This document shows positions 1 through 64,000 of a stretch of 64,000 nucleotides of DNA, piece by piece. The stretch is taken from contig NC_019902.2 in the NCBI RefSeq assembly GCF_000321415.2, positions 2,790,001-2,854,000 on the forward strand, read 5' to 3'. The stretch comes from Thioalkalivibrio nitratireducens DSM 14787 (GTDB taxonomy: Bacteria; Pseudomonadota; Gammaproteobacteria; Ectothiorhodospirales; Ectothiorhodospiraceae). The notes beneath the pieces were generated by a model that was given only the letters and a program-made list of their open reading frames with translations, had not been told where the DNA came from and made no database searches. Every line of letters starts with the position of its first letter. Position 1 is the stretch's first letter. A program made the position numbers and the translations under genes.

Positions 1-1137
<1,137 letters not shown>

Positions 1138-1228
1138 GCCGCCACACAGGCTCTTCGAGTCCCGCAAGCAGGCATTTGCGCACCGGCATGCGTCACGCCA
1201 GAATCTCGCTCGCCCCAACGTCAGGTTC

Positions 1229-1334
1229 TTTCACGCTAACTGTCATGCCCTCGGCCGCGAGGCACCCCGAAGGATGAAACTACGATTATAAATCAGAGAC
1301 ATACGATTCTAGGGCGGCGTATTTTCACGCTAAC
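1229..1334. repeat. 12-bp direct repeat flanking the IS/gene junction
   Basis: The sequence TTTCACGCTAAC occurs at 1229-1240 and again at 1323-1334, bracketing about 80 bases between the transposase end and the truncated minus-strand gene that stops at 1325. The second copy contains that gene's stop codon. The repeat may mark an insertion or deletion junction; IS110 elements usually do not make target duplications, so this is only suggestive. Confidence 0.45.
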
Positions 1335-1933
1335 ATCGGCACCAGTGCGACCAGGGAGAGCGGCGCCGGCAGCAGCAGGGCCGCCCAGCCGGCGATGGCC
1401 GGCAACACCGCCCAGGCCGGGGCCGCAAGGCCCGCCACGCGATAGTTCCGGTCCACCAGATACAGACCCCAGTGCACTCCTCCGAGGAAGGCGAGGATCA
1501 CCGCCCCGTACAGACCCAGCGCATTCAGCGCGAAATCCTGCCACGCGGGTGACCCGAACCAGGAGGCGGCGCCGAAGAACAGGAACGGGACCAGGCCAGC
1601 GTAGCCGAGAGATACCAGCAGCGATGGTGGCGCCCCTGGATCCAAGGGCAGGCGGCCCGTATCCAGGTAGCGACGCAGCTCGGGCAGACCACCGATGACA
1701 CCGTCCCGGGCAACGAACATCGGCAGCATGTGAAATCCGGAGGCCTGTTGCAGCGAGTGAAAGCGGGCACGATTGGCGGCAGAACCCATCCCCCACTCGA
1801 TCCGCTGCCAGCGCCCCGGACGCAGACGATCGAGCAACCCGGCGGCCTCGCGCAGATCGGTGATCCCCGAGGTGATTGCGATGACTTCGTACCGCTCCAG
1901 CGCGGCGGCGACGTCTTCGGGCCAGCGCGTCAC
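1325..1933 (-). CDS. glutaredoxin-like/DUF3429 membrane protein, probably 3'-truncated
   Basis: The 202-residue product has two parts. Residues about 1-100 resemble a thioredoxin-fold domain without a CxxC (it contains RWQRIEWGMG and FHMLPMFVARDG). The rest is a DUF3429-like membrane domain with about three hydrophobic segments (GLVPFLFFGA, LGLYGAVILAFLGGVHWGLYL, AVLPAIAGWAALLL). The gene starts with GTG at 1933, overlapping the stop of the upstream gene (GTGA). DUF3429 proteins normally run some 40 residues further with a conserved tail; here the frame stops at 1325, next to the IS110 remnant and inside a short direct repeat. I infer truncation by the insertion. Function unknown. Confidence 0.6.
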   Translation of the reverse strand: MTRWPEDVAAALERYEVIAITSGITDLREAAGLLDRLRPGRWQRIEWGMGSAANRARFHSLQQASGFHMLPMFVARDGVIGGLPELRRYLDTGRLPLDPGAPPSLLVSLGYAGLVPFLFFGAASWFGSPAWQDFALNALGLYGAVILAFLGGVHWGLYLVDRNYRVAGLAAPAWAVLPAIAGWAALLLPAPLSLVALVPMLA

Positions 1934-2163
1934 TGCAGCACCGCATGGATCGCGCCCCGCAGGCAGCGATCCTCCGGTCGCACCCGGGTACCGGACGACG
2001 CCAGTACCTGCCCCCAACGCCGATCGCAGCGCCGCACGGGTGCCTGGCCCACCGGCAGGCGCAACCCGGAGTCGAAGGTATCCGGGCACGGGTGAGCCCG
2101 GGTCGGGGACGTTCTCGCGAGCACGGTGGCAAGGACGGGAAGCAGGAACGGAAACAATGTCAC
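1930..2163 (-). CDS. small predicted secreted protein, unknown function
   Basis: A 77-residue product starting with GTG at 2163, with GGAG about eight bases upstream. The N-terminus LFPFLLPVLATVLARTSPTRA reads as a signal peptide; the mature part of about 55 residues has three cysteines and is basic. It is translationally coupled to the glutaredoxin-like/DUF3429 gene through a GTGA overlap, which supports both starts. I do not recognise the family. The product might be a periplasmic factor for the membrane partner, but nothing in the sequence shows a function. Confidence 0.5.
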   Translation of the reverse strand: MTLFPFLLPVLATVLARTSPTRAHPCPDTFDSGLRLPVGQAPVRRCDRRWGQVLASSGTRVRPEDRCLRGAIHAVLQ

Positions 2164-2182
2164 GGCACGACTCCGGATGAGA

Positions 2183-2212
2183 TTTACAAGTATTGTAAAA
2201 GTCCTGTATAAC
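2183..2212 (+). promoter_or_regulatory. promoter with perfect palindromic operator (TTTACAA-GTA-TTGTAAA)
   Basis: A perfect 7-base inverted repeat, TTTACAA at 2183-2189 and TTGTAAA at 2193-2199, overlaps a -35-like TTTACA. A -10-like TATAAC lies at 2207-2212, 18 bases downstream. It sits 35-60 bases ahead of the fatty-acid operon. The AT-rich island in otherwise GC-rich DNA and the exact dyad make a protein-binding site likely. Related operons in other bacteria are controlled by MerR/LitR-type or sigma-E/ChrR systems; which regulator acts here is not visible. Confidence 0.65.
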
Positions 2213-2245
2213 TATGTCCACAACCCGACCGCAACGAGGCATCAC

Positions 2246-3577
2246 ATGAGCAGGCAACGCATCGCCATCATCGGAGCCGGTATTTCCGGCCTGGCCACCG
2301 CTTGGCTGCTGCAGACCCGATTCGAAGTCCGGCTGTTCGAAAAGGAGGCGGTACCAGGCGGCCACGCGCATACCGTCAGCGTGCCGGACCCAGGCGGCCC
2401 GCTCGCGATCGATACCGGGTTCGTCGTGTACAACGAGTGCAACTACCCGTTGCTCACGCGGCTGTTCGCGCACCTGGAGGTGCCCACACAGTGCACCGAC
2501 ATGTCCTTCGCCTATTCGCTGCAGCCGGGGGGCATCGAGTACGCCGGTACTGACCTGAACACCCTGTTCGCCCAGCGGCGGAACCTCATGCGGCCGCGCT
2601 TTCTGCGCATGATCACGGATATCCTGCGCTTCAACCGGCTCGGCAGGCGATTGCTCGCGCAGGACAGCGTGAGCGGGATCACCCTCGGGCAGTTCCTGTA
2701 CCGGCACCGCTTCAGCGCCGGCTTCACCGACGATTACCTGCTCCCGATGGCGGCGGCGATCTGGTCCTGCCCCACCACCACGATGGGCGCTTTCCCGGCA
2801 CGCGGTTTCCTCGAGTTCTTCCGCAACCACGGGCTCCTCGACATCGACCGACGGCCGCAATGGCGTACCGTGGTGGGTGGCAGCCGCAGCTACGTGAACC
2901 GACTCGTCGAACGGTTGCAGCCGGGCACGATACGGCACCAGGGTGTTACGGCTGTACAGCGCGTGGCAGGCCGCTGGCAAACGAGCACCGACGCCGGCAA
3001 CGAACACTTCGATGCCGTGGTCTTCGCCTGCCACGCAGACGATGCACTGTCCCTGCTGACCCACCCGACACCGGAGCAGGCTGCCGCCCTCTCAGCCTGC
3101 CGCTTCCAGGACAACCGGGCGATCCTGCACACCGATGCCCGCCTGATGCCGCGCTCGAAGCGGGTCTGGTCGTCCTGGAACTACCTGACCTGCCGGCAGG
3201 GCGTCGACGGCCAGCGGGTGTCGGTATCCTATTACATGAACCGGCTGCACCGACTGGACCGGCCGCGGGATTACATCGTCAGCCTCAACCCCTGGCGCGA
3301 ACCCCACCCTGCCAGCGTGCTCGGAGAATTTCGCTGGCGCCACCCGATCATGGATTCAGCGGCCATCGCTGCCCAGAGCCGCATCGCGGCCATGCAGGGC
3401 CTCGACGGGGTATACCTTGCCGGCGCTTGGACCGGCTACGGCTTTCACGAGGACGGCATGCGGTCGGCCGTTGCGGTCGCGCGGCACCTGGGCGTGACAC
3501 CACCGTGGGAGTCCGGGCAGGAACCGGTCCCGGAGCGAGCTGCCGACCCGATCACCGAGGCTGCCCGGGCCGCCTGA
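2246..3577 (+). CDS. FAD-dependent oxidoreductase of the CFA operon (COG2907 type)
   Basis: A 443-residue flavoprotein of the amine-oxidase/protoporphyrinogen-oxidase fold. The FAD-binding motif AIIGAGISGLATAW is at residues 7-20, followed by an ELFEK-like FEKEAVPGGHAHT region, and the C-terminal FAD-contact motif AGAWTGYGFHEDGMRSA is near residue 400. ATG 2246 is chosen because the GxGxxG motif must lie near the N-terminus; an upstream in-frame extension would cross the promoter. It is the first gene of a three-gene operon with DUF1365 and cyclopropane-fatty-acid synthase, joined by TGATG and ATGA overlaps. In this conserved trio the protein is thought to modify membrane fatty acids; the exact reaction is not established by sequence. 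Confidence 0.85.
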   Translation: MSRQRIAIIGAGISGLATAWLLQTRFEVRLFEKEAVPGGHAHTVSVPDPGGPLAIDTGFVVYNECNYPLLTRLFAHLEVPTQCTDMSFAYSLQPGGIEYAGTDLNTLFAQRRNLMRPRFLRMITDILRFNRLGRRLLAQDSVSGITLGQFLYRHRFSAGFTDDYLLPMAAAIWSCPTTTMGAFPARGFLEFFRNHGLLDIDRRPQWRTVVGGSRSYVNRLVERLQPGTIRHQGVTAVQRVAGRWQTSTDAGNEHFDAVVFACHADDALSLLTHPTPEQAAALSACRFQDNRAILHTDARLMPRSKRVWSSWNYLTCRQGVDGQRVSVSYYMNRLHRLDRPRDYIVSLNPWREPHPASVLGEFRWRHPIMDSAAIAAQSRIAAMQGLDGVYLAGAWTGYGFHEDGMRSAVAVARHLGVTPPWESGQEPVPERAADPITEAARAA

Positions 3578-4341
3578 TGCCTACACCCGCACAGATCTAC
3601 GTCTGCCAGGTGATGCACCGGCGCTTCTTCCCGGTCGCCTACCGCTTCCGCTACCGACTGTTCACGATGCTGTTCGACGTCGACCAAGTGGAAGCGCTGG
3701 CGCAAGACCATCGCTGGTTCTCGCTGGATCGGTTCAACCTGTTCAGCCTGTACACGCGCGACCACGGACGCCGCGACGGGAGTCCGTGGCGGCCCTGGAT
3801 CGACGCTGTCCTCGCCAGGCACGCGATCCGGCTCGAGGGAGGCCGCATCCGGCTGCTGGCGATGCCGCGGATCCTGGGCCACGCGTTCAACCCGCTGAGT
3901 GTCTGGTACTGCGATCATCGCGATGGCACAACACGCGCCGTGCTGCTCGAGGTTCGCAACACCTTCGGCGAACACCATCACTACCTGCTGCACAACGGCG
4001 GAGCCCCACTCGATTGGCCAGTACGGGGTGAGAAGTCGAAGCGGTTCCATGTCTCCCCGTTTATCGGCATGGAGGCGCGCTATGCCTTCCGGCTGCAGGC
4101 GCCGGCCGAGACCCTCGGCATCGCGATCCTGGAGTACGAGGACCGTGACCTGCTGCTCATCGCCACCCAGACCGGCCGGCGACGCGAATTCACCGACCCA
4201 GCCCTGCTCAGGATCCTGTTCACGATGCCCTGGGCGACCACCAGGATCCTGTTCCTGATCCACTGGCAGGCCCTGAAGATCTGGCTGCGCGGCGGCCGTT
4301 TCCACCGCAAACCCGAGCCCCCCACACAGGAGGTCAGCTGA
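3577..4341 (+). CDS. DUF1365 family protein
   Basis: A 254-residue DUF1365 protein with the family's conserved blocks: VMHRRFFPVAYRFRY at residues 11-25, RILGHAFNPLSVWYC in the middle and KRFHVSPFIGM later. DUF1365 genes nearly always accompany the flavoprotein upstream and the CFA-synthase-like gene downstream, as here. The start ATG overlaps the preceding stop (TGATG) and the stop overlaps the next start, so the three genes are translationally coupled. The biochemical role is unknown; context points to modification of unsaturated membrane lipids, possibly furan or cyclopropane fatty acids. Confidence 0.85.
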   Translation: MPTPAQIYVCQVMHRRFFPVAYRFRYRLFTMLFDVDQVEALAQDHRWFSLDRFNLFSLYTRDHGRRDGSPWRPWIDAVLARHAIRLEGGRIRLLAMPRILGHAFNPLSVWYCDHRDGTTRAVLLEVRNTFGEHHHYLLHNGGAPLDWPVRGEKSKRFHVSPFIGMEARYAFRLQAPAETLGIAILEYEDRDLLLIATQTGRRREFTDPALLRILFTMPWATTRILFLIHWQALKIWLRGGRFHRKPEPPTQEVS

Positions 4342-5570
4342 TGCCCCCCGATCCCGTCTCCACCACCGCAGCACAATCCGCCGAGCAGCGATCCCCGGCG
4401 CTGCCGCTACGCTGGCTGGCCCGAGCACTGGCCGGCATCGACCACGGCGAGCTCACGCTGATCGACGCCGCCGGAAACCGGGTGAGCCTGCGCGGGCAGG
4501 CGAAGGGCGTTGCGGCCGTCTGGCGTTTGCGCCGCCCGTGGCGCGCGCTGTTCCGGCTCCTGCACCGCGGCGAGATCGGCTTCGCCGAGGGCTACATCGC
4601 GGGGGACTGGGGCACACCAGACCTGCAGTCGCTGCTACAGTTCACGATGGACAACGAGCACGCGCTGACCGACCTGGCCGACCGCCCCGCGTGGCAGCGG
4701 CAACTGGATCGCTTCCGCCACCGGCTGCGCCGCAACAGCCGGCGCGGGAGCCGCGCCATTATCCGTTTTCACTACGACCTCGGCAACGAGTTCTACCGGC
4801 AATGGCTCGACTCGACGATGTCCTACTCGTCGGCGTTGTTCAGCAAGGGCGATGAGGCCCTCGAGACCGCACAGCAGCGCAAGTACCAGCGACTGCTCGA
4901 TCGACTCGACGCGGAACCCGGCGCGCACATCCTGGAGATCGGCTGCGGCTGGGGCGGCTTCGCCGAGGCAGCGGCACGCCGGGGCTACCGGGTGACCGGC
5001 GTCACCCTGTCGCAGGAGCAGCTCGAATACGCCCGGGAACGCATCGCGCGTGCCGGCCTGTCCGAGCGCGTCGAACTGCGCCTGCAGGACTACCGCGATC
5101 TCTCGGGGCAGTACGACCACGTCGTATCCATCGAGATGTTCGAGGCGGTGGGCGAAGAATGGTGGGCCACATATTTCGACCGCCTGTGCCAATGCCTGCG
5201 CCCCGGGGGCCGCGCCGCGCTCCAGGTGATCACCATCGACGAGCAGGCATTTGCCCGCTACCGCGTCAGCGCGGACTTCATCCAGCTCTACGTCTTTCCC
5301 GGGGGCATGCTGCCCCCGGTCCGGCGGTTCAACGCCCTCGCCGGTGCGGCCGGGCTCGTCCGGCGGGAACAGGACTTCTTCGGCCCGGACTACGCGCTGA
5401 CGCTGCGCCGCTGGTTCGAGGAGGTCCGGCGTTCCGGCGATGTCATCCGCGCCCTCGGGTACGACGACCGCTTCCTGCGCATGTGGCGCTACTACCTCGC
5501 CTACTGCGAGACCGGCTTCCGGTCAGGTCGCGTGGACCTGATGCAGGTCATCCTACAACGGCGGTACTGA
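4341..5570 (+). CDS. cfa: cyclopropane-fatty-acid-phospholipid synthase family methyltransferase
   Basis: A 409-residue SAM-dependent methyltransferase of the CFA synthase family, acting on membrane phospholipid acyl chains. The acyl-site motif FHYDLGNEFYRQWLD is near residue 143 and is followed by TMSYSSALF; the SAM-binding motif LEIGCGWGGFA is near residue 198. SIEMFEAVGEEWW, the glutamate region that holds the active-site bicarbonate in the family, and DFIQLYVFPGGMLPP follow. An AGGAGG at 4328-4333 serves this start, and ATG overlaps the DUF1365 stop. Length and motifs match intact family members. Confidence 0.9.
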   Translation: MPPDPVSTTAAQSAEQRSPALPLRWLARALAGIDHGELTLIDAAGNRVSLRGQAKGVAAVWRLRRPWRALFRLLHRGEIGFAEGYIAGDWGTPDLQSLLQFTMDNEHALTDLADRPAWQRQLDRFRHRLRRNSRRGSRAIIRFHYDLGNEFYRQWLDSTMSYSSALFSKGDEALETAQQRKYQRLLDRLDAEPGAHILEIGCGWGGFAEAAARRGYRVTGVTLSQEQLEYARERIARAGLSERVELRLQDYRDLSGQYDHVVSIEMFEAVGEEWWATYFDRLCQCLRPGGRAALQVITIDEQAFARYRVSADFIQLYVFPGGMLPPVRRFNALAGAAGLVRREQDFFGPDYALTLRRWFEEVRRSGDVIRALGYDDRFLRMWRYYLAYCETGFRSGRVDLMQVILQRRY

Positions 5571-5860
5571 CACGCCCCGGTTCGGCGCGCAACGGCCAAC
5601 GGAGCTGAGACAGCGCCGGTAACGCGTTGCGGAACCCGCAGGGCGGACGTCATCAGCTCGTAGCACTCGCCTCCCAGACTGGCACCCTCGGCTGGACGTC
5701 CAGCTGCGCCGCGTCGGACACGAAAACCTGCAGCATGCAGCGGCAGGCACTACACTCGTGGCAAGATCCAACCGAAAAGGAGTCTTTGGTCATCCAACGG
5801 TCCCGAGAACCCCGCGGCAGCGACGCGCACGACTGCCGCCCCGCCAAGGAAAGACAGGTA

Positions 5861-6310
5861 ATGAGCCGAATCCGGATCCGCGAGGCCAGCTGGCCCGCTG
5901 ACAGAGAGGCCCTGGAGGCCGTCCGCTGCGAGGTCTTCATCAAGGAACAGAACGTTCCGCGCACACTCGAATTCGACGGGCTGGACGCAACCGCCCTGCA
6001 TTGGCTGGCCCTCGCGGAGGACCACGAGCCGGTGGGCACCCTGCGCCTACTGCCCAGCGGCCAGATCGGGCGCATGGCCGTGCTGCCCGCCTACCGGGGG
6101 CGGAAGATCGGATCGCGTCTGCTCCATCACGCGATCGCGGCCGCCGAGGCACACGGCTGGCACGAGGTCTGGCTGAACGCCCAGCATACGCGGCGCAGTT
6201 TCTATGCACCCCACGGGTTCATCGTGATCAGCGATGTGTTCGAAGACGCCGGTATCCCGCACCAACGCATGCTCAGGCGGTTGCACCGCAGCATGGCCAT
6301 GGCGAGCTAG
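5861..6310 (+). CDS. GNAT-family N-acetyltransferase
   Basis: A 149-residue single-domain GNAT enzyme that transfers an acetyl group from acetyl-CoA to an unidentified amine. The acetyl-CoA pyrophosphate loop is visible as AVLPAYRGRKIGSRLL (residues about 69-84), after the substrate-side motif RCEVFIKEQNVPRTLEFDG near residue 23 that is typical of small GNATs such as the ElaA-like group. ATG 5861 is preceded by a weak purine-rich stretch. The next gene begins 24 bases later on the same strand, and this pairing probably forms an operon. Substrate unknown. Confidence 0.8.
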   Translation: MSRIRIREASWPADREALEAVRCEVFIKEQNVPRTLEFDGLDATALHWLALAEDHEPVGTLRLLPSGQIGRMAVLPAYRGRKIGSRLLHHAIAAAEAHGWHEVWLNAQHTRRSFYAPHGFIVISDVFEDAGIPHQRMLRRLHRSMAMAS

Positions 6311-6333
6311 AACCCGCGGGAGCCGGCGTTCCA

Positions 6334-6825
6334 TTGACCGGGGAAGCCAGCCAAGACCGGGAAAACGACCTCGAACGGGCCGCCAGCGAGATCCGTGAAC
6401 TGCTGGAATCCGCGCGCAGGCGGATCTGGCTGCAGACCCGGTCCCAGTTGCTGTGCGCCCTTCCACCGATCGACTTCGCCGGGGCCCTGTCCCGGATCGC
6501 CCGGTGCACCCGGTATGCGGATCTCCGGTTGCTGATCGACGATGCACTCGCGCTGAAGGAGGGACAGCCACAACTGGCGCGCGCCGTGATGCGCCTGACT
6601 TCGGCGGTGGACGTTCGCTGCTTTCAACCCGACGAGGACACGCCGGCCAGCCTGCTGCTGATCGTGGACCAGGGAGGGTGGCTGTACCTGGTCCAGCACA
6701 AGGGCCATGTCGGGCTGAAATCGTATCGCGATGATCCGCCGGGCGCGCTGCTTGCGGCGGAACGGTTTGCCGAGGTATGGGACTTCAGCACCGAGGCGCT
6801 GGAACTGCGCAATCTGACGATCTGA
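6334..6825 (+). CDS. conserved hypothetical protein, partner of the GNAT gene
   Basis: A 163-residue soluble protein; a TTG at 6334 is the best start in frame, with a CGGGAG about ten bases upstream, but the start is uncertain. It contains [22 protein letters not shown], resembling the start of phospholipase-D-fold proteins that often follow a GNAT gene in gammaproteobacteria, but I see no HKD catalytic motif. The central [12 protein letters not shown] and C-terminal [15 protein letters not shown] stretches are the most conserved-looking parts. Function not known. Confidence 0.6.
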
Positions 6826-6844
6826 CGACCGGCTGGGCTACAAT
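6814..6844 (+). promoter_or_regulatory. possible sigma-70 promoter of trpB
   Basis: A TACAAT hexamer at 6839-6844 lies about 110 bases before trpB, with a poor -35 match (CTGACG at 6814-6819, spacing 19). Only the -10 is convincing. Confidence 0.3.
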
Positions 6845-6952
6845 CTCGGCGCGACCCGCCATCCCATCGGCCCGATCCGGGGAAACCTGGCATCCATGCT
6901 CCCGAAGGATGCCGGGCCGCGCCCTCGTAACTGGCCCGCACAGGTTGAACAG

Positions 6953-8182
6953 ATGACCACGACACCCGAACGCGTCTCGCCCATCGGGGCGGTCCAGGCA
7001 CTGCCCGATACCGGCGGTTTCTTCGGACCCTACGGCGGACAGGCCGTCCCGCCGCACCTGAAGGCGATCATGGACTCCATCGCGGACGCCTACCTGGCGA
7101 TCCGCGAGACCGACGCCTACCAGCAGGAACTGGCCGAGTTGCACACCCACTACGTCGGCCGGCCGAGCCCGATCTACCACGCCCGCCGCCTGAGCGCGCA
7201 CGCCGGTGGCCAGGCCGAGATCTACCTGAAACGCGAAGACCTGAATCACACCGGGGCGCACAAGATTAACCATGCGCTCGGCGAGGCACTGTTGGCCAAG
7301 CACATGGGCAAGACCCGGGTGATCGCGGAGACCGGGGCCGGTCAGCATGGCGTCGCGATGGCCACGGCCTGCGCGCTGGCGGGCATTCCCTGCGAGATCC
7401 ACATGGGCGCGATCGACATCGCCAAGGAACACCCGAACGTCACCAAGATGAAGATCCTGGGCGCCCGGATCGTCAACGTGGACAGCGGAACCCGGACCCT
7501 GAAGGATGCAGTGGACAGCGCTTTCGAGGCCTACCTGAAGGATCCCGAGAACTATTTCTACGCGATCGGATCGGTGGTCGGCCCTCACCCGTTCCCGATG
7601 ATGGTCCGCGATTTCCAGGCGATCGTGGGCCGCGAAGCGCGCCAGCAGTTCGCGGCGATGACCGGAGCGCTCCCGGATTACGTCGTGGCCTGCGTTGGGG
7701 GTGGCTCGAACGCAATGGGCATTTTCTCGGGCTTCATGGACGCACCCTCGGTACGTCTGGTCGGCGTCGAGCCCTCTGGTCGGAGCCTGGCGATTGGCGA
7801 CCACGCGGCGACGCTCAGCCTTGGCAAGCCGGGTACGATGCACGGGTTCCATTCCTACATGCTGCAGGATGACCAGGGACAGCCCCAGCCCGTGCATTCG
7901 ATCGCCTCCGGGCTCGATTATCCGTCGGTCGGACCCGAGCATGCCTACCTCAAGGACACCGGACGCGCCGAATACCATGCCGTGGACGACCGGGCCTGTC
8001 TCGACGCTTTCATGGATCTCTCTCGCTTCGAGGGCATCATCCCGGCACTGGAATCCGCGCATGCGCTCGCCTGGGTGCTGCAGCAGGCCCGGAAGGCCGA
8101 CCGCCGGTTGCGCTACCTGATCAACCTTTCGGGCCGGGGCGACAAGGATGCCGACTTCGTCGCGGAGACCCTCGGGCTCTAG
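6953..8182 (+). CDS. trpB: tryptophan synthase beta chain
   Basis: A 409-residue PLP enzyme that condenses indole with serine. The PLP-lysine motif HTGAHKIN places the Schiff-base lysine at residue 104, the catalytic glutamate lies in [11 protein letters not shown] (E124), and the phosphate-cup motif GGGSNAMG is near residue 245. The ATG at 6953 begins MTTTPERV and agrees with the family N-terminus [10 protein letters not shown]. No trpA or trpF is adjacent: upstream is the GNAT pair and downstream a sensor kinase, so this is a solitary trpB that may be a paralogue or may pair with a trpA elsewhere. Key residues are intact. Confidence 0.93.
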
Positions 8183-8196
8183 CAGCCTGTCGGACT
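8182..8196 (+). repeat. 15-bp dispersed repeat, copy 1
   Basis: GCAGCCTGTCGGACT follows the trpB stop directly; an identical 15-mer in the same orientation is at 11124-11138. Both copies lie just beyond gene ends. Confidence 0.55.
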
Positions 8197-8604
8197 CGCC
8201 CCGGCAGGCCCCACAGTCTGGCACACCGGGCTTGAACGTCGACGGCGCCGTTGCTCCGGATTCCGCCGTCCGGCAAGACCGAGGCGAAGGCTCATGTGCC
8301 GCAGGAGGAAGGCGGCAAGGAACGGGTGCGGTGCCGCCACACGCCCCCGGGAGTGCCTTCGAACGGCGCGGGATCCCGCCGCCTGGCGGGGAAATGGTGT
8401 AAAAAGGGGCTCCGTACACGGAATTGCTTTGACTTGCCGAAACCGGCTTCGAAAACTGTTTGCGGGATGGGTTCCGAAGCGACGCAGGCGGCCCGCAGCT
8501 CACACCGCGCCTGACGCAACGCGAACCGGCGCGGGGCCGGTTCCGGGGCAACGACCGTCGGACCGGCAGCCGGCACCTTGACGGGCCGGAGGAGACGATC
8601 CCAG
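8183..8604. other. intergenic region between trpB and the NarX-like kinase
   Basis: About 420 bases without a credible gene. It holds the 15-bp repeat at its left end and a TTGACT at 8428-8433 that could be a -35 element without a clear -10. The start-proximal GGAGGAG near 8587-8593 is the likely ribosome site for the kinase at 8605. Confidence 0.5.
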
Positions 8605-10248
8605 ATGAAACTCCACTCCATGACACAACGCGAGAACGGCCCCTCGGGTGTGGCCAACTGGCTGATCCGGCCAGCGAAGGGATGGCACCACAAGGCCCGC
8701 GGCATGATGCAGAACCGCATGTTCCTGCCGCTGGCGGTGATCGCCGGTGCACTGCTGATCGCGCTGGCGATGAACGCTTGGATTCTGTTCACCACCTGGT
8801 CGGCGATTCCCCATCTCGTCGTCCAGTCGTTCGTGCTCTGGGTGGGTTTTCTGGCGATGCTCACCGTTCCAGTGGTGATCTACCACCACCTGGTCGCCCC
8901 GCTGTTCCACCTGCGCCACTGGGCGCAACGCGTGCGCGGCGGCAACCTAGCGGCGCGCATTCCCGTCCCTCGCACCGGGGAGTTCGGGGAACTGGCGCGG
9001 GACGTGAACGCACTGACCGAGCAGTTGCAACGCCTGACCCACGAGATGCAGGACGAGGTCCGGGTACAGACCCGGCGCATGGAAGACAAGTCGCACACCC
9101 TCGAAGTGCTCTACGACGTGGCCGCGAGCATCAACATGTCCCGCGATCTCGACGATCTGCTGACGCGGTTCCTGTCCAGTCTGAAGCGCACCCTCGGTGC
9201 CCGGGCCGCCACGGCGCGGCTGCTGACCTCCGACGGGCAGATGCGACTGGTGGCCAACCTCGGGTTCGATATGCAGAGCGGTCACTGCCGCGACACGCTT
9301 CCGATCGGGCAGTGCGTCTGCGGGAAGGTCGTGGCCGGCAGCGAGATGCTCTGGAAGGCCGACGTGTACGAATGCGGCCGCGTCTGCGACGACCAAAGCG
9401 ACGACGAGCCGGCGATGCTCGCCGTTCCGCTGCAGCACCAGGGACGGACTCTGGGCGTCTACAGCCTGTTCCTGGATGAGTGGCCGCAGAACCTGAACGA
9501 AGACATGGACAACCTGCTGACCAGCATCGGCCGGCACCTCGGCATGGCGATCGAGAAGGCCCGACTCGACGAGGAGGCGCAGCGGCTCACCATCATGGAG
9601 GAGCGCACCCACCTCGCCCACGAACTGCACGACTCGCTGGCACAGACGCTGGCCAGCCTCGGCTTCAGGGTCAGCGCGCTCGATGAGTCCCTCGGGGACG
9701 ACCGTGGCGGCCCGCACCGCGAGATGGAACTGGTCAAGGAAAACCTGTCCCGGGCCAATACCGAGTTGCGCGAACTGATCAGCCAGTTCCGGGCACCGGT
9801 GGACCGGGAGGGTCTGGTATCCGCAGTGGAGAAGGCGGTAAACGAGTTCCGCTCCGACACCGGCATCAGCATTTACCTGCAACAGGAATGGAACTGCAGG
9901 AAGCTCCCGATCGAGCTGGAGACCGAGGTGCTCCGGATCGTACAGGAAGCGCTGTGCAACGTGCGCAAACACGCCGACGCCCAGCACGTGCGCGTGATCC
10001 TGCGGGGCGATACCCGGGGCGATTGCTTCGTGATGATCGAGGACGACGGACGCGGGATCGAGGAGGTCGCAAGCGGCAGTCCGGGCGAGCACATCGGCCT
10101 GAGCGTGATGCAGGAACGGTCGGCGCGCCTGGATGGGGACTTCCGGATCGAAACCGAACCCGGCGAGGGGACACGGGTGATGCTGAACTTCCAGTACCCG
10201 AAACCGCAGTCGGTCGAGTTCCAGCCCAGACTGCGGGCAGTCCAATGA
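8605..10248 (+). CDS. NarX-type sensor histidine kinase with cysteine-rich GAF domain
   Basis: A 547-residue membrane sensor kinase. Two hydrophobic segments lie near residues 45-65 and 72-95 with only a short loop between, so there is no large periplasmic sensor. A HAMP region (HWAQRVRGGNLAARIPV) follows, then a GAF domain (about 170-320), then a HisKA_3 domain with the phosphoacceptor in ELAHELHDSLAQ-like sequence near residue 342, and a HATPase_c domain with EDDGRGIEE. The GAF part holds five cysteines, C228, C237, C239, C257 and C261, arranged as CxC and CxxxC, a plausible metal, Fe-S or redox-switch site. It overlaps the response regulator gene by four bases. Signal unknown. Confidence 0.85.
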   Translation: MKLHSMTQRENGPSGVANWLIRPAKGWHHKARGMMQNRMFLPLAVIAGALLIALAMNAWILFTTWSAIPHLVVQSFVLWVGFLAMLTVPVVIYHHLVAPLFHLRHWAQRVRGGNLAARIPVPRTGEFGELARDVNALTEQLQRLTHEMQDEVRVQTRRMEDKSHTLEVLYDVAASINMSRDLDDLLTRFLSSLKRTLGARAATARLLTSDGQMRLVANLGFDMQSGHCRDTLPIGQCVCGKVVAGSEMLWKADVYECGRVCDDQSDDEPAMLAVPLQHQGRTLGVYSLFLDEWPQNLNEDMDNLLTSIGRHLGMAIEKARLDEEAQRLTIMEERTHLAHELHDSLAQTLASLGFRVSALDESLGDDRGGPHREMELVKENLSRANTELRELISQFRAPVDREGLVSAVEKAVNEFRSDTGISIYLQQEWNCRKLPIELETEVLRIVQEALCNVRKHADAQHVRVILRGDTRGDCFVMIEDDGRGIEEVASGSPGEHIGLSVMQERSARLDGDFRIETEPGEGTRVMLNFQYPKPQSVEFQPRLRAVQ

Positions 10249-10904
10249 CCCAGCGCGTCCTGCTGATCGACGACCACACGTTGTTCCGGGAGGGATTGCA
10301 GGAACTCCTGAGCCGGCACGGGATCGAGACCGTTGGCGCAGTCGGCGATGGCGAGACCGGCATCCGCCTCGCGCGCGAGCTGCTGCCCGACGTGATCCTG
10401 CTGGACATGCGCATGCCCACGATGAGCGGCCTCGAGGTGCTGCGGCGCCTGCGCCAGGGTGGCCTGCAGATGCCGATCGTGATGCTGACCACCAGCACCG
10501 ACGAAAGCGACTTGGTCGAATGCCTGCGCAACGGCGCACAGGGCTACCTGCTGAAGGAAATGGAACCCAGCGAGTTGGTGGAGGCGCTGGAACAGATCAT
10601 TCAGGGTGAAACCGTGGTGGCACCCCGGCTCGCCCAGTTGCTGGTGCGCGCGCTACAAGGACAGCCGGACGCGGTGGAGGACGACGAACCCGGGCCATTC
10701 GACGCGCTCACCCCGCGCGAGGGCGAGATCCTGAGTCTGCTGGCCGAAGGGCAGAGCAACAAGGTGATCGCGCGCAACCTGGGCATCTCGGACGGCACCG
10801 TGAAGCTGCACGTGAAGGCGATCCTGCGCAAGCTCGGCGTGCACTCGCGGGTCGAGGCCGCGGTGCTGGCGGTACAGCACGGGATCGGCGGCACGGCCCA
10901 CTAG
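10245..10904 (+). CDS. NarL/FixJ-family response regulator
   Basis: A 219-residue two-domain regulator. The receiver domain (1-120) has the acidic pair at D9/D10 and the phosphoacceptor D54 in ILLDMRMPTMSGLEV; the LTTSTDE and LLKE motifs complete the site. The C-terminal LuxR-type helix-turn-helix runs from LTPREGEILSLLAEGQ to GTVKLHVKAILRKL (about 150-205). ATG overlaps the kinase stop (ATGA), so the kinase at 8605 is its cognate partner. Its target genes are not evident from adjacent sequence. Confidence 0.92.
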   Translation: MTQRVLLIDDHTLFREGLQELLSRHGIETVGAVGDGETGIRLARELLPDVILLDMRMPTMSGLEVLRRLRQGGLQMPIVMLTTSTDESDLVECLRNGAQGYLLKEMEPSELVEALEQIIQGETVVAPRLAQLLVRALQGQPDAVEDDEPGPFDALTPREGEILSLLAEGQSNKVIARNLGISDGTVKLHVKAILRKLGVHSRVEAAVLAVQHGIGGTAH

Positions 10905-10920
10905 AGAAACGCTGAACAAA

Positions 10921-11105
10921 GGGCCCTGTGATTGCGAGCGTAGCGCGGCACTAATGCGCGTAGCGCATTGAACAGCCGAAGGCTGGCCCGCAGGGTGAGC
11001 GCAGCGAATCATCCATCCGGCGTCGAAAGGACTCACGCCGTTTGGATCGCCACGTCCCGCCACGCTGCGCTCGCGGCTTAAGGCTTCGCGCCTCGCGATG
11101 ACGAA
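10921..11105. repeat. degenerate dispersed palindromic repeat
   Basis: The segment between the response regulator and the minus-strand S24 gene has arms resembling the common proteobacterial intergenic repeat: ATTGCGAGCGTAGCG at 10931-10945, and complementary-style CACGCTGCGCTCGCGG at 11061-11076 followed by CGCGATGACGA at 11095-11105. The arms are imperfect. No open frame of note lies in it. Confidence 0.5.
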
Positions 11106-11123
11106 TTAATCAGCGCTTCCCGT

Positions 11124-11138
11124 GCAGCCTGTCGGACT
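11124..11138 (+). repeat. 15-bp dispersed repeat, copy 2
   Basis: GCAGCCTGTCGGACT, identical to the copy after trpB at 8182-8196, sits 20 bases beyond the minus-strand S24 gene stop. Confidence 0.55.
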
Positions 11139-11157
11139 AGGGCTGCTGGCGCAGCCG

Positions 11158-11499
11158 TCAGGCGTAGCGCTTGTGCTGCGAACGCCGCGTGCCCGCCCGC
11201 TGGGTGACCACGCCAACGATAGCCTCGCGCCCGGGAATGGCCAGGCGGCGATGGTCTTCCTTCAGCGCCACCAGGAAATAGCCGCCGTCCTCGATCACGA
11301 GTTGGCGGAACAGGTACTCGCCATCGACCTGCGCGACCACGTAGCTGCCGTGCGTGGCGGCGGCGGACGGGTCGATGAGGATTACCATCCCGTGTTCGAA
11401 CTCGGGCGCCATGCTGTCTCCGAGCACGCGCAGCGCAAACGGCTCGCTGTCGGAGCAACCGCCCCCGCCCGACAGATCCAGGTCCATTTCCGGGCTCAT
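11158..11499 (-). CDS. small S24-family (LexA-like) protein lacking the catalytic lysine
   Basis: A 113-residue protein consisting only of the LexA/UmuD-type S24 fold. The serine motif is intact ([13 protein letters not shown]29). The position where self-cleaving members have the general-base lysine (VKRL in LexA) reads LFRQL, with arginine at 65. No DNA-binding domain is present. The ATG overlaps the cysG stop (ATGA), so it is translationally coupled to siroheme synthase, and GGAGTC just upstream can serve as ribosome site. Autoproteolysis looks unlikely; a protein-binding or regulatory role is an inference. Confidence 0.75.
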
Positions 11500-12965
11500 G
11501 CCGACTCCCTTGCCTGCGCCTGGCCGACCGGAGCCGCATGCCCGTGGCTGCTGAACAGGCTGTGGGCCGTGTGGTCGGATTCCGGCTGGAACCACTTCAA
11601 GCGGTCGTGCAGCGCGACCACTTCTCCGACGATGATCAGCGTTGGCGGCTGCACGTCTTGCTGCGCGACCAGCTCGGGCAGCGTGTCGAGCGTGCCCACC
11701 AGCACGCGCTGGTTCTGGGTCGTGCCCTGTTCGACCAGCGCCGCCGGCGTCGACCCCGGCCGACCATGTGCCTTGAGTTCGCGGCAGATGATCGGAAGGC
11801 CGAGCAGCCCCATGTAGAACACCACGGTCTGCGCGGGCTGCGCCAACATGTTCCAGTTCAGGTCGATGGTGCCGTCCTTCAGATGCCCGGTTGCGAACAC
11901 GAGCGACTGCGCGTAGTCACGGTGGGTCAGCGGAATCCCTGCAAACGAGGCACAACCCGCGGCCGCGGTGATACCCGGCACCACCTGGAACGGAATGCCT
12001 TCCTGCATCAGCGTATCGATCTCCTCGCCGCCCCGACCGAAGATGAACGGATCGCCGCCTTTCAGACGCAGCACCCGTTTGCCTTCCTTCGCCAGCTTCA
12101 CCAGCAGGCGGTTGATATCCTCCTGCGGCAGCGTATGCTGGTTGCGGCGTTTGCCCGCGTAGATCATTTCGGCATCGCGGCGCACGAGCTCCAGGATCGC
12201 CGGCGACACGAGGTTGTCGTGCACCACGACGTCGGCCAACTGCATCAGGCGCAGCGCCCGGAAGGTCAGCAGATCCGGGTCACCCGGGCCCGCGCCGACC
12301 AGGAACACTTCGCCGCCATCGTCGCGCCGATCGAGTCCTTCGTCTACGGCTTTCTCAAGGATGTCCCGGGCGGCGTCCTCGCGCCCGGAGAGCACCAGCT
12401 CGGTCACCGAACCCTCGAGCTGCCGTTCCCAGAAACGCCGGCGCAGTTCGGTGTCCGGCAGGCGCGCCTTGACCCGGTCGCGGAACCCTTCGACCAGCGC
12501 GGCCAGCCGGCCATAGGTGGCCGGGATGAAACTCTCGATGCGGGAACGCATCAGCCGGGCCAGCACCGGCGAGGCCCCACCGGTCGAGATCGCCACCTGC
12601 AACGGCGAACGGTCGATCATCGACGGCGTGATGAAGGTGCAGAGTTCCGGGCGGTCGACCACGTTCACCGGCACGAACCGTGCCGTCGCCAGCTCCGATA
12701 CGTGCCGGTTGACGGCCTCGTCGCTGGTGGCCGCAATGACCAGCACCCGCCCGTCGATGTCGCCATCCTCGAAGGGTCGCTGCAGGTACTCGATGTCGCC
12801 CGCGGCACGCAATGCGGCCAGTTCCGGACACAGCTCCGGCGCCACCACGGTCACCTGCGCCCCCGCCTTGCGCAGCAGCGTGACCTTGCGCATCGCGACA
12901 TTGCCACCACCGACCACGAGGCAGGGACGGCCGGTCAGCTTCATGAAAAGAGGGTAGTAATCCAT
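11496..12965 (-). CDS. cysG: siroheme synthase
   Basis: A 489-residue trifunctional enzyme making siroheme from uroporphyrinogen III. The N-terminal half is the precorrin-2 dehydrogenase/ferrochelatase module ([24 protein letters not shown] motif at residues 16-22, and [14 protein letters not shown] near 130). The C-terminal half is uroporphyrinogen methyltransferase, with [16 protein letters not shown] near 222 and [14 protein letters not shown] near 305. Length matches the fused family. It is probably needed for sulfite reductase or other sirohaem enzymes in this sulfur oxidizer. It is followed by the S24 gene and preceded, 15 bases upstream, by the glutaredoxin gene on the same strand. Confidence 0.94.
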
Positions 12966-12980
12966 GTTCGAATTCCGTGG

Positions 12981-13253
12981 TCAGGGGTTCCGCAGCGCGT
13001 CGAGCAGTTCATCGAGGTCGCCATCCATGTCGAGCTCGACCAGATCATCGAACCCGCCCACGTGCCGCTCGCCGATGAACACCTGCGGAACGGTGCGCTG
13101 ACCGGTGAGTTTCGCCATCTCGGCAAACGCCTTGCGCGAATCGTCGATGCGGATCACGTCCAGCCGGTCCCCCACCCCCTTGCGCTGCAGCAGGCGCTCG
13201 GCCCGGTCACAGTAGGGACAGGTCTCGATACGGTACAGTCGAATCCGGGTCAT
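12981..13253 (-). CDS. grxC: glutaredoxin (GrxC type)
   Basis: A 90-residue dithiol glutaredoxin with CPYC at residues 12-15, the cis-proline motif TVPQVFIG near 55 and GGFDDLVELD at the glutathione-binding end. ATG 13253 gives the usual short N-terminus before the first beta strand. It lies between the Sel1 protein and cysG, all on the minus strand with short gaps, so co-transcription is likely. Function: glutathione-dependent disulfide reduction in the cytoplasm. Confidence 0.9.
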   Translation of the reverse strand: MTRIRLYRIETCPYCDRAERLLQRKGVGDRLDVIRIDDSRKAFAEMAKLTGQRTVPQVFIGERHVGGFDDLVELDMDGDLDELLDALRNP

Positions 13254-13291
13254 CGTGGTGGCTGCGTTTCCGGCGGAAACGTCCGGCTGCA

Positions 13292-13753
13292 TCAGCTGCG
13301 CAGCGAATCCAGTTCGTCGGGGTCGAAACCGGCGGAAAGGTACCAGCGCCGGGCGGCCTCGGGATCGCGTTCCACACCGGTGCCCTGCGCATACATCATC
13401 GCCAGGGTGGTCTTGGAACCTGCAAGACCCTGCTCCGCCGCCTTCTCGAACCAGTGCACGGCCTGCGCCGGATCCTTGTCCACGCAGTCGCCCTCGAAAA
13501 ACATGAATCCGAGGCCATGCTGGGCCATCGCGTGCCCCTGTTCGGCGGCCGCTCGCATCCAGGTCACCGCGGGATCGGGCTGGCGAACGACCCCGAGGCC
13601 GTTCTGGCACATGATCGCCACGCGGTACTGGGCGTCGGCATGACCCGCCTCTGCCAGCGGCGACAGCAGCTGCATGGCTCGCGCGAAGTGCTTGGCCTCG
13701 AATGCCGCGAGACCGCTCTCGAAGGTCATCTGGTCGTCTTCAGAAAGTTGCAT
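13292..13753 (-). CDS. Sel1/TPR-repeat protein
   Basis: A 153-residue helical-repeat protein. Sel1-like units are visible as AEAGHADAQYRVAIMCQNGLGV, AAEQGHAMAQHGLGFMFFEGD and AAEQGLAGSKTTLAMMYAQGTGV, about 36 residues apart. No signal peptide is obvious, so it is probably cytoplasmic. Such proteins act as scaffolds; a partner cannot be named. It is the first gene of the minus-strand run leading to grxC and cysG. Confidence 0.8.
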   Translation of the reverse strand: MQLSEDDQMTFESGLAAFEAKHFARAMQLLSPLAEAGHADAQYRVAIMCQNGLGVVRQPDPAVTWMRAAAEQGHAMAQHGLGFMFFEGDCVDKDPAQAVHWFEKAAEQGLAGSKTTLAMMYAQGTGVERDPEAARRWYLSAGFDPDELDSLRS

Positions 13754-14049
13754 CGTCCGTCCGGGAGGTCGTGAATGGGTCGGCAGATCCGGGGCGCACG
13801 CAACCGAAGCCCCTGATCCGGGACGGTGCATGGTGCCGCAACCGGGACGGCACGTTAACCCTCTCGATCGGGATATACGTCGCCCCGGACCACCAGCCTA
13901 TACTGCGCCCCGCGGAGTTGCGGACGGAGGCGGCACAGCCAGCGGCGGATCGTGCCCTATCGGGCCGCGCTGCCGGGAAAAGGTTCCCGGCATCGGACAT
14001 TCGATGTCCGCAGACCCTGGACCCTATTCACTTTCTGGAGGAGAACGGC

Positions 14050-14250
14050 ATGGACAAGAAAACCTATTACGAGACTTCCACCAAGATGGAAAGCGCCGGC
14101 GTCAATCCCGCCTACGTGCTGGGCTGGCAGAGCGGTGTTCTGCACAACCCGAAGCTGGAAGAACAGCGTGTCGACGATGCCTACGATGCCGGTTACAACG
14201 ACGGCCTCGAAGGCAAGACCGATGGCTACACCGCCTGGTTGCAGCAGTAG
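14050..14250 (+). CDS. small conserved hypothetical protein
   Basis: A 66-residue acidic protein (MDKKTYYETSTKMESAGV...). A strong TGGAGGAG ribosome site at 14035-14042 and a classic terminator downstream show that this is a real, independently expressed gene despite its size. It has two similar short segments, NPAYVLGWQSGVLHNPKLEEQ and DDAYDAGYNDGLEGKTDGY. No membrane segment or signal is seen. Function unknown. Confidence 0.75.
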   Translation: MDKKTYYETSTKMESAGVNPAYVLGWQSGVLHNPKLEEQRVDDAYDAGYNDGLEGKTDGYTAWLQQ

Positions 14251-14286
14251 CACCAGAAGACCGGCAAGGCCACATGCCGAACAGAC

Positions 14287-14314
14287 AACCGCCCCACGGG
14301 GCGGTTTTTTTTTT
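14287..14314 (+). terminator. intrinsic terminator after the 66-residue gene
   Basis: Stem CCGCCC at 14289-14294 pairs with GGGCGG at 14298-14303, and an uninterrupted T tract of about ten follows. This is a textbook rho-independent terminator. Confidence 0.92.
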
Positions 14315-14478
14315 GGCCTCCGCACCCCCGATATCTTTCCGCGATCGACCCGATTCCGTCGTGCCGGCCCCGACACGACTACCCCACCGCCCGGGGGCGA
14401 GCCTTTTTTCCGCGCTCCGAAGGCAGGGAACTCGACTGCAGCGCGCGACCCGGGCACTGGGTCCGCCGCCGAAGCTCA

Positions 14479-14493
14479 ATAGATATGAGCTAT
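14479..14493 (+). promoter_or_regulatory. OxyR-like half-site upstream of the peroxiredoxin
   Basis: ATAGATATGAGCTAT fits one full unit of the OxyR consensus ATAGnTnnnAnCTAT exactly, in an AT-rich island (14476-14560) about 130 bases before the peroxiredoxin gene. The second unit expected seven bases on (14501-14515) is degenerate. A TACTAT at 14541-14546 may be the -10. Confidence 0.6.
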
Positions 14494-14620
14494 AAACTGA
14501 ATTCTCACTTTCGAATGGATCTATTCTCATAAGCATTCAATACTATGCTCATGCTTGCAGCGGGCCACCGCCCCGGCAGGCAGCCACGACACCCTGAATG
14601 CTCGAGAGGAATACCGATCC

Positions 14621-15280
14621 ATGGAAAACATCAATGCAGTCCAGAACCCCGCCCCCGGCATGCCGCGCCTGAACGAGCCCGCGCCGGAATTCGAGGCCAA
14701 GACCACGCACGGCGTGAAGAAGCTGTCCGATTACCGCGGCAAGTGGGTGGTGCTGTTCTCCCATCCGGCCGACTTCACCCCGGTGTGCACCACCGAGTTC
14801 ATGGCCTTCGCCAACGCGTATCCGGAGTTCCAGGAACTCAATGCCGAACTGGTGGGCCTGTCGATCGACAGCAATTACGCCCACCTGGCCTGGGTCCGGA
14901 ACATCAAGGAAAAGTTCGGGGTGGACATCCCGTTCCCGATCATCGAGGACCTCTCGATGAAGGTGGCGAATGCCTACGGGATGATCCAGCCCGGGGCCTC
15001 GGATACCTCGGCGGTGCGGGCGACGTTCATCATCGACGACCGCGGGGTACTGCGGGCGATGGTCTACTACCCGATGACCAACGGGCGCTCGATTCCCGAG
15101 TTCCTGCGCCTGGTCAAAGCCCTGCAGACCTCCGATAGCCACGGCGTCGCGACGCCGGAAAGCTGGCAGCCCGGCGACAAGGTGATCGTGCCGCCGCCGG
15201 CCACGGCCGAAGGCGCCGAGGCTCGCATGCAGGAAGGCTACGAGTGCAAGGACTGGTATTTCTGCACCAAGTCGCTCTAA
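14621..15280 (+). CDS. peroxiredoxin (Prx6/archaeal TPx-like)
   Basis: A 219-residue thiol peroxidase reducing H2O2 and organic peroxides. The peroxidatic cysteine is C56 in HPADFTPVCTTEF; two further cysteines near the end, C209 and C215 in the last 13 residues, match the C-terminal pair of the long Prx6-like enzymes known from Aeropyrum, so a 2-Cys-type mechanism is possible. RATFIIDDRG and the C-terminal PPPATAE region fit the family. ATG 14621 follows GAGAGGA. An OxyR-like site upstream suggests induction by peroxide. Confidence 0.9.
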   Translation: MENINAVQNPAPGMPRLNEPAPEFEAKTTHGVKKLSDYRGKWVVLFSHPADFTPVCTTEFMAFANAYPEFQELNAELVGLSIDSNYAHLAWVRNIKEKFGVDIPFPIIEDLSMKVANAYGMIQPGASDTSAVRATFIIDDRGVLRAMVYYPMTNGRSIPEFLRLVKALQTSDSHGVATPESWQPGDKVIVPPPATAEGAEARMQEGYECKDWYFCTKSL

Positions 15281-15316
15281 CGGTCATGGCGCTGCACCAC
15301 CCCTGACGATGGAAAT

Positions 15317-15342
15317 CCCCTCCCCCGCTTGCGGGGGAGGGG
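15317..15342 (+). terminator. GC-rich hairpin after the peroxiredoxin
   Basis: Perfect 12-bp inverted repeat CCCCTCCCCCGC (15317-15328) and GCGGGGGAGGGG (15331-15342) with a two-base loop, 36 bases after the stop. There is no T tract, so it is a terminator-like or mRNA-stabilising hairpin. Confidence 0.5.
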
Positions 15343-15391
15343 AGTCTCTGCACGACCGACGCGCGACTTTCACCTTCACGCCAGAGCAACC

Positions 15392-15425
15392 AAGCCCGCC
15401 CCGGGGAATCTCCCGGGGCGGGCTT
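15392..15425. terminator. second GC-rich hairpin before SOR
   Basis: Arms AAGCCCGCCCCGGG (15392-15405) and CCCGGGGCGGGCTT (15412-15425) are perfect complements around a six-base loop. It has no long T run. The rest of the 15281-15665 gap holds no gene I can support. Confidence 0.5.
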
Positions 15426-15665
15426 ATCCTGTCCGGAGAATCTCGACGCCCTGCCCGGTCATCTGAACTTCGACGACGGAGACTGTCGCAAACAGGGAAG
15501 GCCCGCGAAACTCCGTACATTCAGGGTCACCGCAATCTGCCGGCCGATTCAAGCGGCCGCCACCACGGCGGAACCCCCGGTAACCCCTCCCCGTGGCGAT
15601 GGCCCCGCACGCGCGGGAACGCGGGCGCGCAACCTTACCCTCAACCAGGAAAAGGAGGTGCGACG

Positions 15666-16655
15666 ATGATCCAGGGAGTGAAGAAAGGCGCAGCGCTGGC
15701 CATCAACCAGGCCGCGGTTGCCAACGACCCGCAGACCTTCGAAAAGATGGGCCACATCGGGCCCAAGGTCTGCCTGACCACCGCCAATGAACCCGGGTTC
15801 CTGGGCTTCCACGCGTTCCTGCAGACCGGCACCCACCCCCTGGGCGGGCGCTTCGGCGCCGCGCAGGTGGTGACTGCCGACAGCCTGGAGGCGGTGATCG
15901 AATCACCCCACAACCTGCGCCTCAACCCGCTGAACCTGTGGCAGTACACGCTCTGGGAGGACGCCGAATCCCACGAGCGCATGCACTACGAGCAGTACGA
16001 CCGCATCTTCGAGCTCTGCGCAGGCTGCCTCGACATGGTCGTCGACGGGCCCTGGGAACCGGTCTACACCATCGCCGAGGCCAACATGCCCCCGATCATC
16101 GGGATGACCGACGTGCCCCGCGTGATGGGCCAGGCCTTTGCCCGCCAGCAGGAACCGCCGAAGGTGCGGCTCGCGATGCGCCGCCTGGTCGCCCTTGGCG
16201 AGCATCACGTGCGGGAGGGCCACGAGCAAGCCTTCCTGGAAGGCGCGGTAAAGACGCTGGAACTGCTGCAGGAACACGCACCCGGCATGATCGGCTGGAT
16301 GATCCTGGAGAAACAGGGCGAGGCCGCCCTGAGCACCTTCCAGCTGGAACCGCCCGCGTTCTGGGAATCGCTGCAGACGCTGGGTGCCAACCCGCCGAAA
16401 TCCCGCCGCACCAACTTCGGCGAATTCGGCAAGGACTACACGTCCCCGCCGATCCCGATCGGCGGCCCAAAGGAGTACCAGGTGCACATGGAGTGGGAGA
16501 GCCCGGACGCGCTGACCTTCGGCCTGGCGCTGACGGGCGTGAACCCGAAACTGCGCCGGATCCACGACGAGGGCGTGCTGGCGCACCTCGCGAAGCTGCC
16601 GCCGTATTACCGCGTGTTCGCACCGGCGATGGAAGACATGATCTTCTTCCACTAG
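15666..16655 (+). CDS. sor: sulfur oxygenase reductase
   Basis: A 329-residue SOR, the cytoplasmic non-haem iron enzyme that disproportionates and oxygenates elemental sulfur to sulfite, thiosulfate and sulfide without external cofactors. The iron ligands of the family are seen as H103 and H107 in ESHERMHYE and E131 in GPWEPVY; the essential active-site cysteine is C36 in PKVCLTTANEPGF, and the conserved CxxC is C118/C121 (ELCAGCLD). A strong AAGGAGG at 15652-15658 supports ATG 15666. SOR is rare in bacteria. TcDH, also in this window, releases zero-valent sulfur, so the two could act in sequence, although in different compartments. Confidence 0.94.
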   Translation: MIQGVKKGAALAINQAAVANDPQTFEKMGHIGPKVCLTTANEPGFLGFHAFLQTGTHPLGGRFGAAQVVTADSLEAVIESPHNLRLNPLNLWQYTLWEDAESHERMHYEQYDRIFELCAGCLDMVVDGPWEPVYTIAEANMPPIIGMTDVPRVMGQAFARQQEPPKVRLAMRRLVALGEHHVREGHEQAFLEGAVKTLELLQEHAPGMIGWMILEKQGEAALSTFQLEPPAFWESLQTLGANPPKSRRTNFGEFGKDYTSPPIPIGGPKEYQVHMEWESPDALTFGLALTGVNPKLRRIHDEGVLAHLAKLPPYYRVFAPAMEDMIFFH

Positions 16656-16682
16656 GGTGAAAGCCGCGCATCCCGGCGGCCC

Positions 16683-16797
16683 GTAGGGCGGAAGAGCGCG
16701 GCGTCTTCCACGACATGGCGTTGGTACCGCCCAGGCGCTGGCGGCGCCCCCCCTGCGCCGGATGGCGGATGACGGCCTTCGGCCTCTTCCGCCCTAC
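16683..16797. repeat. inverted dispersed repeat after SOR
   Basis: GTAGGGCGGAAGAG near 16684 is matched by the complementary CTCTTCCGCCCTAC at 16783-16797, with GGCGGATGACGGCCTTCGG between. It looks like the widespread proteobacterial element built on GTAGGGCGGA. A related piece (GGCGGATGACAACCTTCGG) occurs near 18847 in the next intergenic region. Confidence 0.55.
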
Positions 16798-16858
16798 CGC
16801 ACGCGGTCGTTGTGCCCAGGGCGGCCCGCCGCGGGCGTTGGCGATGGCCCGGGCTTTA

Positions 16859-18655
16859 TTACGCCGGTGCGCATAATAAAGATGGCGCAACATAGGACGG
16901 CGCCGGGTCGCACGCGAGGGCACGGACTTGGATCCGGCGCTGCCCTCGCCACCAGTTTGCTTCGGGCGTGAACACGAGCTGCACGTCCTCCCCAGGCCGA
17001 ACCGGAGCGTCCCGGCCGGCACCGAACCAGATGCCATCTACACGCGCACCGCCGTGCCGCAGGGCCAACCGCCAATGCCCGCCGGAAGCCCCCACCTCCC
17101 GGGCCTCGAGCACGTTGAATCGCGACCGGAACACCGGCTCGGAAAACTCCCGGCCGTAGGGGCCGATCGCAGCCAGCCCGTCCAGCAGTTCCCAGTCGAG
17201 GCCATCGGGGGGTACGTCGGCATCGACCAGGATCCGTGGCCGCAGCACCTGGCCACGCAGCCGCCGCGACACCTCGCCCTCGAACGCCGCCTCGAAGTCC
17301 GCGAGCCGTTCGTGCCGAAGGGTCAGACCCGCGGCTCCGGCATGCCCCCCGTAGCCCAGGAACAGCTCCGGATCGGTGTGCGCGAGGGCCTGCAACGTCT
17401 CGAGCATCGGCAGGCCTTCGATGCTCCTGCAGGATCCGGCCAGCACCGCGGGCGCATCGCTGCGAGCCGACAGGCACACGCCGGGGCGCCCGAAAGCCTG
17501 CATGATCCGCGAAGCCACGATGCCCTGCACGCCCGCATGGCCGTCGGTGAGAAAGACCACCAGTGCGCACCGCCCCTGCAGAGCCTGTTCCCGCGCCACT
17601 TCCATTGCCTCGGCGGTCAGGCGTTTCTCGATCTCCCTGCGGGCCTCGTTGGTCCGGTTCAGCACCGCCACACCATCCGCCGCGCTCGCGTCGTCCGGAG
17701 CGAGCAGGAACCGCACTCCGGCCATCGCGTCGTGCAGGCGCCCGGCCGCATTCAGCCGCGGGCCGATTCCGAACGCAAGGTCCGAAGCGTCGAGCGGCTT
17801 GCTCGCGTCACCCAGATGCGGGCGCAGCGCTCGCCAGCAGGGGTAGGTTCCGGCCTCGATCTGATCGATACCCGCGCGCACCACGATGCGGTTGTTGCGG
17901 CTGCGGGCCAGTGAGACCACGTCCGCCACGGTGCCGGTGGCCACCCAGCCGAAAAGCTCGCGCAGACTCGGACTGTCGGCGCGCAGTTGACCGCCGGCGA
18001 TCAGCTGCCGGCGCGTCGCCCAGAGCAGCAGCCAGGCCACCATGACCCCGGCGATCAGCGGATCCGGGTAGCGCGAGTCCGGGCGCTGGGGATTGACGAA
18101 CGCCAGCGCCGCGTCCGGACCGCCCTGCGGGGGGATGCCGTGATGATCGGTGACGACCACGTCGATCCCTGCCGCGGCCAGGCGGGCAATCCGGGGGCCG
18201 TCCGACGACCCGATATCCGCGGTGATTACCAGCCCCGGGCGGGAAGTGGATTCCAGGATGCGGTCGCAGACTGAATCGGACAGCCCGTAGCCCTCGGTCA
18301 GCTTCAGGCCGATGTAGTGCCGCACCCGGTCGGCCGGATGACCGAAATGATGGACCAGGGCGCGGGTGAGCACCGCGCTGGCGTTGACCCCATCGGAATC
18401 GGCGTCGGTCACCAGCGCGACGACCTCCCGGTCCGTCACCGCGCGCGCAACCCGTCTCGCGGCCACCTCGATGTCGGGTAGCCCGTCGGGGGGATCCAGC
18501 GAACGCAGGGAGAGATCCAACAGCCAGTCGGGCGCGACCCCGGCGCGGCTCGCGCGATTGGCCAGCACGCGGGCCGCCAGCGGGTGCAGACCGAGCCGCC
18601 CGGCGTCCCGCAGCGCGCCGGGGTCGGGCGCAAAGACTTCGATCAGGGGTTCCAT
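16859..18655 (-). CDS. recJ: RecJ-like DHH/DHHA1 exonuclease
   Basis: A 598-residue member of the RecJ single-strand-specific 5'-3' exonuclease family. Metal-binding motifs are visible: TDADSDGVNASAVL (motif I, near residue 82), ITADIGSSDG (II), and VVTDHHGIPP (the DHH motif, near 170). The DHHA1 domain has GYGGHAGAAGLTL near 455, and the C-terminal OB-like part completes the usual length. Motif I is DADSDG where many RecJ proteins have DYDVDG; the metal-binding aspartates remain. Role in recombination and repair is inferred from the family; a paralogue is possible. Confidence 0.85.
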   Translation of the reverse strand: MEPLIEVFAPDPGALRDAGRLGLHPLAARVLANRASRAGVAPDWLLDLSLRSLDPPDGLPDIEVAARRVARAVTDREVVALVTDADSDGVNASAVLTRALVHHFGHPADRVRHYIGLKLTEGYGLSDSVCDRILESTSRPGLVITADIGSSDGPRIARLAAAGIDVVVTDHHGIPPQGGPDAALAFVNPQRPDSRYPDPLIAGVMVAWLLLWATRRQLIAGGQLRADSPSLRELFGWVATGTVADVVSLARSRNNRIVVRAGIDQIEAGTYPCWRALRPHLGDASKPLDASDLAFGIGPRLNAAGRLHDAMAGVRFLLAPDDASAADGVAVLNRTNEARREIEKRLTAEAMEVAREQALQGRCALVVFLTDGHAGVQGIVASRIMQAFGRPGVCLSARSDAPAVLAGSCRSIEGLPMLETLQALAHTDPELFLGYGGHAGAAGLTLRHERLADFEAAFEGEVSRRLRGQVLRPRILVDADVPPDGLDWELLDGLAAIGPYGREFSEPVFRSRFNVLEAREVGASGGHWRLALRHGGARVDGIWFGAGRDAPVRPGEDVQLVFTPEANWWRGQRRIQVRALACDPAPSYVAPSLLCAPA

Positions 18656-18941
18656 GCGCGCATGCTACCCAAGATGCCGGCGCAGTGGGCATGAACTCCA
18701 CCGGGACATGGCCAGGCGCGCTGCCGCAGGCATCGGAAACTGAAAGGGCCCGAGTTCCCGGCGAAAAGAGGCTGTACACACAACAGTGCAGCGTCATCCG
18801 CTGCTCGGCACTCCTGTCGCCAGAGGCAACCCCGGCCGTGGGAACGGCGGATGACAACCTTCGGCCGCCTCTGGCCCACGCATTCTGGAGGACCGGAATT
18901 GGCCGCGCGCCGTGGCAACCAGCAGGCGGTTTCCGGCACCC

Positions 18942-19652
18942 TCAGTCGCTGATCTGCCGCCAGGTTGAGGCCTCCCCCGACGATTTCTCCAGCAGAGCGA
19001 CCAGTTCCGCGTGGGCCGCGAGTTCCTCCGGACCCGGTTCGATTACCGGCAACCGTGCCTGCGACCGGCGGGCGCGCTGCGGTGTCGATGCCGCGGCCGT
19101 GTCCGGACCCGCCTGATCCAGCCCCAGCGCCACCTGCCCCCCGGTCATCGCGAGATAGACCTCGGCGAGCAGTTCCGCGTCGAGCACCGCCCCGTGCAGT
19201 ACCCGGCCCGACGCATCGACCTGGTAGCGCCGGCACAGTGCGTCCAGGGAATTACGGGTTCCGGGGTGCATCTGCCGGGCAAGCACCAGCGTGTCCAGTA
19301 CCGTGCAGATCTGTTCGATGCGCGGTACCCCCGCTCCGGCCAGCTTCAGCTCGTGGTTGATGAAGCCCAGGTCGAACGGCGCGTTGTGGATCACCAGTTC
19401 CGCGCCGTCGACGAACTCCAGGAAACGGTCCACCACATCGCCGAATCGCGGCTTATCGCGCAGGAACTCGTTGGTGATTCCGTGCACTTCGACCGCACCC
19501 GGGTCAATCTCGCGGTCCGGCTGCAGGTATTCGTGCAGCCGTTCACCGGTCACGCGCCGGTTCACGACCTCCAGGCACCCGATCTCGATGATCCGGTGTC
19601 CGCTCGCGGGATCAAGCCCCGTGGTCTCGGTGTCGAGTACGATCTGCCGCAT
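18942..19652 (-). CDS. dnaQ: DNA polymerase III epsilon subunit
   Basis: A 236-residue DEDDh proofreading 3'-5' exonuclease. Exo I is LDTETTGLDP (residues 6-15), Exo II is HNAPFDLGF near 89, and Exo III is HGAVLDAELLAE near 153, all with catalytic acids and the histidine present. The short C-terminal extension, where the alpha subunit binds, is also present. It sits next to rnhA in the same direction, a pairing conserved across gammaproteobacteria. Confidence 0.94.
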   Translation of the reverse strand: MRQIVLDTETTGLDPASGHRIIEIGCLEVVNRRVTGERLHEYLQPDREIDPGAVEVHGITNEFLRDKPRFGDVVDRFLEFVDGAELVIHNAPFDLGFINHELKLAGAGVPRIEQICTVLDTLVLARQMHPGTRNSLDALCRRYQVDASGRVLHGAVLDAELLAEVYLAMTGGQVALGLDQAGPDTAAASTPQRARRSQARLPVIEPGPEELAAHAELVALLEKSSGEASTWRQISD

Positions 19653-19691
19653 CAGTCTCTTCCTCGTTCGCTGCCGCTGGTATCGGCCGGG

Positions 19692-20159
19692 TCAGCCACG
19701 CAGCCGCTGCGCCGCCAGCATCTCGTCGATGGCCTGGTTTGCCAGCTGGTCCGCACGCTCGTTCTCCGGGTGCCCGGTATGGCCGCGCACCCAGAACCAG
19801 TCGATCTCGTGCCGCGCGGCCAGCGCATCGAGCCGAAGCCAGAGGTCCTGGTTCTTGACCGGTTTCCCGCTGGCCGCACGCCAGCCCCGGCGTTTCCAGC
19901 CCGGAAGCCAGGTGGTGATCCCCTGCTTCAGGTATTGCGAATCGGTCAGCAGTTCGACCCGGCAGGTGCGGGTCAGCGTCTCGAGCGCTTCGATCGCGGC
20001 GGTCATTTCCATCCGGTTGTTCGTCGTCTCGGGCTCGGCGCCGCGCAGCTCGCGCTCCTGACCACGGTAACGAAGCACCGCACCCCAACCACCCGGACCC
20101 GGGTTTCCGCGGCAGGCGCCATCGGTGAAGACGTACACAATGTCGCCGTTCACGCCCAT
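19692..20159 (-). CDS. rnhA: ribonuclease HI
   Basis: A 155-residue RNase H that cuts the RNA strand of RNA-DNA hybrids. The four catalytic acids are seen in [37 protein letters not shown] and NERADQLAN, and the basic handle [10 protein letters not shown] is present. It overlaps the end of the upstream methyltransferase gene by ten bases and precedes dnaQ, as in the yafS-rnhA-dnaQ order of enterics. Confidence 0.94.
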
Positions 20160-20872
20160 TGCGAGCTTCCCGCGGCACGGACCGGCATGCGCGCCCGGCG
20201 CCAGCGCGCACGTGGCGTCAGGGGGATGGTTTCACGGCGTTGCGCGATCGTCAGCACGCAGCTGCCCAGCAGCGGCAGCCAAGGCGCGGCCAGTACGTCG
20301 CCCCTCCCGAGCAGACGCAGCCAGCTGCCGGGCAGGCCCGCCGGCAATACGCTCAGCGCCTGTTGCCGACGTACCCGAAGACCCGCGCTCTCGAGCCGCC
20401 GGAGGTACTGCCGGCGCCACAGACCCGCCGGTAGCGCCGGCGACCAGCGGGACTGCCCGGAGTCTGCGCAGGCGGTGGTGTCGAGCAGGAACAGGTAGCC
20501 CTCCGGCGCCAGTACCCGAGCCGCCTCCATCACCAACGGCTCGACGTCTTCGGTCAAATGGCCCGCATGTGCCAGCACCACGCATTCGAAGGACTTGCCG
20601 GAAAGTGGCAGGCGGTCGATCTCCGTACGTAGCGGCGCCTGCTCCGATCCAATCCGCAGGATCCAGGCCATGCGCGCCCACTCGCCGTGCACCAGCTCGA
20701 CCGGGGCCAGTTCCAGCAGCGAATCGCCGAAGTGCAGCGGGCGCCGCTGCCGAATCTCGCGGCCGAGCGCCTCCCGTACCCGGCGCCCCTGTGGCCCAGC
20801 GTACCAGCCGCGCAGACAATCGGCACAAGAAGCTTGGTGAAATCTCTTCTCTGGACTATGCTTCAGGTCCAT
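20150..20872 (-). CDS. SAM-dependent methyltransferase (YafS-like)
   Basis: A 240-residue class I methyltransferase-fold protein. The position before rnhA and opposite mltD is that of E. coli yafS. The SAM motif I is eroded ([12 protein letters not shown]), while the later strands [33 protein letters not shown] are recognisable. The C-terminal region is arginine-rich. ATG 20872 would overlap the divergent mltD start at 20871, leaving no room for separate promoters, so the true start may be downstream; no other ATG occurs before the conserved core. Substrate unknown. Confidence 0.75.
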
Positions 20873-22448
20873 GATAACTCGACTTCTTCCTGTCTCCATC
20901 GTCGTTGCCGGCGCCGTGCTGTTCGCGACCGGCTGCAGCCTACACGATTCCGCCAAAGCCGGCGCGGCCACCGAGACCGCGGGCGAAACCGTCGGCGGGG
21001 AGCCCGCGGCTTCGGCGCGCCGGGGACCGAGCCTGTCACGCGACGCCAGCCGCGCGCTGCGCCGAACCGCACTGCGCCCCGAGGACGCTCCCGACATCTG
21101 GTCCCGGGCCCGGATCTCGTTCGAGTTCACCGAGCACCTGGACGATCCGCGGGTCCTGCACTACGTCGAACACTACCGCAGCAATCCGAACATCATCGCC
21201 GTCTCTTCGGCACGCGCCAAACCCTTCGCTCATTTCATCCTGACCGAAATCGAACGCCGAGGACTCCCCGGCGAGCTGCTGTTGCTGCCAATCGTCGAGA
21301 GCGGCTACGCAGCCGAGGCCACCTCCAGCGGACGCGCGGCCGGAATCTGGCAGTTCATTCCCAGCACCGGCGAGCATTTCGGACTCATCCAGGACGACTG
21401 GTACGACGGCCGCCGGGACGTGTACCAGTCGACCCATGCGGCACTGGATTACCTGGAACGCCTGCATGCGCGCTTCGGCGACTGGTACCTGGCGCTGGCG
21501 GCGTACAACTTCGGTCAGGGTAATGTTGCCCGTGCCATCGCGGCAAACACCGCGGCCGGCCAGCCGACGGATTACTGGAGCCTTCGGCTGTCGAGCGAGG
21601 CGATGTCCTACGTGCCGCGGCTGCTCGCGCTGCGAGCGCTGTTCGAGCAGCCGTCCCGCCACAACGTGACGCTGCCGGTGATCGCCAACCGCCCCTACCT
21701 GGAACCCGTGGAGCTCGGCCGGCAGGCAGACCTGGAGTACGTTGCCGAGCTTGCACGGATCGAGGCGCGCGAGGTGCTTACGCTGAATCCGGGTTACCGC
21801 CGCAGCATCACCCACCCCCATGCCGCGCAGCATCTCCTGCTGCCGGCACCCGCCGCGCAACGGCTGCAGACGGCGCTGCGCCAGCGCGGTGCCGATCATC
21901 CGCTGGTGCGCTACACCGACTACCAGGTTCGCCCGGGCGACACGCTCGGGCAGATCGCGCAGCGCCACGGCCTCTCGGTGGCCGAGTTGCGCGGCCAGAA
22001 CCGGCTGAACGGCGATCTGATCCGCGTCGGCCAGACGCTGCGTATTCCGGCCTCCGGCCACGCCACGAACTCGGTCACCGTTCCCGCGCGCGCAATCTCC
22101 GCCCCCCGCAAGTACACCGTCCAGGCCGGTGACAGCCTCTGGGGCATCGCCCGGGGGCATGCGGTCAGCGTCGTCGCACTGCGCGAGCACAACGGGCTGG
22201 GCGCCGATGCGGTCCTGCAGCCTGGCCAGGTACTGCGCCTGCCTGCGGTGGCCGAGACCGTCAGCAGTGCCAGCACGCAGCGCATGCAATACCGCATCCG
22301 GCCCGGCGACTCGCTGAACGCGATCTCGCGCCGTTTCCAGGTCGAGATCAGCGACGTGCAGCGCTGGAACTCGCTGAACGGCTACCAGATCCGCGCCGGC
22401 GACACCCTGACTCTGTATGTCGCCGCGAACCTCTTGACCGACGGCTGA
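20871..22448 (+). CDS. mltD: membrane-bound lytic murein transglycosylase D
   Basis: A 525-residue lipoprotein that cleaves peptidoglycan at the inner face of the outer membrane. The signal peptide ends in a lipobox, LFATGCS (Cys 17). The lytic transglycosylase (SLT) domain contains the catalytic glutamate in LPIVESGYAAEAT near residue 140 and GIWQFIPSTGEHFG. Three LysM peptidoglycan-binding repeats follow, starting at YQVRPGDTL (about 351), YTVQAGDSL (about 417) and YRIRPGDSL (about 475). The lipobox fixes the start at 20871, one base from the divergent methyltransferase start. Confidence 0.93.
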   Translation: MITRLLPVSIVVAGAVLFATGCSLHDSAKAGAATETAGETVGGEPAASARRGPSLSRDASRALRRTALRPEDAPDIWSRARISFEFTEHLDDPRVLHYVEHYRSNPNIIAVSSARAKPFAHFILTEIERRGLPGELLLLPIVESGYAAEATSSGRAAGIWQFIPSTGEHFGLIQDDWYDGRRDVYQSTHAALDYLERLHARFGDWYLALAAYNFGQGNVARAIAANTAAGQPTDYWSLRLSSEAMSYVPRLLALRALFEQPSRHNVTLPVIANRPYLEPVELGRQADLEYVAELARIEAREVLTLNPGYRRSITHPHAAQHLLLPAPAAQRLQTALRQRGADHPLVRYTDYQVRPGDTLGQIAQRHGLSVAELRGQNRLNGDLIRVGQTLRIPASGHATNSVTVPARAISAPRKYTVQAGDSLWGIARGHAVSVVALREHNGLGADAVLQPGQVLRLPAVAETVSSASTQRMQYRIRPGDSLNAISRRFQVEISDVQRWNSLNGYQIRAGDTLTLYVAANLLTDG

Positions 22449-22617
22449 GGCGGCATCCGGGCCGGGCCGGTCCGGCCCCGGCGTTCGGGCGACCGACGCA
22501 GGCACGCCGGTTCCGGCGCAGCCATCGGCATTCCATTCCCGTACCGTGGGCAGAGTTCGGTCACCGTTCAAACACGGCGCGTATTCTGTCCGGAACCGAA
22601 ACACAGGGAGAGCCACG

Positions 22618-23007
22618 ATGCGCAGCCTGTATTTGCTTCCCGCCCTTCTTCTGGTCTCGGCGTCCGTGCTCGCACAACCTCCCGCGCATGCCCCGGCCCA
22701 CGGGGTGCGGGGAGGTGGCGGCCCGATGCAGCAGCAACCGGGGCCGGACATCTACCACGATGCGATCCGGCAGATCTTCGGGCATCACCAGGCGGTCCGG
22801 GGCGCCGCGCTGCCGCCCGGCATTCGCAAGAACCTCGCGCGCGGCAAGCCGCTGCCACCGGGGCTTGCGCACCGCGTCGGGGGCCCGCTGGCCCGTGACC
22901 TGCCGTACTACCCGGGATACGATTGGTACCTGGCGGGCACCGACGCGGTGCTGGTCGACGCCTACACGCGGGTCATCGTGGACGTCATCGACCGCGTGCT
23001 CCGCTGA
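22618..23007 (+). CDS. secreted CigR/RcnB-like protein
   Basis: A 129-residue exported protein. The signal peptide SLYLLPALLLVSASVLAQ is followed by a proline/glycine-rich stretch and a C-terminal domain with LPPGIRKNLARGKPLPPG and a final VDAYTRVIVDVIDRVLR amphipathic helix, which resembles the small periplasmic CigR (anti-virulence regulator)/RcnB-like group. The ATG follows GGGAGAGCC. Free-standing; no function can be assigned beyond a periplasmic location. Confidence 0.7.
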   Translation: MRSLYLLPALLLVSASVLAQPPAHAPAHGVRGGGGPMQQQPGPDIYHDAIRQIFGHHQAVRGAALPPGIRKNLARGKPLPPGLAHRVGGPLARDLPYYPGYDWYLAGTDAVLVDAYTRVIVDVIDRVLR

Positions 23008-23046
23008 TCCGGCGCGGGAACCGCGACACGCCCACCGCCGCAAGCC

Positions 23047-23271
23047 TTATGGGGGTGGCGGTCGAATCCACGGACCGGGTACGGTCAACCCCGCGACGTT
23101 GAGCTCGTGTTCCAGGCGCTGCATGCCGGTCCGCAGTGCGCGCATGTCCTGCGACTGCTCACGCATCAGCACGGTCAGGCGTTCCCACTGCCGGTCGACC
23201 TGCTCCATCACCAGGAGCAGCAGTACAGCGAGGACGATCAGACGGATGATCCATCCGAGATGACGGCTCAC
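23047..23271 (-). CDS. small single-pass membrane protein with coiled-coil tail
   Basis: A 74-residue protein starting with GTG at 23271 behind GGAG. One membrane helix (WIIRLIVLAVLLLLVM, residues 7-22) is followed by a charged helix with heptad-like spacing (QVDRQWERLTVLMREQSQDMRALRTGMQRLE) and a proline tail. It lies between the CigR-like gene and fabI on the opposite strand. Function unknown. Confidence 0.55.
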   Translation of the reverse strand: MSRHLGWIIRLIVLAVLLLLVMEQVDRQWERLTVLMREQSQDMRALRTGMQRLEHELNVAGLTVPGPWIRPPPP

Positions 23272-23487
23272 TCGGTTCTCCGTGTCGCATGATCCCGGGT
23301 GCCATCAGCATCCGTATCACTGCGCCGCACACCGGTGGTCGCACAACGGCCACATCGGTATGATCGCTGTCGGCCTTCAGCGTTCCGGCTGCGCGGCGAA
23401 TCGTGCCGCGTTGCCGGTTCCCGCTGCAACCACCGCGCGGCGTGGTCACCCGGGTACAACGCCGACCAGACAAACGAGGAGGGTTAG

Positions 23488-24285
23488 ATGGGGTTCCTGA
23501 AGGGTAAGCGCGCGCTGATCGTCGGTGTCGCGAGCAATCGTTCCATTGCCTACGGCATCGCCGAGGCCATGCGCCGCGAAGGCGCGGAACTGGCCTTCAC
23601 CTACCAGAACGAACGCCTGCGCGAGCGCGTCGAGAAGCTGGTCGCCACCTTCGACTCGGACATCCTGGTGCCCTGCAATGTCGAGAGCGACCAGGAGATC
23701 GAGCAGGTCTTCGAACGCCTGGACGACTACTGGGACGGCCTCGACATCCTGGTGCATTCAGTGGCGTTCGCGCCCAAGGAACAGCTCGAGGGCGACTTCC
23801 TCGACAACATCACGCGCGACGGCTTCCGCATCGCGCACGATGTCAGTTCCTACAGCCTCGCGGCCCTCGCCAAGGCGGGACGCGGCATGATGAACGACCG
23901 CAATGCGTCGATCCTCACCCTGAGCTACCTGGGCGCCGTGCGCGCGATGCCCAGCTACAACGTGATGGGTCTCGCCAAGGCCAGCCTCGAGGCCAATGTC
24001 CGCTATCTCGCGTACACGCTGGGGCCGGAATCGACGCGGGTCAACGCGGTGTCGGCAGGCCCGATCCGCACACTGGCCGCCGCCGGCATCGGTGATTTCC
24101 GGCGCATCCTGGACCACGTGGAGAACAACGCCCCGCTCAGGCGCAATGTGACGATCGAGCAGGTGGGCAACGCGGGCGCGTTCCTGTGTTCGGACCTGGC
24201 CGCGGGAATCACCGGCGAGGTGATGTACGTGGATTCCGGTTACAACATCCTCGGGCTGGGTCCGGGCGAGGCCGGCCTCGACTAG
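23488..24285 (+). CDS. fabI: enoyl-[acyl-carrier-protein] reductase (NADH)
   Basis: A 265-residue short-chain dehydrogenase completing each fatty-acid elongation cycle. NADH-binding [13 protein letters not shown] is at residues 13-25, and the FabI catalytic Tyr/Tyr-Lys signature is seen as [24 protein letters not shown] near 145-168 (tyrosines in SYLG and SYNV, lysine in LAKAS). [14 protein letters not shown] and the C-terminal [10 protein letters not shown] complete the family. GAGGAGGG precedes ATG 23488. Confidence 0.94.
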
Positions 24286-24342
24286 GCGCCACCACACGCC
24301 CCGGGGTTCAGGCGGCGCCCGGGCCACCGGGCGCCGCTTCTG

Positions 24343-26253
24343 TCACTCCAGGTTCTCGAGGTAGCGGCGCACCTTCGCCTCGGACTCGAGCCAATCGAGG
24401 TAAGCCCGAAACTCGGCGCCGGCGTAGGCGATCTGCAAGTCGTCGGCGACCCGTGCGAGTTCTTCGGCGACCGCATCCAGTTCCAGCGTCTCGACCGACT
24501 CCAACACCAGCACCGCGAAATCGCCGTCGGGCAGCCGCACGCCCTCGTGCCGCGCGCTGTCCTCTACCGGCGCCGCCATCTGGAACAGGTGCCGTGCCAA
24601 GGACGGCGGCATCTCCACGTCCTCGACCTCGGGACCCGTGGTCCGATTCACCGGAATGGACCGGACCCAGGCCCCCGGAGCTTCCTCGGCCAGCGAGGCG
24701 ACCGTGGCATCACCGGCCTCGAGTGTCGCGAGGATCGACTCGCCGGTTTCGCGCGCGGCCTGCGCAGCCGCGTCCCGGCGCAACAACTCGCGAATCTCGC
24801 CGGCGACCTCGTCGAGCGACAGCACCCGCGGCTCCTGGCGCTCCTGCAATCGCAGCACGAGCGTGCTGCCATCCGGCAGATCTACCGCCTCGCTGTTGCG
24901 GCCATCGACGCGCACGGCGGTACTGAACGCCGCTTCGCGCACGCCAGGGAACCGGGCGACCCCGCCGCCTTCGCCGCGCGTGAACCAGTCGGTGGTGCGC
25001 ATCTCGAGGCCGGTCGCGCGGGAAGCAGGCCCCAGGCTGTCGGGATATTCGAAGGACTGGGCGAGCAGGTCATCCAGCACACGGATCTGACGCTGCTCGG
25101 CGCGACGGTCACGCAGGTCGCGCTCGACCTCGTCGCGCACCTCGCCGAACGGACGCGGCCGCGACGGCTGTATCTCCGTCACTTCCACCACGTGCCAACC
25201 CAGCCGGGTCTGCACCGGCTGGCTCACCAGCCCGGCGGGCAGCGAGAAGATCACCGTCTCGAGCACCGAATCGAGGTCGCCGCGCGCAACCTGGCCGATG
25301 TCCCCGCCCCGATCGGCGGACAGGCGGTCCTGGGAATGCTCCCGGGCCAGGTCGGAAAAATCCTCGCCCTGGTCGAGCCGTTCCCGCAGTTCGCGAATCC
25401 GCGCCTCCGCATCCTCGGTGTCCCGTTCGATCAGCACCTGCCGAACGCGGCGCAATTCCGGCTCGGCATAGCGCTGCGCATTCACCTCGTAGTGATCGCG
25501 GATCTCCTGTTCGGTAACGGCTATGCCCGCCTCCAGTGCCACGGGGTCGAGTCGCAGGTAGGCCACCTGCAACTGCTCCTCGGTCGTGAACCGTTCCGGG
25601 TTTTCCCGGTAATAGGATTCGATCGCCGCGTCGTCGACGACCTCCGGCCGGTCGAACGCGTCGGCCTCGAGGATGCGCCAGCTCGCGACGCGCACCTGGT
25701 TGCGCAGTTGCGCGAACTCCCGGACCGTGCTCATCGGCAGGTCTCCGCTCGCCTCGACCGCCTGCTGCACCTGGGCCAACACGATCTGGTGCGCCACGTC
25801 ACGCTCGAACTCACCGGGCGACATCCGCTGTGCCTGGAGCACGGCCTGGTAGCGCTCCGGACTGAACCGGCCGTTGTCGCGGAATTGCGGGATCGCCTGG
25901 ATCTCCCGTACCACGCCGGTTGCCGAGGCGCGGAACCCTGCTTCCTCGGCCGCCTGCCGCAGCAGTTCCCGCTGGATCAGCGCCTCCAGCGCGGCATTGC
26001 GGATCGCGCGCTCGTCGAACAGGTCGGCGGGAACGTCGCCGCCGAACATGCGCGCGATCTGGTCGCGCTGGGCCCGCGCCTCCTGGTGCACAAGGCGCAC
26101 GGGGATTTCCGTTTTGTTTACTTCCGCGGCGACCAGCGGGCCGGCACCACCGAAATACTCGCCAAGGCCCCAGAGGGCGAACGGGATGGCGATCAGGCCA
26201 ATGATGACGTAGGCGAGCCAGCCGGTCGCCTTGTCGCGAATGGATTGCAGCAT
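24343..26253 (-). CDS. ppiD: PpiD-like periplasmic folding chaperone
   Basis: A 636-residue inner-membrane-anchored protein of the PpiD/SurA_N family, helping outer-membrane protein folding at the periplasmic face of the Sec translocon. The N-terminus MLQSIRDKATGWLAYVIIGLIAIPFALWG has one membrane helix (residues about 12-30). SurA-like helices follow, then a parvulin-type rotamase domain (about 265-360) with the conserved SQDRLSADRGGDIGQV block. The C-terminal third is acidic and helix-rich. ATG 26253 gives the standard PpiD N-terminus. The neighbours are not functionally linked. Confidence 0.9.
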   Translation of the reverse strand: MLQSIRDKATGWLAYVIIGLIAIPFALWGLGEYFGGAGPLVAAEVNKTEIPVRLVHQEARAQRDQIARMFGGDVPADLFDERAIRNAALEALIQRELLRQAAEEAGFRASATGVVREIQAIPQFRDNGRFSPERYQAVLQAQRMSPGEFERDVAHQIVLAQVQQAVEASGDLPMSTVREFAQLRNQVRVASWRILEADAFDRPEVVDDAAIESYYRENPERFTTEEQLQVAYLRLDPVALEAGIAVTEQEIRDHYEVNAQRYAEPELRRVRQVLIERDTEDAEARIRELRERLDQGEDFSDLAREHSQDRLSADRGGDIGQVARGDLDSVLETVIFSLPAGLVSQPVQTRLGWHVVEVTEIQPSRPRPFGEVRDEVERDLRDRRAEQRQIRVLDDLLAQSFEYPDSLGPASRATGLEMRTTDWFTRGEGGGVARFPGVREAAFSTAVRVDGRNSEAVDLPDGSTLVLRLQERQEPRVLSLDEVAGEIRELLRRDAAAQAARETGESILATLEAGDATVASLAEEAPGAWVRSIPVNRTTGPEVEDVEMPPSLARHLFQMAAPVEDSARHEGVRLPDGDFAVLVLESVETLELDAVAEELARVADDLQIAYAGAEFRAYLDWLESEAKVRRYLENLE

Positions 26254-26535
26254 TGTGATTCCGCCAAGCGTGAGAACAGTGCGAAGCGTCCGATGATACC
26301 AAGAGCTTCGTCTGATAGACATTCTGGGCCGGCTTTGGTTTCTGTAGGCCGGATTGATCCACCCCCGGACCACGATGCGGCACCGGTGCATCAAGGCTGA
26401 TTCACCCGAGTCGCGTTGGCAGCCACTCATTTTCCGGCTACCCTCACGCCGCCAGAGCAACAATCGCGGCGGATCCGGGACAGCACCGGTATCCGCATCG
26501 TGGTCGGCCCGCGGCGCACCGCGGTGGAGACAGCC

Positions 26536-26955
26536 ATGCGACAGCAAAGTCACATCCTCCTGGTCCGCAGCTCCGGCCAGGGGTTGTACGAGTGCACCGA
26601 CGAGGTGCGGCGCTGGGTACGCGCCACGGGCATCCGGGAAGGACTGCTGACGCTGTTCGTGCAGCACACCTCCGCGAGCCTGCTGATCCAGGAGAACGCA
26701 GATCCGGACGTCCGCAGCGATCTGGAGGACTTTTTCGCGCGCCTGGTACCCGAGTCCGGGATCGCCTTCCGGCACCGTTCCGAAGGGCCGGACGACATGC
26801 CGGCCCACATCCGGGGCGCGCTGACCCAGACCCAGCTCAGCCTCCCCGTCACCTCGGGGGCTCCCGCGCTCGGCACCTGGCAGGGCATCTTCCTGTTCGA
26901 ACACCGTCGCGCGCCGAACGAACGCCGTATCGTCCTGCACCTGATCGGCGCGTAG
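26536..26955 (+). CDS. yjbQ: YjbQ/UPF0047 family protein
   Basis: A 139-residue member of UPF0047. The signature is clear: GLLTLFVQHTSASLLIQENADPDV near residues 35-58 and the C-terminal GTWQGIFLFEHRRAP. The conserved His/Asn/Asp cluster is intact. Some members are reported to have weak thiamine-phosphate synthase activity, but the physiological role is not established. The start ATG follows GTGGAGAC. Confidence 0.88.
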   Translation: MRQQSHILLVRSSGQGLYECTDEVRRWVRATGIREGLLTLFVQHTSASLLIQENADPDVRSDLEDFFARLVPESGIAFRHRSEGPDDMPAHIRGALTQTQLSLPVTSGAPALGTWQGIFLFEHRRAPNERRIVLHLIGA

Positions 26956-26971
26956 CACGGCGTTCCGGACC

Positions 26972-26994
26972 GTTTCAGAACGGCACGTGCCGTT
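26972..26994 (+). promoter_or_regulatory. enhancer-like element (GTTTCA plus 16-bp palindrome)
   Basis: GTTTCA at 26972-26977 is followed by the perfect palindrome AACGGCACGTGCCGTT at 26979-26994. The same composite, 19 of 22 positions identical and with the same spacing, occurs at 61511-61532 ahead of the sensor-less sigma-54 activator. It lies about 100-120 bases upstream of a sigma-54 promoter (27092), the usual distance for an activator site. Confidence 0.7.
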
Positions 26995-27091
26995 CCCCGG
27001 ACGGGTTGGCCCGTTCCGTTTCGAATCGGGCCGAACCCGCCGTCCGGATCCTGCCACCCTCGGGATCCCGCGGTGACGGCTTCCTCAAAGC

Positions 27092-27107
27092 TGGCACACG
27101 CATTGCT
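27092..27107 (+). promoter_or_regulatory. sigma-54 promoter TGGCAC-N5-TTGCT
   Basis: TGGCAC at 27092-27097 and TTGCT at 27103-27107, with exactly ten bases between GG and GC. This is a near-perfect -24/-12 element about 105 bases before the gene at 27211. Confidence 0.82.
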
Positions 27108-27210
27108 GGAAACCGCCTGATCCCGAACCTGCCTGACCCGTGGCCGCTGCATATGCATGCGCGCGCTCCCGAAGGCGGCGAGATCGCCTTTTCCAACGAC
27201 GGAGAACGCG

Positions 27211-27918
27211 ATGCAGCAGAACAAAGCGGTCATTCCCCGGCGCCGGGGCGGCAGGGCAGCGGGGCGCCGGATCCTCGTATGGCTCGTCGGGATCACCATC
27301 GCGCTGATCGCACTGGATTATGGCGCCGGTCATTACCAGCAGGTGCTGATCGAACGTCAGCAGGCCCGGATCGCCTGGCTGAACCGCATGGCCTTCGTGA
27401 TGGTGCGCGCCGACGTTGAAGACATCCGGCTCCGCCCGGACGGCCGCTACGAAGTGACCCTCTGGATGGAAAACGTATCCGACGAGAACGACCTCTACCT
27501 GCTCGTACCCAACGTGAGTGCCTACATCCAAGTCGGTTACCGCTGGCGCGAACTGCCGCTGGAACACATCCCGGGCCCGGATGGGCTGCTGCCGGGGATG
27601 GTAGTCAACCTGCGCGATCACCTGCGCATCACCCAGCAGTACTTGCTCGATGTGCCGCCGGATGCCGAGTACCGCAAGCTCTTTCCAGGCTACCTGCACG
27701 CCCACTTCCGCAGCGAGATGTTCATGAGCCCGGAAGCCGAACCCGACGAGCACCTGATCGCGCGCTCCGACCGCTACACCGTGCACCTGCGCCCGGCCTG
27801 GGCCGACGAACAGGAACCGCTCCGGGTCAACCACTTCCGGCATGGCCCCCCCGACTATTTCCGCTCCGGCGCCGCATACCACTCGATGCGCCAAACCGGT
27901 CACGCGGATCACGAGTAG
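27211..27918 (+). CDS. membrane-anchored protein, paralogue of the TcDH-cluster protein at 52030
   Basis: A 235-residue protein with a basic N-terminus, one membrane helix (ILVWLVGITIALIALDYGAG, residues about 21-40) and a large presumably periplasmic domain. It shares ordered motifs with the product of 52030-52725: LDYGAGHYQ/LDWGVGAYQ, PDGRYEVTLWMEN/PDGRYRVTIWMEN, VPNVSAYIQVGYRW/VPSVRGYLQVGPRW and MSPEAEP/LSPEAEP, ending with VHLRP. It stands alone here, yet it has its own sigma-54 promoter and enhancer element like the TcDH genes. Function unknown; a shared role in thiocyanate or copper metabolism is inference from the paralogue's location and the promoter. Confidence 0.8.
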   Translation: MQQNKAVIPRRRGGRAAGRRILVWLVGITIALIALDYGAGHYQQVLIERQQARIAWLNRMAFVMVRADVEDIRLRPDGRYEVTLWMENVSDENDLYLLVPNVSAYIQVGYRWRELPLEHIPGPDGLLPGMVVNLRDHLRITQQYLLDVPPDAEYRKLFPGYLHAHFRSEMFMSPEAEPDEHLIARSDRYTVHLRPAWADEQEPLRVNHFRHGPPDYFRSGAAYHSMRQTGHADHE

Positions 27919-28174
27919 CCGGCTGACCGTACCTGTTGCGTCGGCACAACAACTGGCGCAATGCGTATCCCCCTGCAGGGCATCGTGACGCCGGGATCAA
28001 GAACGGGATCGCGACCGGCGTCCCGGCCTGCACCTGCGGCAATGCCACATCTGGCGATCGTTCCACGCGAGGCGTGGATCCCTGCGGTCGCATCCACGGG
28101 CCGGATTCCCGCTATATTCTCTTGCAAGCGCGCAGCGGCGTGCGCAACTCCAACCCGGACCCGGCAGCGAATCC

Positions 28175-30271
28175 ATGAGCGCCCACGAACCCATCCTCGC
28201 GCAGCTGCGCAACATCGGCATCATCGCGCACATCGATGCGGGCAAGACGACGACGACCGAGCGCGTTCTGTATTACACGGGGCGCACGCGCGCGCTCGGC
28301 TCGGTCGATGCCGGCACCGCCATCACCGACTGGATGGACCAGGAACGGGCACGCGGCATCACCATCGTCTCGGCCGCCGTCTCGTCGGAGTGGCGCGACC
28401 ACCGCATCAATCTGATCGACACCCCGGGGCATATCGACTTCACCGCCGAGGTCCAGCGTGCGCTGCGCGTACTGGACGGCGGCATCGTGGTTCTGGACGC
28501 GGTCCAGGGCGTCGAGCCGCAGAGCGAGACGGTCTGGCGCCAGGCCGACCAGTACCGCGTGCCGCGGATTTGCTTCGTGAACAAGATGGACCGCATCGGC
28601 GCGGACTTCGATCGTGCCGTCGCCTCCCTGCGCGAGCGTCTGGGTGCCGAGCCCGCCGTGCTTCAGCTTCCAATCGGTGCCGAATCCTCGTTCGAGGGGG
28701 TCGTCGACCTGCTGTCCATGCGGGCCGTGCGCTGGGCCGACGAGCTGGGCGCCCGGCGCGAGTACGATGCGATCCCATCCGCGCTTCGTGAACCCGCGGC
28801 CACCGCCCGCGCCGAGCTGATCGAGCGGATTGCCGAGAACGACGACGCGCTGCTCGCTGCGTATGTCGATGGCGTGGAACCGGAACCCGAGCAACTGCTC
28901 GCGGCGCTGCGCCGGGCGACGCTGGATCTGCGGCTGTTTCCGGTCCTCTGCGGGTCGGCGCTGCGCAACAAGGGCGTTCAGCCCCTGCTCGATGCGGTGG
29001 TCGACCTTTTGCCTTCGCCGCTGGACATCGGCCCGGTGCACGGCGTGGACCCGCGCACAGACCAGAAGGTCGAGCGCCAACCCGACGCGAAGGAACCGCT
29101 GACCGCGCTGGCGTTCAAGGTCGCGGCCGACCCCTATTCCGGACGGCTGACGTATGTGCGTGTTTATTCGGGCTGCCTGCGCACCGGCATGACCGTGCAC
29201 AACGCCCGGAGCGCGCGCCGCGAGCGTGTGGGCAGACTGGTGCGAATGTACGCCGACCAGCGCGAGGACATCGAGGAAATCGGTGCCGGCGACATCGCCG
29301 CGATGCTCGGCAGCAAGGGAACACGGACCGGCGACACGCTCTGCGCCCCCGAGCACCCGGTGCTGCTCGAGACCATCGCCTTCCCCGAGCCGGTCGTCTG
29401 GGTCGCGGTCGAGCCGCGCGGCGCGGCCGACCAGGACGCACTCGCGACCGCCCTGCACACGCTGGCCGAAGAGGATCCCACGTTCCGCGTGCGCCACGAC
29501 GAGGCCACCGCCCAGATGCTGGTGGCGGGCATGGGCGAACTGCACCTGGAGGTACTGCTCGAGCGGGTACGCAGCGAGTTCCATGTCGGTGTCAACGTCG
29601 GCCGGCCGCGCGTGGCGCACAAGGAGACGATCGGCCGCGAGGTTCCGCACGTCGAGGGTCGGCACATCCACCAGACCGGCGGCCACGGACAGTACGGACA
29701 CGTGATCCTGGCCCTCGCGCCGGGGCCGCACGGCTCGGGCATCGTATTCGAGAGCGCGATCAGCGGCGGCGCGATACCCAAGCAGTTCCTGCCGGCGATC
29801 GAACGCGGCGTGCACGATGCAGCCCAGGCGGGGGCGCTGGCAGGGTACCCGGTCACCGACGTGCAGGTGCGGCTGCTCGATGGCTCCCATCATGACGTGG
29901 ACTCGACCGATCTCGCCTTTCGCACCGCGGCACGCGTGGCCTTCGAAGAGGGCCTGCGCCAGGGCGCACCAGTCCTGCTCGAGCCGATCGGACAGCTCGA
30001 GGTGCTGGTGCCGGAGGAATATCTGGGCGACGTGATGGCACTGCTCGCCGCGCGCCGCTGCGATGTCGTGGGACTGGAAGCGGGTCCCGGCGGCGCTGAG
30101 GCCGTGCGCGGGCATGTACCGCTGGCCGAGATGTTCGGTTTCGCCTCCGCCCTGCGCTCGGCCAGCCAGGGGCGGGCCCTATTCACGATGGAGCCACTGC
30201 ACTACGCCCCGGTGGACGCGGAACTCGCACACCGAATGCTCGGCACGGGCGGCGCCAGTTCCCCCTCGTAG
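28175..30271 (+). CDS. fusA: elongation factor G paralogue
   Basis: A 698-residue translational GTPase of the EF-G family. G-domain motifs are intact: AHIDAGKTT (residues 18-26), RGITI, DTPGHIDF and NKMDRIG. Domains II-V follow, with GELHLEV and a domain IV beginning HIHQTGGHGQYGHV. It is not in a str operon (no rpsL/rpsG/tuf neighbours), and acidic substitutions differ from canonical EF-G, so it is probably a second EF-G (FusA2/EF-G2 type) with a specialised or recycling role. ATG 28175 gives the normal N-terminus. Confidence 0.88.
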   Translation: MSAHEPILAQLRNIGIIAHIDAGKTTTTERVLYYTGRTRALGSVDAGTAITDWMDQERARGITIVSAAVSSEWRDHRINLIDTPGHIDFTAEVQRALRVLDGGIVVLDAVQGVEPQSETVWRQADQYRVPRICFVNKMDRIGADFDRAVASLRERLGAEPAVLQLPIGAESSFEGVVDLLSMRAVRWADELGARREYDAIPSALREPAATARAELIERIAENDDALLAAYVDGVEPEPEQLLAALRRATLDLRLFPVLCGSALRNKGVQPLLDAVVDLLPSPLDIGPVHGVDPRTDQKVERQPDAKEPLTALAFKVAADPYSGRLTYVRVYSGCLRTGMTVHNARSARRERVGRLVRMYADQREDIEEIGAGDIAAMLGSKGTRTGDTLCAPEHPVLLETIAFPEPVVWVAVEPRGAADQDALATALHTLAEEDPTFRVRHDEATAQMLVAGMGELHLEVLLERVRSEFHVGVNVGRPRVAHKETIGREVPHVEGRHIHQTGGHGQYGHVILALAPGPHGSGIVFESAISGGAIPKQFLPAIERGVHDAAQAGALAGYPVTDVQVRLLDGSHHDVDSTDLAFRTAARVAFEEGLRQGAPVLLEPIGQLEVLVPEEYLGDVMALLAARRCDVVGLEAGPGGAEAVRGHVPLAEMFGFASALRSASQGRALFTMEPLHYAPVDAELAHRMLGTGGASSPS

Positions 30272-30406
30272 CATCCTGGCCCCGGGGTTGCGGTGGGCGC
30301 CGGGTCAGCGCAAGTGCCGAAAGCCGGATGGCGCTGCGCTCCTCCGCTCCACCAGCCATACGAACTGCAAGAACGTTGTGGCTTTCACGCTCGGGCGACT
30401 CTATTC

Positions 30407-31027
30407 CTACTCTCGATGCCGATTCGCAGGCATTGCCACGGCAATGCACGAGGCCCGACTCCCGTGGCGTGCCAGGATGGTGAACTCCTCGACTTCAAGG
30501 CCGGCGGCGCGGACCTGCGCCTTGAACTCGTCTTCGTAGGTCACACGGCCGAAATCGATGCTCGTGACACGTTTCAGCATCGGCTTGAGGATTTCCATCC
30601 AGCGGACACGCTGTTGCTGGATGGTCTGGGTGAAGAAGATGCGTCCGCCCGGATTCAGCAGCGCACGGCAATGCCGCAGCGCCCGTTCGGGTTCGGGCAG
30701 GAGCATGAAGCTTGCGGAGAAATACACAGCGTCATAAGGTCCGCCCTGGTGATCGTAGACGGATTCGAGCCGAACCCCGACGCGATCGGCCAGCGGGGAT
30801 TTCCGAAGCCTGCGCCGCGCACGGTCGATGTAATCGCCATCGGTGTCGATACCGGTCACGCGCAGGCATTTCCGCTTCACCCGATCGGCATTCGCCAGCA
30901 GCGCACCCGCCGTGCCGATACCGACGTCCAGCAGCGCGGCACCCTCAGGAACGCGCCTCAACACCTCGGCGTACCAGCAAGAGGTGAGCCTGAGGATCAG
31001 CGTGTCGTAGATCAGACTTCGAATCAT
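30407..31027 (-). CDS. class I SAM-dependent methyltransferase
   Basis: A 206-residue methyltransferase. Motif I is ALLDVGIGTAGALLANAD near residues 32-49, the acidic loop is VTGIDTDGDYIDRARR, and motif II is GGPYDAVYFSASFMLL. The N-terminus (MIRSLIYDTLILRLTSCWY) and the QTIQQQRVRWMEILKPMLKRVTSIDFG region suggest a small-molecule or lipid substrate and peripheral membrane contact. ATG 31027 is preferred over an upstream TTG at 31039. Substrate unknown. Confidence 0.75.
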   Translation of the reverse strand: MIRSLIYDTLILRLTSCWYAEVLRRVPEGAALLDVGIGTAGALLANADRVKRKCLRVTGIDTDGDYIDRARRRLRKSPLADRVGVRLESVYDHQGGPYDAVYFSASFMLLPEPERALRHCRALLNPGGRIFFTQTIQQQRVRWMEILKPMLKRVTSIDFGRVTYEDEFKAQVRAAGLEVEEFTILARHGSRASCIAVAMPANRHRE

Positions 31028-31181
31028 GGGCTGCTGCAAGACGGCCGCATGTGCCGGGCGACAGTTCCCCGTCGGCGAGTGGTGGTGTCAGTCGATCGCT
31101 GGCCCTGGTGTAGAGTGAAGCGTCCTGTTCGGCCAGACCGCTTCACCGCGAGATCCGGAGCAATCGCTTACAGTCGAACGG

Positions 31182-31199
31182 CTTGACCTCGAAGTCAAG
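31182..31199. promoter_or_regulatory. short inverted repeat upstream of the methyltransferase
   Basis: CTTGAC at 31182-31187 and GTCAAG at 31194-31199 form a 6-base dyad with a six-base spacer, in the 240-base gap between the methyltransferase start and the end of the spermidine-synthase-like gene. It may be an operator; evidence is weak. Confidence 0.25.
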
Positions 31200-31271
31200 G
31201 AAGATCCGGCGGATGCGCCGGCTGTCGTCATCCGCAGGATTGCGGCACGTTGCTGCCGCGCGTTGCCGCGG

Positions 31272-33671
31272 TCATAACGCCCGGCCCAGGCGCAGACTGG
31301 CCAGCGCGACCACCAGGTAGGCGACCGCCGCTCCCTGCATCACGAAGGCCAAACCCGTGCCCAGCGCGATCAGCGTGGCCAGCGCGGTGGCGGAGACCGA
31401 CAGGCAGCTGTCGATGCCACAGGCCCAGGGGATGTGGGTTTCGTCGCTGCCCGCAAGGCGGCGCAGGCCAAAGGGAAACATCATGCCCATCAGCACGGCC
31501 GGCGGCGCGAGCAGCAGGAACACGACAACGGCCCTCGCCGTCATCGGCGCGCTCATCGACAGCTCGAGCACCGGCATCAGCCCATGCGCGTAGACCAGGA
31601 TCAGCCCGGCGATCGCTACGCCGGTGACCACGAGGTTGCGCCGGGTCGCCGCGATACGTGACGACAACAGGCTGCCGACCCCGGAGCAGACGAGCAGCGT
31701 GCCCAACACCGCGGCGGTGGCGTAGACCGGCTGCCCCAGATAGAGCACCAGCTTCTGGATCAGCACGATCTCGAAGAACATGAAGCCGATGCCGGTGGCG
31801 GAGAAGTACAGCAAGGTCCACCGCCGGCGGGTGCCCTGCCAGCCGACCCGGAACAGGGGGAGCACGATCAGGATCACCGCGGCGAGCACGATCTGGAGAA
31901 GGGTCACCGCGGCCAGCACCAGCCCGAGTTCCATGTACGGCAGCTCCCGGGTACCGTAGATCGCCTGCAGTTCGAGAATGCCGGACAGGCGGATGAACTG
32001 GCCGAAGAAGGGGCGGTCGTCGGTGGCCGGACCGATGTCGAACAGGTAGTTGTCGAACAACGCTGCCGGGTCGCCGTGCAGCAGGATATCGACGTGTTCC
32101 AGAAAGGAGCGATCGGGCAGCCGGTTGAATCGATCGCGCTCGCCGGACTGCACGTCCTCCAGCAGCAGAAGGTCGAATGCCAGGTTTTGTGCGAATTCGC
32201 GGATATGCCCGCGCTCGGTGGCCGAGAACGCGGTCCGGCTCAGCAGATAGGTGGTCGTACCCCAACTGCGCACTGCCGCCACGTGCGCCGGCGCGTGCCC
32301 GATGCCCTCCCGCTCCAGCAGCGTGCGCCAGGTCGCGAGCAGCCGCAGGGGTTTGCGTGGGGGCTCGTCCTGCCAGACCGTGACCGCGATCATGCCCCGC
32401 TCGCCCAGTGCGTCCCACATGGCGAGAAAGGCCTCCAGCGTCAGCCCGTACTGCTCGCGCAGCGCATACACACCCGAGGTACCACCAAACGCGCCGAGCG
32501 TGGGCAGCACGATCAGGTCGTAGTCCTGCGCCACGCGCCGGGCGAGGTAGCTGCGCACGGTGGTCCCCTGCAGCGTCACCGCCGGGTCACGGTAGATCGA
32601 ATCGATCCACTCCGGGTACCGATCACGCAGCAGGCGGTTCGCCTGGCGATGCGGCTCGACCGCGGTGATCGTTGCCGCGCCGTGACCCAGGGCATGAGCC
32701 ACGTCCTCGCCCGCGCCAGCCTCGAGCACCAGCACCGATTCCGGGTCGCGCACCGCGTAGGACAGCCCACGGGTGGTGTGGTCGAGCAGATACACCCCGC
32801 CGGTCCCGGCGCGGCCGAGCAGCGTGCCGTAGTACTCGCCGTTGTTGAACATCACGTCGCGCACCGGGGGCTCGTCGCGGTATTGCAGGCTCAGCGAAGG
32901 CGCGAAGCGCTGCGCGTCGGCGCGCACGACCTGCAGCAGGCCGTAGGGGCTCGATGCGCTGTGGATGACCTCGGCGCCGGGCAGCAGCAGCGCGGCGTGG
33001 ATCGGCTTGTACTCCGAGGGCTGCGGCCCTGCCGGGTTCACGAGGCCGATCAGCGGCACCAGCAGCGCAGCCGAGGCGACTGCCACGGCCGCCGCCTTCG
33101 GGACCGACCGCGGTCGCGTGATCCACGCGGCCAGCAGCGGCGCCAAAGCCAGCACCGCCGAAAGCCGTTCCGGCGGCAGTGCCCACAGCAGCCCCAGCAC
33201 CAGTACCGCGCCGGCACCCGATCCCGCCATGTTCGCGAAATAGAGCCAGCCGATGCGTTCCACTTCCCGATAGAAGACCAGCGTGATCGCCAGCCCGGCA
33301 AAGAAGAAGGGCAGCGCGTAGACCAGATACAGGAACACCAACAGGCCTACCTGCCCGGGCTCGAAGAACAGCAGAAACGTGTCGAAGTCGCCGAACACGC
33401 CCGAGAGCCAGACGGTCGCGGCCATCGTCACCGCGGTGGCGACATACAGCAGCGGCAGTGCTGTGGCGTAGTGGCGTTTCAACGGCTCGCGCAGCAGTAC
33501 CAGCGTCGTCCCCGCGGCGCCGAAGCCCAGCAGGGCGGTGGAGATCACCATGTAGGCGAAGTGATGCCACTGCGACACCGCGAGTAGCTGCATCACCACC
33601 AGCTGGAACGCAATCACGGCCGCCGACGCCAGCGCGACGGACCAGGACACGAAGCGGGGAGCGGGGCTCAT
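31272..33671 (-). CDS. multi-pass membrane protein with spermidine-synthase-like domain
   Basis: A 799-residue protein. An N-terminal block of about seven membrane helices (residues 10-215) leads into a soluble Rossmann-fold region (about 230-520) with the SAM-type glycine motif VLVLEAGAGEDVAHAL and DYDLIVLPTLGAFGG, resembling spermidine/spermine synthases. A second membrane block of seven or more helices follows (550-795). Such fused proteins are often annotated as spermidine synthase, but they lack a demonstrated activity, and the aminopropyl-transfer aspartates are not clearly preserved. Start ATG 33671 preferred to TTG 33683. Confidence 0.7.
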   Translation of the reverse strand: MSPAPRFVSWSVALASAAVIAFQLVVMQLLAVSQWHHFAYMVISTALLGFGAAGTTLVLLREPLKRHYATALPLLYVATAVTMAATVWLSGVFGDFDTFLLFFEPGQVGLLVFLYLVYALPFFFAGLAITLVFYREVERIGWLYFANMAGSGAGAVLVLGLLWALPPERLSAVLALAPLLAAWITRPRSVPKAAAVAVASAALLVPLIGLVNPAGPQPSEYKPIHAALLLPGAEVIHSASSPYGLLQVVRADAQRFAPSLSLQYRDEPPVRDVMFNNGEYYGTLLGRAGTGGVYLLDHTTRGLSYAVRDPESVLVLEAGAGEDVAHALGHGAATITAVEPHRQANRLLRDRYPEWIDSIYRDPAVTLQGTTVRSYLARRVAQDYDLIVLPTLGAFGGTSGVYALREQYGLTLEAFLAMWDALGERGMIAVTVWQDEPPRKPLRLLATWRTLLEREGIGHAPAHVAAVRSWGTTTYLLSRTAFSATERGHIREFAQNLAFDLLLLEDVQSGERDRFNRLPDRSFLEHVDILLHGDPAALFDNYLFDIGPATDDRPFFGQFIRLSGILELQAIYGTRELPYMELGLVLAAVTLLQIVLAAVILIVLPLFRVGWQGTRRRWTLLYFSATGIGFMFFEIVLIQKLVLYLGQPVYATAAVLGTLLVCSGVGSLLSSRIAATRRNLVVTGVAIAGLILVYAHGLMPVLELSMSAPMTARAVVVFLLLAPPAVLMGMMFPFGLRRLAGSDETHIPWACGIDSCLSVSATALATLIALGTGLAFVMQGAAVAYLVVALASLRLGRAL

Positions 33672-33702
33672 GACCTGCGCCAAGTCTGCCCCACCTCCGC
33701 CG

Positions 33703-34413
33703 TCACGGCTGTCGGCGTGTCAGCGGGACGAAGCGCACCGGCAGCAGGCTCTCGCTCACGGTGCGGTCGCCGTCGCGCGTGATCAGCATCAACGTCTGGG
33801 TACGAAACGGCGAGCCCACCGGGATGACCATGCGGCCACCTTGACGCAGCTGATCGAGCAGCGGCGGCGGAACGTGGTCGGCCGCAGCGGTGACGACGAT
33901 CGCGTCGAACGGTGCGTGCTCGTCCCAGCCGTGGTAGCCGTCGCCGTGTTTCACCCGGACGTGCCCGTATCCCACCCGTCGCAGGTTGGCTTCACCCCAT
34001 TGCGCCAGTTCGCCGATGATCTCGACGGTAAACACCTCGTCAAGGATCTCCGCGAGCACCGCTGCCTGGTACCCGGAACCCGTCCCGATTTCCAGCACAC
34101 GCATCCCTGGCTGCGGCTTGAGCAGTGCCGTCATGTAGGCCACCAGGAAGGGCTGCGAAATCGTCTGGCCATAGCCGATCGGAACCGGCCGATCCTGGTA
34201 GGCATGGCGGCGCCGATCCTCCGGCACGAACAGGTGACGCGGCACCCGGCGCAATGCCTCGAGAGTCGCGGGATGCCGGATGTCACGCGCCTCGACCTGG
34301 GTGGCGACCATGCGCTCGCGCTCGCTTTCGAAACGTCCGTCCTGTGCCAGCGCCGGACCGGCCAGCGACCCGGCCAGGAGCCCCCAGATCAGGATGCGGA
34401 TGACGGATGTCAT
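33703..34413 (-). CDS. pcm: secreted protein-L-isoaspartate O-methyltransferase
   Basis: A 236-residue PCMT, which repairs isoaspartyl damage in proteins. SAM motif I is RVLEIGTGSGYQAAVLAEI near residue 105, and the family block GYGQTISQPFLVAYMTALL precedes it; the C-terminus has GGRMVIPVG. Unlike most Pcm proteins it begins with a clear signal peptide (RILIWGLLAGSLAGPALAQ), so it should act in the periplasm. An aspartate/asparagine-damaging alkaline exterior could explain this, which is inference. It ends 31 bases from the membrane protein gene downstream on the same strand. Confidence 0.88.
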   Translation of the reverse strand: MTSVIRILIWGLLAGSLAGPALAQDGRFESERERMVATQVEARDIRHPATLEALRRVPRHLFVPEDRRRHAYQDRPVPIGYGQTISQPFLVAYMTALLKPQPGMRVLEIGTGSGYQAAVLAEILDEVFTVEIIGELAQWGEANLRRVGYGHVRVKHGDGYHGWDEHAPFDAIVVTAAADHVPPPLLDQLRQGGRMVIPVGSPFRTQTLMLITRDGDRTVSESLLPVRFVPLTRRQP

Positions 34414-34675
34414 ATCGGACCTCCGCGGTCGGTGTACCTGGCTCCGCTGGCCGACGCCACCGCCGGGGCCATGGCATTCAGCGGCAGCCGTGAACTCAGA
34501 ACCTACTCCTATGGCGATTGTGGGGTTGTATTGGTTCCCGCAGGGGCACGCAACCGGCAGCAGCGCAAACCGATGCCTCCGTGCGCGCAACGCGCACTGG
34601 CCGATATCGGCCGCAAGGAACCATAGACCGGCTCCTCCCCAAGCCTGCGCCGTGGGTCGCGGCACCGTGCCGTGC

Positions 34676-34707
34676 GGGCATTTGCCCCAGGGGTGGGGCA
34701 AATGCCC
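34676..34707. repeat. 13-bp perfect inverted repeat upstream of mbnP
   Basis: GGGCATTTGCCCC (34676-34688) and GGGGCAAATGCCC (34695-34707) flank a six-base loop, 55-85 bases before the sigma-54 promoter. Position and symmetry suit an activator-binding site or a hairpin; each arm is itself near-palindromic. Confidence 0.55.
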
Positions 34708-34760
34708 CATCTCTCTCCCTCCCCGGTACCCAAACCGCTGTTTTCCAGAACAATATATTT

Positions 34761-34776
34761 TGGCATGACGATTGCC
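34761..34776 (+). promoter_or_regulatory. sigma-54 promoter of mbnP operon
   Basis: TGGCATGACGATTGCC: GG at 34762-34763 and GC at 34774-34775 with ten bases between. It matches TGGCACG-N4-TTGC with one change in the -24 block. Confidence 0.78.
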
Positions 34777-34899
34777 TTTATCTGAACGCGGGGTTGACCG
34801 AAGCCCTGCCCGGCCGTCGTGCGCCAGCGCGGCCGGACAAGACAGAGAACCCGCGGACCGCTCGACCAGCGGGGACATACCAGAGGAGAGGACAGATCC

Positions 34900-35835
34900 A
34901 TGCATAACACCCATCGCTTGCTCACGCTCGCCGTCGCCAGCGCATTCACCGCCGCCTGCGGAGGTTCCGGCTCCAGCACCGGGACCGGGGATCCCGGCCA
35001 GGAGGGGCTGAACCCGACCTCGCAGGAGGTGGTCATCCCGTTCCAGGCCCACGCAGCCGGAACGGCCATTGCCTGCGACCAGCCCCTGTATGGTCTGGGC
35101 CTCTCGGGCACCGAGGCACGGCTTACGGATTTCGCCCTGTTCGTGCACGATGTGCGCCTGGTTGCAGACGATGGCACCGAGATCCAGCTGGAACTCGAAC
35201 AGAGCCCGTGGCAGTTCGAGAACGTGGCGCTGCTGGACTTCCAGAACCGTGGCGACTTCTGCCTCGGCGCGGACAAGCCGATGAACCACGAGGTGCGCGG
35301 CACCGCCGCCTACGACTCCGCCGCCACGACCATCGCCGGGCTGCGTTTCACCGTCGGCGTGCCGCACGACTTGAATCACATCGACGCGTCGACCGCGCCG
35401 AGCCCGTTGAACCGGACCCCGATGTTCTGGAACTGGCAGGGCGGCTACAAATTCATGCGCTTCGATGTCGAACCGGTCGGCGGGATCCTGCGACCGTCGG
35501 ATCCGGAGTTCTCGGGTTCTCGCTGGAACTTCCACCTCGGCAGCACCGGCTGCACTGGCGATCCGGCCGTCGGCGAGACGGTGTCCTGCCTGCACCCGAA
35601 CCGCGTGGACGTCGCGCTGGACGGCTTCTACCCGGAACAAAGCCACGTGAACATCGATTACGCCCGGCTGGTCGAGTCGAGCAACCTCGGCATCGACGAC
35701 GGCGGCGCCGCCGGCTGCATGTCCGGAACGGGCGACCCCGAGTGTGGCCCCGTGTTCCAGCAGCTCGGCATCGCGCTCGGGGACGGCCCAGAGCCGTCGC
35801 TGCCGCAAGCCGTGTTCACCGTCGGCCAGAACTGA
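34900..35835 (+). CDS. mbnP: MbnP-family copper-binding lipoprotein (metallo-mystery pair four-Cys protein)
   Basis: A 311-residue exported protein with a likely lipobox (FTAAC, Cys 20). The family core is clear: GTEARLTDFALFVHDVRL-type segment, the tryptophan-rich MFWNWQGGYKFMRFD at residues 175-189 and RWNFHLGSTGC at 209-218, with the four-Cys set C59, C121, C218 and C230. In the methanotroph prototype MbnP, a tryptophan is oxidised to kynurenine by the di-haem partner MbnH to build a copper site. Here the partner gene follows directly. The sigma-54 promoter upstream and the TcDH copper enzyme nearby point to periplasmic copper supply. Confidence 0.85.
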   Translation: MHNTHRLLTLAVASAFTAACGGSGSSTGTGDPGQEGLNPTSQEVVIPFQAHAAGTAIACDQPLYGLGLSGTEARLTDFALFVHDVRLVADDGTEIQLELEQSPWQFENVALLDFQNRGDFCLGADKPMNHEVRGTAAYDSAATTIAGLRFTVGVPHDLNHIDASTAPSPLNRTPMFWNWQGGYKFMRFDVEPVGGILRPSDPEFSGSRWNFHLGSTGCTGDPAVGETVSCLHPNRVDVALDGFYPEQSHVNIDYARLVESSNLGIDDGGAAGCMSGTGDPECGPVFQQLGIALGDGPEPSLPQAVFTVGQN

Positions 35836-36008
35836 CCCGAAGCCGACCCTCCCAGAGCACAACGTGACGCCGGCGCGCCCCGCCGGCGTCACGGCCTCGT
35901 TCTGCCCGCATCTCCCGGAGAACTCCCGTGACACGCACCCGTGCTCCCCAGCATCGGCCTTCATGTAGCGCATGGCCTGATTCCATCCACCACCGCGTCT
36001 CGCGCCCC

Positions 36009-37220
36009 ATGCGCCCGCTACCTCAGCCCGGCAGGCTGCACCGGATCCGAGAATCCGGCGCATGGGGGGTGGCCGCGACCGGACTGGCGCTTCTCTTGCT
36101 GTTGCCCGGCTGCGGCAGCGAGACCTTCGTCGACGACCACGGCGCCCGACTCAGCGCCTTCGAGTACGACGTGCCCGAACGGATTCCGCTGCCCGTCGAA
36201 CCCGAGGGCAATCCGATGACCGAGGAGAAGTTCCAGCTCGGCCGGCACCTGTTCTTCGACACGCGCCTTTCGGCCAATGGGACGATCGCCTGCGCGTCGT
36301 GCCACCACCAGGACAAGGCCTTCGCGGACGGTCGCGCCCTGCCGGTCGGCGCGACCGGCGAAGTGCACCCCCGCAATTCGCAGGGGCTGGTCAACGCCGC
36401 CTACTTCCCATCGCTGACCTGGGCCAACCCGGTCCTGCTGACCATCGAGCAGCAGATCATGATCCCACTCTTCGGCGAGGAACCGGTCGAACACGGCATC
36501 AACGACAGCAACCGGGATCAGATCCTGTACGAACTGGAGACCGATCCGGTCTACCAGCGCCTGTTCGCCGACGCGTTTCCCGACGACGACCAGCCCTTCA
36601 CCTTCCACCGGGTGGTGCAGGCACTGGCCAGCTTCGTACGCGGCATCACGGCGTTCAGTTCCCGCTTCGACCGCTACCAGGAAGGCGACCGCGACGCTCT
36701 GACCGCCAGCGAGCGACAGGGCATGGAACTGTTTTTCAGCGAGCGGATGGAATGCTTCCATTGCCACGGCGGGTACAACTTCACGAATTCGGTCTACGAC
36801 CGCAGCCATTTCTTCCGCGAGATGCCGTTCCACAACACCGGCCTGTTCAACATCGACGGGCTGGGCGGCTACCCGGAACCCAACACCGGTGTTCACGAGA
36901 TCACCGGGCGGCCGGGCGACATGGGCCGGTTTCGGGCCCCCAGCCTGCGCAACGTGGCACTGACCGCACCCTACATGCACGACGGGTCCATCGAAACCCT
37001 GGAAGAGGTGATCCAGACCTACGCCGCGGGCGGTCGCAATGTCACCACCGGCCCGCATGTCGGCGATGGCCGGATGAACCCGTTGAAGGACGGTTTCGTG
37101 GTCGGCTTCCAGCTCTCGGACGCCGAACTCCAGGCGGTGCTCGATTTCCTGCACGCGTTGACCGACGAATCCGTAACCACCAATCCACGCTTCAGCAACC
37201 CCTGGGAAGAACAGGAATGA
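36009..37220 (+). CDS. mbnH: MbnH-type di-haem enzyme (cytochrome c peroxidase/MauG superfamily)
   Basis: A 403-residue periplasmic di-haem c protein. A lipobox (LLLPGCGS, Cys 35) follows the hydrophobic signal. Haem motifs are CASCH at 95-99 and CFHCH at 249-253; the MauG/CCP blocks GRHLFFDTRLSANGTIACASCHH and RFRAPSLRNVALTAPYMHDGSIETL are present. It should oxidise a tryptophan of the upstream MbnP protein. I use ATG 36009 because it places the signal sequence normally; a GTG at 35928 with a better GGAG would add 27 residues. Its stop overlaps the next start (ATGA). Confidence 0.87.
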   Translation: MRPLPQPGRLHRIRESGAWGVAATGLALLLLLPGCGSETFVDDHGARLSAFEYDVPERIPLPVEPEGNPMTEEKFQLGRHLFFDTRLSANGTIACASCHHQDKAFADGRALPVGATGEVHPRNSQGLVNAAYFPSLTWANPVLLTIEQQIMIPLFGEEPVEHGINDSNRDQILYELETDPVYQRLFADAFPDDDQPFTFHRVVQALASFVRGITAFSSRFDRYQEGDRDALTASERQGMELFFSERMECFHCHGGYNFTNSVYDRSHFFREMPFHNTGLFNIDGLGGYPEPNTGVHEITGRPGDMGRFRAPSLRNVALTAPYMHDGSIETLEEVIQTYAAGGRNVTTGPHVGDGRMNPLKDGFVVGFQLSDAELQAVLDFLHALTDESVTTNPRFSNPWEEQE

Positions 37221-38485
37221 AACCGACCGCATGCATCGACCGCGGGAACATGGTTCCCGGCGTTCCCATCGCCCTCCTCGCAGCCGCCGTCGCCGCATCC
37301 CTGGCCCTGACCGCGCGTCCGGGCCACGCCCATGCACCGGTCTCGGCACCGGCGAAGACCGAGGTCAGTGCCGGATTGTCTCTGACCTGGCGATCCCAGG
37401 GCGTAGTTGACGACGGTCTGCCCTGGCGCATCCCTGGCGCCCTGATGGGCGGCCACGCGCTGCCGGCCCAGGAAGGCCTGGAGCTCGATGATGCCTTCCT
37501 GGGGATCCGACACCCTTTGAGCGATCGGCTGCACGTAGGTGCGAAGATCGCCGCCCACGGCCACGGGGGCGACAGCGGGGACGTGGACATCGAGCTCGAG
37601 CATGCGTTTGTGGGCTTCTCGCACGAACTCGCGCACCAGCCCGTACTGTTCGAGGCGGGGCGAATGTCGCCGCGCTTCTCGCCGGCAGTTGCCGAACACC
37701 CGTCCACCCGGCTGTTCAGCGAAGCGCCACTGGCGATGGACGTGTTCCTGGGCCGTCATTACCACGACGAAGGGATCCTGCTGATGCGTTCAGACCCCGA
37801 CGGACTCTCGGCCGGTGTCGAGCTCTGGCGGGGTTCGAACTTTCCCGCCACCAGCGGCTCCGGCGGCGGCGCCTGGGATCTGTTCGCTACCTACCGCTGG
37901 TCCGGCCACCGTCAGCAGGCAGACGTCGGACTCTGGCACCTGCATGCCGATGCCCGGCTCCGCCCCGATGCGCGTTACCAGGAAGGCCACAGCCACGGGC
38001 TTCCGAACGAGGAAATGCCGCCGGACATCCGCTTCACCGGCGACACCCGGCTGACTGGACTGCACGGCAGCGTCCGCCACTTCGTTCGTCCGGACCTGGC
38101 GATTGGCGTCAGCGGCGAGTTCCTGGACGCCCGCAGCGACGGAGCGCTGTCGGATGCCCTGCGCCGGGCCGACTACACCGGTGACTACCGGGGCGGCTGG
38201 ATCCAGCCCGAATTGCACTGGGGCCGGCACACGCTGGGGCTTCGATATGAGCGACTGGAGCTCAAGAACGAATTGCACGGGGCCGCCGCGCCGGGACTCG
38301 CGGAGGATGCCAACCTGCTCAATGACGACGACCCAGAACGTCTCGGGATCGCCTGGCGTTATCGCTTCGACCACGGTCTCGCAGTCCGGGTCGAATGGAC
38401 CCGCGACCAGTCGCTCCCCGACCGCAGCAACCGCTTCGGAATCGGCCTGGTCTGGCAGCAGACACGTCCACTCCGTGGTCTTTGA
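37217..38485 (+). CDS. His-rich porin-like outer-membrane protein
   Basis: A 422-residue exported protein: signal peptide ending near GHAHA (residue 40), then alternating amphipathic strands typical of a beta-barrel (for example WDLFATYRWSG, LGLRYERLELKN, LAVRVEWTRDQS), closing with FGIGLVWQQ. It is unusually rich in histidine (HAHAP, AAHGHGGDSG, GRHYHDEG, EGHSHGL), which could bind copper. It overlaps mbnH by four bases and so belongs to the mbnP-mbnH operon. A metal-related or selective outer-membrane channel is a reasonable guess; no family is recognised with certainty. Confidence 0.7.
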   Translation: MKPTACIDRGNMVPGVPIALLAAAVAASLALTARPGHAHAPVSAPAKTEVSAGLSLTWRSQGVVDDGLPWRIPGALMGGHALPAQEGLELDDAFLGIRHPLSDRLHVGAKIAAHGHGGDSGDVDIELEHAFVGFSHELAHQPVLFEAGRMSPRFSPAVAEHPSTRLFSEAPLAMDVFLGRHYHDEGILLMRSDPDGLSAGVELWRGSNFPATSGSGGGAWDLFATYRWSGHRQQADVGLWHLHADARLRPDARYQEGHSHGLPNEEMPPDIRFTGDTRLTGLHGSVRHFVRPDLAIGVSGEFLDARSDGALSDALRRADYTGDYRGGWIQPELHWGRHTLGLRYERLELKNELHGAAAPGLAEDANLLNDDDPERLGIAWRYRFDHGLAVRVEWTRDQSLPDRSNRFGIGLVWQQTRPLRGL

Positions 38486-38523
38486 CCCGAAAGACGGTTC
38501 TTTCGGGAGTTCAGCACTGCCCG

Positions 38524-38553
38524 GATGGCGGCCGCGTCAGCGCGGCCGCCATC
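38524..38553. terminator. bidirectional hairpin between convergent operons
   Basis: GATGGCGGCCGCG (38524-38536) and CGCGGCCGCCATC (38541-38553) are perfect complements with a four-base loop, midway between the converging outer-membrane protein and exbD. A smaller hairpin, CCCGAAAG/CTTTCGGG at 38486-38507, follows the outer-membrane gene stop. Confidence 0.6.
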
Positions 38554-38568
38554 CCTCGAACCCCCACG

Positions 38569-38973
38569 TCAGGGATTGCGGGTCGCGAACGCGAGACGTT
38601 CAACGCCGCTGTGTTGCACCACGCTTACCAGCTCGGCGACCTTCTGGTAGGGGACCGACGCGTCCGCACCCAGCCGGACCACCACACGAGGCTCCTTGCC
38701 GACGTACTCTTCCAACAAGCCCGCAAGTGCCTCACGCTGCACTGGCACATCGTCCAGCAGTAACCGGCCATCGCCATGCAGCACCAAGGTCACCACCGTA
38801 GGCTCGGCGTCTGCAGGCGCCTCCACCCGTGGCAGATCCACGCCAAGGGCCTGGGCGAACACGGGGGCTGCGATGATGAACATCACCAGCAAGACCAGCA
38901 TCACGTCCACCAGCGGAACCACATTGATTTCCGACAGCGGTTGATCCTCGTCGCCCAGCAACCCCCCGGCCAT
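38569..38973 (-). CDS. exbD: biopolymer transport protein ExbD
   Basis: A 134-residue ExbD/TolR protein, part of the proton-driven motor that energises TonB. The N-terminal helix EINVVPLVDVMLVLLVMFIIAAP (residues about 15-37) has the essential aspartate (D23), and the periplasmic domain follows (ALGVDLPRVEAP). The start overlaps the exbB stop. It is the last gene of the minus-strand operon that begins with the TonB-dependent receptor. Confidence 0.92.
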   Translation of the reverse strand: MAGGLLGDEDQPLSEINVVPLVDVMLVLLVMFIIAAPVFAQALGVDLPRVEAPADAEPTVVTLVLHGDGRLLLDDVPVQREALAGLLEEYVGKEPRVVVRLGADASVPYQKVAELVSVVQHSGVERLAFATRNP

Positions 38974-39647
38974 CAGACGACCCTCCCCGGTCGCAGCGGC
39001 GCGGCCGGTGCAGCCATGCCATCTCCTGGGACCCCGCTGCAGGCCAGCATCTGCAGGGCGTTGCCCTCCAGCACTCCCATGATACGCCGCAACCGACGCA
39101 GCAGCAGGTTGTAACCGACGACCGCCGGGATCGCGGTGAACAGGCCGGCTGCGGTCGCGACCAGCGCCTCGGCCACCGGTCCGGCGATCAAATCCATCGA
39201 GATCGCCCCCCCGGCCCCGCCCAGAGCCTGCAGGGCATGCATGATGCCCCATACCGTCCCGAGCAGACCAATGAACGGAGCCGTGTTTCCGGTCGTCGCG
39301 AGTGCGACCAGCCCGGTTTCGAGGCGTGCACGCTGGGACCGTACCCGGTGGGCCACCAGGTCCCGTAGGTCGTCGCGGTCCGTTCCCCGGAGGTGGGCCC
39401 ACCTTAAGTCCGCGAAGACCCGGCTCGACGGTGAACCCGGTCTCAACACGTTTCCGAGTCCCTCGGAAGACCACTCGCTCAAGGCTGCCGCGCCGCGCTG
39501 CTCGATCGTGAAAACGCGCCGCAACTGCACGCCCTTGTACAGGATCACGGTCCAACTCAACACCGACAGCGCCACCAGCAGCAGGAAGACGCCGCGTACC
39601 ACCAGGTCGGCGTGCCCCCACCAACCCAGCCAAAGGTCACCATCCAT
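38973..39647 (-). CDS. exbB: biopolymer transport protein ExbB (MotA/TolQ/ExbB family)
   Basis: A 224-residue three-helix inner-membrane protein: helix 1 GVFLLLVALSVLSWTVILYKG (about 19-39), then ATTGNTAPFIGLLGTVWGIMHAL (helix 2) and ALVATAAGLFTAIPAVVGYNLLL (helix 3), with the family proton-channel glutamate/threonine environment. GAGGAGAGAACG precedes ATG 39647. It is coupled to exbD (overlap) and lies 79 bases downstream of the tonB frame end, forming a dedicated ExbBD-TonB set for the receptor in the same operon. Confidence 0.92.
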   Translation of the reverse strand: MDGDLWLGWWGHADLVVRGVFLLLVALSVLSWTVILYKGVQLRRVFTIEQRGAAALSEWSSEGLGNVLRPGSPSSRVFADLRWAHLRGTDRDDLRDLVAHRVRSQRARLETGLVALATTGNTAPFIGLLGTVWGIMHALQALGGAGGAISMDLIAGPVAEALVATAAGLFTAIPAVVGYNLLLRRLRRIMGVLEGNALQMLACSGVPGDGMAAPAAPLRPGRVV

Positions 39648-39726
39648 CGTTCTCTCCTCGCTCAAGGTCTCGTGATACGGCACCCCGCTGCAGCGACGCG
39701 CAGCATTGCCTGATGCCAGGTCTCGT

Positions 39727-40477
39727 CTAGCCGTCCGCCAGCCGAAAACGGATCGGCACCTCCACCGTCGCCACCACCGGGCGGCCCTCGCGTCGGGCCG
39801 GCTCGAAATGCCAGCGCCGGACGGCATCCTGCGCAGCGGCATCCAGCACCCGGAATCCCGAGCCCGAGTGCACGGTCACCGAGAGCACCCGACCATCGGC
39901 TCCCACCTCGACCTCGAGCAATACCAGCCCTTCCATTCCGCGGCTGCGCGCAGCGGCCGGATACACGGGCTCTGGGTTGTTCAGGTAGGCCGCCTGGCTC
40001 GACGGCGGCACGAACGCCGGAGGTTCGGGCGGCCCGGCATCGGTGTCCTCCGCGGCCGTGCGCCCCGGCGGCTCGGCGTCCCGAACGGGCCTGGGTTCCG
40101 GCCTGAGTTCCGGTTCGGGTTCCGATTCGGGTTCCGGTTTGGGTTCCGGTTTGGGTTCCGGTTTGGGTTCCGGTTTGGGTTCCGGTTTGGGTTCCGGTTT
40201 GGGTTTCCGGCTCGGGTTCCGGCTCGGGTTCCGGCTCGGGTTCCGGCTCGGGTTCCGGCTCGGGTTCCGGCTCGGGCGTCCCGGCCGGGAGCTCCGGTGC
40301 GGGAGCGGCCAGACGAACCATTTCGAACCCGGTCACCACGGCTGGCGGCTGCTCGGGGTCCTCTCCGGACCAGCCGAGCATGGCCACCATTGCGGCATGG
40401 AGCCCGAGCGCAACCGCAAGCGCGGCGGCCTGTCCCACGACGCACGGGACGGAAATCGGTTCAGCAGGGGCCGCCAT
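39727..40477 (-). pseudogene. tonB: TonB, frameshifted in its Pro-rich repeat
   Basis: The N-terminus (membrane helix AAALAVALGLHAAMVAMLGW) and the C-terminal TonB domain (YPAAARSRGMEGLVLLEVEV, then VRRWHFEPARREGRPV, ending at 39727) lie in different frames. The break is one extra T in 40204-40206 inside the GGTTCCGG repeat: removing one T joins PEPEPEP directly to PEPKPEPK and then to the C-terminal domain without stops. In the N-terminal frame translation would instead run on to 39662 as a nonsense TQTG-repeat tail. The gene is broken as given; a real mutation, slippage at the repeat, programmed frameshift or sequencing error are all possible. The start is ATG 40477 (or GTG 40498), overlapping the TlpA-like gene. 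Confidence 0.8.
40092..40286. repeat. tandem 12-bp repeats encoding the TonB Pro-rich spacer
   Basis: Two adjoining tracts of about six units each, GGTTCCGGTTTG and GGTTCCGGCTCG on the plus strand, encode (PEPK)n and (PEPE)n on the minus strand. The unit length is a multiple of three, so copy-number change alone keeps the frame. The extra T at the junction (40204-40206) does not. Confidence 0.85.
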
Positions 40478-41003
40478 TCCAGGATGGACTCGATGCACCG
40501 GAGTGTGTTGCCACGTTCAGGCAGATCCACCGCTCGACACGATCCAGCGACAGACGCCCACTGACCGCTTGGCGCTCATGGCCTTGTGGATAGAAATACG
40601 TTCGCGGCAGCTCGCCGTACCAGCCGGGGTCGATCGCGACTCGCAGGCGTTGCACGAACGGATCGGCGAAGATCCAGCGCTCCTGGCCATCGAGTCCGTG
40701 GTCAGTCAGAAATGTCTCGACCTGGTGCCGGTCTTCATAGGGGTCGACGGAGACGAGAACGAGCGCAAGGTCGGGGAACCGGCGGGCCAGGTCGGACCAG
40801 TGCGGCAACTCGGCCCGGCACGGTCCGCAGTCGAGGGACCACAGTTTCAGGATGAATGGCCCGCCAGCATGGCTGTCCTCGATCTCGTCGATGCTGTCCT
40901 GCACGAACGGGCGTAACCCGGCGTCAGCCGCCCATGCCCCTGAGCACAGCACCGGGACCGTCAGCATAGCCTGTGCCCGGACGAAGGCCGGTCGCCAGGT
41001 CAT
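40461..41003 (-). CDS. TlpA-like thioredoxin-fold periplasmic protein
   Basis: A 180-residue exported protein. The signal peptide AMLTVPVLCSGAWA ends near residue 26; the thioredoxin-fold domain has ILKLWSLDCGPCRAELPHW with the redox pair C59/C62, and later LVLVSVDPYEDRH and a cis-proline in ELPRTYFYPQG. It overlaps the BNR protein gene upstream (ATGA) and tonB downstream. In this setting a thiol reductase that keeps copper or copper-binding cysteines reduced is a plausible role. Confidence 0.82.
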   Translation of the reverse strand: MTWRPAFVRAQAMLTVPVLCSGAWAADAGLRPFVQDSIDEIEDSHAGGPFILKLWSLDCGPCRAELPHWSDLARRFPDLALVLVSVDPYEDRHQVETFLTDHGLDGQERWIFADPFVQRLRVAIDPGWYGELPRTYFYPQGHERQAVSGRLSLDRVERWICLNVATHSGASSPSWNGGPC

Positions 41004-42247
41004 GGCGCCGAAACCTGGAAGAGCTGGTATCCGGCCGCAGGCCCGTGCCAGGACAGCAGGGCCTCGCCCCTGCTCTCCAGCCACAGCGGATGGTCCGCCG
41101 GACCTGGCATTCGCGCCTGTTCAAACGGGGCACCCCAGCGCCGGCCGCCATCGGCCGATTGCATCACCTTGAGGATCGTGTCGTCACCGTCGACCTCGGT
41201 CCATGCGATCGCCACGCGTGCACCGAGGGACAGTACATCCGGATGGCTCGCCGACCGGTCACGTCGACCCACCGGCAAGGGGTCCGAGAAAGCCCGGCCT
41301 GCATCCGTCGAGTGGGCATAATACGGTCCGCGCCGCTGCTCGCTGGCATTGGTGAACCAGACCATGTGGTATACACCGTCGTCGTGTATCGACAGGCCGG
41401 GACCGTGGTGCGGACAGGCGTCGATTTCCCATCCGTCCTCGCTGGCTCGGCGCAGTTCCCCGGGCCTGCCGTGGCCGCGAAAGGCCAGCAGCGCGTGGTC
41501 TCGGGTACTCGTTCCGAAGACGTGGCGCCAGATCAGCACGGGCAGACCGTCCGGATCCATGTCCAGGGCAATTCGACAACACTGACAGCTGTGGTCTGCG
41601 AGCTTGCGGTTGACCGAGAAGCTCCGGCCGCCGTCCGTGGACCGGGCGTAGTAGAGGGCCGACCCCGGGTAGCGATGGCCGACACGGTCGGCAGCAGCGG
41701 CATCGCGCGCGTCCAGCCAGGCGAGGAACACCGCGCCCTCGCCATCGACACCGAGGGCATCGAACCGGTGGCTGATCGGCTCGCGATTGTCGTTGACCGT
41801 AACCGGGTTGGAAAAACGGGTACCGCCGTCGAGGGAGCGACTGAAGCGGATATCCCCGCTGAAACGGCGCTCCAACCGCCGCGTGTACGACACATACAAT
41901 TCGCCGGCGGGACCCAGCGCCAGCTTGGGACGGTTCTCGCCGTTATGGTCGATCGGTTCGGGCTCCGGATTGATCGCGACCGGTGCGTCGAAGGTCTGGC
42001 CCCGATCGTCGGACGCGGCCACCAGCACCCGGTCCCGCTGTACCCAGGCGACCCGTAGCCGCCCCTCTCCGTCGATCACCGGGGTCGGTGTGTGCCCGCA
42101 GTGTACCGAGAGCGGGGCCGGGTCGTTGCGGCAGTCGGGGTGACGAGACGTGTCGGTCGTCCCGCCGTCGGTGGCATCGGCCGGCAGTGGCGTGAACACG
42201 CAGACCACTGCCGCCAGCACGGCGACCCTCATCGGATTCTGCACCAT
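41000..42247 (-). CDS. secreted BNR/sialidase-fold protein with CxCC motif
   Basis: A 415-residue exported beta-propeller. The signal peptide runs VAVLAAVVCVFTPLPADA; Asp-box-like repeats recur (SDDRGQTFD, SLDGGTRFS, STDGGRSFS, STDAGRAFS, SADGGRRWG), spaced as in BNR sialidase-like folds. The catalytic arginine triad and Asp/Glu set of true sialidases are not evident, and sialic acid use is improbable here. A cysteine cluster, SCQCCR (C221, C223, C224), sits in the middle and may bind metal. The gene lies 11 bases after the TonB receptor and is overlapped by the TlpA-like gene, so it serves the same uptake system. Confidence 0.72.
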   Translation of the reverse strand: MVQNPMRVAVLAAVVCVFTPLPADATDGGTTDTSRHPDCRNDPAPLSVHCGHTPTPVIDGEGRLRVAWVQRDRVLVAASDDRGQTFDAPVAINPEPEPIDHNGENRPKLALGPAGELYVSYTRRLERRFSGDIRFSRSLDGGTRFSNPVTVNDNREPISHRFDALGVDGEGAVFLAWLDARDAAAADRVGHRYPGSALYYARSTDGGRSFSVNRKLADHSCQCCRIALDMDPDGLPVLIWRHVFGTSTRDHALLAFRGHGRPGELRRASEDGWEIDACPHHGPGLSIHDDGVYHMVWFTNASEQRRGPYYAHSTDAGRAFSDPLPVGRRDRSASHPDVLSLGARVAIAWTEVDGDDTILKVMQSADGGRRWGAPFEQARMPGPADHPLWLESRGEALLSWHGPAAGYQLFQVSAP

Positions 42248-42258
42248 CGCTCGCCCCC

Positions 42259-44328
42259 TCACTGGAATCGGTACCGAACGCCGGCATAGACGGTACGGGG
42301 AAGCCCGGGGGCCAGTTCTTCGCCACGGGCCTGGGTAAAGGCCGAGGCGGTCGCGTACCGTTCGTCGGTCAGGTTGTGCACACGCCCGAAGACCTCGAGG
42401 TCGTCGCCGATCCGGTAGGCCATGCGCAGGTGCACCAGGTCGTGCCCGCGGTAACGCGTCGTGTTCTCGTCGTCCATCCAGTAGCGCCCAACGCGCTCCC
42501 ATTCCAGTTCGCCGTGCAGGCCTTGCAGCCAGGCAGGTCGGTACCCCAGCCGCGTGCTGGCCACCAGGCGGGGGGCAGAACTCATCTCGTTGCCGGCGAA
42601 ATCGAGCCCGGTCCGCGGACTCCATTCCTCGAAGGTATGGCGCGAATGGCTGAGAGCCACGTCCAGCCGCAGCGCCTGCCCGAGGTCGGAACCCACGCCG
42701 ACCTCGACGCCGCGGTGCCGCGTCCGTCCCGCATTCGTGGTTTCTGGCACCCCCGTGGCCGTGTCGGTAAACCGTACGATGTCGTCGCGCTTATCGAGCT
42801 GGTACAGGGTGAATTCGAAATCCATGCCCTCGCCGATGCGGCCACGCAGTCCCAGTTCGTAACTGTCGGCCTTGACGGGATCGAGGTCGACGCTCCCGAC
42901 CGCTGTCCCGGGCCGGAACAACTGGCCCTCGGAGGGGGCGCGGAAGGCATGGCGGTAGGCGGCGAAACCACTCAGCCGCGGGTGGAACGCGTAGGTCGCG
43001 CCCAGCTTCGGGCTCCAGCTCTCGAAATCGACCTGGGTGCTCTCGGGCCTCCGATGCCGTTCGCTCGGTGGTGTGTCGAGCCGGTCCTTGTAGTCGTAAC
43101 GCATGCGGTCGTAGCGCAGGCCGGCGCTCAGACGCAGGTGCTCGCTCGGCGAGGACTCGAGGTGGACGTAGGGCGACGCGCTCATGAACGTCACGTCGTA
43201 GTCATAGATCCGCTCACCCACCGTGTAGTCCGTGAACACCCGGCCATCGCGGGTCGTCTCGATGCGCCGCTCGACCCGACTCCCGGGGCTATAGTCGAAG
43301 TCCGCACCCACGATCACGCGAGTCCGCATCGGTTCGAAGTCGCGCCGGTGCCGCAGCAAGAGCCCTGCGGACAGGTTCTCCGTCTCGGATACGTATGGAT
43401 CGAAGTTCAGCGTCCAGTTCGGCATCAGGTCCATCGTGTTTTGGCGCAGATAGGACGTGACGCTCAGCAGGCTGTCGGCGGTCTCCCTTTCGTAGGCTGT
43501 AGAGGCCCGCAAGGCCCCGACCTTTCGGAACGAGATCGGGGTGTAGTTGCGGGTCGGCCTCTGCTCGTAGTCCTCGCGGGACAGGCGCGAAGAACCGGCG
43601 GTGTCCTGGTCGATCCTCGATCCTGCAATGACCGTCTTCAATACTGCGCCGCTGTCCAGAAAGCGGTCCCAGCGCAGATTCAGGCTCTGGCGATCATATC
43701 CGGTACCGTCGCGCCAGCCATCGGTCCGGGTCAGGTTCAGGTCCGCTCGCAGACCGTCGCTGTCCCAGGTATTGCCGGCACTGCCCATCAGCCGCGTGTA
43801 TCCGTGTTCGCCCACATCCAGCTGAACCTCCGCTTCTGGATGCAGCGGCGCCGGACGGGTCAGCACGTTCACCACCCCGCCAATCGCATCGGATCCGTAG
43901 AGGGCGGTTCCCGGCCCACGAAGCACTTCGACGCCCCCGGCCTGCGGCAGGTTGACCTCGTACAGCGCATTGTGGTTGAAAAACCCGGTCGAACGCGTCG
44001 GGATCCCGTCCTCGAGAAACAGGTAAACCGGCGCGGTAGTGATGGGCTGCCGGATCGCGGTCATGTGCCCCTCGCCCCCGGTCACGTTGACGTGGACTCC
44101 CGGCACACGGCTCATCAGCTCGGATGGATGCGTCGGGCGCGCTTCAGCGATTTCGCTGGCATCGATCACCGAGACCGCGGCCGGGGTTTCCTCCACCGCC
44201 TGTGCCTCACGCGTGCCGGTAACGGTAACCTCGTCGAGCCGTTCACCTGCGATCGCCTGGGGAATCCAGGGCACCGTCAGGCCGAGCATGATCCAGCCGG
44301 GCCGGATGCGCTTGCAATGGCGTGGCAT
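42259..44328 (-). CDS. TonB-dependent outer-membrane receptor
   Basis: A 689-residue receptor. After a signal peptide (IMLGLTVPWIPQAIA) comes the TonB box region DEVTVTGTRE at about 32-41, a plug domain with MSRVPGVHVN and GPGTALYGSDAIGGVVNVLT, and a 22-strand barrel ending in the aromatic terminus GVRYRFQ. It begins an operon with the BNR protein, TlpA-like protein, TonB, ExbB and ExbD. ATG 44328 is chosen because a sigma-54 promoter (44368-44383) ends about 40 bases upstream, excluding longer starts. The ligand is not shown by sequence; the MbnP/MbnH and TcDH context suggests a copper chelate. Confidence 0.88.
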   Translation of the reverse strand: MPRHCKRIRPGWIMLGLTVPWIPQAIAGERLDEVTVTGTREAQAVEETPAAVSVIDASEIAEARPTHPSELMSRVPGVHVNVTGGEGHMTAIRQPITTAPVYLFLEDGIPTRSTGFFNHNALYEVNLPQAGGVEVLRGPGTALYGSDAIGGVVNVLTRPAPLHPEAEVQLDVGEHGYTRLMGSAGNTWDSDGLRADLNLTRTDGWRDGTGYDRQSLNLRWDRFLDSGAVLKTVIAGSRIDQDTAGSSRLSREDYEQRPTRNYTPISFRKVGALRASTAYERETADSLLSVTSYLRQNTMDLMPNWTLNFDPYVSETENLSAGLLLRHRRDFEPMRTRVIVGADFDYSPGSRVERRIETTRDGRVFTDYTVGERIYDYDVTFMSASPYVHLESSPSEHLRLSAGLRYDRMRYDYKDRLDTPPSERHRRPESTQVDFESWSPKLGATYAFHPRLSGFAAYRHAFRAPSEGQLFRPGTAVGSVDLDPVKADSYELGLRGRIGEGMDFEFTLYQLDKRDDIVRFTDTATGVPETTNAGRTRHRGVEVGVGSDLGQALRLDVALSHSRHTFEEWSPRTGLDFAGNEMSSAPRLVASTRLGYRPAWLQGLHGELEWERVGRYWMDDENTTRYRGHDLVHLRMAYRIGDDLEVFGRVHNLTDERYATASAFTQARGEELAPGLPRTVYAGVRYRFQ

Positions 44329-44367
44329 GAGCAGACATCTCCTTGGAAGTGCGGGGACCGGCCCGTA

Positions 44368-44383
44368 CGCAACCCTTATGCCA
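44368..44383 (-). promoter_or_regulatory. sigma-54 promoter of the TonB-receptor operon
   Basis: Read on the minus strand: TGGCATAAGGGTTGCG, GG at 44382-44381 and GC at 44370-44369, ten bases between. The predicted start of transcription near 44357 leaves a short leader before ATG 44328. Confidence 0.7.
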
Positions 44384-44571
44384 GAACCTGAATATCCCCT
44401 TGTCTCAATGCCCTGCACTCAGCCGTCCCTGTCGGAATCGGAATTTTCCGGGTGAGATGCCCCAACCGCAGGGGCAGATCACACAGTGGCAGCCGAGCCG
44501 GTGCCGCGCAGTTGCCGAGCCGACCGTCGCGGCGCATCGGCAGGCGCCGTTTCCAGGCGAACCATCCCGTT

Positions 44572-44593
44572 CCAGATCGAACCAGCGTGAAAC
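44572..44593 (-). promoter_or_regulatory. enhancer-like element between receptor and sulfide-dehydrogenase operons
   Basis: On the minus strand the sequence begins GTTTCACGCTGGTTCG at 44593. It shares GTTTCAsGCTGG with the element between TcDH and copC (58412), and the GTTTCA start with the other two elements. It lies about 90 bases from the plus-strand sigma-54 promoter and 190 from the minus-strand one. Confidence 0.45.
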
Positions 44594-44683
44594 ATCCGGG
44601 TTCCTCGCCAGACCACGCCTTCCGGACAGATCTTTTTGTTTTATTTGATGTTTCATGAGTCGCGAGACCTTCCTGGCGTACGC

Positions 44684-44699
44684 TGGCCTGGCCCTTGCT
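44684..44699 (+). promoter_or_regulatory. sigma-54 promoter of the sulfide-dehydrogenase operon
   Basis: TGGCCTGGCCCTTGCT: GG at 44685-44686 and GC at 44697-44698, ten bases between. The -12 block TTGCT is exact; the -24 block has two changes. Confidence 0.6.
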
Positions 44700-44774
44700 G
44701 CTGTTCCCGGCGGGAACCGAACGCGAGCCACATCGCTGGCTCCCCCGTCCACGACCGAACCAGGAGGAAGAACG

Positions 44775-45083
44775 ATGAATCGACGTTTCAGGTACGCGCT
44801 GCTGCCAGCCCTCGCGCTGGTCGTCGTCGGCATCGCCGGCAGTGCCGGCGCCAACGACCTGCGGGGGTCGCTGCTCGCAGGCAACTGCTACGGCTGGCAC
44901 GGTCCGAACGGTGACAGCCAGGGGGGAATTCCGTCGCTCTCCGGCCTCGATGCCGACCAGATCGCGCAGACGATGCTCGAATTTCGCTCGGGAGCCCGCG
45001 AGAGCACGGTAATGCAGCGCCAGGCGCGCGGCTACAGCGAGGACGAAATCGCCTCGATCGCCCAGCACATCGCCCACCACTAA
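44775..45083 (+). CDS. FccA-like cytochrome c with an altered haem motif (CxxWH)
   Basis: A 102-residue exported protein (signal peptide RYALLPALALVVVGIAGSAGA). It resembles the small cytochrome subunit that accompanies flavocytochrome c sulfide dehydrogenase: the haem site is LAGNCYGWHGPNG, with C38 and H42 but tryptophan at 41 in place of the second haem cysteine, and a possible distal methionine in STVMQRQARGY. A single base (TGG for TGC/TGT) explains the change. It is followed after 16 bases by the flavoprotein. Either haem is held by one thioether, haem is lost, or the base is an error. Confidence 0.82.
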   Translation: MNRRFRYALLPALALVVVGIAGSAGANDLRGSLLAGNCYGWHGPNGDSQGGIPSLSGLDADQIAQTMLEFRSGARESTVMQRQARGYSEDEIASIAQHIAHH

Positions 45084-45099
45084 CCGCGGAGCCCCGGAC

Positions 45100-46389
45100 A
45101 TGAATGCCATCAATCGTCGACGCTTTCTTCAACTCTTCGGTGCAGGCGCGGCCACGGCCGCCTCGTCCCTCGCCTACGGCCATGCGATGCACGACAGCGG
45201 AAACAAGGCGCATCGTGTCGTCGTGATCGGGGGCGGGTTCGGAGGCAGCACCTGCGCCCGCTACCTGCGCCACTTCGACCCGGATCTCGAGGTCACGCTG
45301 ATCAACCCGTCCGACACCTACACCACCTGCCCCTTCAGCAACCTCGTGCTGGGAGGGGAACGGGATCTCGCGTCGATCACGCACGACCTCTCCCACCTGG
45401 AGCACCACCACGGCGTTCGGCTCGTACAGCGCTGGGTCGAGGCGATCGACCCCGACGGCCATCGTGTGTTGCTCGACGACGGCAGCGCGATCGGTTACGA
45501 CCGGCTGGTCGTGTCACCGGGAATCGATCTGCGCTGGGACGCGGTCGAGGGCTACGACCAGGCCGCACAGGAGGCGATGCCCCACGCCTGGCGTCCGGGC
45601 GAGCAGACCCTGCTGCTGCGCCGCCAGCTCGAGGCGATGTCCGACGGTGGCGTAGTGGTGATCGCACCTCCGGCAAACCCCTTCCGCTGCCCGCCGGGGC
45701 CCTACGAGCGGGCATCGCTGATCGCGCACTACCTGAAGCACCACAAGCCCCGGTCCAAGATCCTGATCCTCGACGCGAAGAACGCGTTTGCGAAACAGGG
45801 GCTGTTCCAGGCCGGCTGGGAAACGCTTTATCCCGGAATGATCGAGTGGGTACCCGGCATCGAGGGCGGCACCGTGGAACGCGTGGATACCGCCACCCGG
45901 GAGGTGTTCACCCCCTCCGGCCGCTACCGCGGCGATGTGGTGAACCTCATCCCGCCACAGCACGCAGGTGCAATCGCGCGCAATACCGGCCTGACCGATG
46001 AGAGCGGCTGGTGCCCCGTGAACCAGCAGACGTTCGAGTCACGACAGATCCCGCATATCCATGTGATCGGCGACGCCAGCATCGCGGGCGCAATGCCGAA
46101 GGCCGGCTTCGCCGCGAACAGTCAGGCGAAGGTCTGCGCGGCCGCCGTGGTCGCCGCACTGCGCGGCTTCGATCCCGCCGAGCCTTCGTGGTCTTCGACC
46201 TGCTACAGCCTCGTCGGCCCGGAATACGGCATCTCGGTCTCCGCAGTCTATCGGTTCGACGGCGGCAGCATCGTGGCCTCCGAGGGTGCCGGGGTCAGCC
46301 CCGGGCAGGCGGACGACAACTTCCGCCAGCTGGAGGCCGTTTACGCGCGCGGCTGGTACGACAACATCACCGCCGAGATGTACGGCTAG
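45100..46389 (+). CDS. fccB: sulfide dehydrogenase (flavocytochrome c) flavoprotein subunit
   Basis: A 429-residue periplasmic flavoprotein oxidising sulfide to sulfur. It has a Tat signal (NRRRFLQLFGAGA). FAD binding is shown by VVVIGGGFGGSTCARYL at 40-56, the covalent-FAD cysteine by C77 in TTCPFSN, and the redox-active disulfide by C197 (FRCPPGPYERAS) and C368 (SSTCYSLVGPEYG), as in the Allochromatium enzyme. The C-terminal FCSD dimerisation region is complete. It is flanked by two cytochromes c in one operon with a sigma-54 promoter. An FccB homologue near TcDH could oxidise sulfide or sulfane sulfur from thiocyanate. Confidence 0.93.
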   Translation: MNAINRRRFLQLFGAGAATAASSLAYGHAMHDSGNKAHRVVVIGGGFGGSTCARYLRHFDPDLEVTLINPSDTYTTCPFSNLVLGGERDLASITHDLSHLEHHHGVRLVQRWVEAIDPDGHRVLLDDGSAIGYDRLVVSPGIDLRWDAVEGYDQAAQEAMPHAWRPGEQTLLLRRQLEAMSDGGVVVIAPPANPFRCPPGPYERASLIAHYLKHHKPRSKILILDAKNAFAKQGLFQAGWETLYPGMIEWVPGIEGGTVERVDTATREVFTPSGRYRGDVVNLIPPQHAGAIARNTGLTDESGWCPVNQQTFESRQIPHIHVIGDASIAGAMPKAGFAANSQAKVCAAAVVAALRGFDPAEPSWSSTCYSLVGPEYGISVSAVYRFDGGSIVASEGAGVSPGQADDNFRQLEAVYARGWYDNITAEMYG

Positions 46390-46399
46390 GAGGTACCCG

Positions 46400-46903
46400 A
46401 TGCAACGCGATCTGAAATCCGGCAGCATGCTCGTTGCGCTGGCCGCGGGTCTCGCCGCAGCCGGCGCAGTGCTCGCTCATCCGCCCCACCACCATGGCCA
46501 TGGCAGCGGCTGGAAAGTTCCGGAGGCGGAGATCCAGCGCGAGAACCCGATCCCCCCCGATGCGCGCTCACTCGACCAAGGCGGGGTGCTGTACGCGGAA
46601 CACTGCGTGCGCTGCCACGGTGAAACGCTGCGCGGCGACGGACCCGACGCGCACGATCTCGACCCGCCGGTCGCCGATCTGGTCGAGCACGCGCCCCATC
46701 ACACCGACGGCGATCTCGCCTACCGCGTGCGGATCGGGCGCGGTCCGATGCCAGGTTTCGGGGACGCACTCGACGAGCGTGACATCTGGGATCTGGTGAA
46801 CTTCATGCGGGACCGAGCCCAGGGTGCGGCGCTTGCCGAAACCGACGGTCATTCCCATGACCACGCTGACGGCGATCACCATCACGGCGATCACCATCAC
46901 TAG
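46400..46903 (+). CDS. mono-haem cytochrome c with histidine-rich ends
   Basis: A 167-residue exported class I cytochrome c. The signal peptide is followed by a histidine cluster (HPPHHHGHGSG), the haem motif CVRCH at 69-73 and a distal methionine in RGPMPGFGDAL. The last 20 residues are almost only His, Asp and Gly (GHSHDHADGDHHHGDHHH). The start ATG is 11 bases after fccB, behind AGGAGG. It is likely the electron acceptor of the flavoprotein or of TcDH; the tails look like copper- or zinc-binding sequences. Confidence 0.85.
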   Translation: MQRDLKSGSMLVALAAGLAAAGAVLAHPPHHHGHGSGWKVPEAEIQRENPIPPDARSLDQGGVLYAEHCVRCHGETLRGDGPDAHDLDPPVADLVEHAPHHTDGDLAYRVRIGRGPMPGFGDALDERDIWDLVNFMRDRAQGAALAETDGHSHDHADGDHHHGDHHH

Positions 46904-46910
46904 CGATGGA

Positions 46911-46944
46911 CTGCGATCCGGCCCCCCGGGGGACCGGATCGCAG
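46911..46944. terminator. bidirectional hairpin between convergent operons
   Basis: CTGCGATCCGG (46911-46921) and CCGGATCGCAG (46934-46944) are perfect complements; the intervening CCCCCCGGGGG extends the stem. It sits between the cytochrome stop (46903) and the response regulator stop (46953). Confidence 0.7.
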
Positions 46945-46952
46945 CGATTCCC

Positions 46953-48338
46953 TCAGGACGAGGCCGGATCCCGCCCGATGTTGTACTGGCGCATCTTGCG
47001 CCAGAGCGTTGTCCGGCCGATGCCGAGCGACTTGGCCGCAGCGGTCAGGTTCCATCGGCAGCGCACGATGCTTTCCTCGATGATCTGACGCTCGTGACGC
47101 GCCAGGCTGCCATCTGCCGGCGCTGCCTCCTCGTGCACCGCTGCCGGTGCGGACGCGGTGCGCGCAGGCCGCTGGAGGGTCTCGGGAATGTCGGCGACGG
47201 TGATCCGGCGCCCCCGGCAGACTGCCGCCGCCCATTCCAGCGCATTCTCCAGTTCGCGCACGTTGCCCGGGTACTCGGCATTGCACAGCGCCGACATGGC
47301 CTCGTCATCCACCGTGAACCCATCGCAGCCGTCACCGGCCGGCAGGCGCTCCAGGATGCGCCGCACCAGCACCGGGATATCTTCCCTGCGCTCACGCAGC
47401 GGCGGCACCTGAAGCCGCGCGACATTCAGCCGGTAAAACAGATCCTCGCGGAACTCCTCGCGTGCGACCGCTTCTTCCAGATCCGCGTTGGTGGCCGCGA
47501 TCACGCGCACGTCCACCGCCTGGGTGGTGTTACTACCCACGCGCCGGACCTCGCGATCCTGCAACGCACCCAGCAGCTTCGCCTGCATGTTCGCGGGCAG
47601 TGTGCCGATCTCGTCCAGGAACAGCGTGCCGTTGTGGGCCTCCTCGAACAGGCCTCGCCGCGCCTGTGTCGCCCCGGTGAAAGCACCTTTCGCGTGGCCG
47701 AACAGTTCGCTTTCCAGCAACGGCTCGGGAAGCGCCGCGCAGTTCACGGACACGAATTGCCCGTCGGACCGTTGGCTGTGATGGTGGATGGCCCGGGCGA
47801 TGCAGCTCTTTCCGGTCCCGGTCTCGCCGGTAATCAGGATCGTCAGGTGTGTCGGCGCGACCTTGTGGATCCTTGCCAGCACCTCGCGCATCGCAGGGCT
47901 CTTCGCGACCAGCGCACCCAGCCCGATGCCGCCGCTGACCTCGGTCCGGAGCTGCGCCACCTCGCTGCGCAGCGAGCGCCCGTCGAGCGCCTTGCGCACC
48001 TTCAGCAGGATCTCGTCGTTCCTCGCCGGCTTGGTGATGTAGTCCGTTGCACCGAGCTTCATCGCCTCGACCGCGGTGTCGATACTCCCGTACGCGGTCA
48101 TCACGAGAACCTCCGTCTCGGGCACCCGCCGCTTGATCTCGCGCACCACGTCCAGACCCGACATACCCTCCATGCGCAGATCCGTCAGCACGAGGTCGGC
48201 GGGCTGTTCGTCGAATCGCGCGACCGCCTCCTCGCCGCTCTGCGCGAGGCTCACGTCGAAACCCTCCTTCGAGAGCAGGAACTCCAATGTGCGCCGAAGA
48301 CCCCGCTCATCGTCCACGATCAGTACCCTTGCCGTCAT
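46953..48338 (-). CDS. NtrC-family sigma-54-dependent response regulator
   Basis: A 461-residue regulator: receiver domain with phosphoacceptor D53 (LVLTDLRMEGMSGLDVV), AAA+ domain with Walker A GETGTGKS at 171-178 and the sigma-54 contact loop GAFTGA at 218-223, and a Fis-type helix-turn-helix at the C-terminus (LTAAAKSLGIGRTTLWRKM). Its start overlaps the stop of the kinase gene (ATGA), so the two are cognate. With eight sigma-54-like promoters in the window, this is the first candidate activator of the TcDH regulon. Confidence 0.93.
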   Translation of the reverse strand: MTARVLIVDDERGLRRTLEFLLSKEGFDVSLAQSGEEAVARFDEQPADLVLTDLRMEGMSGLDVVREIKRRVPETEVLVMTAYGSIDTAVEAMKLGATDYITKPARNDEILLKVRKALDGRSLRSEVAQLRTEVSGGIGLGALVAKSPAMREVLARIHKVAPTHLTILITGETGTGKSCIARAIHHHSQRSDGQFVSVNCAALPEPLLESELFGHAKGAFTGATQARRGLFEEAHNGTLFLDEIGTLPANMQAKLLGALQDREVRRVGSNTTQAVDVRVIAATNADLEEAVAREEFREDLFYRLNVARLQVPPLRERREDIPVLVRRILERLPAGDGCDGFTVDDEAMSALCNAEYPGNVRELENALEWAAAVCRGRRITVADIPETLQRPARTASAPAAVHEEAAPADGSLARHERQIIEESIVRCRWNLTAAAKSLGIGRTTLWRKMRQYNIGRDPASS

Positions 48339-51300
48339 CGCTCCACTCCGTTCGGTGTTTCGGGGCCGCCGGTCAATGGCAGGCAGACTGCCACCCGTGT
48401 CCCCTTTCCGGGTTCACTCTCCAGTTCCACGGTTCCGCCCCAGTTCGAAACGATCCGGCGCACGATCACCAGCCCCAGCCCCACGCCGTCCGGCTTGGTC
48501 GTCTGGAACGGCTCGAAAATCCGGTCGCGCATCTCCGAGGCGACTCCCGGACCCGAGTCCGACACCTCCAACCACAACCGGTCCGCTTCCGGACGCACCC
48601 GCAGGGCCACCGGCCCTTGACCATCGGTCGCAGCCGCAGCATTGTCTAGCAAGTTGGCGAGGACCTGCTGGACCTCGGCCGCCTCCCCGTTCAGAACCGG
48701 CAGGTCGTCAGGAATCTCCTTGTGCACGACCAGCTCCGGAAAGCGCACCAACGCGATCCTCGCGATCTGGTCGATCAGCGGGCCCAACTCGAAATGTTGT
48801 TCGCGGACACGCGCCGGACGCGCGTAGTCGAGGGTGTCGGACACCAGGTGGTTCAGGCGGTTGACTTCCGCCTCCATCAATTCCAGCAGTTCCCGCTGCT
48901 CTGCGCCGTCCATGCGCTCGGACTGCAACAGCCCCAGCGCACTGGTGATCGCACCCAGCGGGTTGCGAATCTCGTGCGACAGCGATGCCGCCATCTCGCC
49001 CAGCGACGCCAGACGCTCCGACTCCACCAGGCTTTCCTGGGCATTCTCCAGCGCGATATAGGCCTGCTTCAGATCCTGGATCAGCGCCGCGGTCTCGATC
49101 GCCAGCGCGGCCTGCTGGGCGAACAGCATCGTCTGTTCGACGAAGTCGCGCCCGAGCGTCTCCTGCCTCGGCACGGGCAGGATCATGAAGCCCACCAGCC
49201 GCTCCCGGGCACTGAACGGGGACAGCAGCACCGGCATCGCCTCCAGCCCGGGTTCGAGCCCACCGAGGCCGAGTTCCGCGAGTTGTCCGGCGGCCAGGCA
49301 CAGCGGCACACGGTCGCGCAGCAGCCGCTGGATCGAATCCTCTCCTGCGGCCAGGTTCCGCTGGAAGCGCTGCGGCTGGTGGGTCGACTCGGCCCGTACC
49401 AGGCAACCGTGGAGCCTGCTCGACTCGCGCTCGAACAGACAGAGCAATGCCGGCGAACACTTGAGCAGATTCATCGCCCCGCGGCAGACCACCGCGAGCA
49501 CCGTGTCGAGATCCCGAGCCGCGACCATCGCCAGCATCGTCTCGCTGAGTCCGGTGCGGAACTGCGCCGAACACTGGCTCTCCCGGAACAGGCGCCCATG
49601 ATGAATCGCAAACGCGGCCTGGCCGGCAAGGGCGCGCGCCAACGCCACTTCGTCGCGGCCCAGTCGCTGCGCGGGGCCCAGCAGCAGCGCGACACAGCCG
49701 ATTACCCGCCGTTCGACCAGCAGCGGGATGAAAAGTGCCTCTCCCAGCTCACCGGCGTCGATGCCCGACTGGATCACCGGTTCCGGGAAACGGGGTGCGC
49801 CATCCGACTGCAGCGCAATGTCGACGGTCCGCCGCTCGCTTACGCAGGGGTGCAGCGCGGGATGCGTGGCGATCTGGAACACGGCACCCCGGAGCCCGAG
49901 TTGCCCCTGCGCCGCGTGCTCGGCCGCAACCGTCGCGAGCCTACCGTCCTCCGAGAGCAGATAGGCCAGCGCCCGACGCGCCTCCAGCACCTGGAGCTCG
50001 CGCAGTAGCAAGATCTCCAGGATCCGGTCGAGGTCGATGCTCGAGGTCACCTCTCTGAGGGTTTCGTACATCGCCATCAGGTGCCGGTGCCGCTTCACCA
50101 GTTCCTCGTGCAATCGCGCCCTCTCCAGCGCCACGGCTGCCTGGTTGGCAAACACCTGCAAGCGCACCGAATCCTCGGCCACCGGAAGATAATCTTCGCG
50201 GTAGTCGAAGCGGATGCTGCCCAGCACACGGTCGCGCCCGACCAGCGGATGCATCAGCCGCAGATTCCCTCGACCCGGGTATCCACCGCCGGGCGTGGTG
50301 TCCCCGGCCTCCGGCAGGGCGGACCGGCCGGGGCCTTGGTCCTGCACGATCTCGACACTGACGACACCCGGCAGGCGCCGCGCTGCATTCAGGATCGATT
50401 CCAGCACGGCCCGGGTGTCCAGCGACCGGCTGATGTCCTCGAGAATCGCCGCATGCGCCGCCAGCATCTGGTTGTCGTCACGGATCCGGCGGTTGCTGTG
50501 CTCGACCGACTGCATCGCGCCGAGCAGCCGCTCGTGATAAAACTCGAGTTGCCGGAACCCCTTCACGAACTCTATCGCGAGCATCACGATCAGCACGGCC
50601 ACCACCCCCACGCGGACGCCGTGCCAGATCCACCAGTTCACGTCCCACAGGCTCGAATACGGAAACATGAACTCGCTCTGGGCCAGGAGCAGCACCACCA
50701 CCGCGAACACCAGGAACACCGGCTCGCGCGCGCGCAGGAAATCGGCCAGTAACGCAACCCCGACCACGAGGAACAGCGCACCGGCCACCAGGTTCATCGC
50801 GACGGCCAGCGGCGCGAACTCGCCATCGATCAGCATCGCGGGCACCCGTTCGCTGAACTGCGCGGACACGAACACCACCAGCATCGTGGCCAGAAACACG
50901 CCTGCCAACGGCGCTGCGGACCCTGGCCGGCACCAGCCGAACCTTGCGACCACGAGCGACAGCGCCAGCAGCAGCGCCCCTGAAAGCGCCGATACCGAGT
51001 GGAACCAGACGAACAGCACCGAGCCCGGCGGCGCCGCTGCATGAGCGAGCGCGAACACTCCCATCGCGATGAACGCATATGCCATCACCGCCAGTCGCGC
51101 ATTGCGATAGCGACGAGATTCCTGGAACAGGATGACTGCGACCACGAGGGCCATGAAGCCGTAGAACAGTTCCAGCAGCAGATGGGCACCGATGTTGTGG
51201 TGGTGCACATCCGCGGCAACGGGCAACAGGAAGTGCTGCGCGAGCACCGCGACCGGTGGCAGCAGCACGACCAGCACGGCGATCCCGAGTTGCCCGAACG

Positions 51301-51388
51301 GCACACCCGAGGCGGGTCCGCCCACCGCTTCCGTTCCTGCGCTGATCAACCCGCTCCCGGGCTGCGTCGATACCTGGCCTTGTTCCAA
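48335..51388 (-). CDS. large membrane histidine kinase with three GAF-like domains
   Basis: A 1017-residue sensor. The first 300 residues have about eight membrane helices (a MASE-like sensor region beginning GIAVLVVLLPPVAVLAQ). Three GAF-like domains follow (about 320-440, 460-610, 630-780), then a HisKA domain with phosphoacceptor H805 in ASLSHEIRNPLGAI and a HATPase_c domain (EVQQVLANLLDNAAAA, DSGPGV, GLGLVIV). The start is a TTG at 51388 behind GGGGGGAG; a GTG at 51325 is the alternative. It is coupled to the NtrC-type regulator. The signal is unknown; thiocyanate, copper or redox state are candidates from context. Confidence 0.88.
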   Translation of the reverse strand: MEQGQVSTQPGSGLISAGTEAVGGPASGVPFGQLGIAVLVVLLPPVAVLAQHFLLPVAADVHHHNIGAHLLLELFYGFMALVVAVILFQESRRYRNARLAVMAYAFIAMGVFALAHAAAPPGSVLFVWFHSVSALSGALLLALSLVVARFGWCRPGSAAPLAGVFLATMLVVFVSAQFSERVPAMLIDGEFAPLAVAMNLVAGALFLVVGVALLADFLRAREPVFLVFAVVVLLLAQSEFMFPYSSLWDVNWWIWHGVRVGVVAVLIVMLAIEFVKGFRQLEFYHERLLGAMQSVEHSNRRIRDDNQMLAAHAAILEDISRSLDTRAVLESILNAARRLPGVVSVEIVQDQGPGRSALPEAGDTTPGGGYPGRGNLRLMHPLVGRDRVLGSIRFDYREDYLPVAEDSVRLQVFANQAAVALERARLHEELVKRHRHLMAMYETLREVTSSIDLDRILEILLLRELQVLEARRALAYLLSEDGRLATVAAEHAAQGQLGLRGAVFQIATHPALHPCVSERRTVDIALQSDGAPRFPEPVIQSGIDAGELGEALFIPLLVERRVIGCVALLLGPAQRLGRDEVALARALAGQAAFAIHHGRLFRESQCSAQFRTGLSETMLAMVAARDLDTVLAVVCRGAMNLLKCSPALLCLFERESSRLHGCLVRAESTHQPQRFQRNLAAGEDSIQRLLRDRVPLCLAAGQLAELGLGGLEPGLEAMPVLLSPFSARERLVGFMILPVPRQETLGRDFVEQTMLFAQQAALAIETAALIQDLKQAYIALENAQESLVESERLASLGEMAASLSHEIRNPLGAITSALGLLQSERMDGAEQRELLELMEAEVNRLNHLVSDTLDYARPARVREQHFELGPLIDQIARIALVRFPELVVHKEIPDDLPVLNGEAAEVQQVLANLLDNAAAATDGQGPVALRVRPEADRLWLEVSDSGPGVASEMRDRIFEPFQTTKPDGVGLGLVIVRRIVSNWGGTVELESEPGKGTRVAVCLPLTGGPETPNGVER

Positions 51389-51481
51389 CTCGCTCCCCCG
51401 CTCGGCGGGCCCGACGGCCCGGATTCGGGCCGGGGAAACGCGCGCCCCGGCATGCCGGAACGCCCGCGCCTCGCGCAGTGG

Positions 51482-52030
51482 TCACCTCGAGTCGGAGACA
51501 ACGCGCACCGGCCGCTGCATACGTTCGAAGCGGTCCGTCGCGTCATCATGGTAACGCAGTTCCAGCGTACCCCAGCCCGTGGGTCCGTCGACCCTGAAGC
51601 CGAACCGTTCCCGAACCGATTCCCCAGGCTCGATCGCGCGCTCGTTCCGGACCGTTGCGCGTGCCCAGGCGCGGTCGAAGCCCAGCGCGTCCAGCGTCAC
51701 CCGCAACTCTGCGTGCTCCGCCGGTACCGGATCCTGCGCGACGAGCGGTCCGAGGTCGCGGATGAACTCGCCATACCCCGTGGGATCCGCGCCCTCCGGA
51801 ACGAGGCGGATCCCGTTGTAGAAGACGTGCACCGCCCGGGGTCCGCGGTTTTCCAATGTCACGGTGACGGCGAGCAGGCCGTCGGTGCTCCCTTCCCCGA
51901 CGAAAACTTCCTCCACCGCGTCCACCTCGAGTTCCAGTGGACCGTCACCCTGCCCGCAACCGACCAGCAGCACGCCGGCCAGCAGCAGTGCCCGCGCCAG
52001 AAGCCGAATGCTGATGCCGACCACGATCAT
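51482..52030 (-). CDS. predicted lipoprotein of the TcDH cluster
   Basis: A 182-residue exported protein with a lipobox (LLVGCGQ, Cys 25). The mature domain appears to be an all-beta, Ig-like fold (LAVTVTLENRGPRAVHVFYNGIRLV is the most structured stretch). It overlaps the membrane-protein gene upstream by one base and is the last small gene before the kinase, on the same strand as TcDH. No family recognised. It may be the periplasmic or outer-membrane partner of the ABC/FtsX modules. Confidence 0.65.
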   Translation of the reverse strand: MIVVGISIRLLARALLLAGVLLVGCGQGDGPLELEVDAVEEVFVGEGSTDGLLAVTVTLENRGPRAVHVFYNGIRLVPEGADPTGYGEFIRDLGPLVAQDPVPAEHAELRVTLDALGFDRAWARATVRNERAIEPGESVRERFGFRVDGPTGWGTLELRYHDDATDRFERMQRPVRVVSDSR

Positions 52031-52725
52031 CAGTGCGGCGGCATCGGGATGAACAGCGGCGCGCCGTCTCCCCCGAACCGATGCCTGCGGGCGAGTGCTT
52101 CGACATCCGCGTCCGGTGGACGGAGGTGGACATAGTACCAGTCCGTGCGCTCGACGATGTCCTCCTGCGGCTCGGCTTCGGGGCTCAGGTACATGGTGTT
52201 GTCGAAACGGATGTGCATGTAGCCTTCGAGCATCTCGTAGTACTCGTCATAGCCGTCCGCCTCCATCAACAGGTCGAGATGGATGCGGTCGGACAGGTTG
52301 ATGACCGAGCCGGGCACCCTGGAATTGCCGTCCTCGGCCGCCACCACCGGTATCTGCTCCCAGCGTGGCCCCACCTGCAGGTAGCCGCGGACCGACGGCA
52401 CCATGAAGTACATGTCGTGTTCCGGGTAGAGGTTCTCCATCCAGATGGTCACGCGATAGCGTCCGTCGGGGTTCATCGTGACCTCGTCGAGATCCGCGCG
52501 CAGATGGCGCCAGGCCATTCGCTGCAGCTCCTCCATGCGCTGCTCGCGCGCCTCGACCAGGCCGGCCTGATACGCGCCGACTCCCCAGTCGAGCAATGTC
52601 AGGGAGCCGGCGACGATCGCGATCCAGAAAAGCAACTTGCCGAGAATCCGCTTCCAACCGTGCCGGCGCTTGCGTACCCGGTTGTGCGGCGGGATCTTGC
52701 CCGCGGTCGTGGTAGCGGCGCTCAT
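52030..52725 (-). CDS. membrane-anchored protein of the TcDH cluster, paralogue of 27211
   Basis: A 231-residue protein with a basic cytoplasmic tail, one membrane helix (LLFWIAIVAGSLTLLDWGVGAYQ, about 32-54) and a periplasmic domain with PDGRYRVTIWMENLYPEHDMYF and LSPEAEPQEDIVERTDWYYVHLRP. The same ordered motifs occur in the gene at 27211-27918. ATG 52725 overlaps the stop of the ABC ATPase gene. The paralogy and shared promoter type define a small family linked to this regulon; function unknown. Confidence 0.8.
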   Translation of the reverse strand: MSAATTTAGKIPPHNRVRKRRHGWKRILGKLLFWIAIVAGSLTLLDWGVGAYQAGLVEAREQRMEELQRMAWRHLRADLDEVTMNPDGRYRVTIWMENLYPEHDMYFMVPSVRGYLQVGPRWEQIPVVAAEDGNSRVPGSVINLSDRIHLDLLMEADGYDEYYEMLEGYMHIRFDNTMYLSPEAEPQEDIVERTDWYYVHLRPPDADVEALARRHRFGGDGAPLFIPMPPH

Positions 52726-53402
52726 CACGCGGCCTCCTCGAGCGGACGCCCGTCGTCGATCCGGATGCAGCGCCGGGTACGGTCACCGATCTCCTGGTCG
52801 TGCGTGACCAGCACGATGGTGTTGCCCATCGAGTTCAGCTCCTCGAACAGATGCACGATGTCCATGCGCGACTTCCGGTCCAGGTTCCCCGTGGGCTCGT
52901 CCGCGAGGATCAGGTCGGGTTCCTTCATCAGCGTCCGGGCAATACTAACCCGTTGCGCCTCGCCGCCGCTGAGCTCGTGCACCATGTGCTCCGCCCGTTT
53001 CCGCAATCCCACGCGTTCGAGGCATTCGAGCGCCGCCGCACGATCACCGCGGCTGCGCGCACTGAACGCGCGCGGCAGCATCACGTTTTCGATGGCGGTC
53101 AGCGACGGCATCAACCGGGCATCCTGGAACACGTAGGCAACCCGCCGGCGGCGCACCTCCAGCAGCTGCCGCTCGGACAGCTGGTCGATGCGCTGGCCGG
53201 CGAGCCAGACCTCCCCGCTGGTCGGGCGGTCGATTCCGCCCATCAGGTTCAACAGCGTCGACTTGCCCGAGCCGCTCGGCCCCATGATCGCGACGTACTC
53301 GTTACGGACGATCTCAAGGTCGACATCCTCGAGCGCGGCTACTCGTTCCTCGCCGGTCTTGTAGCTCTTGGAGACACCCCTCAGTTGTACGATCGGATCC
53401 AC
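52725..53402 (-). CDS. ABC transporter ATPase (LolD/MacB type)
   Basis: A 225-residue ATPase. Walker A is GPSGSGKST (residues about 41-49), the Q-loop is VFQDARLMPSL, the signature LSGGEAQRVSIAR, and Walker B LILADEPTGNLD. These sequences place it with the LolD/MacB family that drives FtsX-like permeases in mechanotransmission rather than classical transport. GTG 53402 follows AGGAGG. It lies 25 bases downstream of an FtsX permease gene, and the pair probably forms one complex. Confidence 0.9.
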   Translation of the reverse strand: MDPIVQLRGVSKSYKTGEERVAALEDVDLEIVRNEYVAIMGPSGSGKSTLLNLMGGIDRPTSGEVWLAGQRIDQLSERQLLEVRRRRVAYVFQDARLMPSLTAIENVMLPRAFSARSRGDRAAALECLERVGLRKRAEHMVHELSGGEAQRVSIARTLMKEPDLILADEPTGNLDRKSRMDIVHLFEELNSMGNTIVLVTHDQEIGDRTRRCIRIDDGRPLEEAA

Positions 53403-53427
53403 GTTGACCTCCTGGATTCTGCTGGTT

Positions 53428-54642
53428 TCAGAGGGCCCGGAAGGCCTCGACAGGACGCGCCTTGCAGGCACGGAAGGCCGGATAAAGCGTCGCGAGCAAA
53501 CTGGCCACCAGCGCCGATCCGACGGCAAGCGCCACGTGTTCCCACTGCCACCGGATCACCACGTCGGGCATCACCACCGGGCCCAGCAGGTGAGCGATGC
53601 CCGCGCCGAGCAGGTAACCGAGCAGGCCGCCCACCACGCCGATCAGCGCCGCCTCGTACATGAACAACCGAACCAGCTGTGCGTGCGACGCGCCAAGCAC
53701 CTTCAGCAGGCCGACCTCGCGGATACGCGCATGCAGCGAACCCATGATCATGTTGAATACCGCCATGCAGGCGATCACGAACGCCATGACCACGAACCCC
53801 ACCACGGTGGCGAACACGTTACTGAAGATCGCCGCCTGGGCTGCGGCGACGTCGCGCTGCGAGGTGGCACGCACCCCGACCACACCCTGGTTGATCGCGA
53901 GCTCCGCTTCACCGACCGGACAGTAGTTGCACATCGCGCGCACGTTGATCAGCGAAACCTGTCCTTCCCGGTTGAACGCCCGCTGCACCGTCGGCAAGGT
54001 GCCGAAGGCCATGTAGTCGTCGGGCGAGTTGGTTTCCTGCAGAATCCCCGCTACCCGGAACGTCTGCCCCGCAATCTCGACTTCATCGCCGGCCTGGGTC
54101 CGGGTCGCCGACGCGAGGATCTTGCCCAGCATGATCTCGTCGTCGCGCCGCAGCAGATCGCCGACATCGACTTCCCACCAGAACTTCGCAATGTACTCGT
54201 TGCGCGGCTCGATCCCGGCAAACACGATGTCCCGTCCCTCCAACTGCGTCTCGGCATAGACCCGGGGCGCGAACGTCGGCGGGTCGACCTGTTCCTGATC
54301 GCCCATGAAGCCCTCGATCAGGATCAGTGCGTCGCGCGCACGCCAGCCCTCGATGATCGCCTGGTCGTAGACTTCCCGAATGTGCGGAATCGCATCCTCC
54401 GGGATGTAGTGCTCGCCGCCGATACCGAATCCCTGCAGGCTGGTTTCATTCGTGGTCGCAGGAAGAATCGTGAGCTGGTGGCCGTAGCGGTTGATGGTCT
54501 GGCTCAATTCCTGGTATCCGCCGCCACCCACGGTGATGGTCGCGATCAGCAACGCGACCGCGAGGGCGATGCCCGAAGCCGTGTAGAGCGTCCGCATTTT
54601 CCGGCGGCTCACCTCGCGCAGTGCGATCTGGATGATGTTCAT
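53428..54642 (-). CDS. FtsX/MacB-like permease with periplasmic CNYC motif
   Basis: A 404-residue four-helix permease: helix 1 near 20-42 (TASGIALAVALLIATITVGGG), a periplasmic domain of about 210 residues, then helices near 270-300, 320-345 and 370-395, ending in ATLYPAFRACKARPVEAFRAL, typical of MacB/FtsX permeases. The periplasmic domain holds a cysteine pair, CNYC (C238, C241), which may form a disulfide or bind copper or sulfur. The stop lies 25 bases before the ATPase gene start, and its own start overlaps the stop of the other ATPase. Confidence 0.87.
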   Translation of the reverse strand: MNIIQIALREVSRRKMRTLYTASGIALAVALLIATITVGGGGYQELSQTINRYGHQLTILPATTNETSLQGFGIGGEHYIPEDAIPHIREVYDQAIIEGWRARDALILIEGFMGDQEQVDPPTFAPRVYAETQLEGRDIVFAGIEPRNEYIAKFWWEVDVGDLLRRDDEIMLGKILASATRTQAGDEVEIAGQTFRVAGILQETNSPDDYMAFGTLPTVQRAFNREGQVSLINVRAMCNYCPVGEAELAINQGVVGVRATSQRDVAAAQAAIFSNVFATVVGFVVMAFVIACMAVFNMIMGSLHARIREVGLLKVLGASHAQLVRLFMYEAALIGVVGGLLGYLLGAGIAHLLGPVVMPDVVIRWQWEHVALAVGSALVASLLATLYPAFRACKARPVEAFRAL

Positions 54643-55310
54643 AGGAGTCTCCCATCTTTCATTTTCAGCACACGATCGGCCCGCTCGGCGAGCGCGTTGT
54701 TGTGCGTGACCATCAGCAGTGCGGTGCCATCCTGGTTCAGCGTCTGCAGCAGCAGGTCCATGACTTCGGCCTCGGTCTGCTCGTCGAGGTCGCCGGTCGG
54801 TTCGTCGGCGAACAGCAGCTTCGGCCGGTTGATCAGCGAACGGGCGATTGCGACGCGCCGCTGCTGCCCGCCTGACAACTCGCTGGGGTAGCAGTGGATC
54901 TTCTCCGTCAGCCCGACGGTGTCGAGCAACGCCTCGGCCTGGGAATAGACGTCAGCCGAGACGCGTTCCCGCCCGAACATTCGCGGCAGAACCACGTTGT
55001 CGAGCGCGGTCAGGGTCGGGATCAGGCTCGAAAACTGGAACACGAACCCGATCCGTTCGTTGCGCATCAGCGACCGGCGCGAATCCCGCTGCCCCCACAG
55101 CGATTCATTCTCGAAATAGACCGTTCCCGAGGTGGGCCGCGTGAGCCCTCCGAGCATGCTCAGCAGGGTCGACTTCCCGCTGCCGGAGTGCCCGATCACC
55201 GCGACGAACTCACCCGGCACGATATCAACCGAGACGGTGTGGACCGCGTGGATGCGCTGGTCCCCGATCACATAGGACTTCGACAGTTCTTCGCCACGCA
55301 ACAACATCAT
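54639..55310 (-). CDS. ABC transporter ATPase (LolD/MacB type), second copy
   Basis: A 223-residue ATPase with Walker A GHSGSGKST (about 37-45), the signature LSGGQQRRVAIARS and Walker B LLFADEPTGDLD. It is closely related to the ATPase at 52725-53402 and overlaps FtsX-like genes on both sides by four bases, so two ATPase-permease pairs are arranged in tandem. They may work as two complexes or one heteromeric unit. Confidence 0.9.
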   Translation of the reverse strand: MMLLRGEELSKSYVIGDQRIHAVHTVSVDIVPGEFVAVIGHSGSGKSTLLSMLGGLTRPTSGTVYFENESLWGQRDSRRSLMRNERIGFVFQFSSLIPTLTALDNVVLPRMFGRERVSADVYSQAEALLDTVGLTEKIHCYPSELSGGQQRRVAIARSLINRPKLLFADEPTGDLDEQTEAEVMDLLLQTLNQDGTALLMVTHNNALAERADRVLKMKDGRLL

Positions 55311-56509
55311 TCACCTGCCCGAATCGCGTCGTAGGGTTCAAGTCGTGCGCCCGAGACCGCCGGGTAGCTCGCGCCCAGCGTCGCCACCAGCAGCGCCATC
55401 GCGACCGCCGCACCGCCCATCAGCGCGATGTTCTCGACCGGCGGCCAGAGGAACGGGATGTTCAGCAGCTCGAGGTGGAACACGATCGTGCGGCTGAACA
55501 TTCGCAGCAGAACCAGCCCGAGCGCGACCCCGGCCAGCCCGCCCGCGGCCCCGAGCATCGCCGACTCGGTGAGCACCAGGTTGAACACCCGGCCCTTGCG
55601 CGCGCCGATCGCCCGCAGCAGACCGAGCTCGCGCCGGCGTTCGTTGATGATGGTGGAGAAAATCGCGCTGATCATCAGGACATTGCCTACGATCAGCACG
55701 CCTGTGAGCAGCGCGGTGCCGGCGAACAGCGCGACCACGTTCTGGCGCACGCCGGTCACCACGTTGCCGGCGGTGACCACGGAGATGTTCGGGTTCTGCG
55801 CCAGCGCGAAACGCACGTGGTCCGCATTCGCCCCGCCCTCGAGCCGAACCAGCACCGCGGAGATGTCGCCCCGCCCGAAGCCGAGTTCGACGTCGTCGTA
55901 GTCGCGCGACGCATCGGCCAACGCGTAGGCGTCGGCAAGATCCAGGAAGATCGCGTTGTCGGACAGGCCGATGCCGGTCCGGTCGAGCTTTCCGTACACC
56001 GTGAAGTAGCGCCCGTAGTAATAGACACTCTCACCCAGCTCGAACTGGCTGGCACCGCCGACGACCACGTCCCCGGGCTGCATCTCGCGGTTCAGACGTT
56101 CGTTGACCCAGGGCATCACGGTGAAGTCGCTCTCCCGGTCGAAACCGACCAGGAACGCATCACCGACGATGCAGTGCTCGGCATCGGCCGTGGTGAGAAA
56201 GAGTTGCGAGGCCACGGTGTTCACGCCCTGCAGCGCGCTCACCTCCTCGGCCAGATCCGCCTGCATGTAGAAGGTCGACGGCTCGCCGGTGAGCAGCGCG
56301 CGCTCCATGCCGACCATGGTGCCTCGCGGCACGACCATCAGGTCGGCCCCGAGCTTCGAGAATCCGTGATCCACGCTCCGCTCGATGCCGTGCATCAGCG
56401 TCGCGGTGGCAAACACCGCTGCGGTCGCGATCCCGACCGCGAGCACGAGTGCGGCCGTACGAAACGGCTTGCGAAAAAGGTTGTGTGCTGCCAGCGTAAA
56501 GAGATTCAT
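55307..56509 (-). CDS. FtsX/MacB-like permease, second copy
   Basis: A 400-residue permease: N-terminal helix (TAALVLAVGIATAAVFATATL), a periplasmic domain of about 220 residues, three C-terminal helices and the family ending LGASYPAVSGARLEPYDAIRAGE. It is the first gene after TcDH on the same strand, separated by a strong hairpin (56533-56554). Substrates of such modules include lipoproteins and exported peptides; in nitrous oxide reductase clusters an ABC module supports copper-site maturation, which offers an analogy but no proof. Confidence 0.87.
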   Translation of the reverse strand: MNLFTLAAHNLFRKPFRTAALVLAVGIATAAVFATATLMHGIERSVDHGFSKLGADLMVVPRGTMVGMERALLTGEPSTFYMQADLAEEVSALQGVNTVASQLFLTTADAEHCIVGDAFLVGFDRESDFTVMPWVNERLNREMQPGDVVVGGASQFELGESVYYYGRYFTVYGKLDRTGIGLSDNAIFLDLADAYALADASRDYDDVELGFGRGDISAVLVRLEGGANADHVRFALAQNPNISVVTAGNVVTGVRQNVVALFAGTALLTGVLIVGNVLMISAIFSTIINERRRELGLLRAIGARKGRVFNLVLTESAMLGAAGGLAGVALGLVLLRMFSRTIVFHLELLNIPFLWPPVENIALMGGAAVAMALLVATLGASYPAVSGARLEPYDAIRAGE

Positions 56510-56532
56510 TCCGCCCCCCGAGCATCAAAAGA

Positions 56533-56554
56533 GGGGCCGCCGGACGGCGGCCCC
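56533..56554 (-). terminator. strong hairpin between TcDH and the ABC/FtsX genes
   Basis: GGGGCCGCCG (56533-56542) pairs perfectly with CGGCGGCCCC (56545-56554); on the minus strand it is followed by TCTTTTGA. It may act as a partial terminator or RNA-end stabiliser that lets TcDH be expressed above the downstream genes. Confidence 0.65.
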
Positions 56555-56570
56555 AATGCGCACGACGATG

Positions 56571-58217
56571 TCAGGTCGTGGTGGAACGGCTGATGCGCAG
56601 GTCCTCCAGCGTGCGGGGCACGATCACATTGTCGTGATGACCCATCGGGCTGGGCAGGAAGCCAAGGACCTCGTCGGTCTCGGTTTCCATGATCACGATC
56701 GCGGACGCCGTGTTCTGGTAACCGGAGAGCGTGCCGACGACGAACTTCCCGTCGTAGGTCATCGCCAGCGTATGCATGTCGGGGCCGAGATCGACCTCCT
56801 TCAGCACCTGCCAGTTTTCCGCGTCGATGACCGCGATCCCGTTCGGGGTCGGCGACGGCCACCACATCGTGACGTAAATCTTCTTGGAGTCCGGCGTGAA
56901 CACCATGTGGAAGGTGTTCGGGTAGGCGCCGCGCCAGTCGGGGCTCTCGACGACGGCCTTCTTTTCCCATTTGCTGGGATCTTCGAAGTTGGAGCTGTCC
57001 CAGACCATGATATTGTTCTGGCGCAGGCTGTTCATGAACAGGAAGCTCTTACCGTCGGGCGAGAAGCCCGCCTGGTGACCGGCACTGATCACCTCGGGGA
57101 TCTCCACGGTCCAGGTGTCGTCGTCGACCTTGACCAGCGGGAACTGCGAAGGGGTGCCCTTCGGCCCGGCGAGGACCGCCACCGGCATCTGGTTCTCGCG
57201 GTCGAAGACGACGCAGACACCGGTCAGCCGCATGGAAGCGACCGCCCACTTGCCGCGCGGGTCGAACACCAGCGCATCGTTTGCGCAGGCATTGAGCGTA
57301 CGCTCACCGGAGACCTTGCCGTCCTCGATCGCGAGCTCACCACCCGGCACCAGTTCCCAGTCGATCTTGTTGCCCTTCGATCCCTGCAGGTCGTAACGAC
57401 CGTCGGCCAGCGTCGGCTTCAGGCGCTTGATGGTCATCACACCACCATCGAGCCAGGCGCGCTTCAAATCCTTGACGTTGGCGTCCCAGTCGAAGAACCA
57501 GGCGTACCGGACCTTGTCGGTCTCGCGGTCGAACTCGGCGCAGATGTCCTTCTGGCCGTCGCCTACCGCATAGCCGTCGGCTTCGGGGGTGATCGTCACG
57601 TGCACACCCAGCCCCAGACCGCTGACCTCGGCGGCATCGCGCTGCATGTTCATGCGCGTGCCGTCGTACTTGATGCGGTAGATCTTCATGCCCTCGCCCG
57701 GGTCTTCCACCGTGGCCGGCACACCGTAGATGAACAGGTTCTTGCCGCCCTGGGTATTCACCACGAACTCGAACTCCTTGTAGGGGTCCGGGGACGGGAA
57801 GGCCGCCATGTGGTGCATGATCGGGCAGGTGTCGCCGTAGTTCCACGCGGCCAGCCAGGCCATCGTCCAGCCGGTGCTGAGGTCGGTCGCAGCGACCGTG
57901 CCGGAGAACTTGCCCGGGGCCACCAGCACGTACTTGCCGAGCTGGTCGTAGAAGTCCTGGATCTTGACGTACTTGCTGCCGCTGCGGCCGAACAGCTGGG
58001 CCTGGGCGTCCTGGGTCACCAGGCCGCGGACGCTCTCGGGCATGAACGGGGCGGCGGCGGTGGCGGCGAACGCGGCGCCAGTACCGATGCCGACGGTCTT
58101 CAGGAACTTGCGCCGGGACTCCGATGCGCCCGTGTCCTCCACGCTACCCTCGGTGGCCTCCGCGGCGATGTTCGGCTCGGACAGATCCTTGCCGTCGGTA
58201 TGGTCGGAATTGTTCAT
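56571..58217 (-). CDS. tcDH: thiocyanate dehydrogenase
   Basis: A 548-residue periplasmic enzyme that oxidises thiocyanate to cyanate, sulfur and two electrons at a trinuclear copper centre; distant relative of nitrous oxide reductase. With ATG 58217 as residue 1, every active-site residue I know from the Thioalkalivibrio paradoxus structure is present at its number: K103, H135, H206, E288, D314, H381, H437, H482 and H528. The N-terminus holds a Tat motif (SRRKFLKTVG, residues 34-43) before a long signal to about 75, and a beta-propeller fills the rest. GGAGGAG eight bases upstream fixes the start over the in-frame TTG at 58232. It reads from a sigma-54 promoter divergent to copC. Confidence 0.97.
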   Translation of the reverse strand: MNNSDHTDGKDLSEPNIAAEATEGSVEDTGASESRRKFLKTVGIGTGAAFAATAAAPFMPESVRGLVTQDAQAQLFGRSGSKYVKIQDFYDQLGKYVLVAPGKFSGTVAATDLSTGWTMAWLAAWNYGDTCPIMHHMAAFPSPDPYKEFEFVVNTQGGKNLFIYGVPATVEDPGEGMKIYRIKYDGTRMNMQRDAAEVSGLGLGVHVTITPEADGYAVGDGQKDICAEFDRETDKVRYAWFFDWDANVKDLKRAWLDGGVMTIKRLKPTLADGRYDLQGSKGNKIDWELVPGGELAIEDGKVSGERTLNACANDALVFDPRGKWAVASMRLTGVCVVFDRENQMPVAVLAGPKGTPSQFPLVKVDDDTWTVEIPEVISAGHQAGFSPDGKSFLFMNSLRQNNIMVWDSSNFEDPSKWEKKAVVESPDWRGAYPNTFHMVFTPDSKKIYVTMWWPSPTPNGIAVIDAENWQVLKEVDLGPDMHTLAMTYDGKFVVGTLSGYQNTASAIVIMETETDEVLGFLPSPMGHHDNVIVPRTLEDLRISRSTTT

Positions 58218-58326
58218 TGCTGACTCCTCCAAGTGGATAATGTGCTACGGAAAAGCACTGGCGGCCGTTTCGCATTCCGGGCAATCGGCGACCAGCAAAC
58301 CGCGTTCGTCGCGGTGACCAGGACGT

Positions 58327-58342
58327 AGCGAGATCCGTGCCA
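58327..58342 (-). promoter_or_regulatory. sigma-54 promoter of TcDH
   Basis: On the minus strand: TGGCACGGATCTCGCT, GG at 58341-58340 and GC at 58329-58328, ten bases between; the -24 block TGGCACG is perfect. Transcription should start near 58316, leaving a leader of about 100 bases. Confidence 0.8.
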
Positions 58343-58390
58343 GCACAGCTGCGGCGCGTCGTGGGGCGGAATTTCCGGAGCCAGCCGACA

Positions 58391-58412
58391 TCGGCGCGTT
58401 CCAGCCTGAAAC
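58391..58412 (-). promoter_or_regulatory. shared enhancer-like element between TcDH and copC
   Basis: Read on the minus strand from 58412: GTTTCAGGCTGGAACGCGCC. It matches the element at 26972 at 16 of 22 positions and the one at 61511 at 15 of 22. It lies 50-70 bases upstream of the TcDH -24 box and about 100 upstream of the copC one. A second GTTTCA (minus strand) is at 58440-58435. Overlapping it, GAAACAG-C-CTGTTCC (58408-58422) forms a further near-dyad. Confidence 0.55.
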
Positions 58413-58507
58413 AGCCTGTTCCGTTCCGGGCCGGTGAAACGCCTCTCGGCGCAACGCCGTGACCAAACGCACGGCCCCGGCAGCTGCGACAGAGGGCCGC
58501 TCCGGTC

Positions 58508-58523
58508 CGGCACGCTTTTCGCA
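58508..58523 (+). promoter_or_regulatory. sigma-54-like promoter of copC
   Basis: CGGCACGCTTTTCGCA: GG at 58509-58510 and GC at 58521-58522 with ten bases between. The -24 block is good, the -12 block has one change (TCGC for TTGC). Confidence 0.6.
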
Positions 58524-58648
58524 TGAGGGTGCTCCATCCGCGACGCCGGGGCCCGATGCGCCGGAGGGTCTTCGCCCCCAGCCAGCTCTCCGCACGGACG
58601 GCCGCGGCGCCGCGGACCTGATCGACCCACAACCAACGGAGGCAAGCG

Positions 58649-59131
58649 ATGTACGCAACCAAACCAAGACTCGCGCGTCTGGCATTCGCAGTGCTGGCCG
58701 CAGCGGTGTTCGTCGCGGCACCCGGCACGGCCGACGCACACGCACACCTGCGCGCGGCTGAACCGCCCGAGGCGATCGTCGATGCCGCCGGACTCCGGGA
58801 AATCCGCCTGGTCTTCAGCGAGCCCGTGGTGGGTCGCTTCAGCACGTTCCGGGCGTTTCGCCTGAGCCTTCCCGAGAACGGCATCCGCAATCTGACCCAG
58901 CTCAATACGCTCGCCTCGGAGCTGGAGGTCGACACCGAGGAGAGCGTCCACCACGAAGTGGAACTGGAGAGCGACCTGTCCTCGCAGTCGGCCGAGGTCA
59001 CCCTGCATAGCGATGAACCGCTGCCCGCGGGGGCCTACGCGGTGGTCTGGCGGGTGCTTTCCGTGGACGGGCACACGACCACCGGCTTTCATGCCTTCGT
59101 GCACGCGGGTGGGACCGCCTCGGGCCACTGA
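58649..59131 (+). CDS. copC: CopC-family periplasmic copper-binding protein
   Basis: A 160-residue protein of the CopC fold. The signal peptide ends at TADA (residue 30), making histidine the first mature residue (HAHLRAAEPPE), the N-terminal Cu(II) ligand of CopC proteins; the second ligand group is in VDGHTTTGFHAFVH near 138-151. The Met-rich Cu(I) site of some CopC proteins is absent. An ACGGAGG precedes ATG 58649. copD follows after three bases. It is divergent from TcDH with shared regulatory DNA, so it probably supplies or buffers copper for TcDH. Confidence 0.9.
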   Translation: MYATKPRLARLAFAVLAAAVFVAAPGTADAHAHLRAAEPPEAIVDAAGLREIRLVFSEPVVGRFSTFRAFRLSLPENGIRNLTQLNTLASELEVDTEESVHHEVELESDLSSQSAEVTLHSDEPLPAGAYAVVWRVLSVDGHTTTGFHAFVHAGGTASGH

Positions 59132-59134
59132 CCC

Positions 59135-60304
59135 GTGGAGTTCTTCTGGACGACCCTGGTGCTTGCGGGACTCGTGTTCCTGCTGGCACCGGGGTTCGTG
59201 CGCTACGCAATCCTTCCGTCCGCTGCACCGGACCCGATCATTGGCGGCCGCCGGCTGTTGCCCTGGGCCGGCGTCGGGATGCTCGCAGCGGGCACCGTGG
59301 GCGACGTGCTGCAGGTCATCTGGACTGCGCTCGGCACGCTCGACCCCGAGATGACCTCGGCCTATTTGACCGAAACCCGGCACGGCCGGATCAGCCTGTC
59401 CCGCCTGGGGTTGCTCGTCGCTTTTCTCGCTGCATGGCGGTTGCTGCCTCGGCGCGCCGGCTGGGCCGCCCACGCGTTTTTCGGCGCAGCCCTGGTTCTG
59501 AGCGTCAGCCTCACCAGCCACGCAGCCGGCGACGGCCGTCACCTGCTGGTGGCAGCCGACGCGGTCCATCTCGCGGCGGTCGCTGCGTGGGTCGGGACCG
59601 TGGTTTGCCTGGCACTGATGCCCGTTTGGAACCGCAAACCCGCACCGGCCTGGCTGCCGGAAGCCATGCGCAGGACCTCGGCCGTCGGCCTGGCCGGGGT
59701 CATCGCGATCCTGGTCACGGGAACGTATGGGATCTGGTCCCACTTCTGGAGCCCGGCGCAGGTGCTGGGCACGCCCTATGGCCAGGCGCTGCTGTTGAAG
59801 CTGTTCCTGGTCGCGCTGATCCTCGGGATCGCCGCACTCAACCGCTGGGCACTGGTTCCGGGGGCTGCGCGCACCGGCACCGCGACTCGGCTCGGGTGGT
59901 CGATCCGGGTCGAAGCGGGATTGCTGATCCTGGCGCTGGTCGCCGCCGGCTACTACGTGACGCGGTCGCCGCCGGGGGCGCCGTCATCGCTGCTTGATCC
60001 GGTGGAACTGGCGGAGCAGCTCGGACCCTATCGAATCGATGTCGCCTTTGTTCCGGCCGACCCGGGCTTCCGTCTGCAGCTGGACGTCACCGACCTGGAA
60101 GCCGTGCCGCTGGCCACAGACCCCGGCGTGCACCTGGTGCTGGACATGACGGACCATCGCATGGTGCCGCTGCGTCCCGCGGTGGAACGGATCGGTCCCG
60201 GCCAGTACCGCGCCCGTGACGTGTTCACGATGCCTGGCCGCTGGCAGGCCCGGTTGCAGGTGGGCGACGAAACCATGCTGTTGTTCCTGGATGCGCGGCC
60301 GTGA
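59135..60304 (+). CDS. copD: CopD-family copper resistance/import membrane protein
   Basis: A 389-residue protein with about eight membrane helices (from FFWTTLVLAGLVFLLAPGFV to GLLILALVAAGYYV), including the CopD core (LTSHAAGDGRHLLVAADAVHLAAVAAWVGTV with conserved histidines), then a soluble C-terminal periplasmic domain of about 100 residues resembling FixH/YtkA-like beta folds (YRIDVAFVPADPGFRLQLDVTDL). CopD imports or exports copper with CopC. The start is GTG 59135, three bases after copC. Confidence 0.88.
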   Translation: MEFFWTTLVLAGLVFLLAPGFVRYAILPSAAPDPIIGGRRLLPWAGVGMLAAGTVGDVLQVIWTALGTLDPEMTSAYLTETRHGRISLSRLGLLVAFLAAWRLLPRRAGWAAHAFFGAALVLSVSLTSHAAGDGRHLLVAADAVHLAAVAAWVGTVVCLALMPVWNRKPAPAWLPEAMRRTSAVGLAGVIAILVTGTYGIWSHFWSPAQVLGTPYGQALLLKLFLVALILGIAALNRWALVPGAARTGTATRLGWSIRVEAGLLILALVAAGYYVTRSPPGAPSSLLDPVELAEQLGPYRIDVAFVPADPGFRLQLDVTDLEAVPLATDPGVHLVLDMTDHRMVPLRPAVERIGPGQYRARDVFTMPGRWQARLQVGDETMLLFLDARP

Positions 60305-60341
60305 GCCGTGGTGGGAGAACGCAGCCAGCGCGGCTGAAGAC

Positions 60342-60357
60342 CGGCACGCGAGTTGCA
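60342..60357 (+). promoter_or_regulatory. sigma-54 promoter of tatA
   Basis: CGGCACGCGAGTTGCA: GG at 60343-60344 and GC at 60355-60356, ten bases between. Only the first base differs from TGGCACG-N4-TTGCA. Confidence 0.8.
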
Positions 60358-60507
60358 GGATTTCCACCACCCGGGACGCGCCGCGATGCCGCAGCCCGTC
60401 GGTCAGGGCAGCCGCGGCCACCGTTCATGGGTTAGACTCGGGATCCTGCGGGCGCCCCCGGCATCCACTACTGCAAGCCAACCCTCTGACATTCTGGAGA
60501 ATCCACT

Positions 60508-60771
60508 ATGGGAATCGGCGGTATCAGCATCTGGCAACTAGTCATCATCCTCGCGATCGTGGTGCTTCTGTTCGGCACCAAGAAGCTGCGCAACGTCGGC
60601 GGCGATCTGGGCAGTGCCCTGCGTAACTTCCGCAAGTCGGTGAAGGAACAGGAAGACGGCCCGGACTCCCTGGCCACCGAGCAGGAAACGAAAGGCGACG
60701 ACACGGCACGCCCGGTGGCCCTCGCCCAGGCCGGTGCCGATGCGCCGGGCCGGGCTGGCGATCGTCCCTGA
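60508..60771 (+). CDS. tatA: TatA/E-family twin-arginine translocase component
   Basis: An 87-residue TatA: an N-terminal helix ([22 protein letters not shown], residues 7-28) with the FGTKKLR hinge, an amphipathic helix ([19 protein letters not shown]) and a polar tail. No tatB or tatC follows, so it is an extra copy. With its own sigma-54 promoter, and TcDH and the FccB protein both carrying twin-arginine signals, it looks like a dedicated or capacity-raising component for exporting this system's enzymes. Confidence 0.93.
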
Positions 60772-60858
60772 CCTGCCGCTCCCCTGAAGCCGTCCCCGGG
60801 ATGCTGCGCGGATCCAGGGGGCGGCCCAGCGACGTCCCGCACGGATGCCGATCCCGCG

Positions 60859-61485
60859 ATGATCGAAGTCGCCATCGTCGCCTTCGCCACCTTCTTCGTG
60901 ACGGTGGGGCCGGTAGATGTGGCGGTCGTCTACGCCGCGCTGACCCCGCATCACCCGGAGTCCGCGCGGCGGACCATGGCCATTCGCGCGACGCTGGTGG
61001 CGACCGGTATCCTGCTCGCCTTTGCGCTGGTCGGTGAGACACTGCTCGGCTGGCTGGGGATCTCGCTGCCGGCACTGCGCACCGCGGGCGGCATTCTGTT
61101 GCTGCTGATCGGGATCGACATGGTCTTCGCGCGCCAGTCCGGCGGTGTTTCCGCAACGCCTAGCGAAACCCGGGAGGCCTCGCGGCGAACCGATATCTCG
61201 GTGTTTCCCCTGGCCACACCACTGATCGCAGGCCCGGGCGCCATGGGCGCAGCGATCCTGCTGATGGCCGGCGCCGCCGACTGGCGGCACCAAGCCACGG
61301 TGCTGGCCATGCTGCTGCTGGTGTTGCTGCTTACCCTAGTCTGCCTGCTGGCCGCCGTGCGCATCCAGCGGTTTCTCGGCATTATCGGTGCCCAGGTGCT
61401 CACCCGGATACTCGGTGTGCTGCTGGCCGCACTGGCGGTCCAGTTCATCTTCGACGGGATCATAGCCAGCGGCGTGCTCTCCTGA
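60859..61485 (+). CDS. MarC-family inner-membrane protein
   Basis: A 208-residue protein with six membrane helices; family motifs are FFVTVGPVDVAVVYAALTP, GILLLLIGIDMVFA and the central SVFPLATPLIAGPGAMGAAILLM. MarC proteins have no established substrate. It lies 87 bases after tatA on the same strand and may share the sigma-54 promoter at 60342. Export of cyanate or a related small product is an open possibility without direct support. Confidence 0.85.
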   Translation: MIEVAIVAFATFFVTVGPVDVAVVYAALTPHHPESARRTMAIRATLVATGILLAFALVGETLLGWLGISLPALRTAGGILLLLIGIDMVFARQSGGVSATPSETREASRRTDISVFPLATPLIAGPGAMGAAILLMAGAADWRHQATVLAMLLLVLLLTLVCLLAAVRIQRFLGIIGAQVLTRILGVLLAALAVQFIFDGIIASGVLS

Positions 61486-61510
61486 CCGTCCCGCGGCCCC
61501 GCACCCGAAC

Positions 61511-61532
61511 GTTTCACAACGGAACGTTCCGT
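61511..61532 (+). promoter_or_regulatory. enhancer-like element (GTTTCA plus 14-bp palindrome)
   Basis: GTTTCA at 61511-61516 followed by the perfect palindrome ACGGAACGTTCCGT at 61519-61532. It matches the element at 26972-26994 in sequence and spacing, about 70-90 bases upstream of a sigma-54 promoter. Confidence 0.7.
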
Positions 61533-61599
61533 CCCGCGCCTGGAACGCTTTCGCCGCCATGCGGCTGCGGGAATCGGCCCTGGACCGCGCGCCCGCGTC

Positions 61600-61615
61600 C
61601 GGCACGTCGCTTGCA
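61600..61615 (+). promoter_or_regulatory. sigma-54 promoter of the sensor-less activator
   Basis: CGGCACGTCGCTTGCA: GG at 61601-61602 and GC at 61613-61614, ten bases between. The leader to ATG 61907 would be about 280 bases; nothing else was recognised in 61486-61906. Confidence 0.78.
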
Positions 61616-61906
61616 TGACCTCTGGCCGAGCGGCCCGCCGCGGCAGACCCTGCCAGCAGACGCCCGGTGTACATCTCTCATACGCCGGTGTGCCTCGGGA
61701 CAGGGTCACCGCGGTGCCCCGGGTCGGCAGCGGCCCGAGCCAGTGCCCGTTGTCCCGGGTCGTGGCAGCGGGTCCGGGGCTCTGCTCACCCTGTTGCCCC
61801 GAGTGCCTGCGATCGCACGATGCGCCGCGCAGGACCGGAAACGTGCGCCGCGGCGGTGCTGTACCGCATGACGCGGCCCTGTACGAGGACCGAAATGGAG
61901 AATTCC

Positions 61907-62863
61907 ATGGCCAGTGACTTCGATGATCTGCTGATTGGCGATTCCCCGGAGCTGCGGGCGGTGGTAAACGCGGCCCGTATCGTGGCCGAGGTGGATGTGA
62001 CCGTACTGGTTCACGGGGAGAGCGGGACCGGGAAGGAACTCCTCGCGCGCGCGATCCACGGTAGCAGCCGGCGCAGCCGCGCACCGATGGCCACGATCAA
62101 CTGCGCCGCGTTGCCGGAGCAATTGATCGAATCCGAACTGTTCGGCCATCGACGTGGCGCCTTCACCGGCGCGACCGGTGACCAGCCGGGACGCATCCGC
62201 AATGCCGCCGGGGGTACGCTGTTCCTCGACGAGATCGGTGAGATGCCGCTTGCGAGCCAGGCCAAGCTGCTGCGCTTCCTCGAGACCGGCGAATGCCAGG
62301 CGATCGGCCAGCCCAAACCAGAAAGGGTCGACGTGCGCGTGGTCGCCGCTACAAATCGCGATCTTCTCGCCGAGGTGCGCGAAGGCCGCTTCCGGGAAGA
62401 TCTCTACTATCGGCTCCACGTGGTGCCGCTCGAACTTCCACCACTGCGCGAACGTCGGGGCGATGTCCCGATCCTGATCGAACACCTGACGCGCGCGCTG
62501 GCACGGCAGCACGGCCTCCCGCCCCCGATCTACCAAACCGATGCGCTGCAGATCCTGGCCCGCTACCACTGGCCAGGCAACGTGCGCGAACTGCGCAATT
62601 TCTGCGAGCGCACGCTGATCCTCCTGAAGGGTCAAGCCGTTCACGCCAGCAACCTGCCCCGGCAATTCACGGAACGCTCGGGTGGCGCAGCCGCCGGCGG
62701 CTATGCACTGCCCGACCAGGGGGTGCACCTCGAGACATTCGAGGTCGACCTGATCCGCCAGGCCCTGCAGAAGACGCAGGGCAACCGGACGCGGGCGGCA
62801 CAGCTCCTCGGGCTGAGCCGGGATACCCTGCAGTATCGTCTGAAGAAATACGCGATCGCCTAG
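61907..62863 (+). CDS. PspF-like sigma-54 activator without sensory domain
   Basis: A 318-residue bacterial enhancer-binding protein made of an AAA+ domain and a DNA-binding domain only. Walker A is GESGTGKE at 37-44, GAFTGA at 84-89, Walker B GTLFLDEIGEM, arginine finger region LRERRGDVPILIEHL, and a Fis-type helix-turn-helix at the end (NRTRAAQLLGLSRDTLQYRL). There is no receiver or GAF domain, so its activity must be set by its level or by another protein. A sigma-54 promoter and enhancer element precede it, suggesting autoregulation or a cascade from the NtrC-type regulator. ATG 61907 has GGAG six bases upstream; ATG 61895 is possible. Confidence 0.9.
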   Translation: MASDFDDLLIGDSPELRAVVNAARIVAEVDVTVLVHGESGTGKELLARAIHGSSRRSRAPMATINCAALPEQLIESELFGHRRGAFTGATGDQPGRIRNAAGGTLFLDEIGEMPLASQAKLLRFLETGECQAIGQPKPERVDVRVVAATNRDLLAEVREGRFREDLYYRLHVVPLELPPLRERRGDVPILIEHLTRALARQHGLPPPIYQTDALQILARYHWPGNVRELRNFCERTLILLKGQAVHASNLPRQFTERSGGAAAGGYALPDQGVHLETFEVDLIRQALQKTQGNRTRAAQLLGLSRDTLQYRLKKYAIA

Positions 62864-63553
62864 CCTCCTGCGCCCCGTCGGGGCACGCTGAATGAACCCA
62901 TTTCCCGGATGCTGCAACACCGCGTCCTGCAGTCGAGGACGCGCCCGGTCGAAGGGGGGCGGGCGATTTGGTGCGGTGGGTCTGCGTCCGGAAAGTCGAA
63001 GATCGCCCGCATCGCGGTGGTGTGCTGTCCATTCTCTACTCGGTCATCGGCCGATCGAAATGGCATCGGCTTGCTTTCACTGCCCGCGGCCACTCGGCCG
63101 CCCGGTAAAGAGGCGGCCCGGAATGCGAGCGGCACGCGGAATTCGGTAATCACTTGGAGAATGCGCTGTCGTTGCCGGTGTTCCCTCCGCTTTGCCTGGA
63201 TTGCCGTAGGTAAGGCAGGCTGCGTGCCAACTCGCATTACTTCACAGTATCAATCACTTGGGAATGAATTGCCGGCAGCCCGCCAGCGGATCGTGTGGTT
63301 TCACACACCCCCTGCCGCGGCAGATCACACAGCTGCCTGCGCCTCCCAGGCTGGACTTCGTCAGGATCGTGACGGATGCACTGCCTCACCCCGGGACGGG
63401 CTGTCTCCTCGCGGCCGGTGCCCCTAGAATGGCGCCACGGGAGAAACCGCGCGGCCTCGAACACCGCACACCTCTTCTTGGTGGTTCCCGCAGCGTTCTC
63501 CCCGGGACCACACCCGCCCGCTGCGGCACCCGCCGCAAGCATTGGAAGGAGTC
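62864..63553. other. long non-coding stretch
   Basis: About 690 bases without a gene I can support; open frames here have no family resemblance or ribosome sites. A small hairpin, GCCCCGTCGGGGC around 62874-62886, just after the activator stop may be a terminator. Base composition drops locally around 63200-63260. AAGGAG at 63546-63551 serves the next gene. Confidence 0.5.
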
Positions 63554-64000
63554 TTGGAACACAGCATCGCCATAGCGTTCCTGATCGGCCTCGCCAGCAC
63601 CCTGCACTGCGTCGGCATGTGCGGGGGTATCAGCGGCGCGCTGACTCTGAGCCTCCCGGAGGATGTGCGCAAGCGACGGACGCGCCTGTTCACGTTCGTC
63701 CTGGCCTACGGCCTCGGGCGCATCGGAAGCTACGCGCTGGCAGGCGGCATTGCGGGCGTGGTCGGAGCCATCCTGCTGCGCGGTGGCGGCGACACCGGTG
63801 CCCTCCACCTCGTTGCCCAGCTGTTCGCGGCCACGATCCTAGCCGGCATCGGCCTGTATCTTGCCGGGTGGTTTCCGGGGTTCGCTCAGCTGGAACGCCT
63901 GGGCGCACCGGCCTGGCGCCGGATCGAACCTCTGGGCCGCCGGCTGCTGCCGGTGTCGTCGCCGCTACAGGCGCTGCTGTTCGGGGCCGCCTGGGGCTGG
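63554..64000 (+). CDS. TauE/SafE-like (UreH-type) membrane protein, 5' part
   Basis: The first 149 residues of a membrane protein that continues beyond the window. It starts with TTG 63554 behind AAGGAG. The N-terminal helix LIGLASTLHCVGMCGGISGALTL carries the HCxGMCGG motif of the DsbD_2/UreH-like family often annotated as sulfite exporter TauE/SafE. Members with this motif are often found near cbb3 oxidase assembly or copper genes; the cysteines may handle metal or thiols. Further helices: FTFVLAYGLGRIGSYALAGGIAGVVGAILL and LVAQLFAATILAGIGLYLAGW. Confidence 0.8.
   Translation, partial: MEHSIAIAFLIGLASTLHCVGMCGGISGALTLSLPEDVRKRRTRLFTFVLAYGLGRIGSYALAGGIAGVVGAILLRGGGDTGALHLVAQLFAATILAGIGLYLAGWFPGFAQLERLGAPAWRRIEPLGRRLLPVSSPLQALLFGAAWGW

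Follow-up and report, generated by a model that had tools for sequence, protein, structure and literature searches.

The gene at 27211-27918 (plus strand) in a window of 64,000 nucleotides, the whole stretch of Thioalkalivibrio nitratireducens DSM 14787 DNA that we analysed, is a diverged and probably co-regulated paralogue of a protein encoded in the thiocyanate dehydrogenase (TcDH) cluster of the same window. Its operons and a gene fusion suggest that the family to which the two proteins belong most likely supplies the single-span periplasmic subunit of an FtsX-type ABC machine linked to TcDH.

A lone paralogue of a TcDH-cluster protein

The lone gene encodes 235 aa, with a basic N-terminus, one predicted membrane helix, a beta-sandwich-like domain and a His-containing tail. 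Its counterpart in the TcDH cluster (52030-52728, minus strand) has 232 aa and ends in MPPH. BLASTP aligned the two proteins with 81 of 200 residues identical (41%), 63% positives and an E value of 9e-53, and all five ordered motifs that a sequence-only reading of the window had listed as shared were found in both; since identity and motifs agree, true paralogy is certain. The reading frame of the lone gene is intact, GGAG precedes its start at 27211 as a good ribosome site, and its G+C resembles that of its surroundings. The isolation among housekeeping genes, also claimed earlier, is real: the flanks are a UPF0047 gene and an elongation-factor-G-like gene, which we take, from reading its sequence, to be that of elongation factor G. 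Neither an FtsX-type permease nor an ABC ATPase lies beside the lone copy, whereas the other five family members adjoin both.

Among the 47 genomes of the order, the lone copy occurs in one, and the window genome alone has two copies of the family; it was not found in the other two TcDH-bearing genomes examined for the order. This makes the lone gene dispensable rather than a required member of a pathway. In G013, the genome of a related species, the gap between the UPF0047 and elongation-factor-G genes is about 180 nt long and holds no family gene. That empty gap keeps a sigma-54-like site, GTGGCACGCGGCTTGCG (L021:1357-1373), perhaps the relic of a lost copy.

The TcDH cluster and the distribution of the family

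All cluster genes considered here lie on the minus strand. TcDH (56571-58217) carries 13 of the 13 active-site residues in the list that PMC6504805 gives in its available text. It is accompanied by permease 1 (55307-56509) and ABC ATPase 1 (54639-55310), by permease 2 (53428-54642) and ABC ATPase 2 (52725-53405, putative start codon), by the cluster paralogue and by a lipoprotein-like protein of 182 aa (51482-52030). A membrane sensor histidine kinase with MASE3, GAF, HisKA and HATPase domains (48335-51388) and a sigma-54 activator with a receiver domain (46953-48338), our proposed dyad binder, complete the set. The cluster thus carries, in Thioalkalivibrio, two permease/ATPase pairs, and both permeases of the window match the Pfam FtsX and MacB_PCD models. 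Much of this is already described in the available passages of PMC5328954, PMC5744179, PMC6504805, PMC9456337, PMC6382920 and PMC6934394, namely the TcDH operon and how it is induced, the sigma-54 regulator, and the one helix that the cluster protein has. For Tv. thiocyanoxidans, the text available of PMC5744179 gives the cluster protein one N-terminal helix and an increase of log2 5.07 on thiocyanate (its Table 1), and it reports permease 2 in Thioploca ingrica as well.

Family and TcDH were found in the same 3 of the 47 genomes of the order, in a set with one genome per species; further TcDH-bearing strains named in passages of PMC5328954 lie outside it. A class-wide profile search over 369 genomes returned the window genome as the only carrier, plus one spurious match. 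TcDH was present in 6 of these 369, and the five distant gammaproteobacterial TcDH genomes have no family member; nor did their TcDH loci, in the stretches read, contain any match to the ABC genes. TcDH can therefore exist without the ABC machine.

A phylum-wide search (398 genomes) returned one strong relative, in G581 (E 1.8e-39), and four weak matches that were rejected, and a plasmid search returned a relative in Methylocella tundrae (E 8e-16, two records of the species). Rescored with a six-member profile, the weak matches G388/L010, G763/L105 and G561/L106 gave E values of 0.25, 8e-5 and 0.0013, and G495/L104 and G726/L107 disappeared. On inspection we rejected L105, a 48-aa open frame with 38 residues matched, and L106, where 40 residues matched within a frame of 1041. 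A tblastn search at E 1e-3, with TcDH, the Methylocella TcDH-like protein, permeases 1 and 2, ATPase 1, the activator and the cluster paralogue as queries, gave no match in L104, L107, L010 or the longer stretches at the G763 and G561 matches (L110, L111).

The two accepted relatives both lie in operons. On the Methylocella plasmid the order is a 614-aa TcDH-like protein, an FtsX-type permease, an ABC ATPase and the family protein; in G581, a TcDH-like protein and a permease are followed by a single open frame whose N-terminal part is an ABC ATPase and whose C-terminal part is the family protein, a fusion known from this one genome. Permease 1 of the window matches the Methylocella and G581 permeases at 40% and 32%, and ATPase 1 their ATPases at 50% and 50%; permease 2 has no match to these permeases, and ATPase 2 matches less well than ATPase 1, which is also the nearer of the two to the ATPase fused to the family domain. 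Of the 13 active-site residues in the available list of PMC6504805, each of the TcDH-like proteins has retained 12, with Q in place of H482 in both. Because of this change we say that the family follows TcDH-like enzymes rather than proven thiocyanate oxidation. These proteins (L108:10854-12698, L109:12347-14029) are possibly related copper enzymes with another substrate.

The co-occurrence that the earlier reading had offered as a check was found in all five genomes with the family, each of which has a TcDH or TcDH-like gene, in a sample of genomes and with one narrow scan. That scan, over a broad set of contigs with two narrow peptide patterns, found only Tv. thiocyanoxidans and missed relatives of the Methylocella and G581 types, so our count probably understates the extent of the family.

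Sequence, fold and divergence of the family proteins

Neither the lone nor the cluster protein matched a Pfam or NCBIfam model above the curated cut-off, the cluster protein having one sub-threshold Pfam match, to ribosomal L34 (E 0.14). The proposal of an undescribed single-helix family thus stands as regards known models, but the helix of the cluster member had been reported before (PMC5744179, passage on that protein). A profile built from six members matches those same six. Twenty-six positions, including H163 and M170, are invariant in all of them, and ten more are invariant in the other five members and changed in the lone copy. Three of these ten are Met, one of them within the C-terminal MPPH, which the other five members share and which is replaced in the lone copy; we therefore treat the lone protein as a divergent paralogue and not by default as a functional equivalent. 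It retains the core (H163, M170 and QVGxxW) and, since this core is kept while three shared Met are lost, a role as a variant or auxiliary subunit is more probable than one as a mere spare. In a tree of the six members, its branch is long (2.07 changes per column) and joins the Thioalkalivibrio cluster copies weakly (76/81). Duplication within the Thioalkalivibrio lineage is likely, not proven.

A structure model from a four-sequence alignment (pLDDT 66, pTM 0.55) has a helix at 14-64 and strands from 65 to 193; the other four models reached pLDDT 36-51. Comparison of this weak model with Ig-like, LEA2-like and adaptin-ear folds gave a best Z of 8.5, equalled by many unrelated sandwiches, and a best Foldseek E of 4.3e-4. 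Comparisons with the PDB returned generic beta sandwiches only, and a PDB sequence search with the family protein gave nothing credible. The Met to Leu changes are conservative and the model is weak, so that a copper site would be conjectural, which counts against the copper-centre reading given below. Kinship with the neighbouring 182-aa protein was considered and dropped (hhalign probability 0.5%; the 182-aa model, at pLDDT 44, was unusable). Since the N-terminus is basic and, in G581, joined to an ATPase that is cytoplasmic, we infer a cytoplasmic N-terminus and a periplasmic domain.

The sigma-54 site of the lone gene

Upstream of the lone gene, on the right strand, lies the sigma-54-type site CTGGCACACGCATTGCT (27091-27107, plus), the only exact TGGCACN5TTGCW of the window. 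It is one of four in the 4.0 Mb genome, where the reversed pattern, used as a control, also occurs four times. Simulation gives 1.7 exact patterns per Mb on both strands, and about 2e-4 would be expected on the right strand of the 255-nt gap. When agreement with 13 consensus positions is counted instead, the TcDH site (58343, minus) reaches 13, and the lone-gene site reaches 12, level with five others. The lone gene therefore has the best sigma-54 promoter of the window, as had been claimed, by exact pattern but not by consensus count. The TcDH site, CTGGCACGGATCTCGCT (58327-58343, minus), aligns in three genomes, with changes in one.

Dyad elements in the window

The TcDH upstream regions of three Thioalkalivibrio genomes conserve both a sigma-54 site and the element GGAACARGCTGTTTCAGGSYGGAACG, and a core dyad, GTTTCANNNNGGAAC, precedes TcDH in all three; in the window the exact copy is GTTTCAGGCTGGAAC (58398-58412, minus), the proposed activator dyad. 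In front of the lone gene we found GTTTCAGAACGGCAC (26972-26986, plus), with one mismatch to the core and 120 nt ahead of the sigma-54 site, which in this promoter reads TGGCACACGCATTGCT. A second, weaker dyad with two mismatches, GATTCGAAACGGAAC (27013-27027, minus), follows, and the first is overlapped by GAACGGCACGTGCCGTTC (26978-26995), a perfect 18-bp palindrome. The palindrome is the longest perfect one of the window and has no other place in the genome within one mismatch. Another element, GGAACANNCTGTTTC, was rejected as an enhancer; it is exact only at TcDH, in the three genomes, and the two one-mismatch places examined fall inside open frames.

Half-sites of the form GTTYC/GRAAC, often 10 bp apart, cluster upstream of TcDH, in the gap that separates fccA from a TonB-type receptor gene, before a second activator gene and upstream of the lone gene. 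Four more, grouped at 37219, and a repeat at 40095 lie, as far as checked, outside such gene contexts, and the GTTCC run at 40095-40264 was discarded as a site cluster, being a 12-bp tandem repeat in a coding-like stretch for a low-complexity protein. The array in the receptor/fccA gap spans 44549-44604 with a spacing of about 10 bp. Sigma-54-like sites on both strands lie near this gap (44418-44774), at 44683 (plus) and 44384 (minus), and suggest one enhancer serving two divergent promoters. Ahead of the second activator gene is the exact dyad GTTTCACAACGGAAC (61511-61525, plus), 88 nt before a sigma-54-like site at 61599. The second sigma-54 activator (61754-62863; dyad and site region 61511-61615) gave no match to receiver-domain models; in G013 (L019:17066) the dyad survives with one mismatch. 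This activator may regulate the thiocyanate genes as part of a cascade.

We ranked these elements with a matrix trained on ten sites picked by the dyad pattern in other genomes, the window genome and G013 being left out. The lone-gene cluster came second in the window, after the fccA/TonB-receptor gap, and the best single site scored 22.5 at TcDH versus 12.8 at the lone gene. The best enhancer element, likewise attributed to the lone gene, is thus the best only as the longest perfect palindrome; the matrix puts its cluster second and its single site far below that of TcDH. Equally good dyad clusters occurred somewhere in 2-3 of 40 simulated windows. Dyads with at most one mismatch number 64 on both strands of the 4.0 Mb genome, and about 0.002 would be expected in the 136 nt upstream. 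Given the mismatch and the simulated windows, the regulatory case of the lone gene rests on position and combination.

The dyad beyond the window and its activator

The 15-mer dyad was first noticed in the window and two related genomes and was then tested elsewhere. Its exact form has eight copies in three whole genomes, and TcDH clusters contain five of these. When up to one mismatch was allowed there were 148 places, of which 29 were examined as loci; a sigma-54-like site follows the dyad at 30-250 nt in four of the five within TcDH clusters versus one of the 24 outside (L068). Conversely, among 16 exact sigma-54 patterns in three genomes, only that of the lone gene has a dyad with no or one mismatch 30-300 nt upstream. 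In a second case a one-mismatch dyad is just 21 nt from the pattern, and at the fcc promoter of Tv. thiocyanoxidans (G039) an exact dyad lies 435 nt from an exact sigma-54 pattern. A sulfite-oxidase-like gene also has an exact dyad right where it starts, but no sigma-54 site (G000:C1:422791, L064).

The five distant TcDH loci contained four exact dyads, against a simulated mean of at most 0.02 per locus. Four of the five carry the same kinase and activator, the activators being 43-55% identical by segment, and the recognition-helix region GIGRTTLWRK is common to the window activator and the four distant ones. A dyad with no or one mismatch stands 30-300 nt before a sigma-54-like site directed at TcDH in three of the five loci, with several hundred nt between that site and TcDH. 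At a further locus, L102, the dyad is exact but such a site is absent. The stretch read of L101 has neither kinase nor activator; it contains no exact dyad, and a one-mismatch dyad at 262 is far from TcDH. Beyond the distant TcDH gene of L098 there is, at 11592-11903, a second exact dyad with a sigma-54-like site, and behind them comes a short TcDH-like fragment.

Because exact dyads occur in distant loci with the activator and the recognition-helix region is shared, we assign the dyad to the TcDH-linked activator and infer that this protein binds it. With its sigma-54 site and enhancer dyad, the lone gene is probably in the TcDH regulon. What had been proposed as an unlinked member of the pathway is therefore upheld as a probable member of the regulon, but not as a required member of the pathway, given that the lone copy is absent from the two other TcDH genomes examined for the order. 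The dyad is a concrete candidate binding site of the TcDH activator, from which a thiocyanate regulon can be predicted, in distant bacteria too.

Discussion

We think it reasonably probable that one branch of the TcDH family has an ABC machine of the FtsX/MacB type, with a small membrane-anchored periplasmic protein as its third subunit, and that the product of the lone gene is a stand-alone, diverged paralogue of this subunit. In the mechanism that we propose, the N-terminus of this subunit would sit beside the ATPase in the cytoplasm, one helix would cross the membrane, and the beta-sandwich-like domain would act in the periplasm. ATP hydrolysis would drive, through the FtsX-type permease, a periplasmic job on the TcDH-like enzyme, most plausibly the assembly or repair of the TcDH copper centre, much as NosDFY serves N2O reductase. 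On thiocyanate, the cluster kinase and activator would switch on TcDH, the ABC machine, fccAB and the lone copy together, the last as a co-expressed variant subunit.

Copper-centre maturation is the function that we favour, unproven as it is; we rank export second and sensing third. It comes first because TcDH is a periplasmic copper propeller and the comparable N2O reductase needs the ABC complex NosDFY. TcDH is an unusual trinuclear copper enzyme. Available passages of PMC5328954 and PMC5744179 guessed the ABC genes of the cluster to be copper importers, and PMC6504805, in the text available, argues, contrary to our reading, that TcDH, a Tat substrate, acquires its cofactor in the cytoplasm before export. 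A bolder version, tentative and a minor possibility in our eyes, is that one branch of TcDH and its relatives depends on the ABC machine to build or repair its copper centre, and that the window species has evolved a second, separately encoded form of the third subunit, without the Met/His features and under the same activator, which tunes or blocks the machine.

The ABC machine might instead be an exporter, for example of polysulfide, of zero-valent sulfur or of some lipid-linked compound that arises from thiocyanate oxidation, with the family protein as an unrelated periplasmic adaptor that acts like MacA. The FtsX and MacB_PCD matches of the permeases, the predicted geometry of one helix and a second domain, and, in Methylocella, an annotated RND periplasmic adaptor gene that follows the family gene at a distance of about 6.7 kb, with several genes between, all suit this idea, as does the elemental sulfur that available passages of PMC9456337 list among TcDH products. 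The family lacks a Pfam match, however, and so does not fit the MacA-type adaptor models, the partners common to the operons are an enzyme and an ABC pair, and no TolC-like gene was recognised on reading the TcDH operon of the window; we hold export to be possible, with a small share of the probability. That the ABC complex and the single-span protein form a sensor signalling envelope or substrate state to the cluster kinase, in the manner of BceAB or FtsEX-type systems, would agree with the kinase and activator genes that directly follow in Thioalkalivibrio. The two modules nevertheless look separable in the stretches read: four of the five distant TcDH loci keep kinase and activator without an ABC match, and Methylocella and G581 keep the ABC and family genes without a match to the cluster kinase, Methylocella showing just a response regulator, some 4.3 kb off, that matches in the receiver domain. 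Since the modules look separable, the ABC module more likely serves the enzyme, and sensing seems quite improbable.

Two further explanations concern the lone gene itself. It may be an acquired or decaying duplicate with no role of its own, its promoter likeness being inherited or accidental, as its presence in 1 of 47 genomes, its long branch of 2.07 changes per column and the ten changed positions, otherwise invariant, would suggest. Against this speak an intact frame, a good ribosome site, an exceptionally good sigma-54 site and a dyad in the 255 nt available to them, 26 positions identical in all six proteins and a G+C like that of the surroundings, and we find this explanation rather unlikely. 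Equally doubtful to us is a different sigma-54 regulon, with the 18-bp palindrome as the site of some other activator. In its perfection the palindrome differs from the TcDH dyad, it recurs nowhere else in the genome within one mismatch, and the related Tv. thiocyanoxidans has 11 putative activators (passages of PMC5744179); yet it overlaps a TcDH-type dyad, after which the second, weaker dyad follows.

A co-regulated variant subunit is thus our preferred reading, and the operons outside the genus, together with the ATPase fusion, tie the family protein to a transporter and to TcDH-like enzymes and so point to a testable candidate assembly machine. The open-licence TcDH literature, in the passages available, mentions neither family members beyond the genus nor the fusion, and neither the dyad nor the lone copy. 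In the open-licence literature we found no report of TcDH with H482Q or of TcDH in Methylocella, and for TcDH with sigma-54 or an enhancer there was no paper with a TcDH term among the matches listed.

Several known systems resemble parts of this arrangement. By operon position, G372_RS0106345 of the Tv. thiocyanoxidans TcDH operon is the orthologue of the cluster paralogue (PMC5744179), and its account there, in the available passages, describes no family, relatives outside the genus, fusion or unlinked copy. The TcDH loci of Thiohalobacter and Guyparkeria likewise combine TcDH with a sigma-54 activator but have Cus genes and a thioredoxin-like gene, and no such ABC machine or family protein is mentioned in the available text of PMC6504805. 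The permeases of our cluster, with their FtsX and MacB_PCD matches, and the membrane-anchored partner recall MacAB, FtsEX and LolCDE. These are mechanotransmitting ABC systems, from which the present one differs in a partner without a match to a known family and, in Thioalkalivibrio, in two permease/ATPase pairs. NosDFY(L) is the assembly machine of N2O reductase. In both cases an ABC permease and an ATPase stand next to a periplasmic multicopper enzyme built as a seven-bladed propeller (for TcDH, available passages of PMC9456337); the differences are that the permeases here match FtsX/MacB models and that the family protein, having no Pfam match, has none for NosD or NosL. If the bolder version given above is true, the FtsX-type ABC machine would be an independent counterpart of NosDFY.
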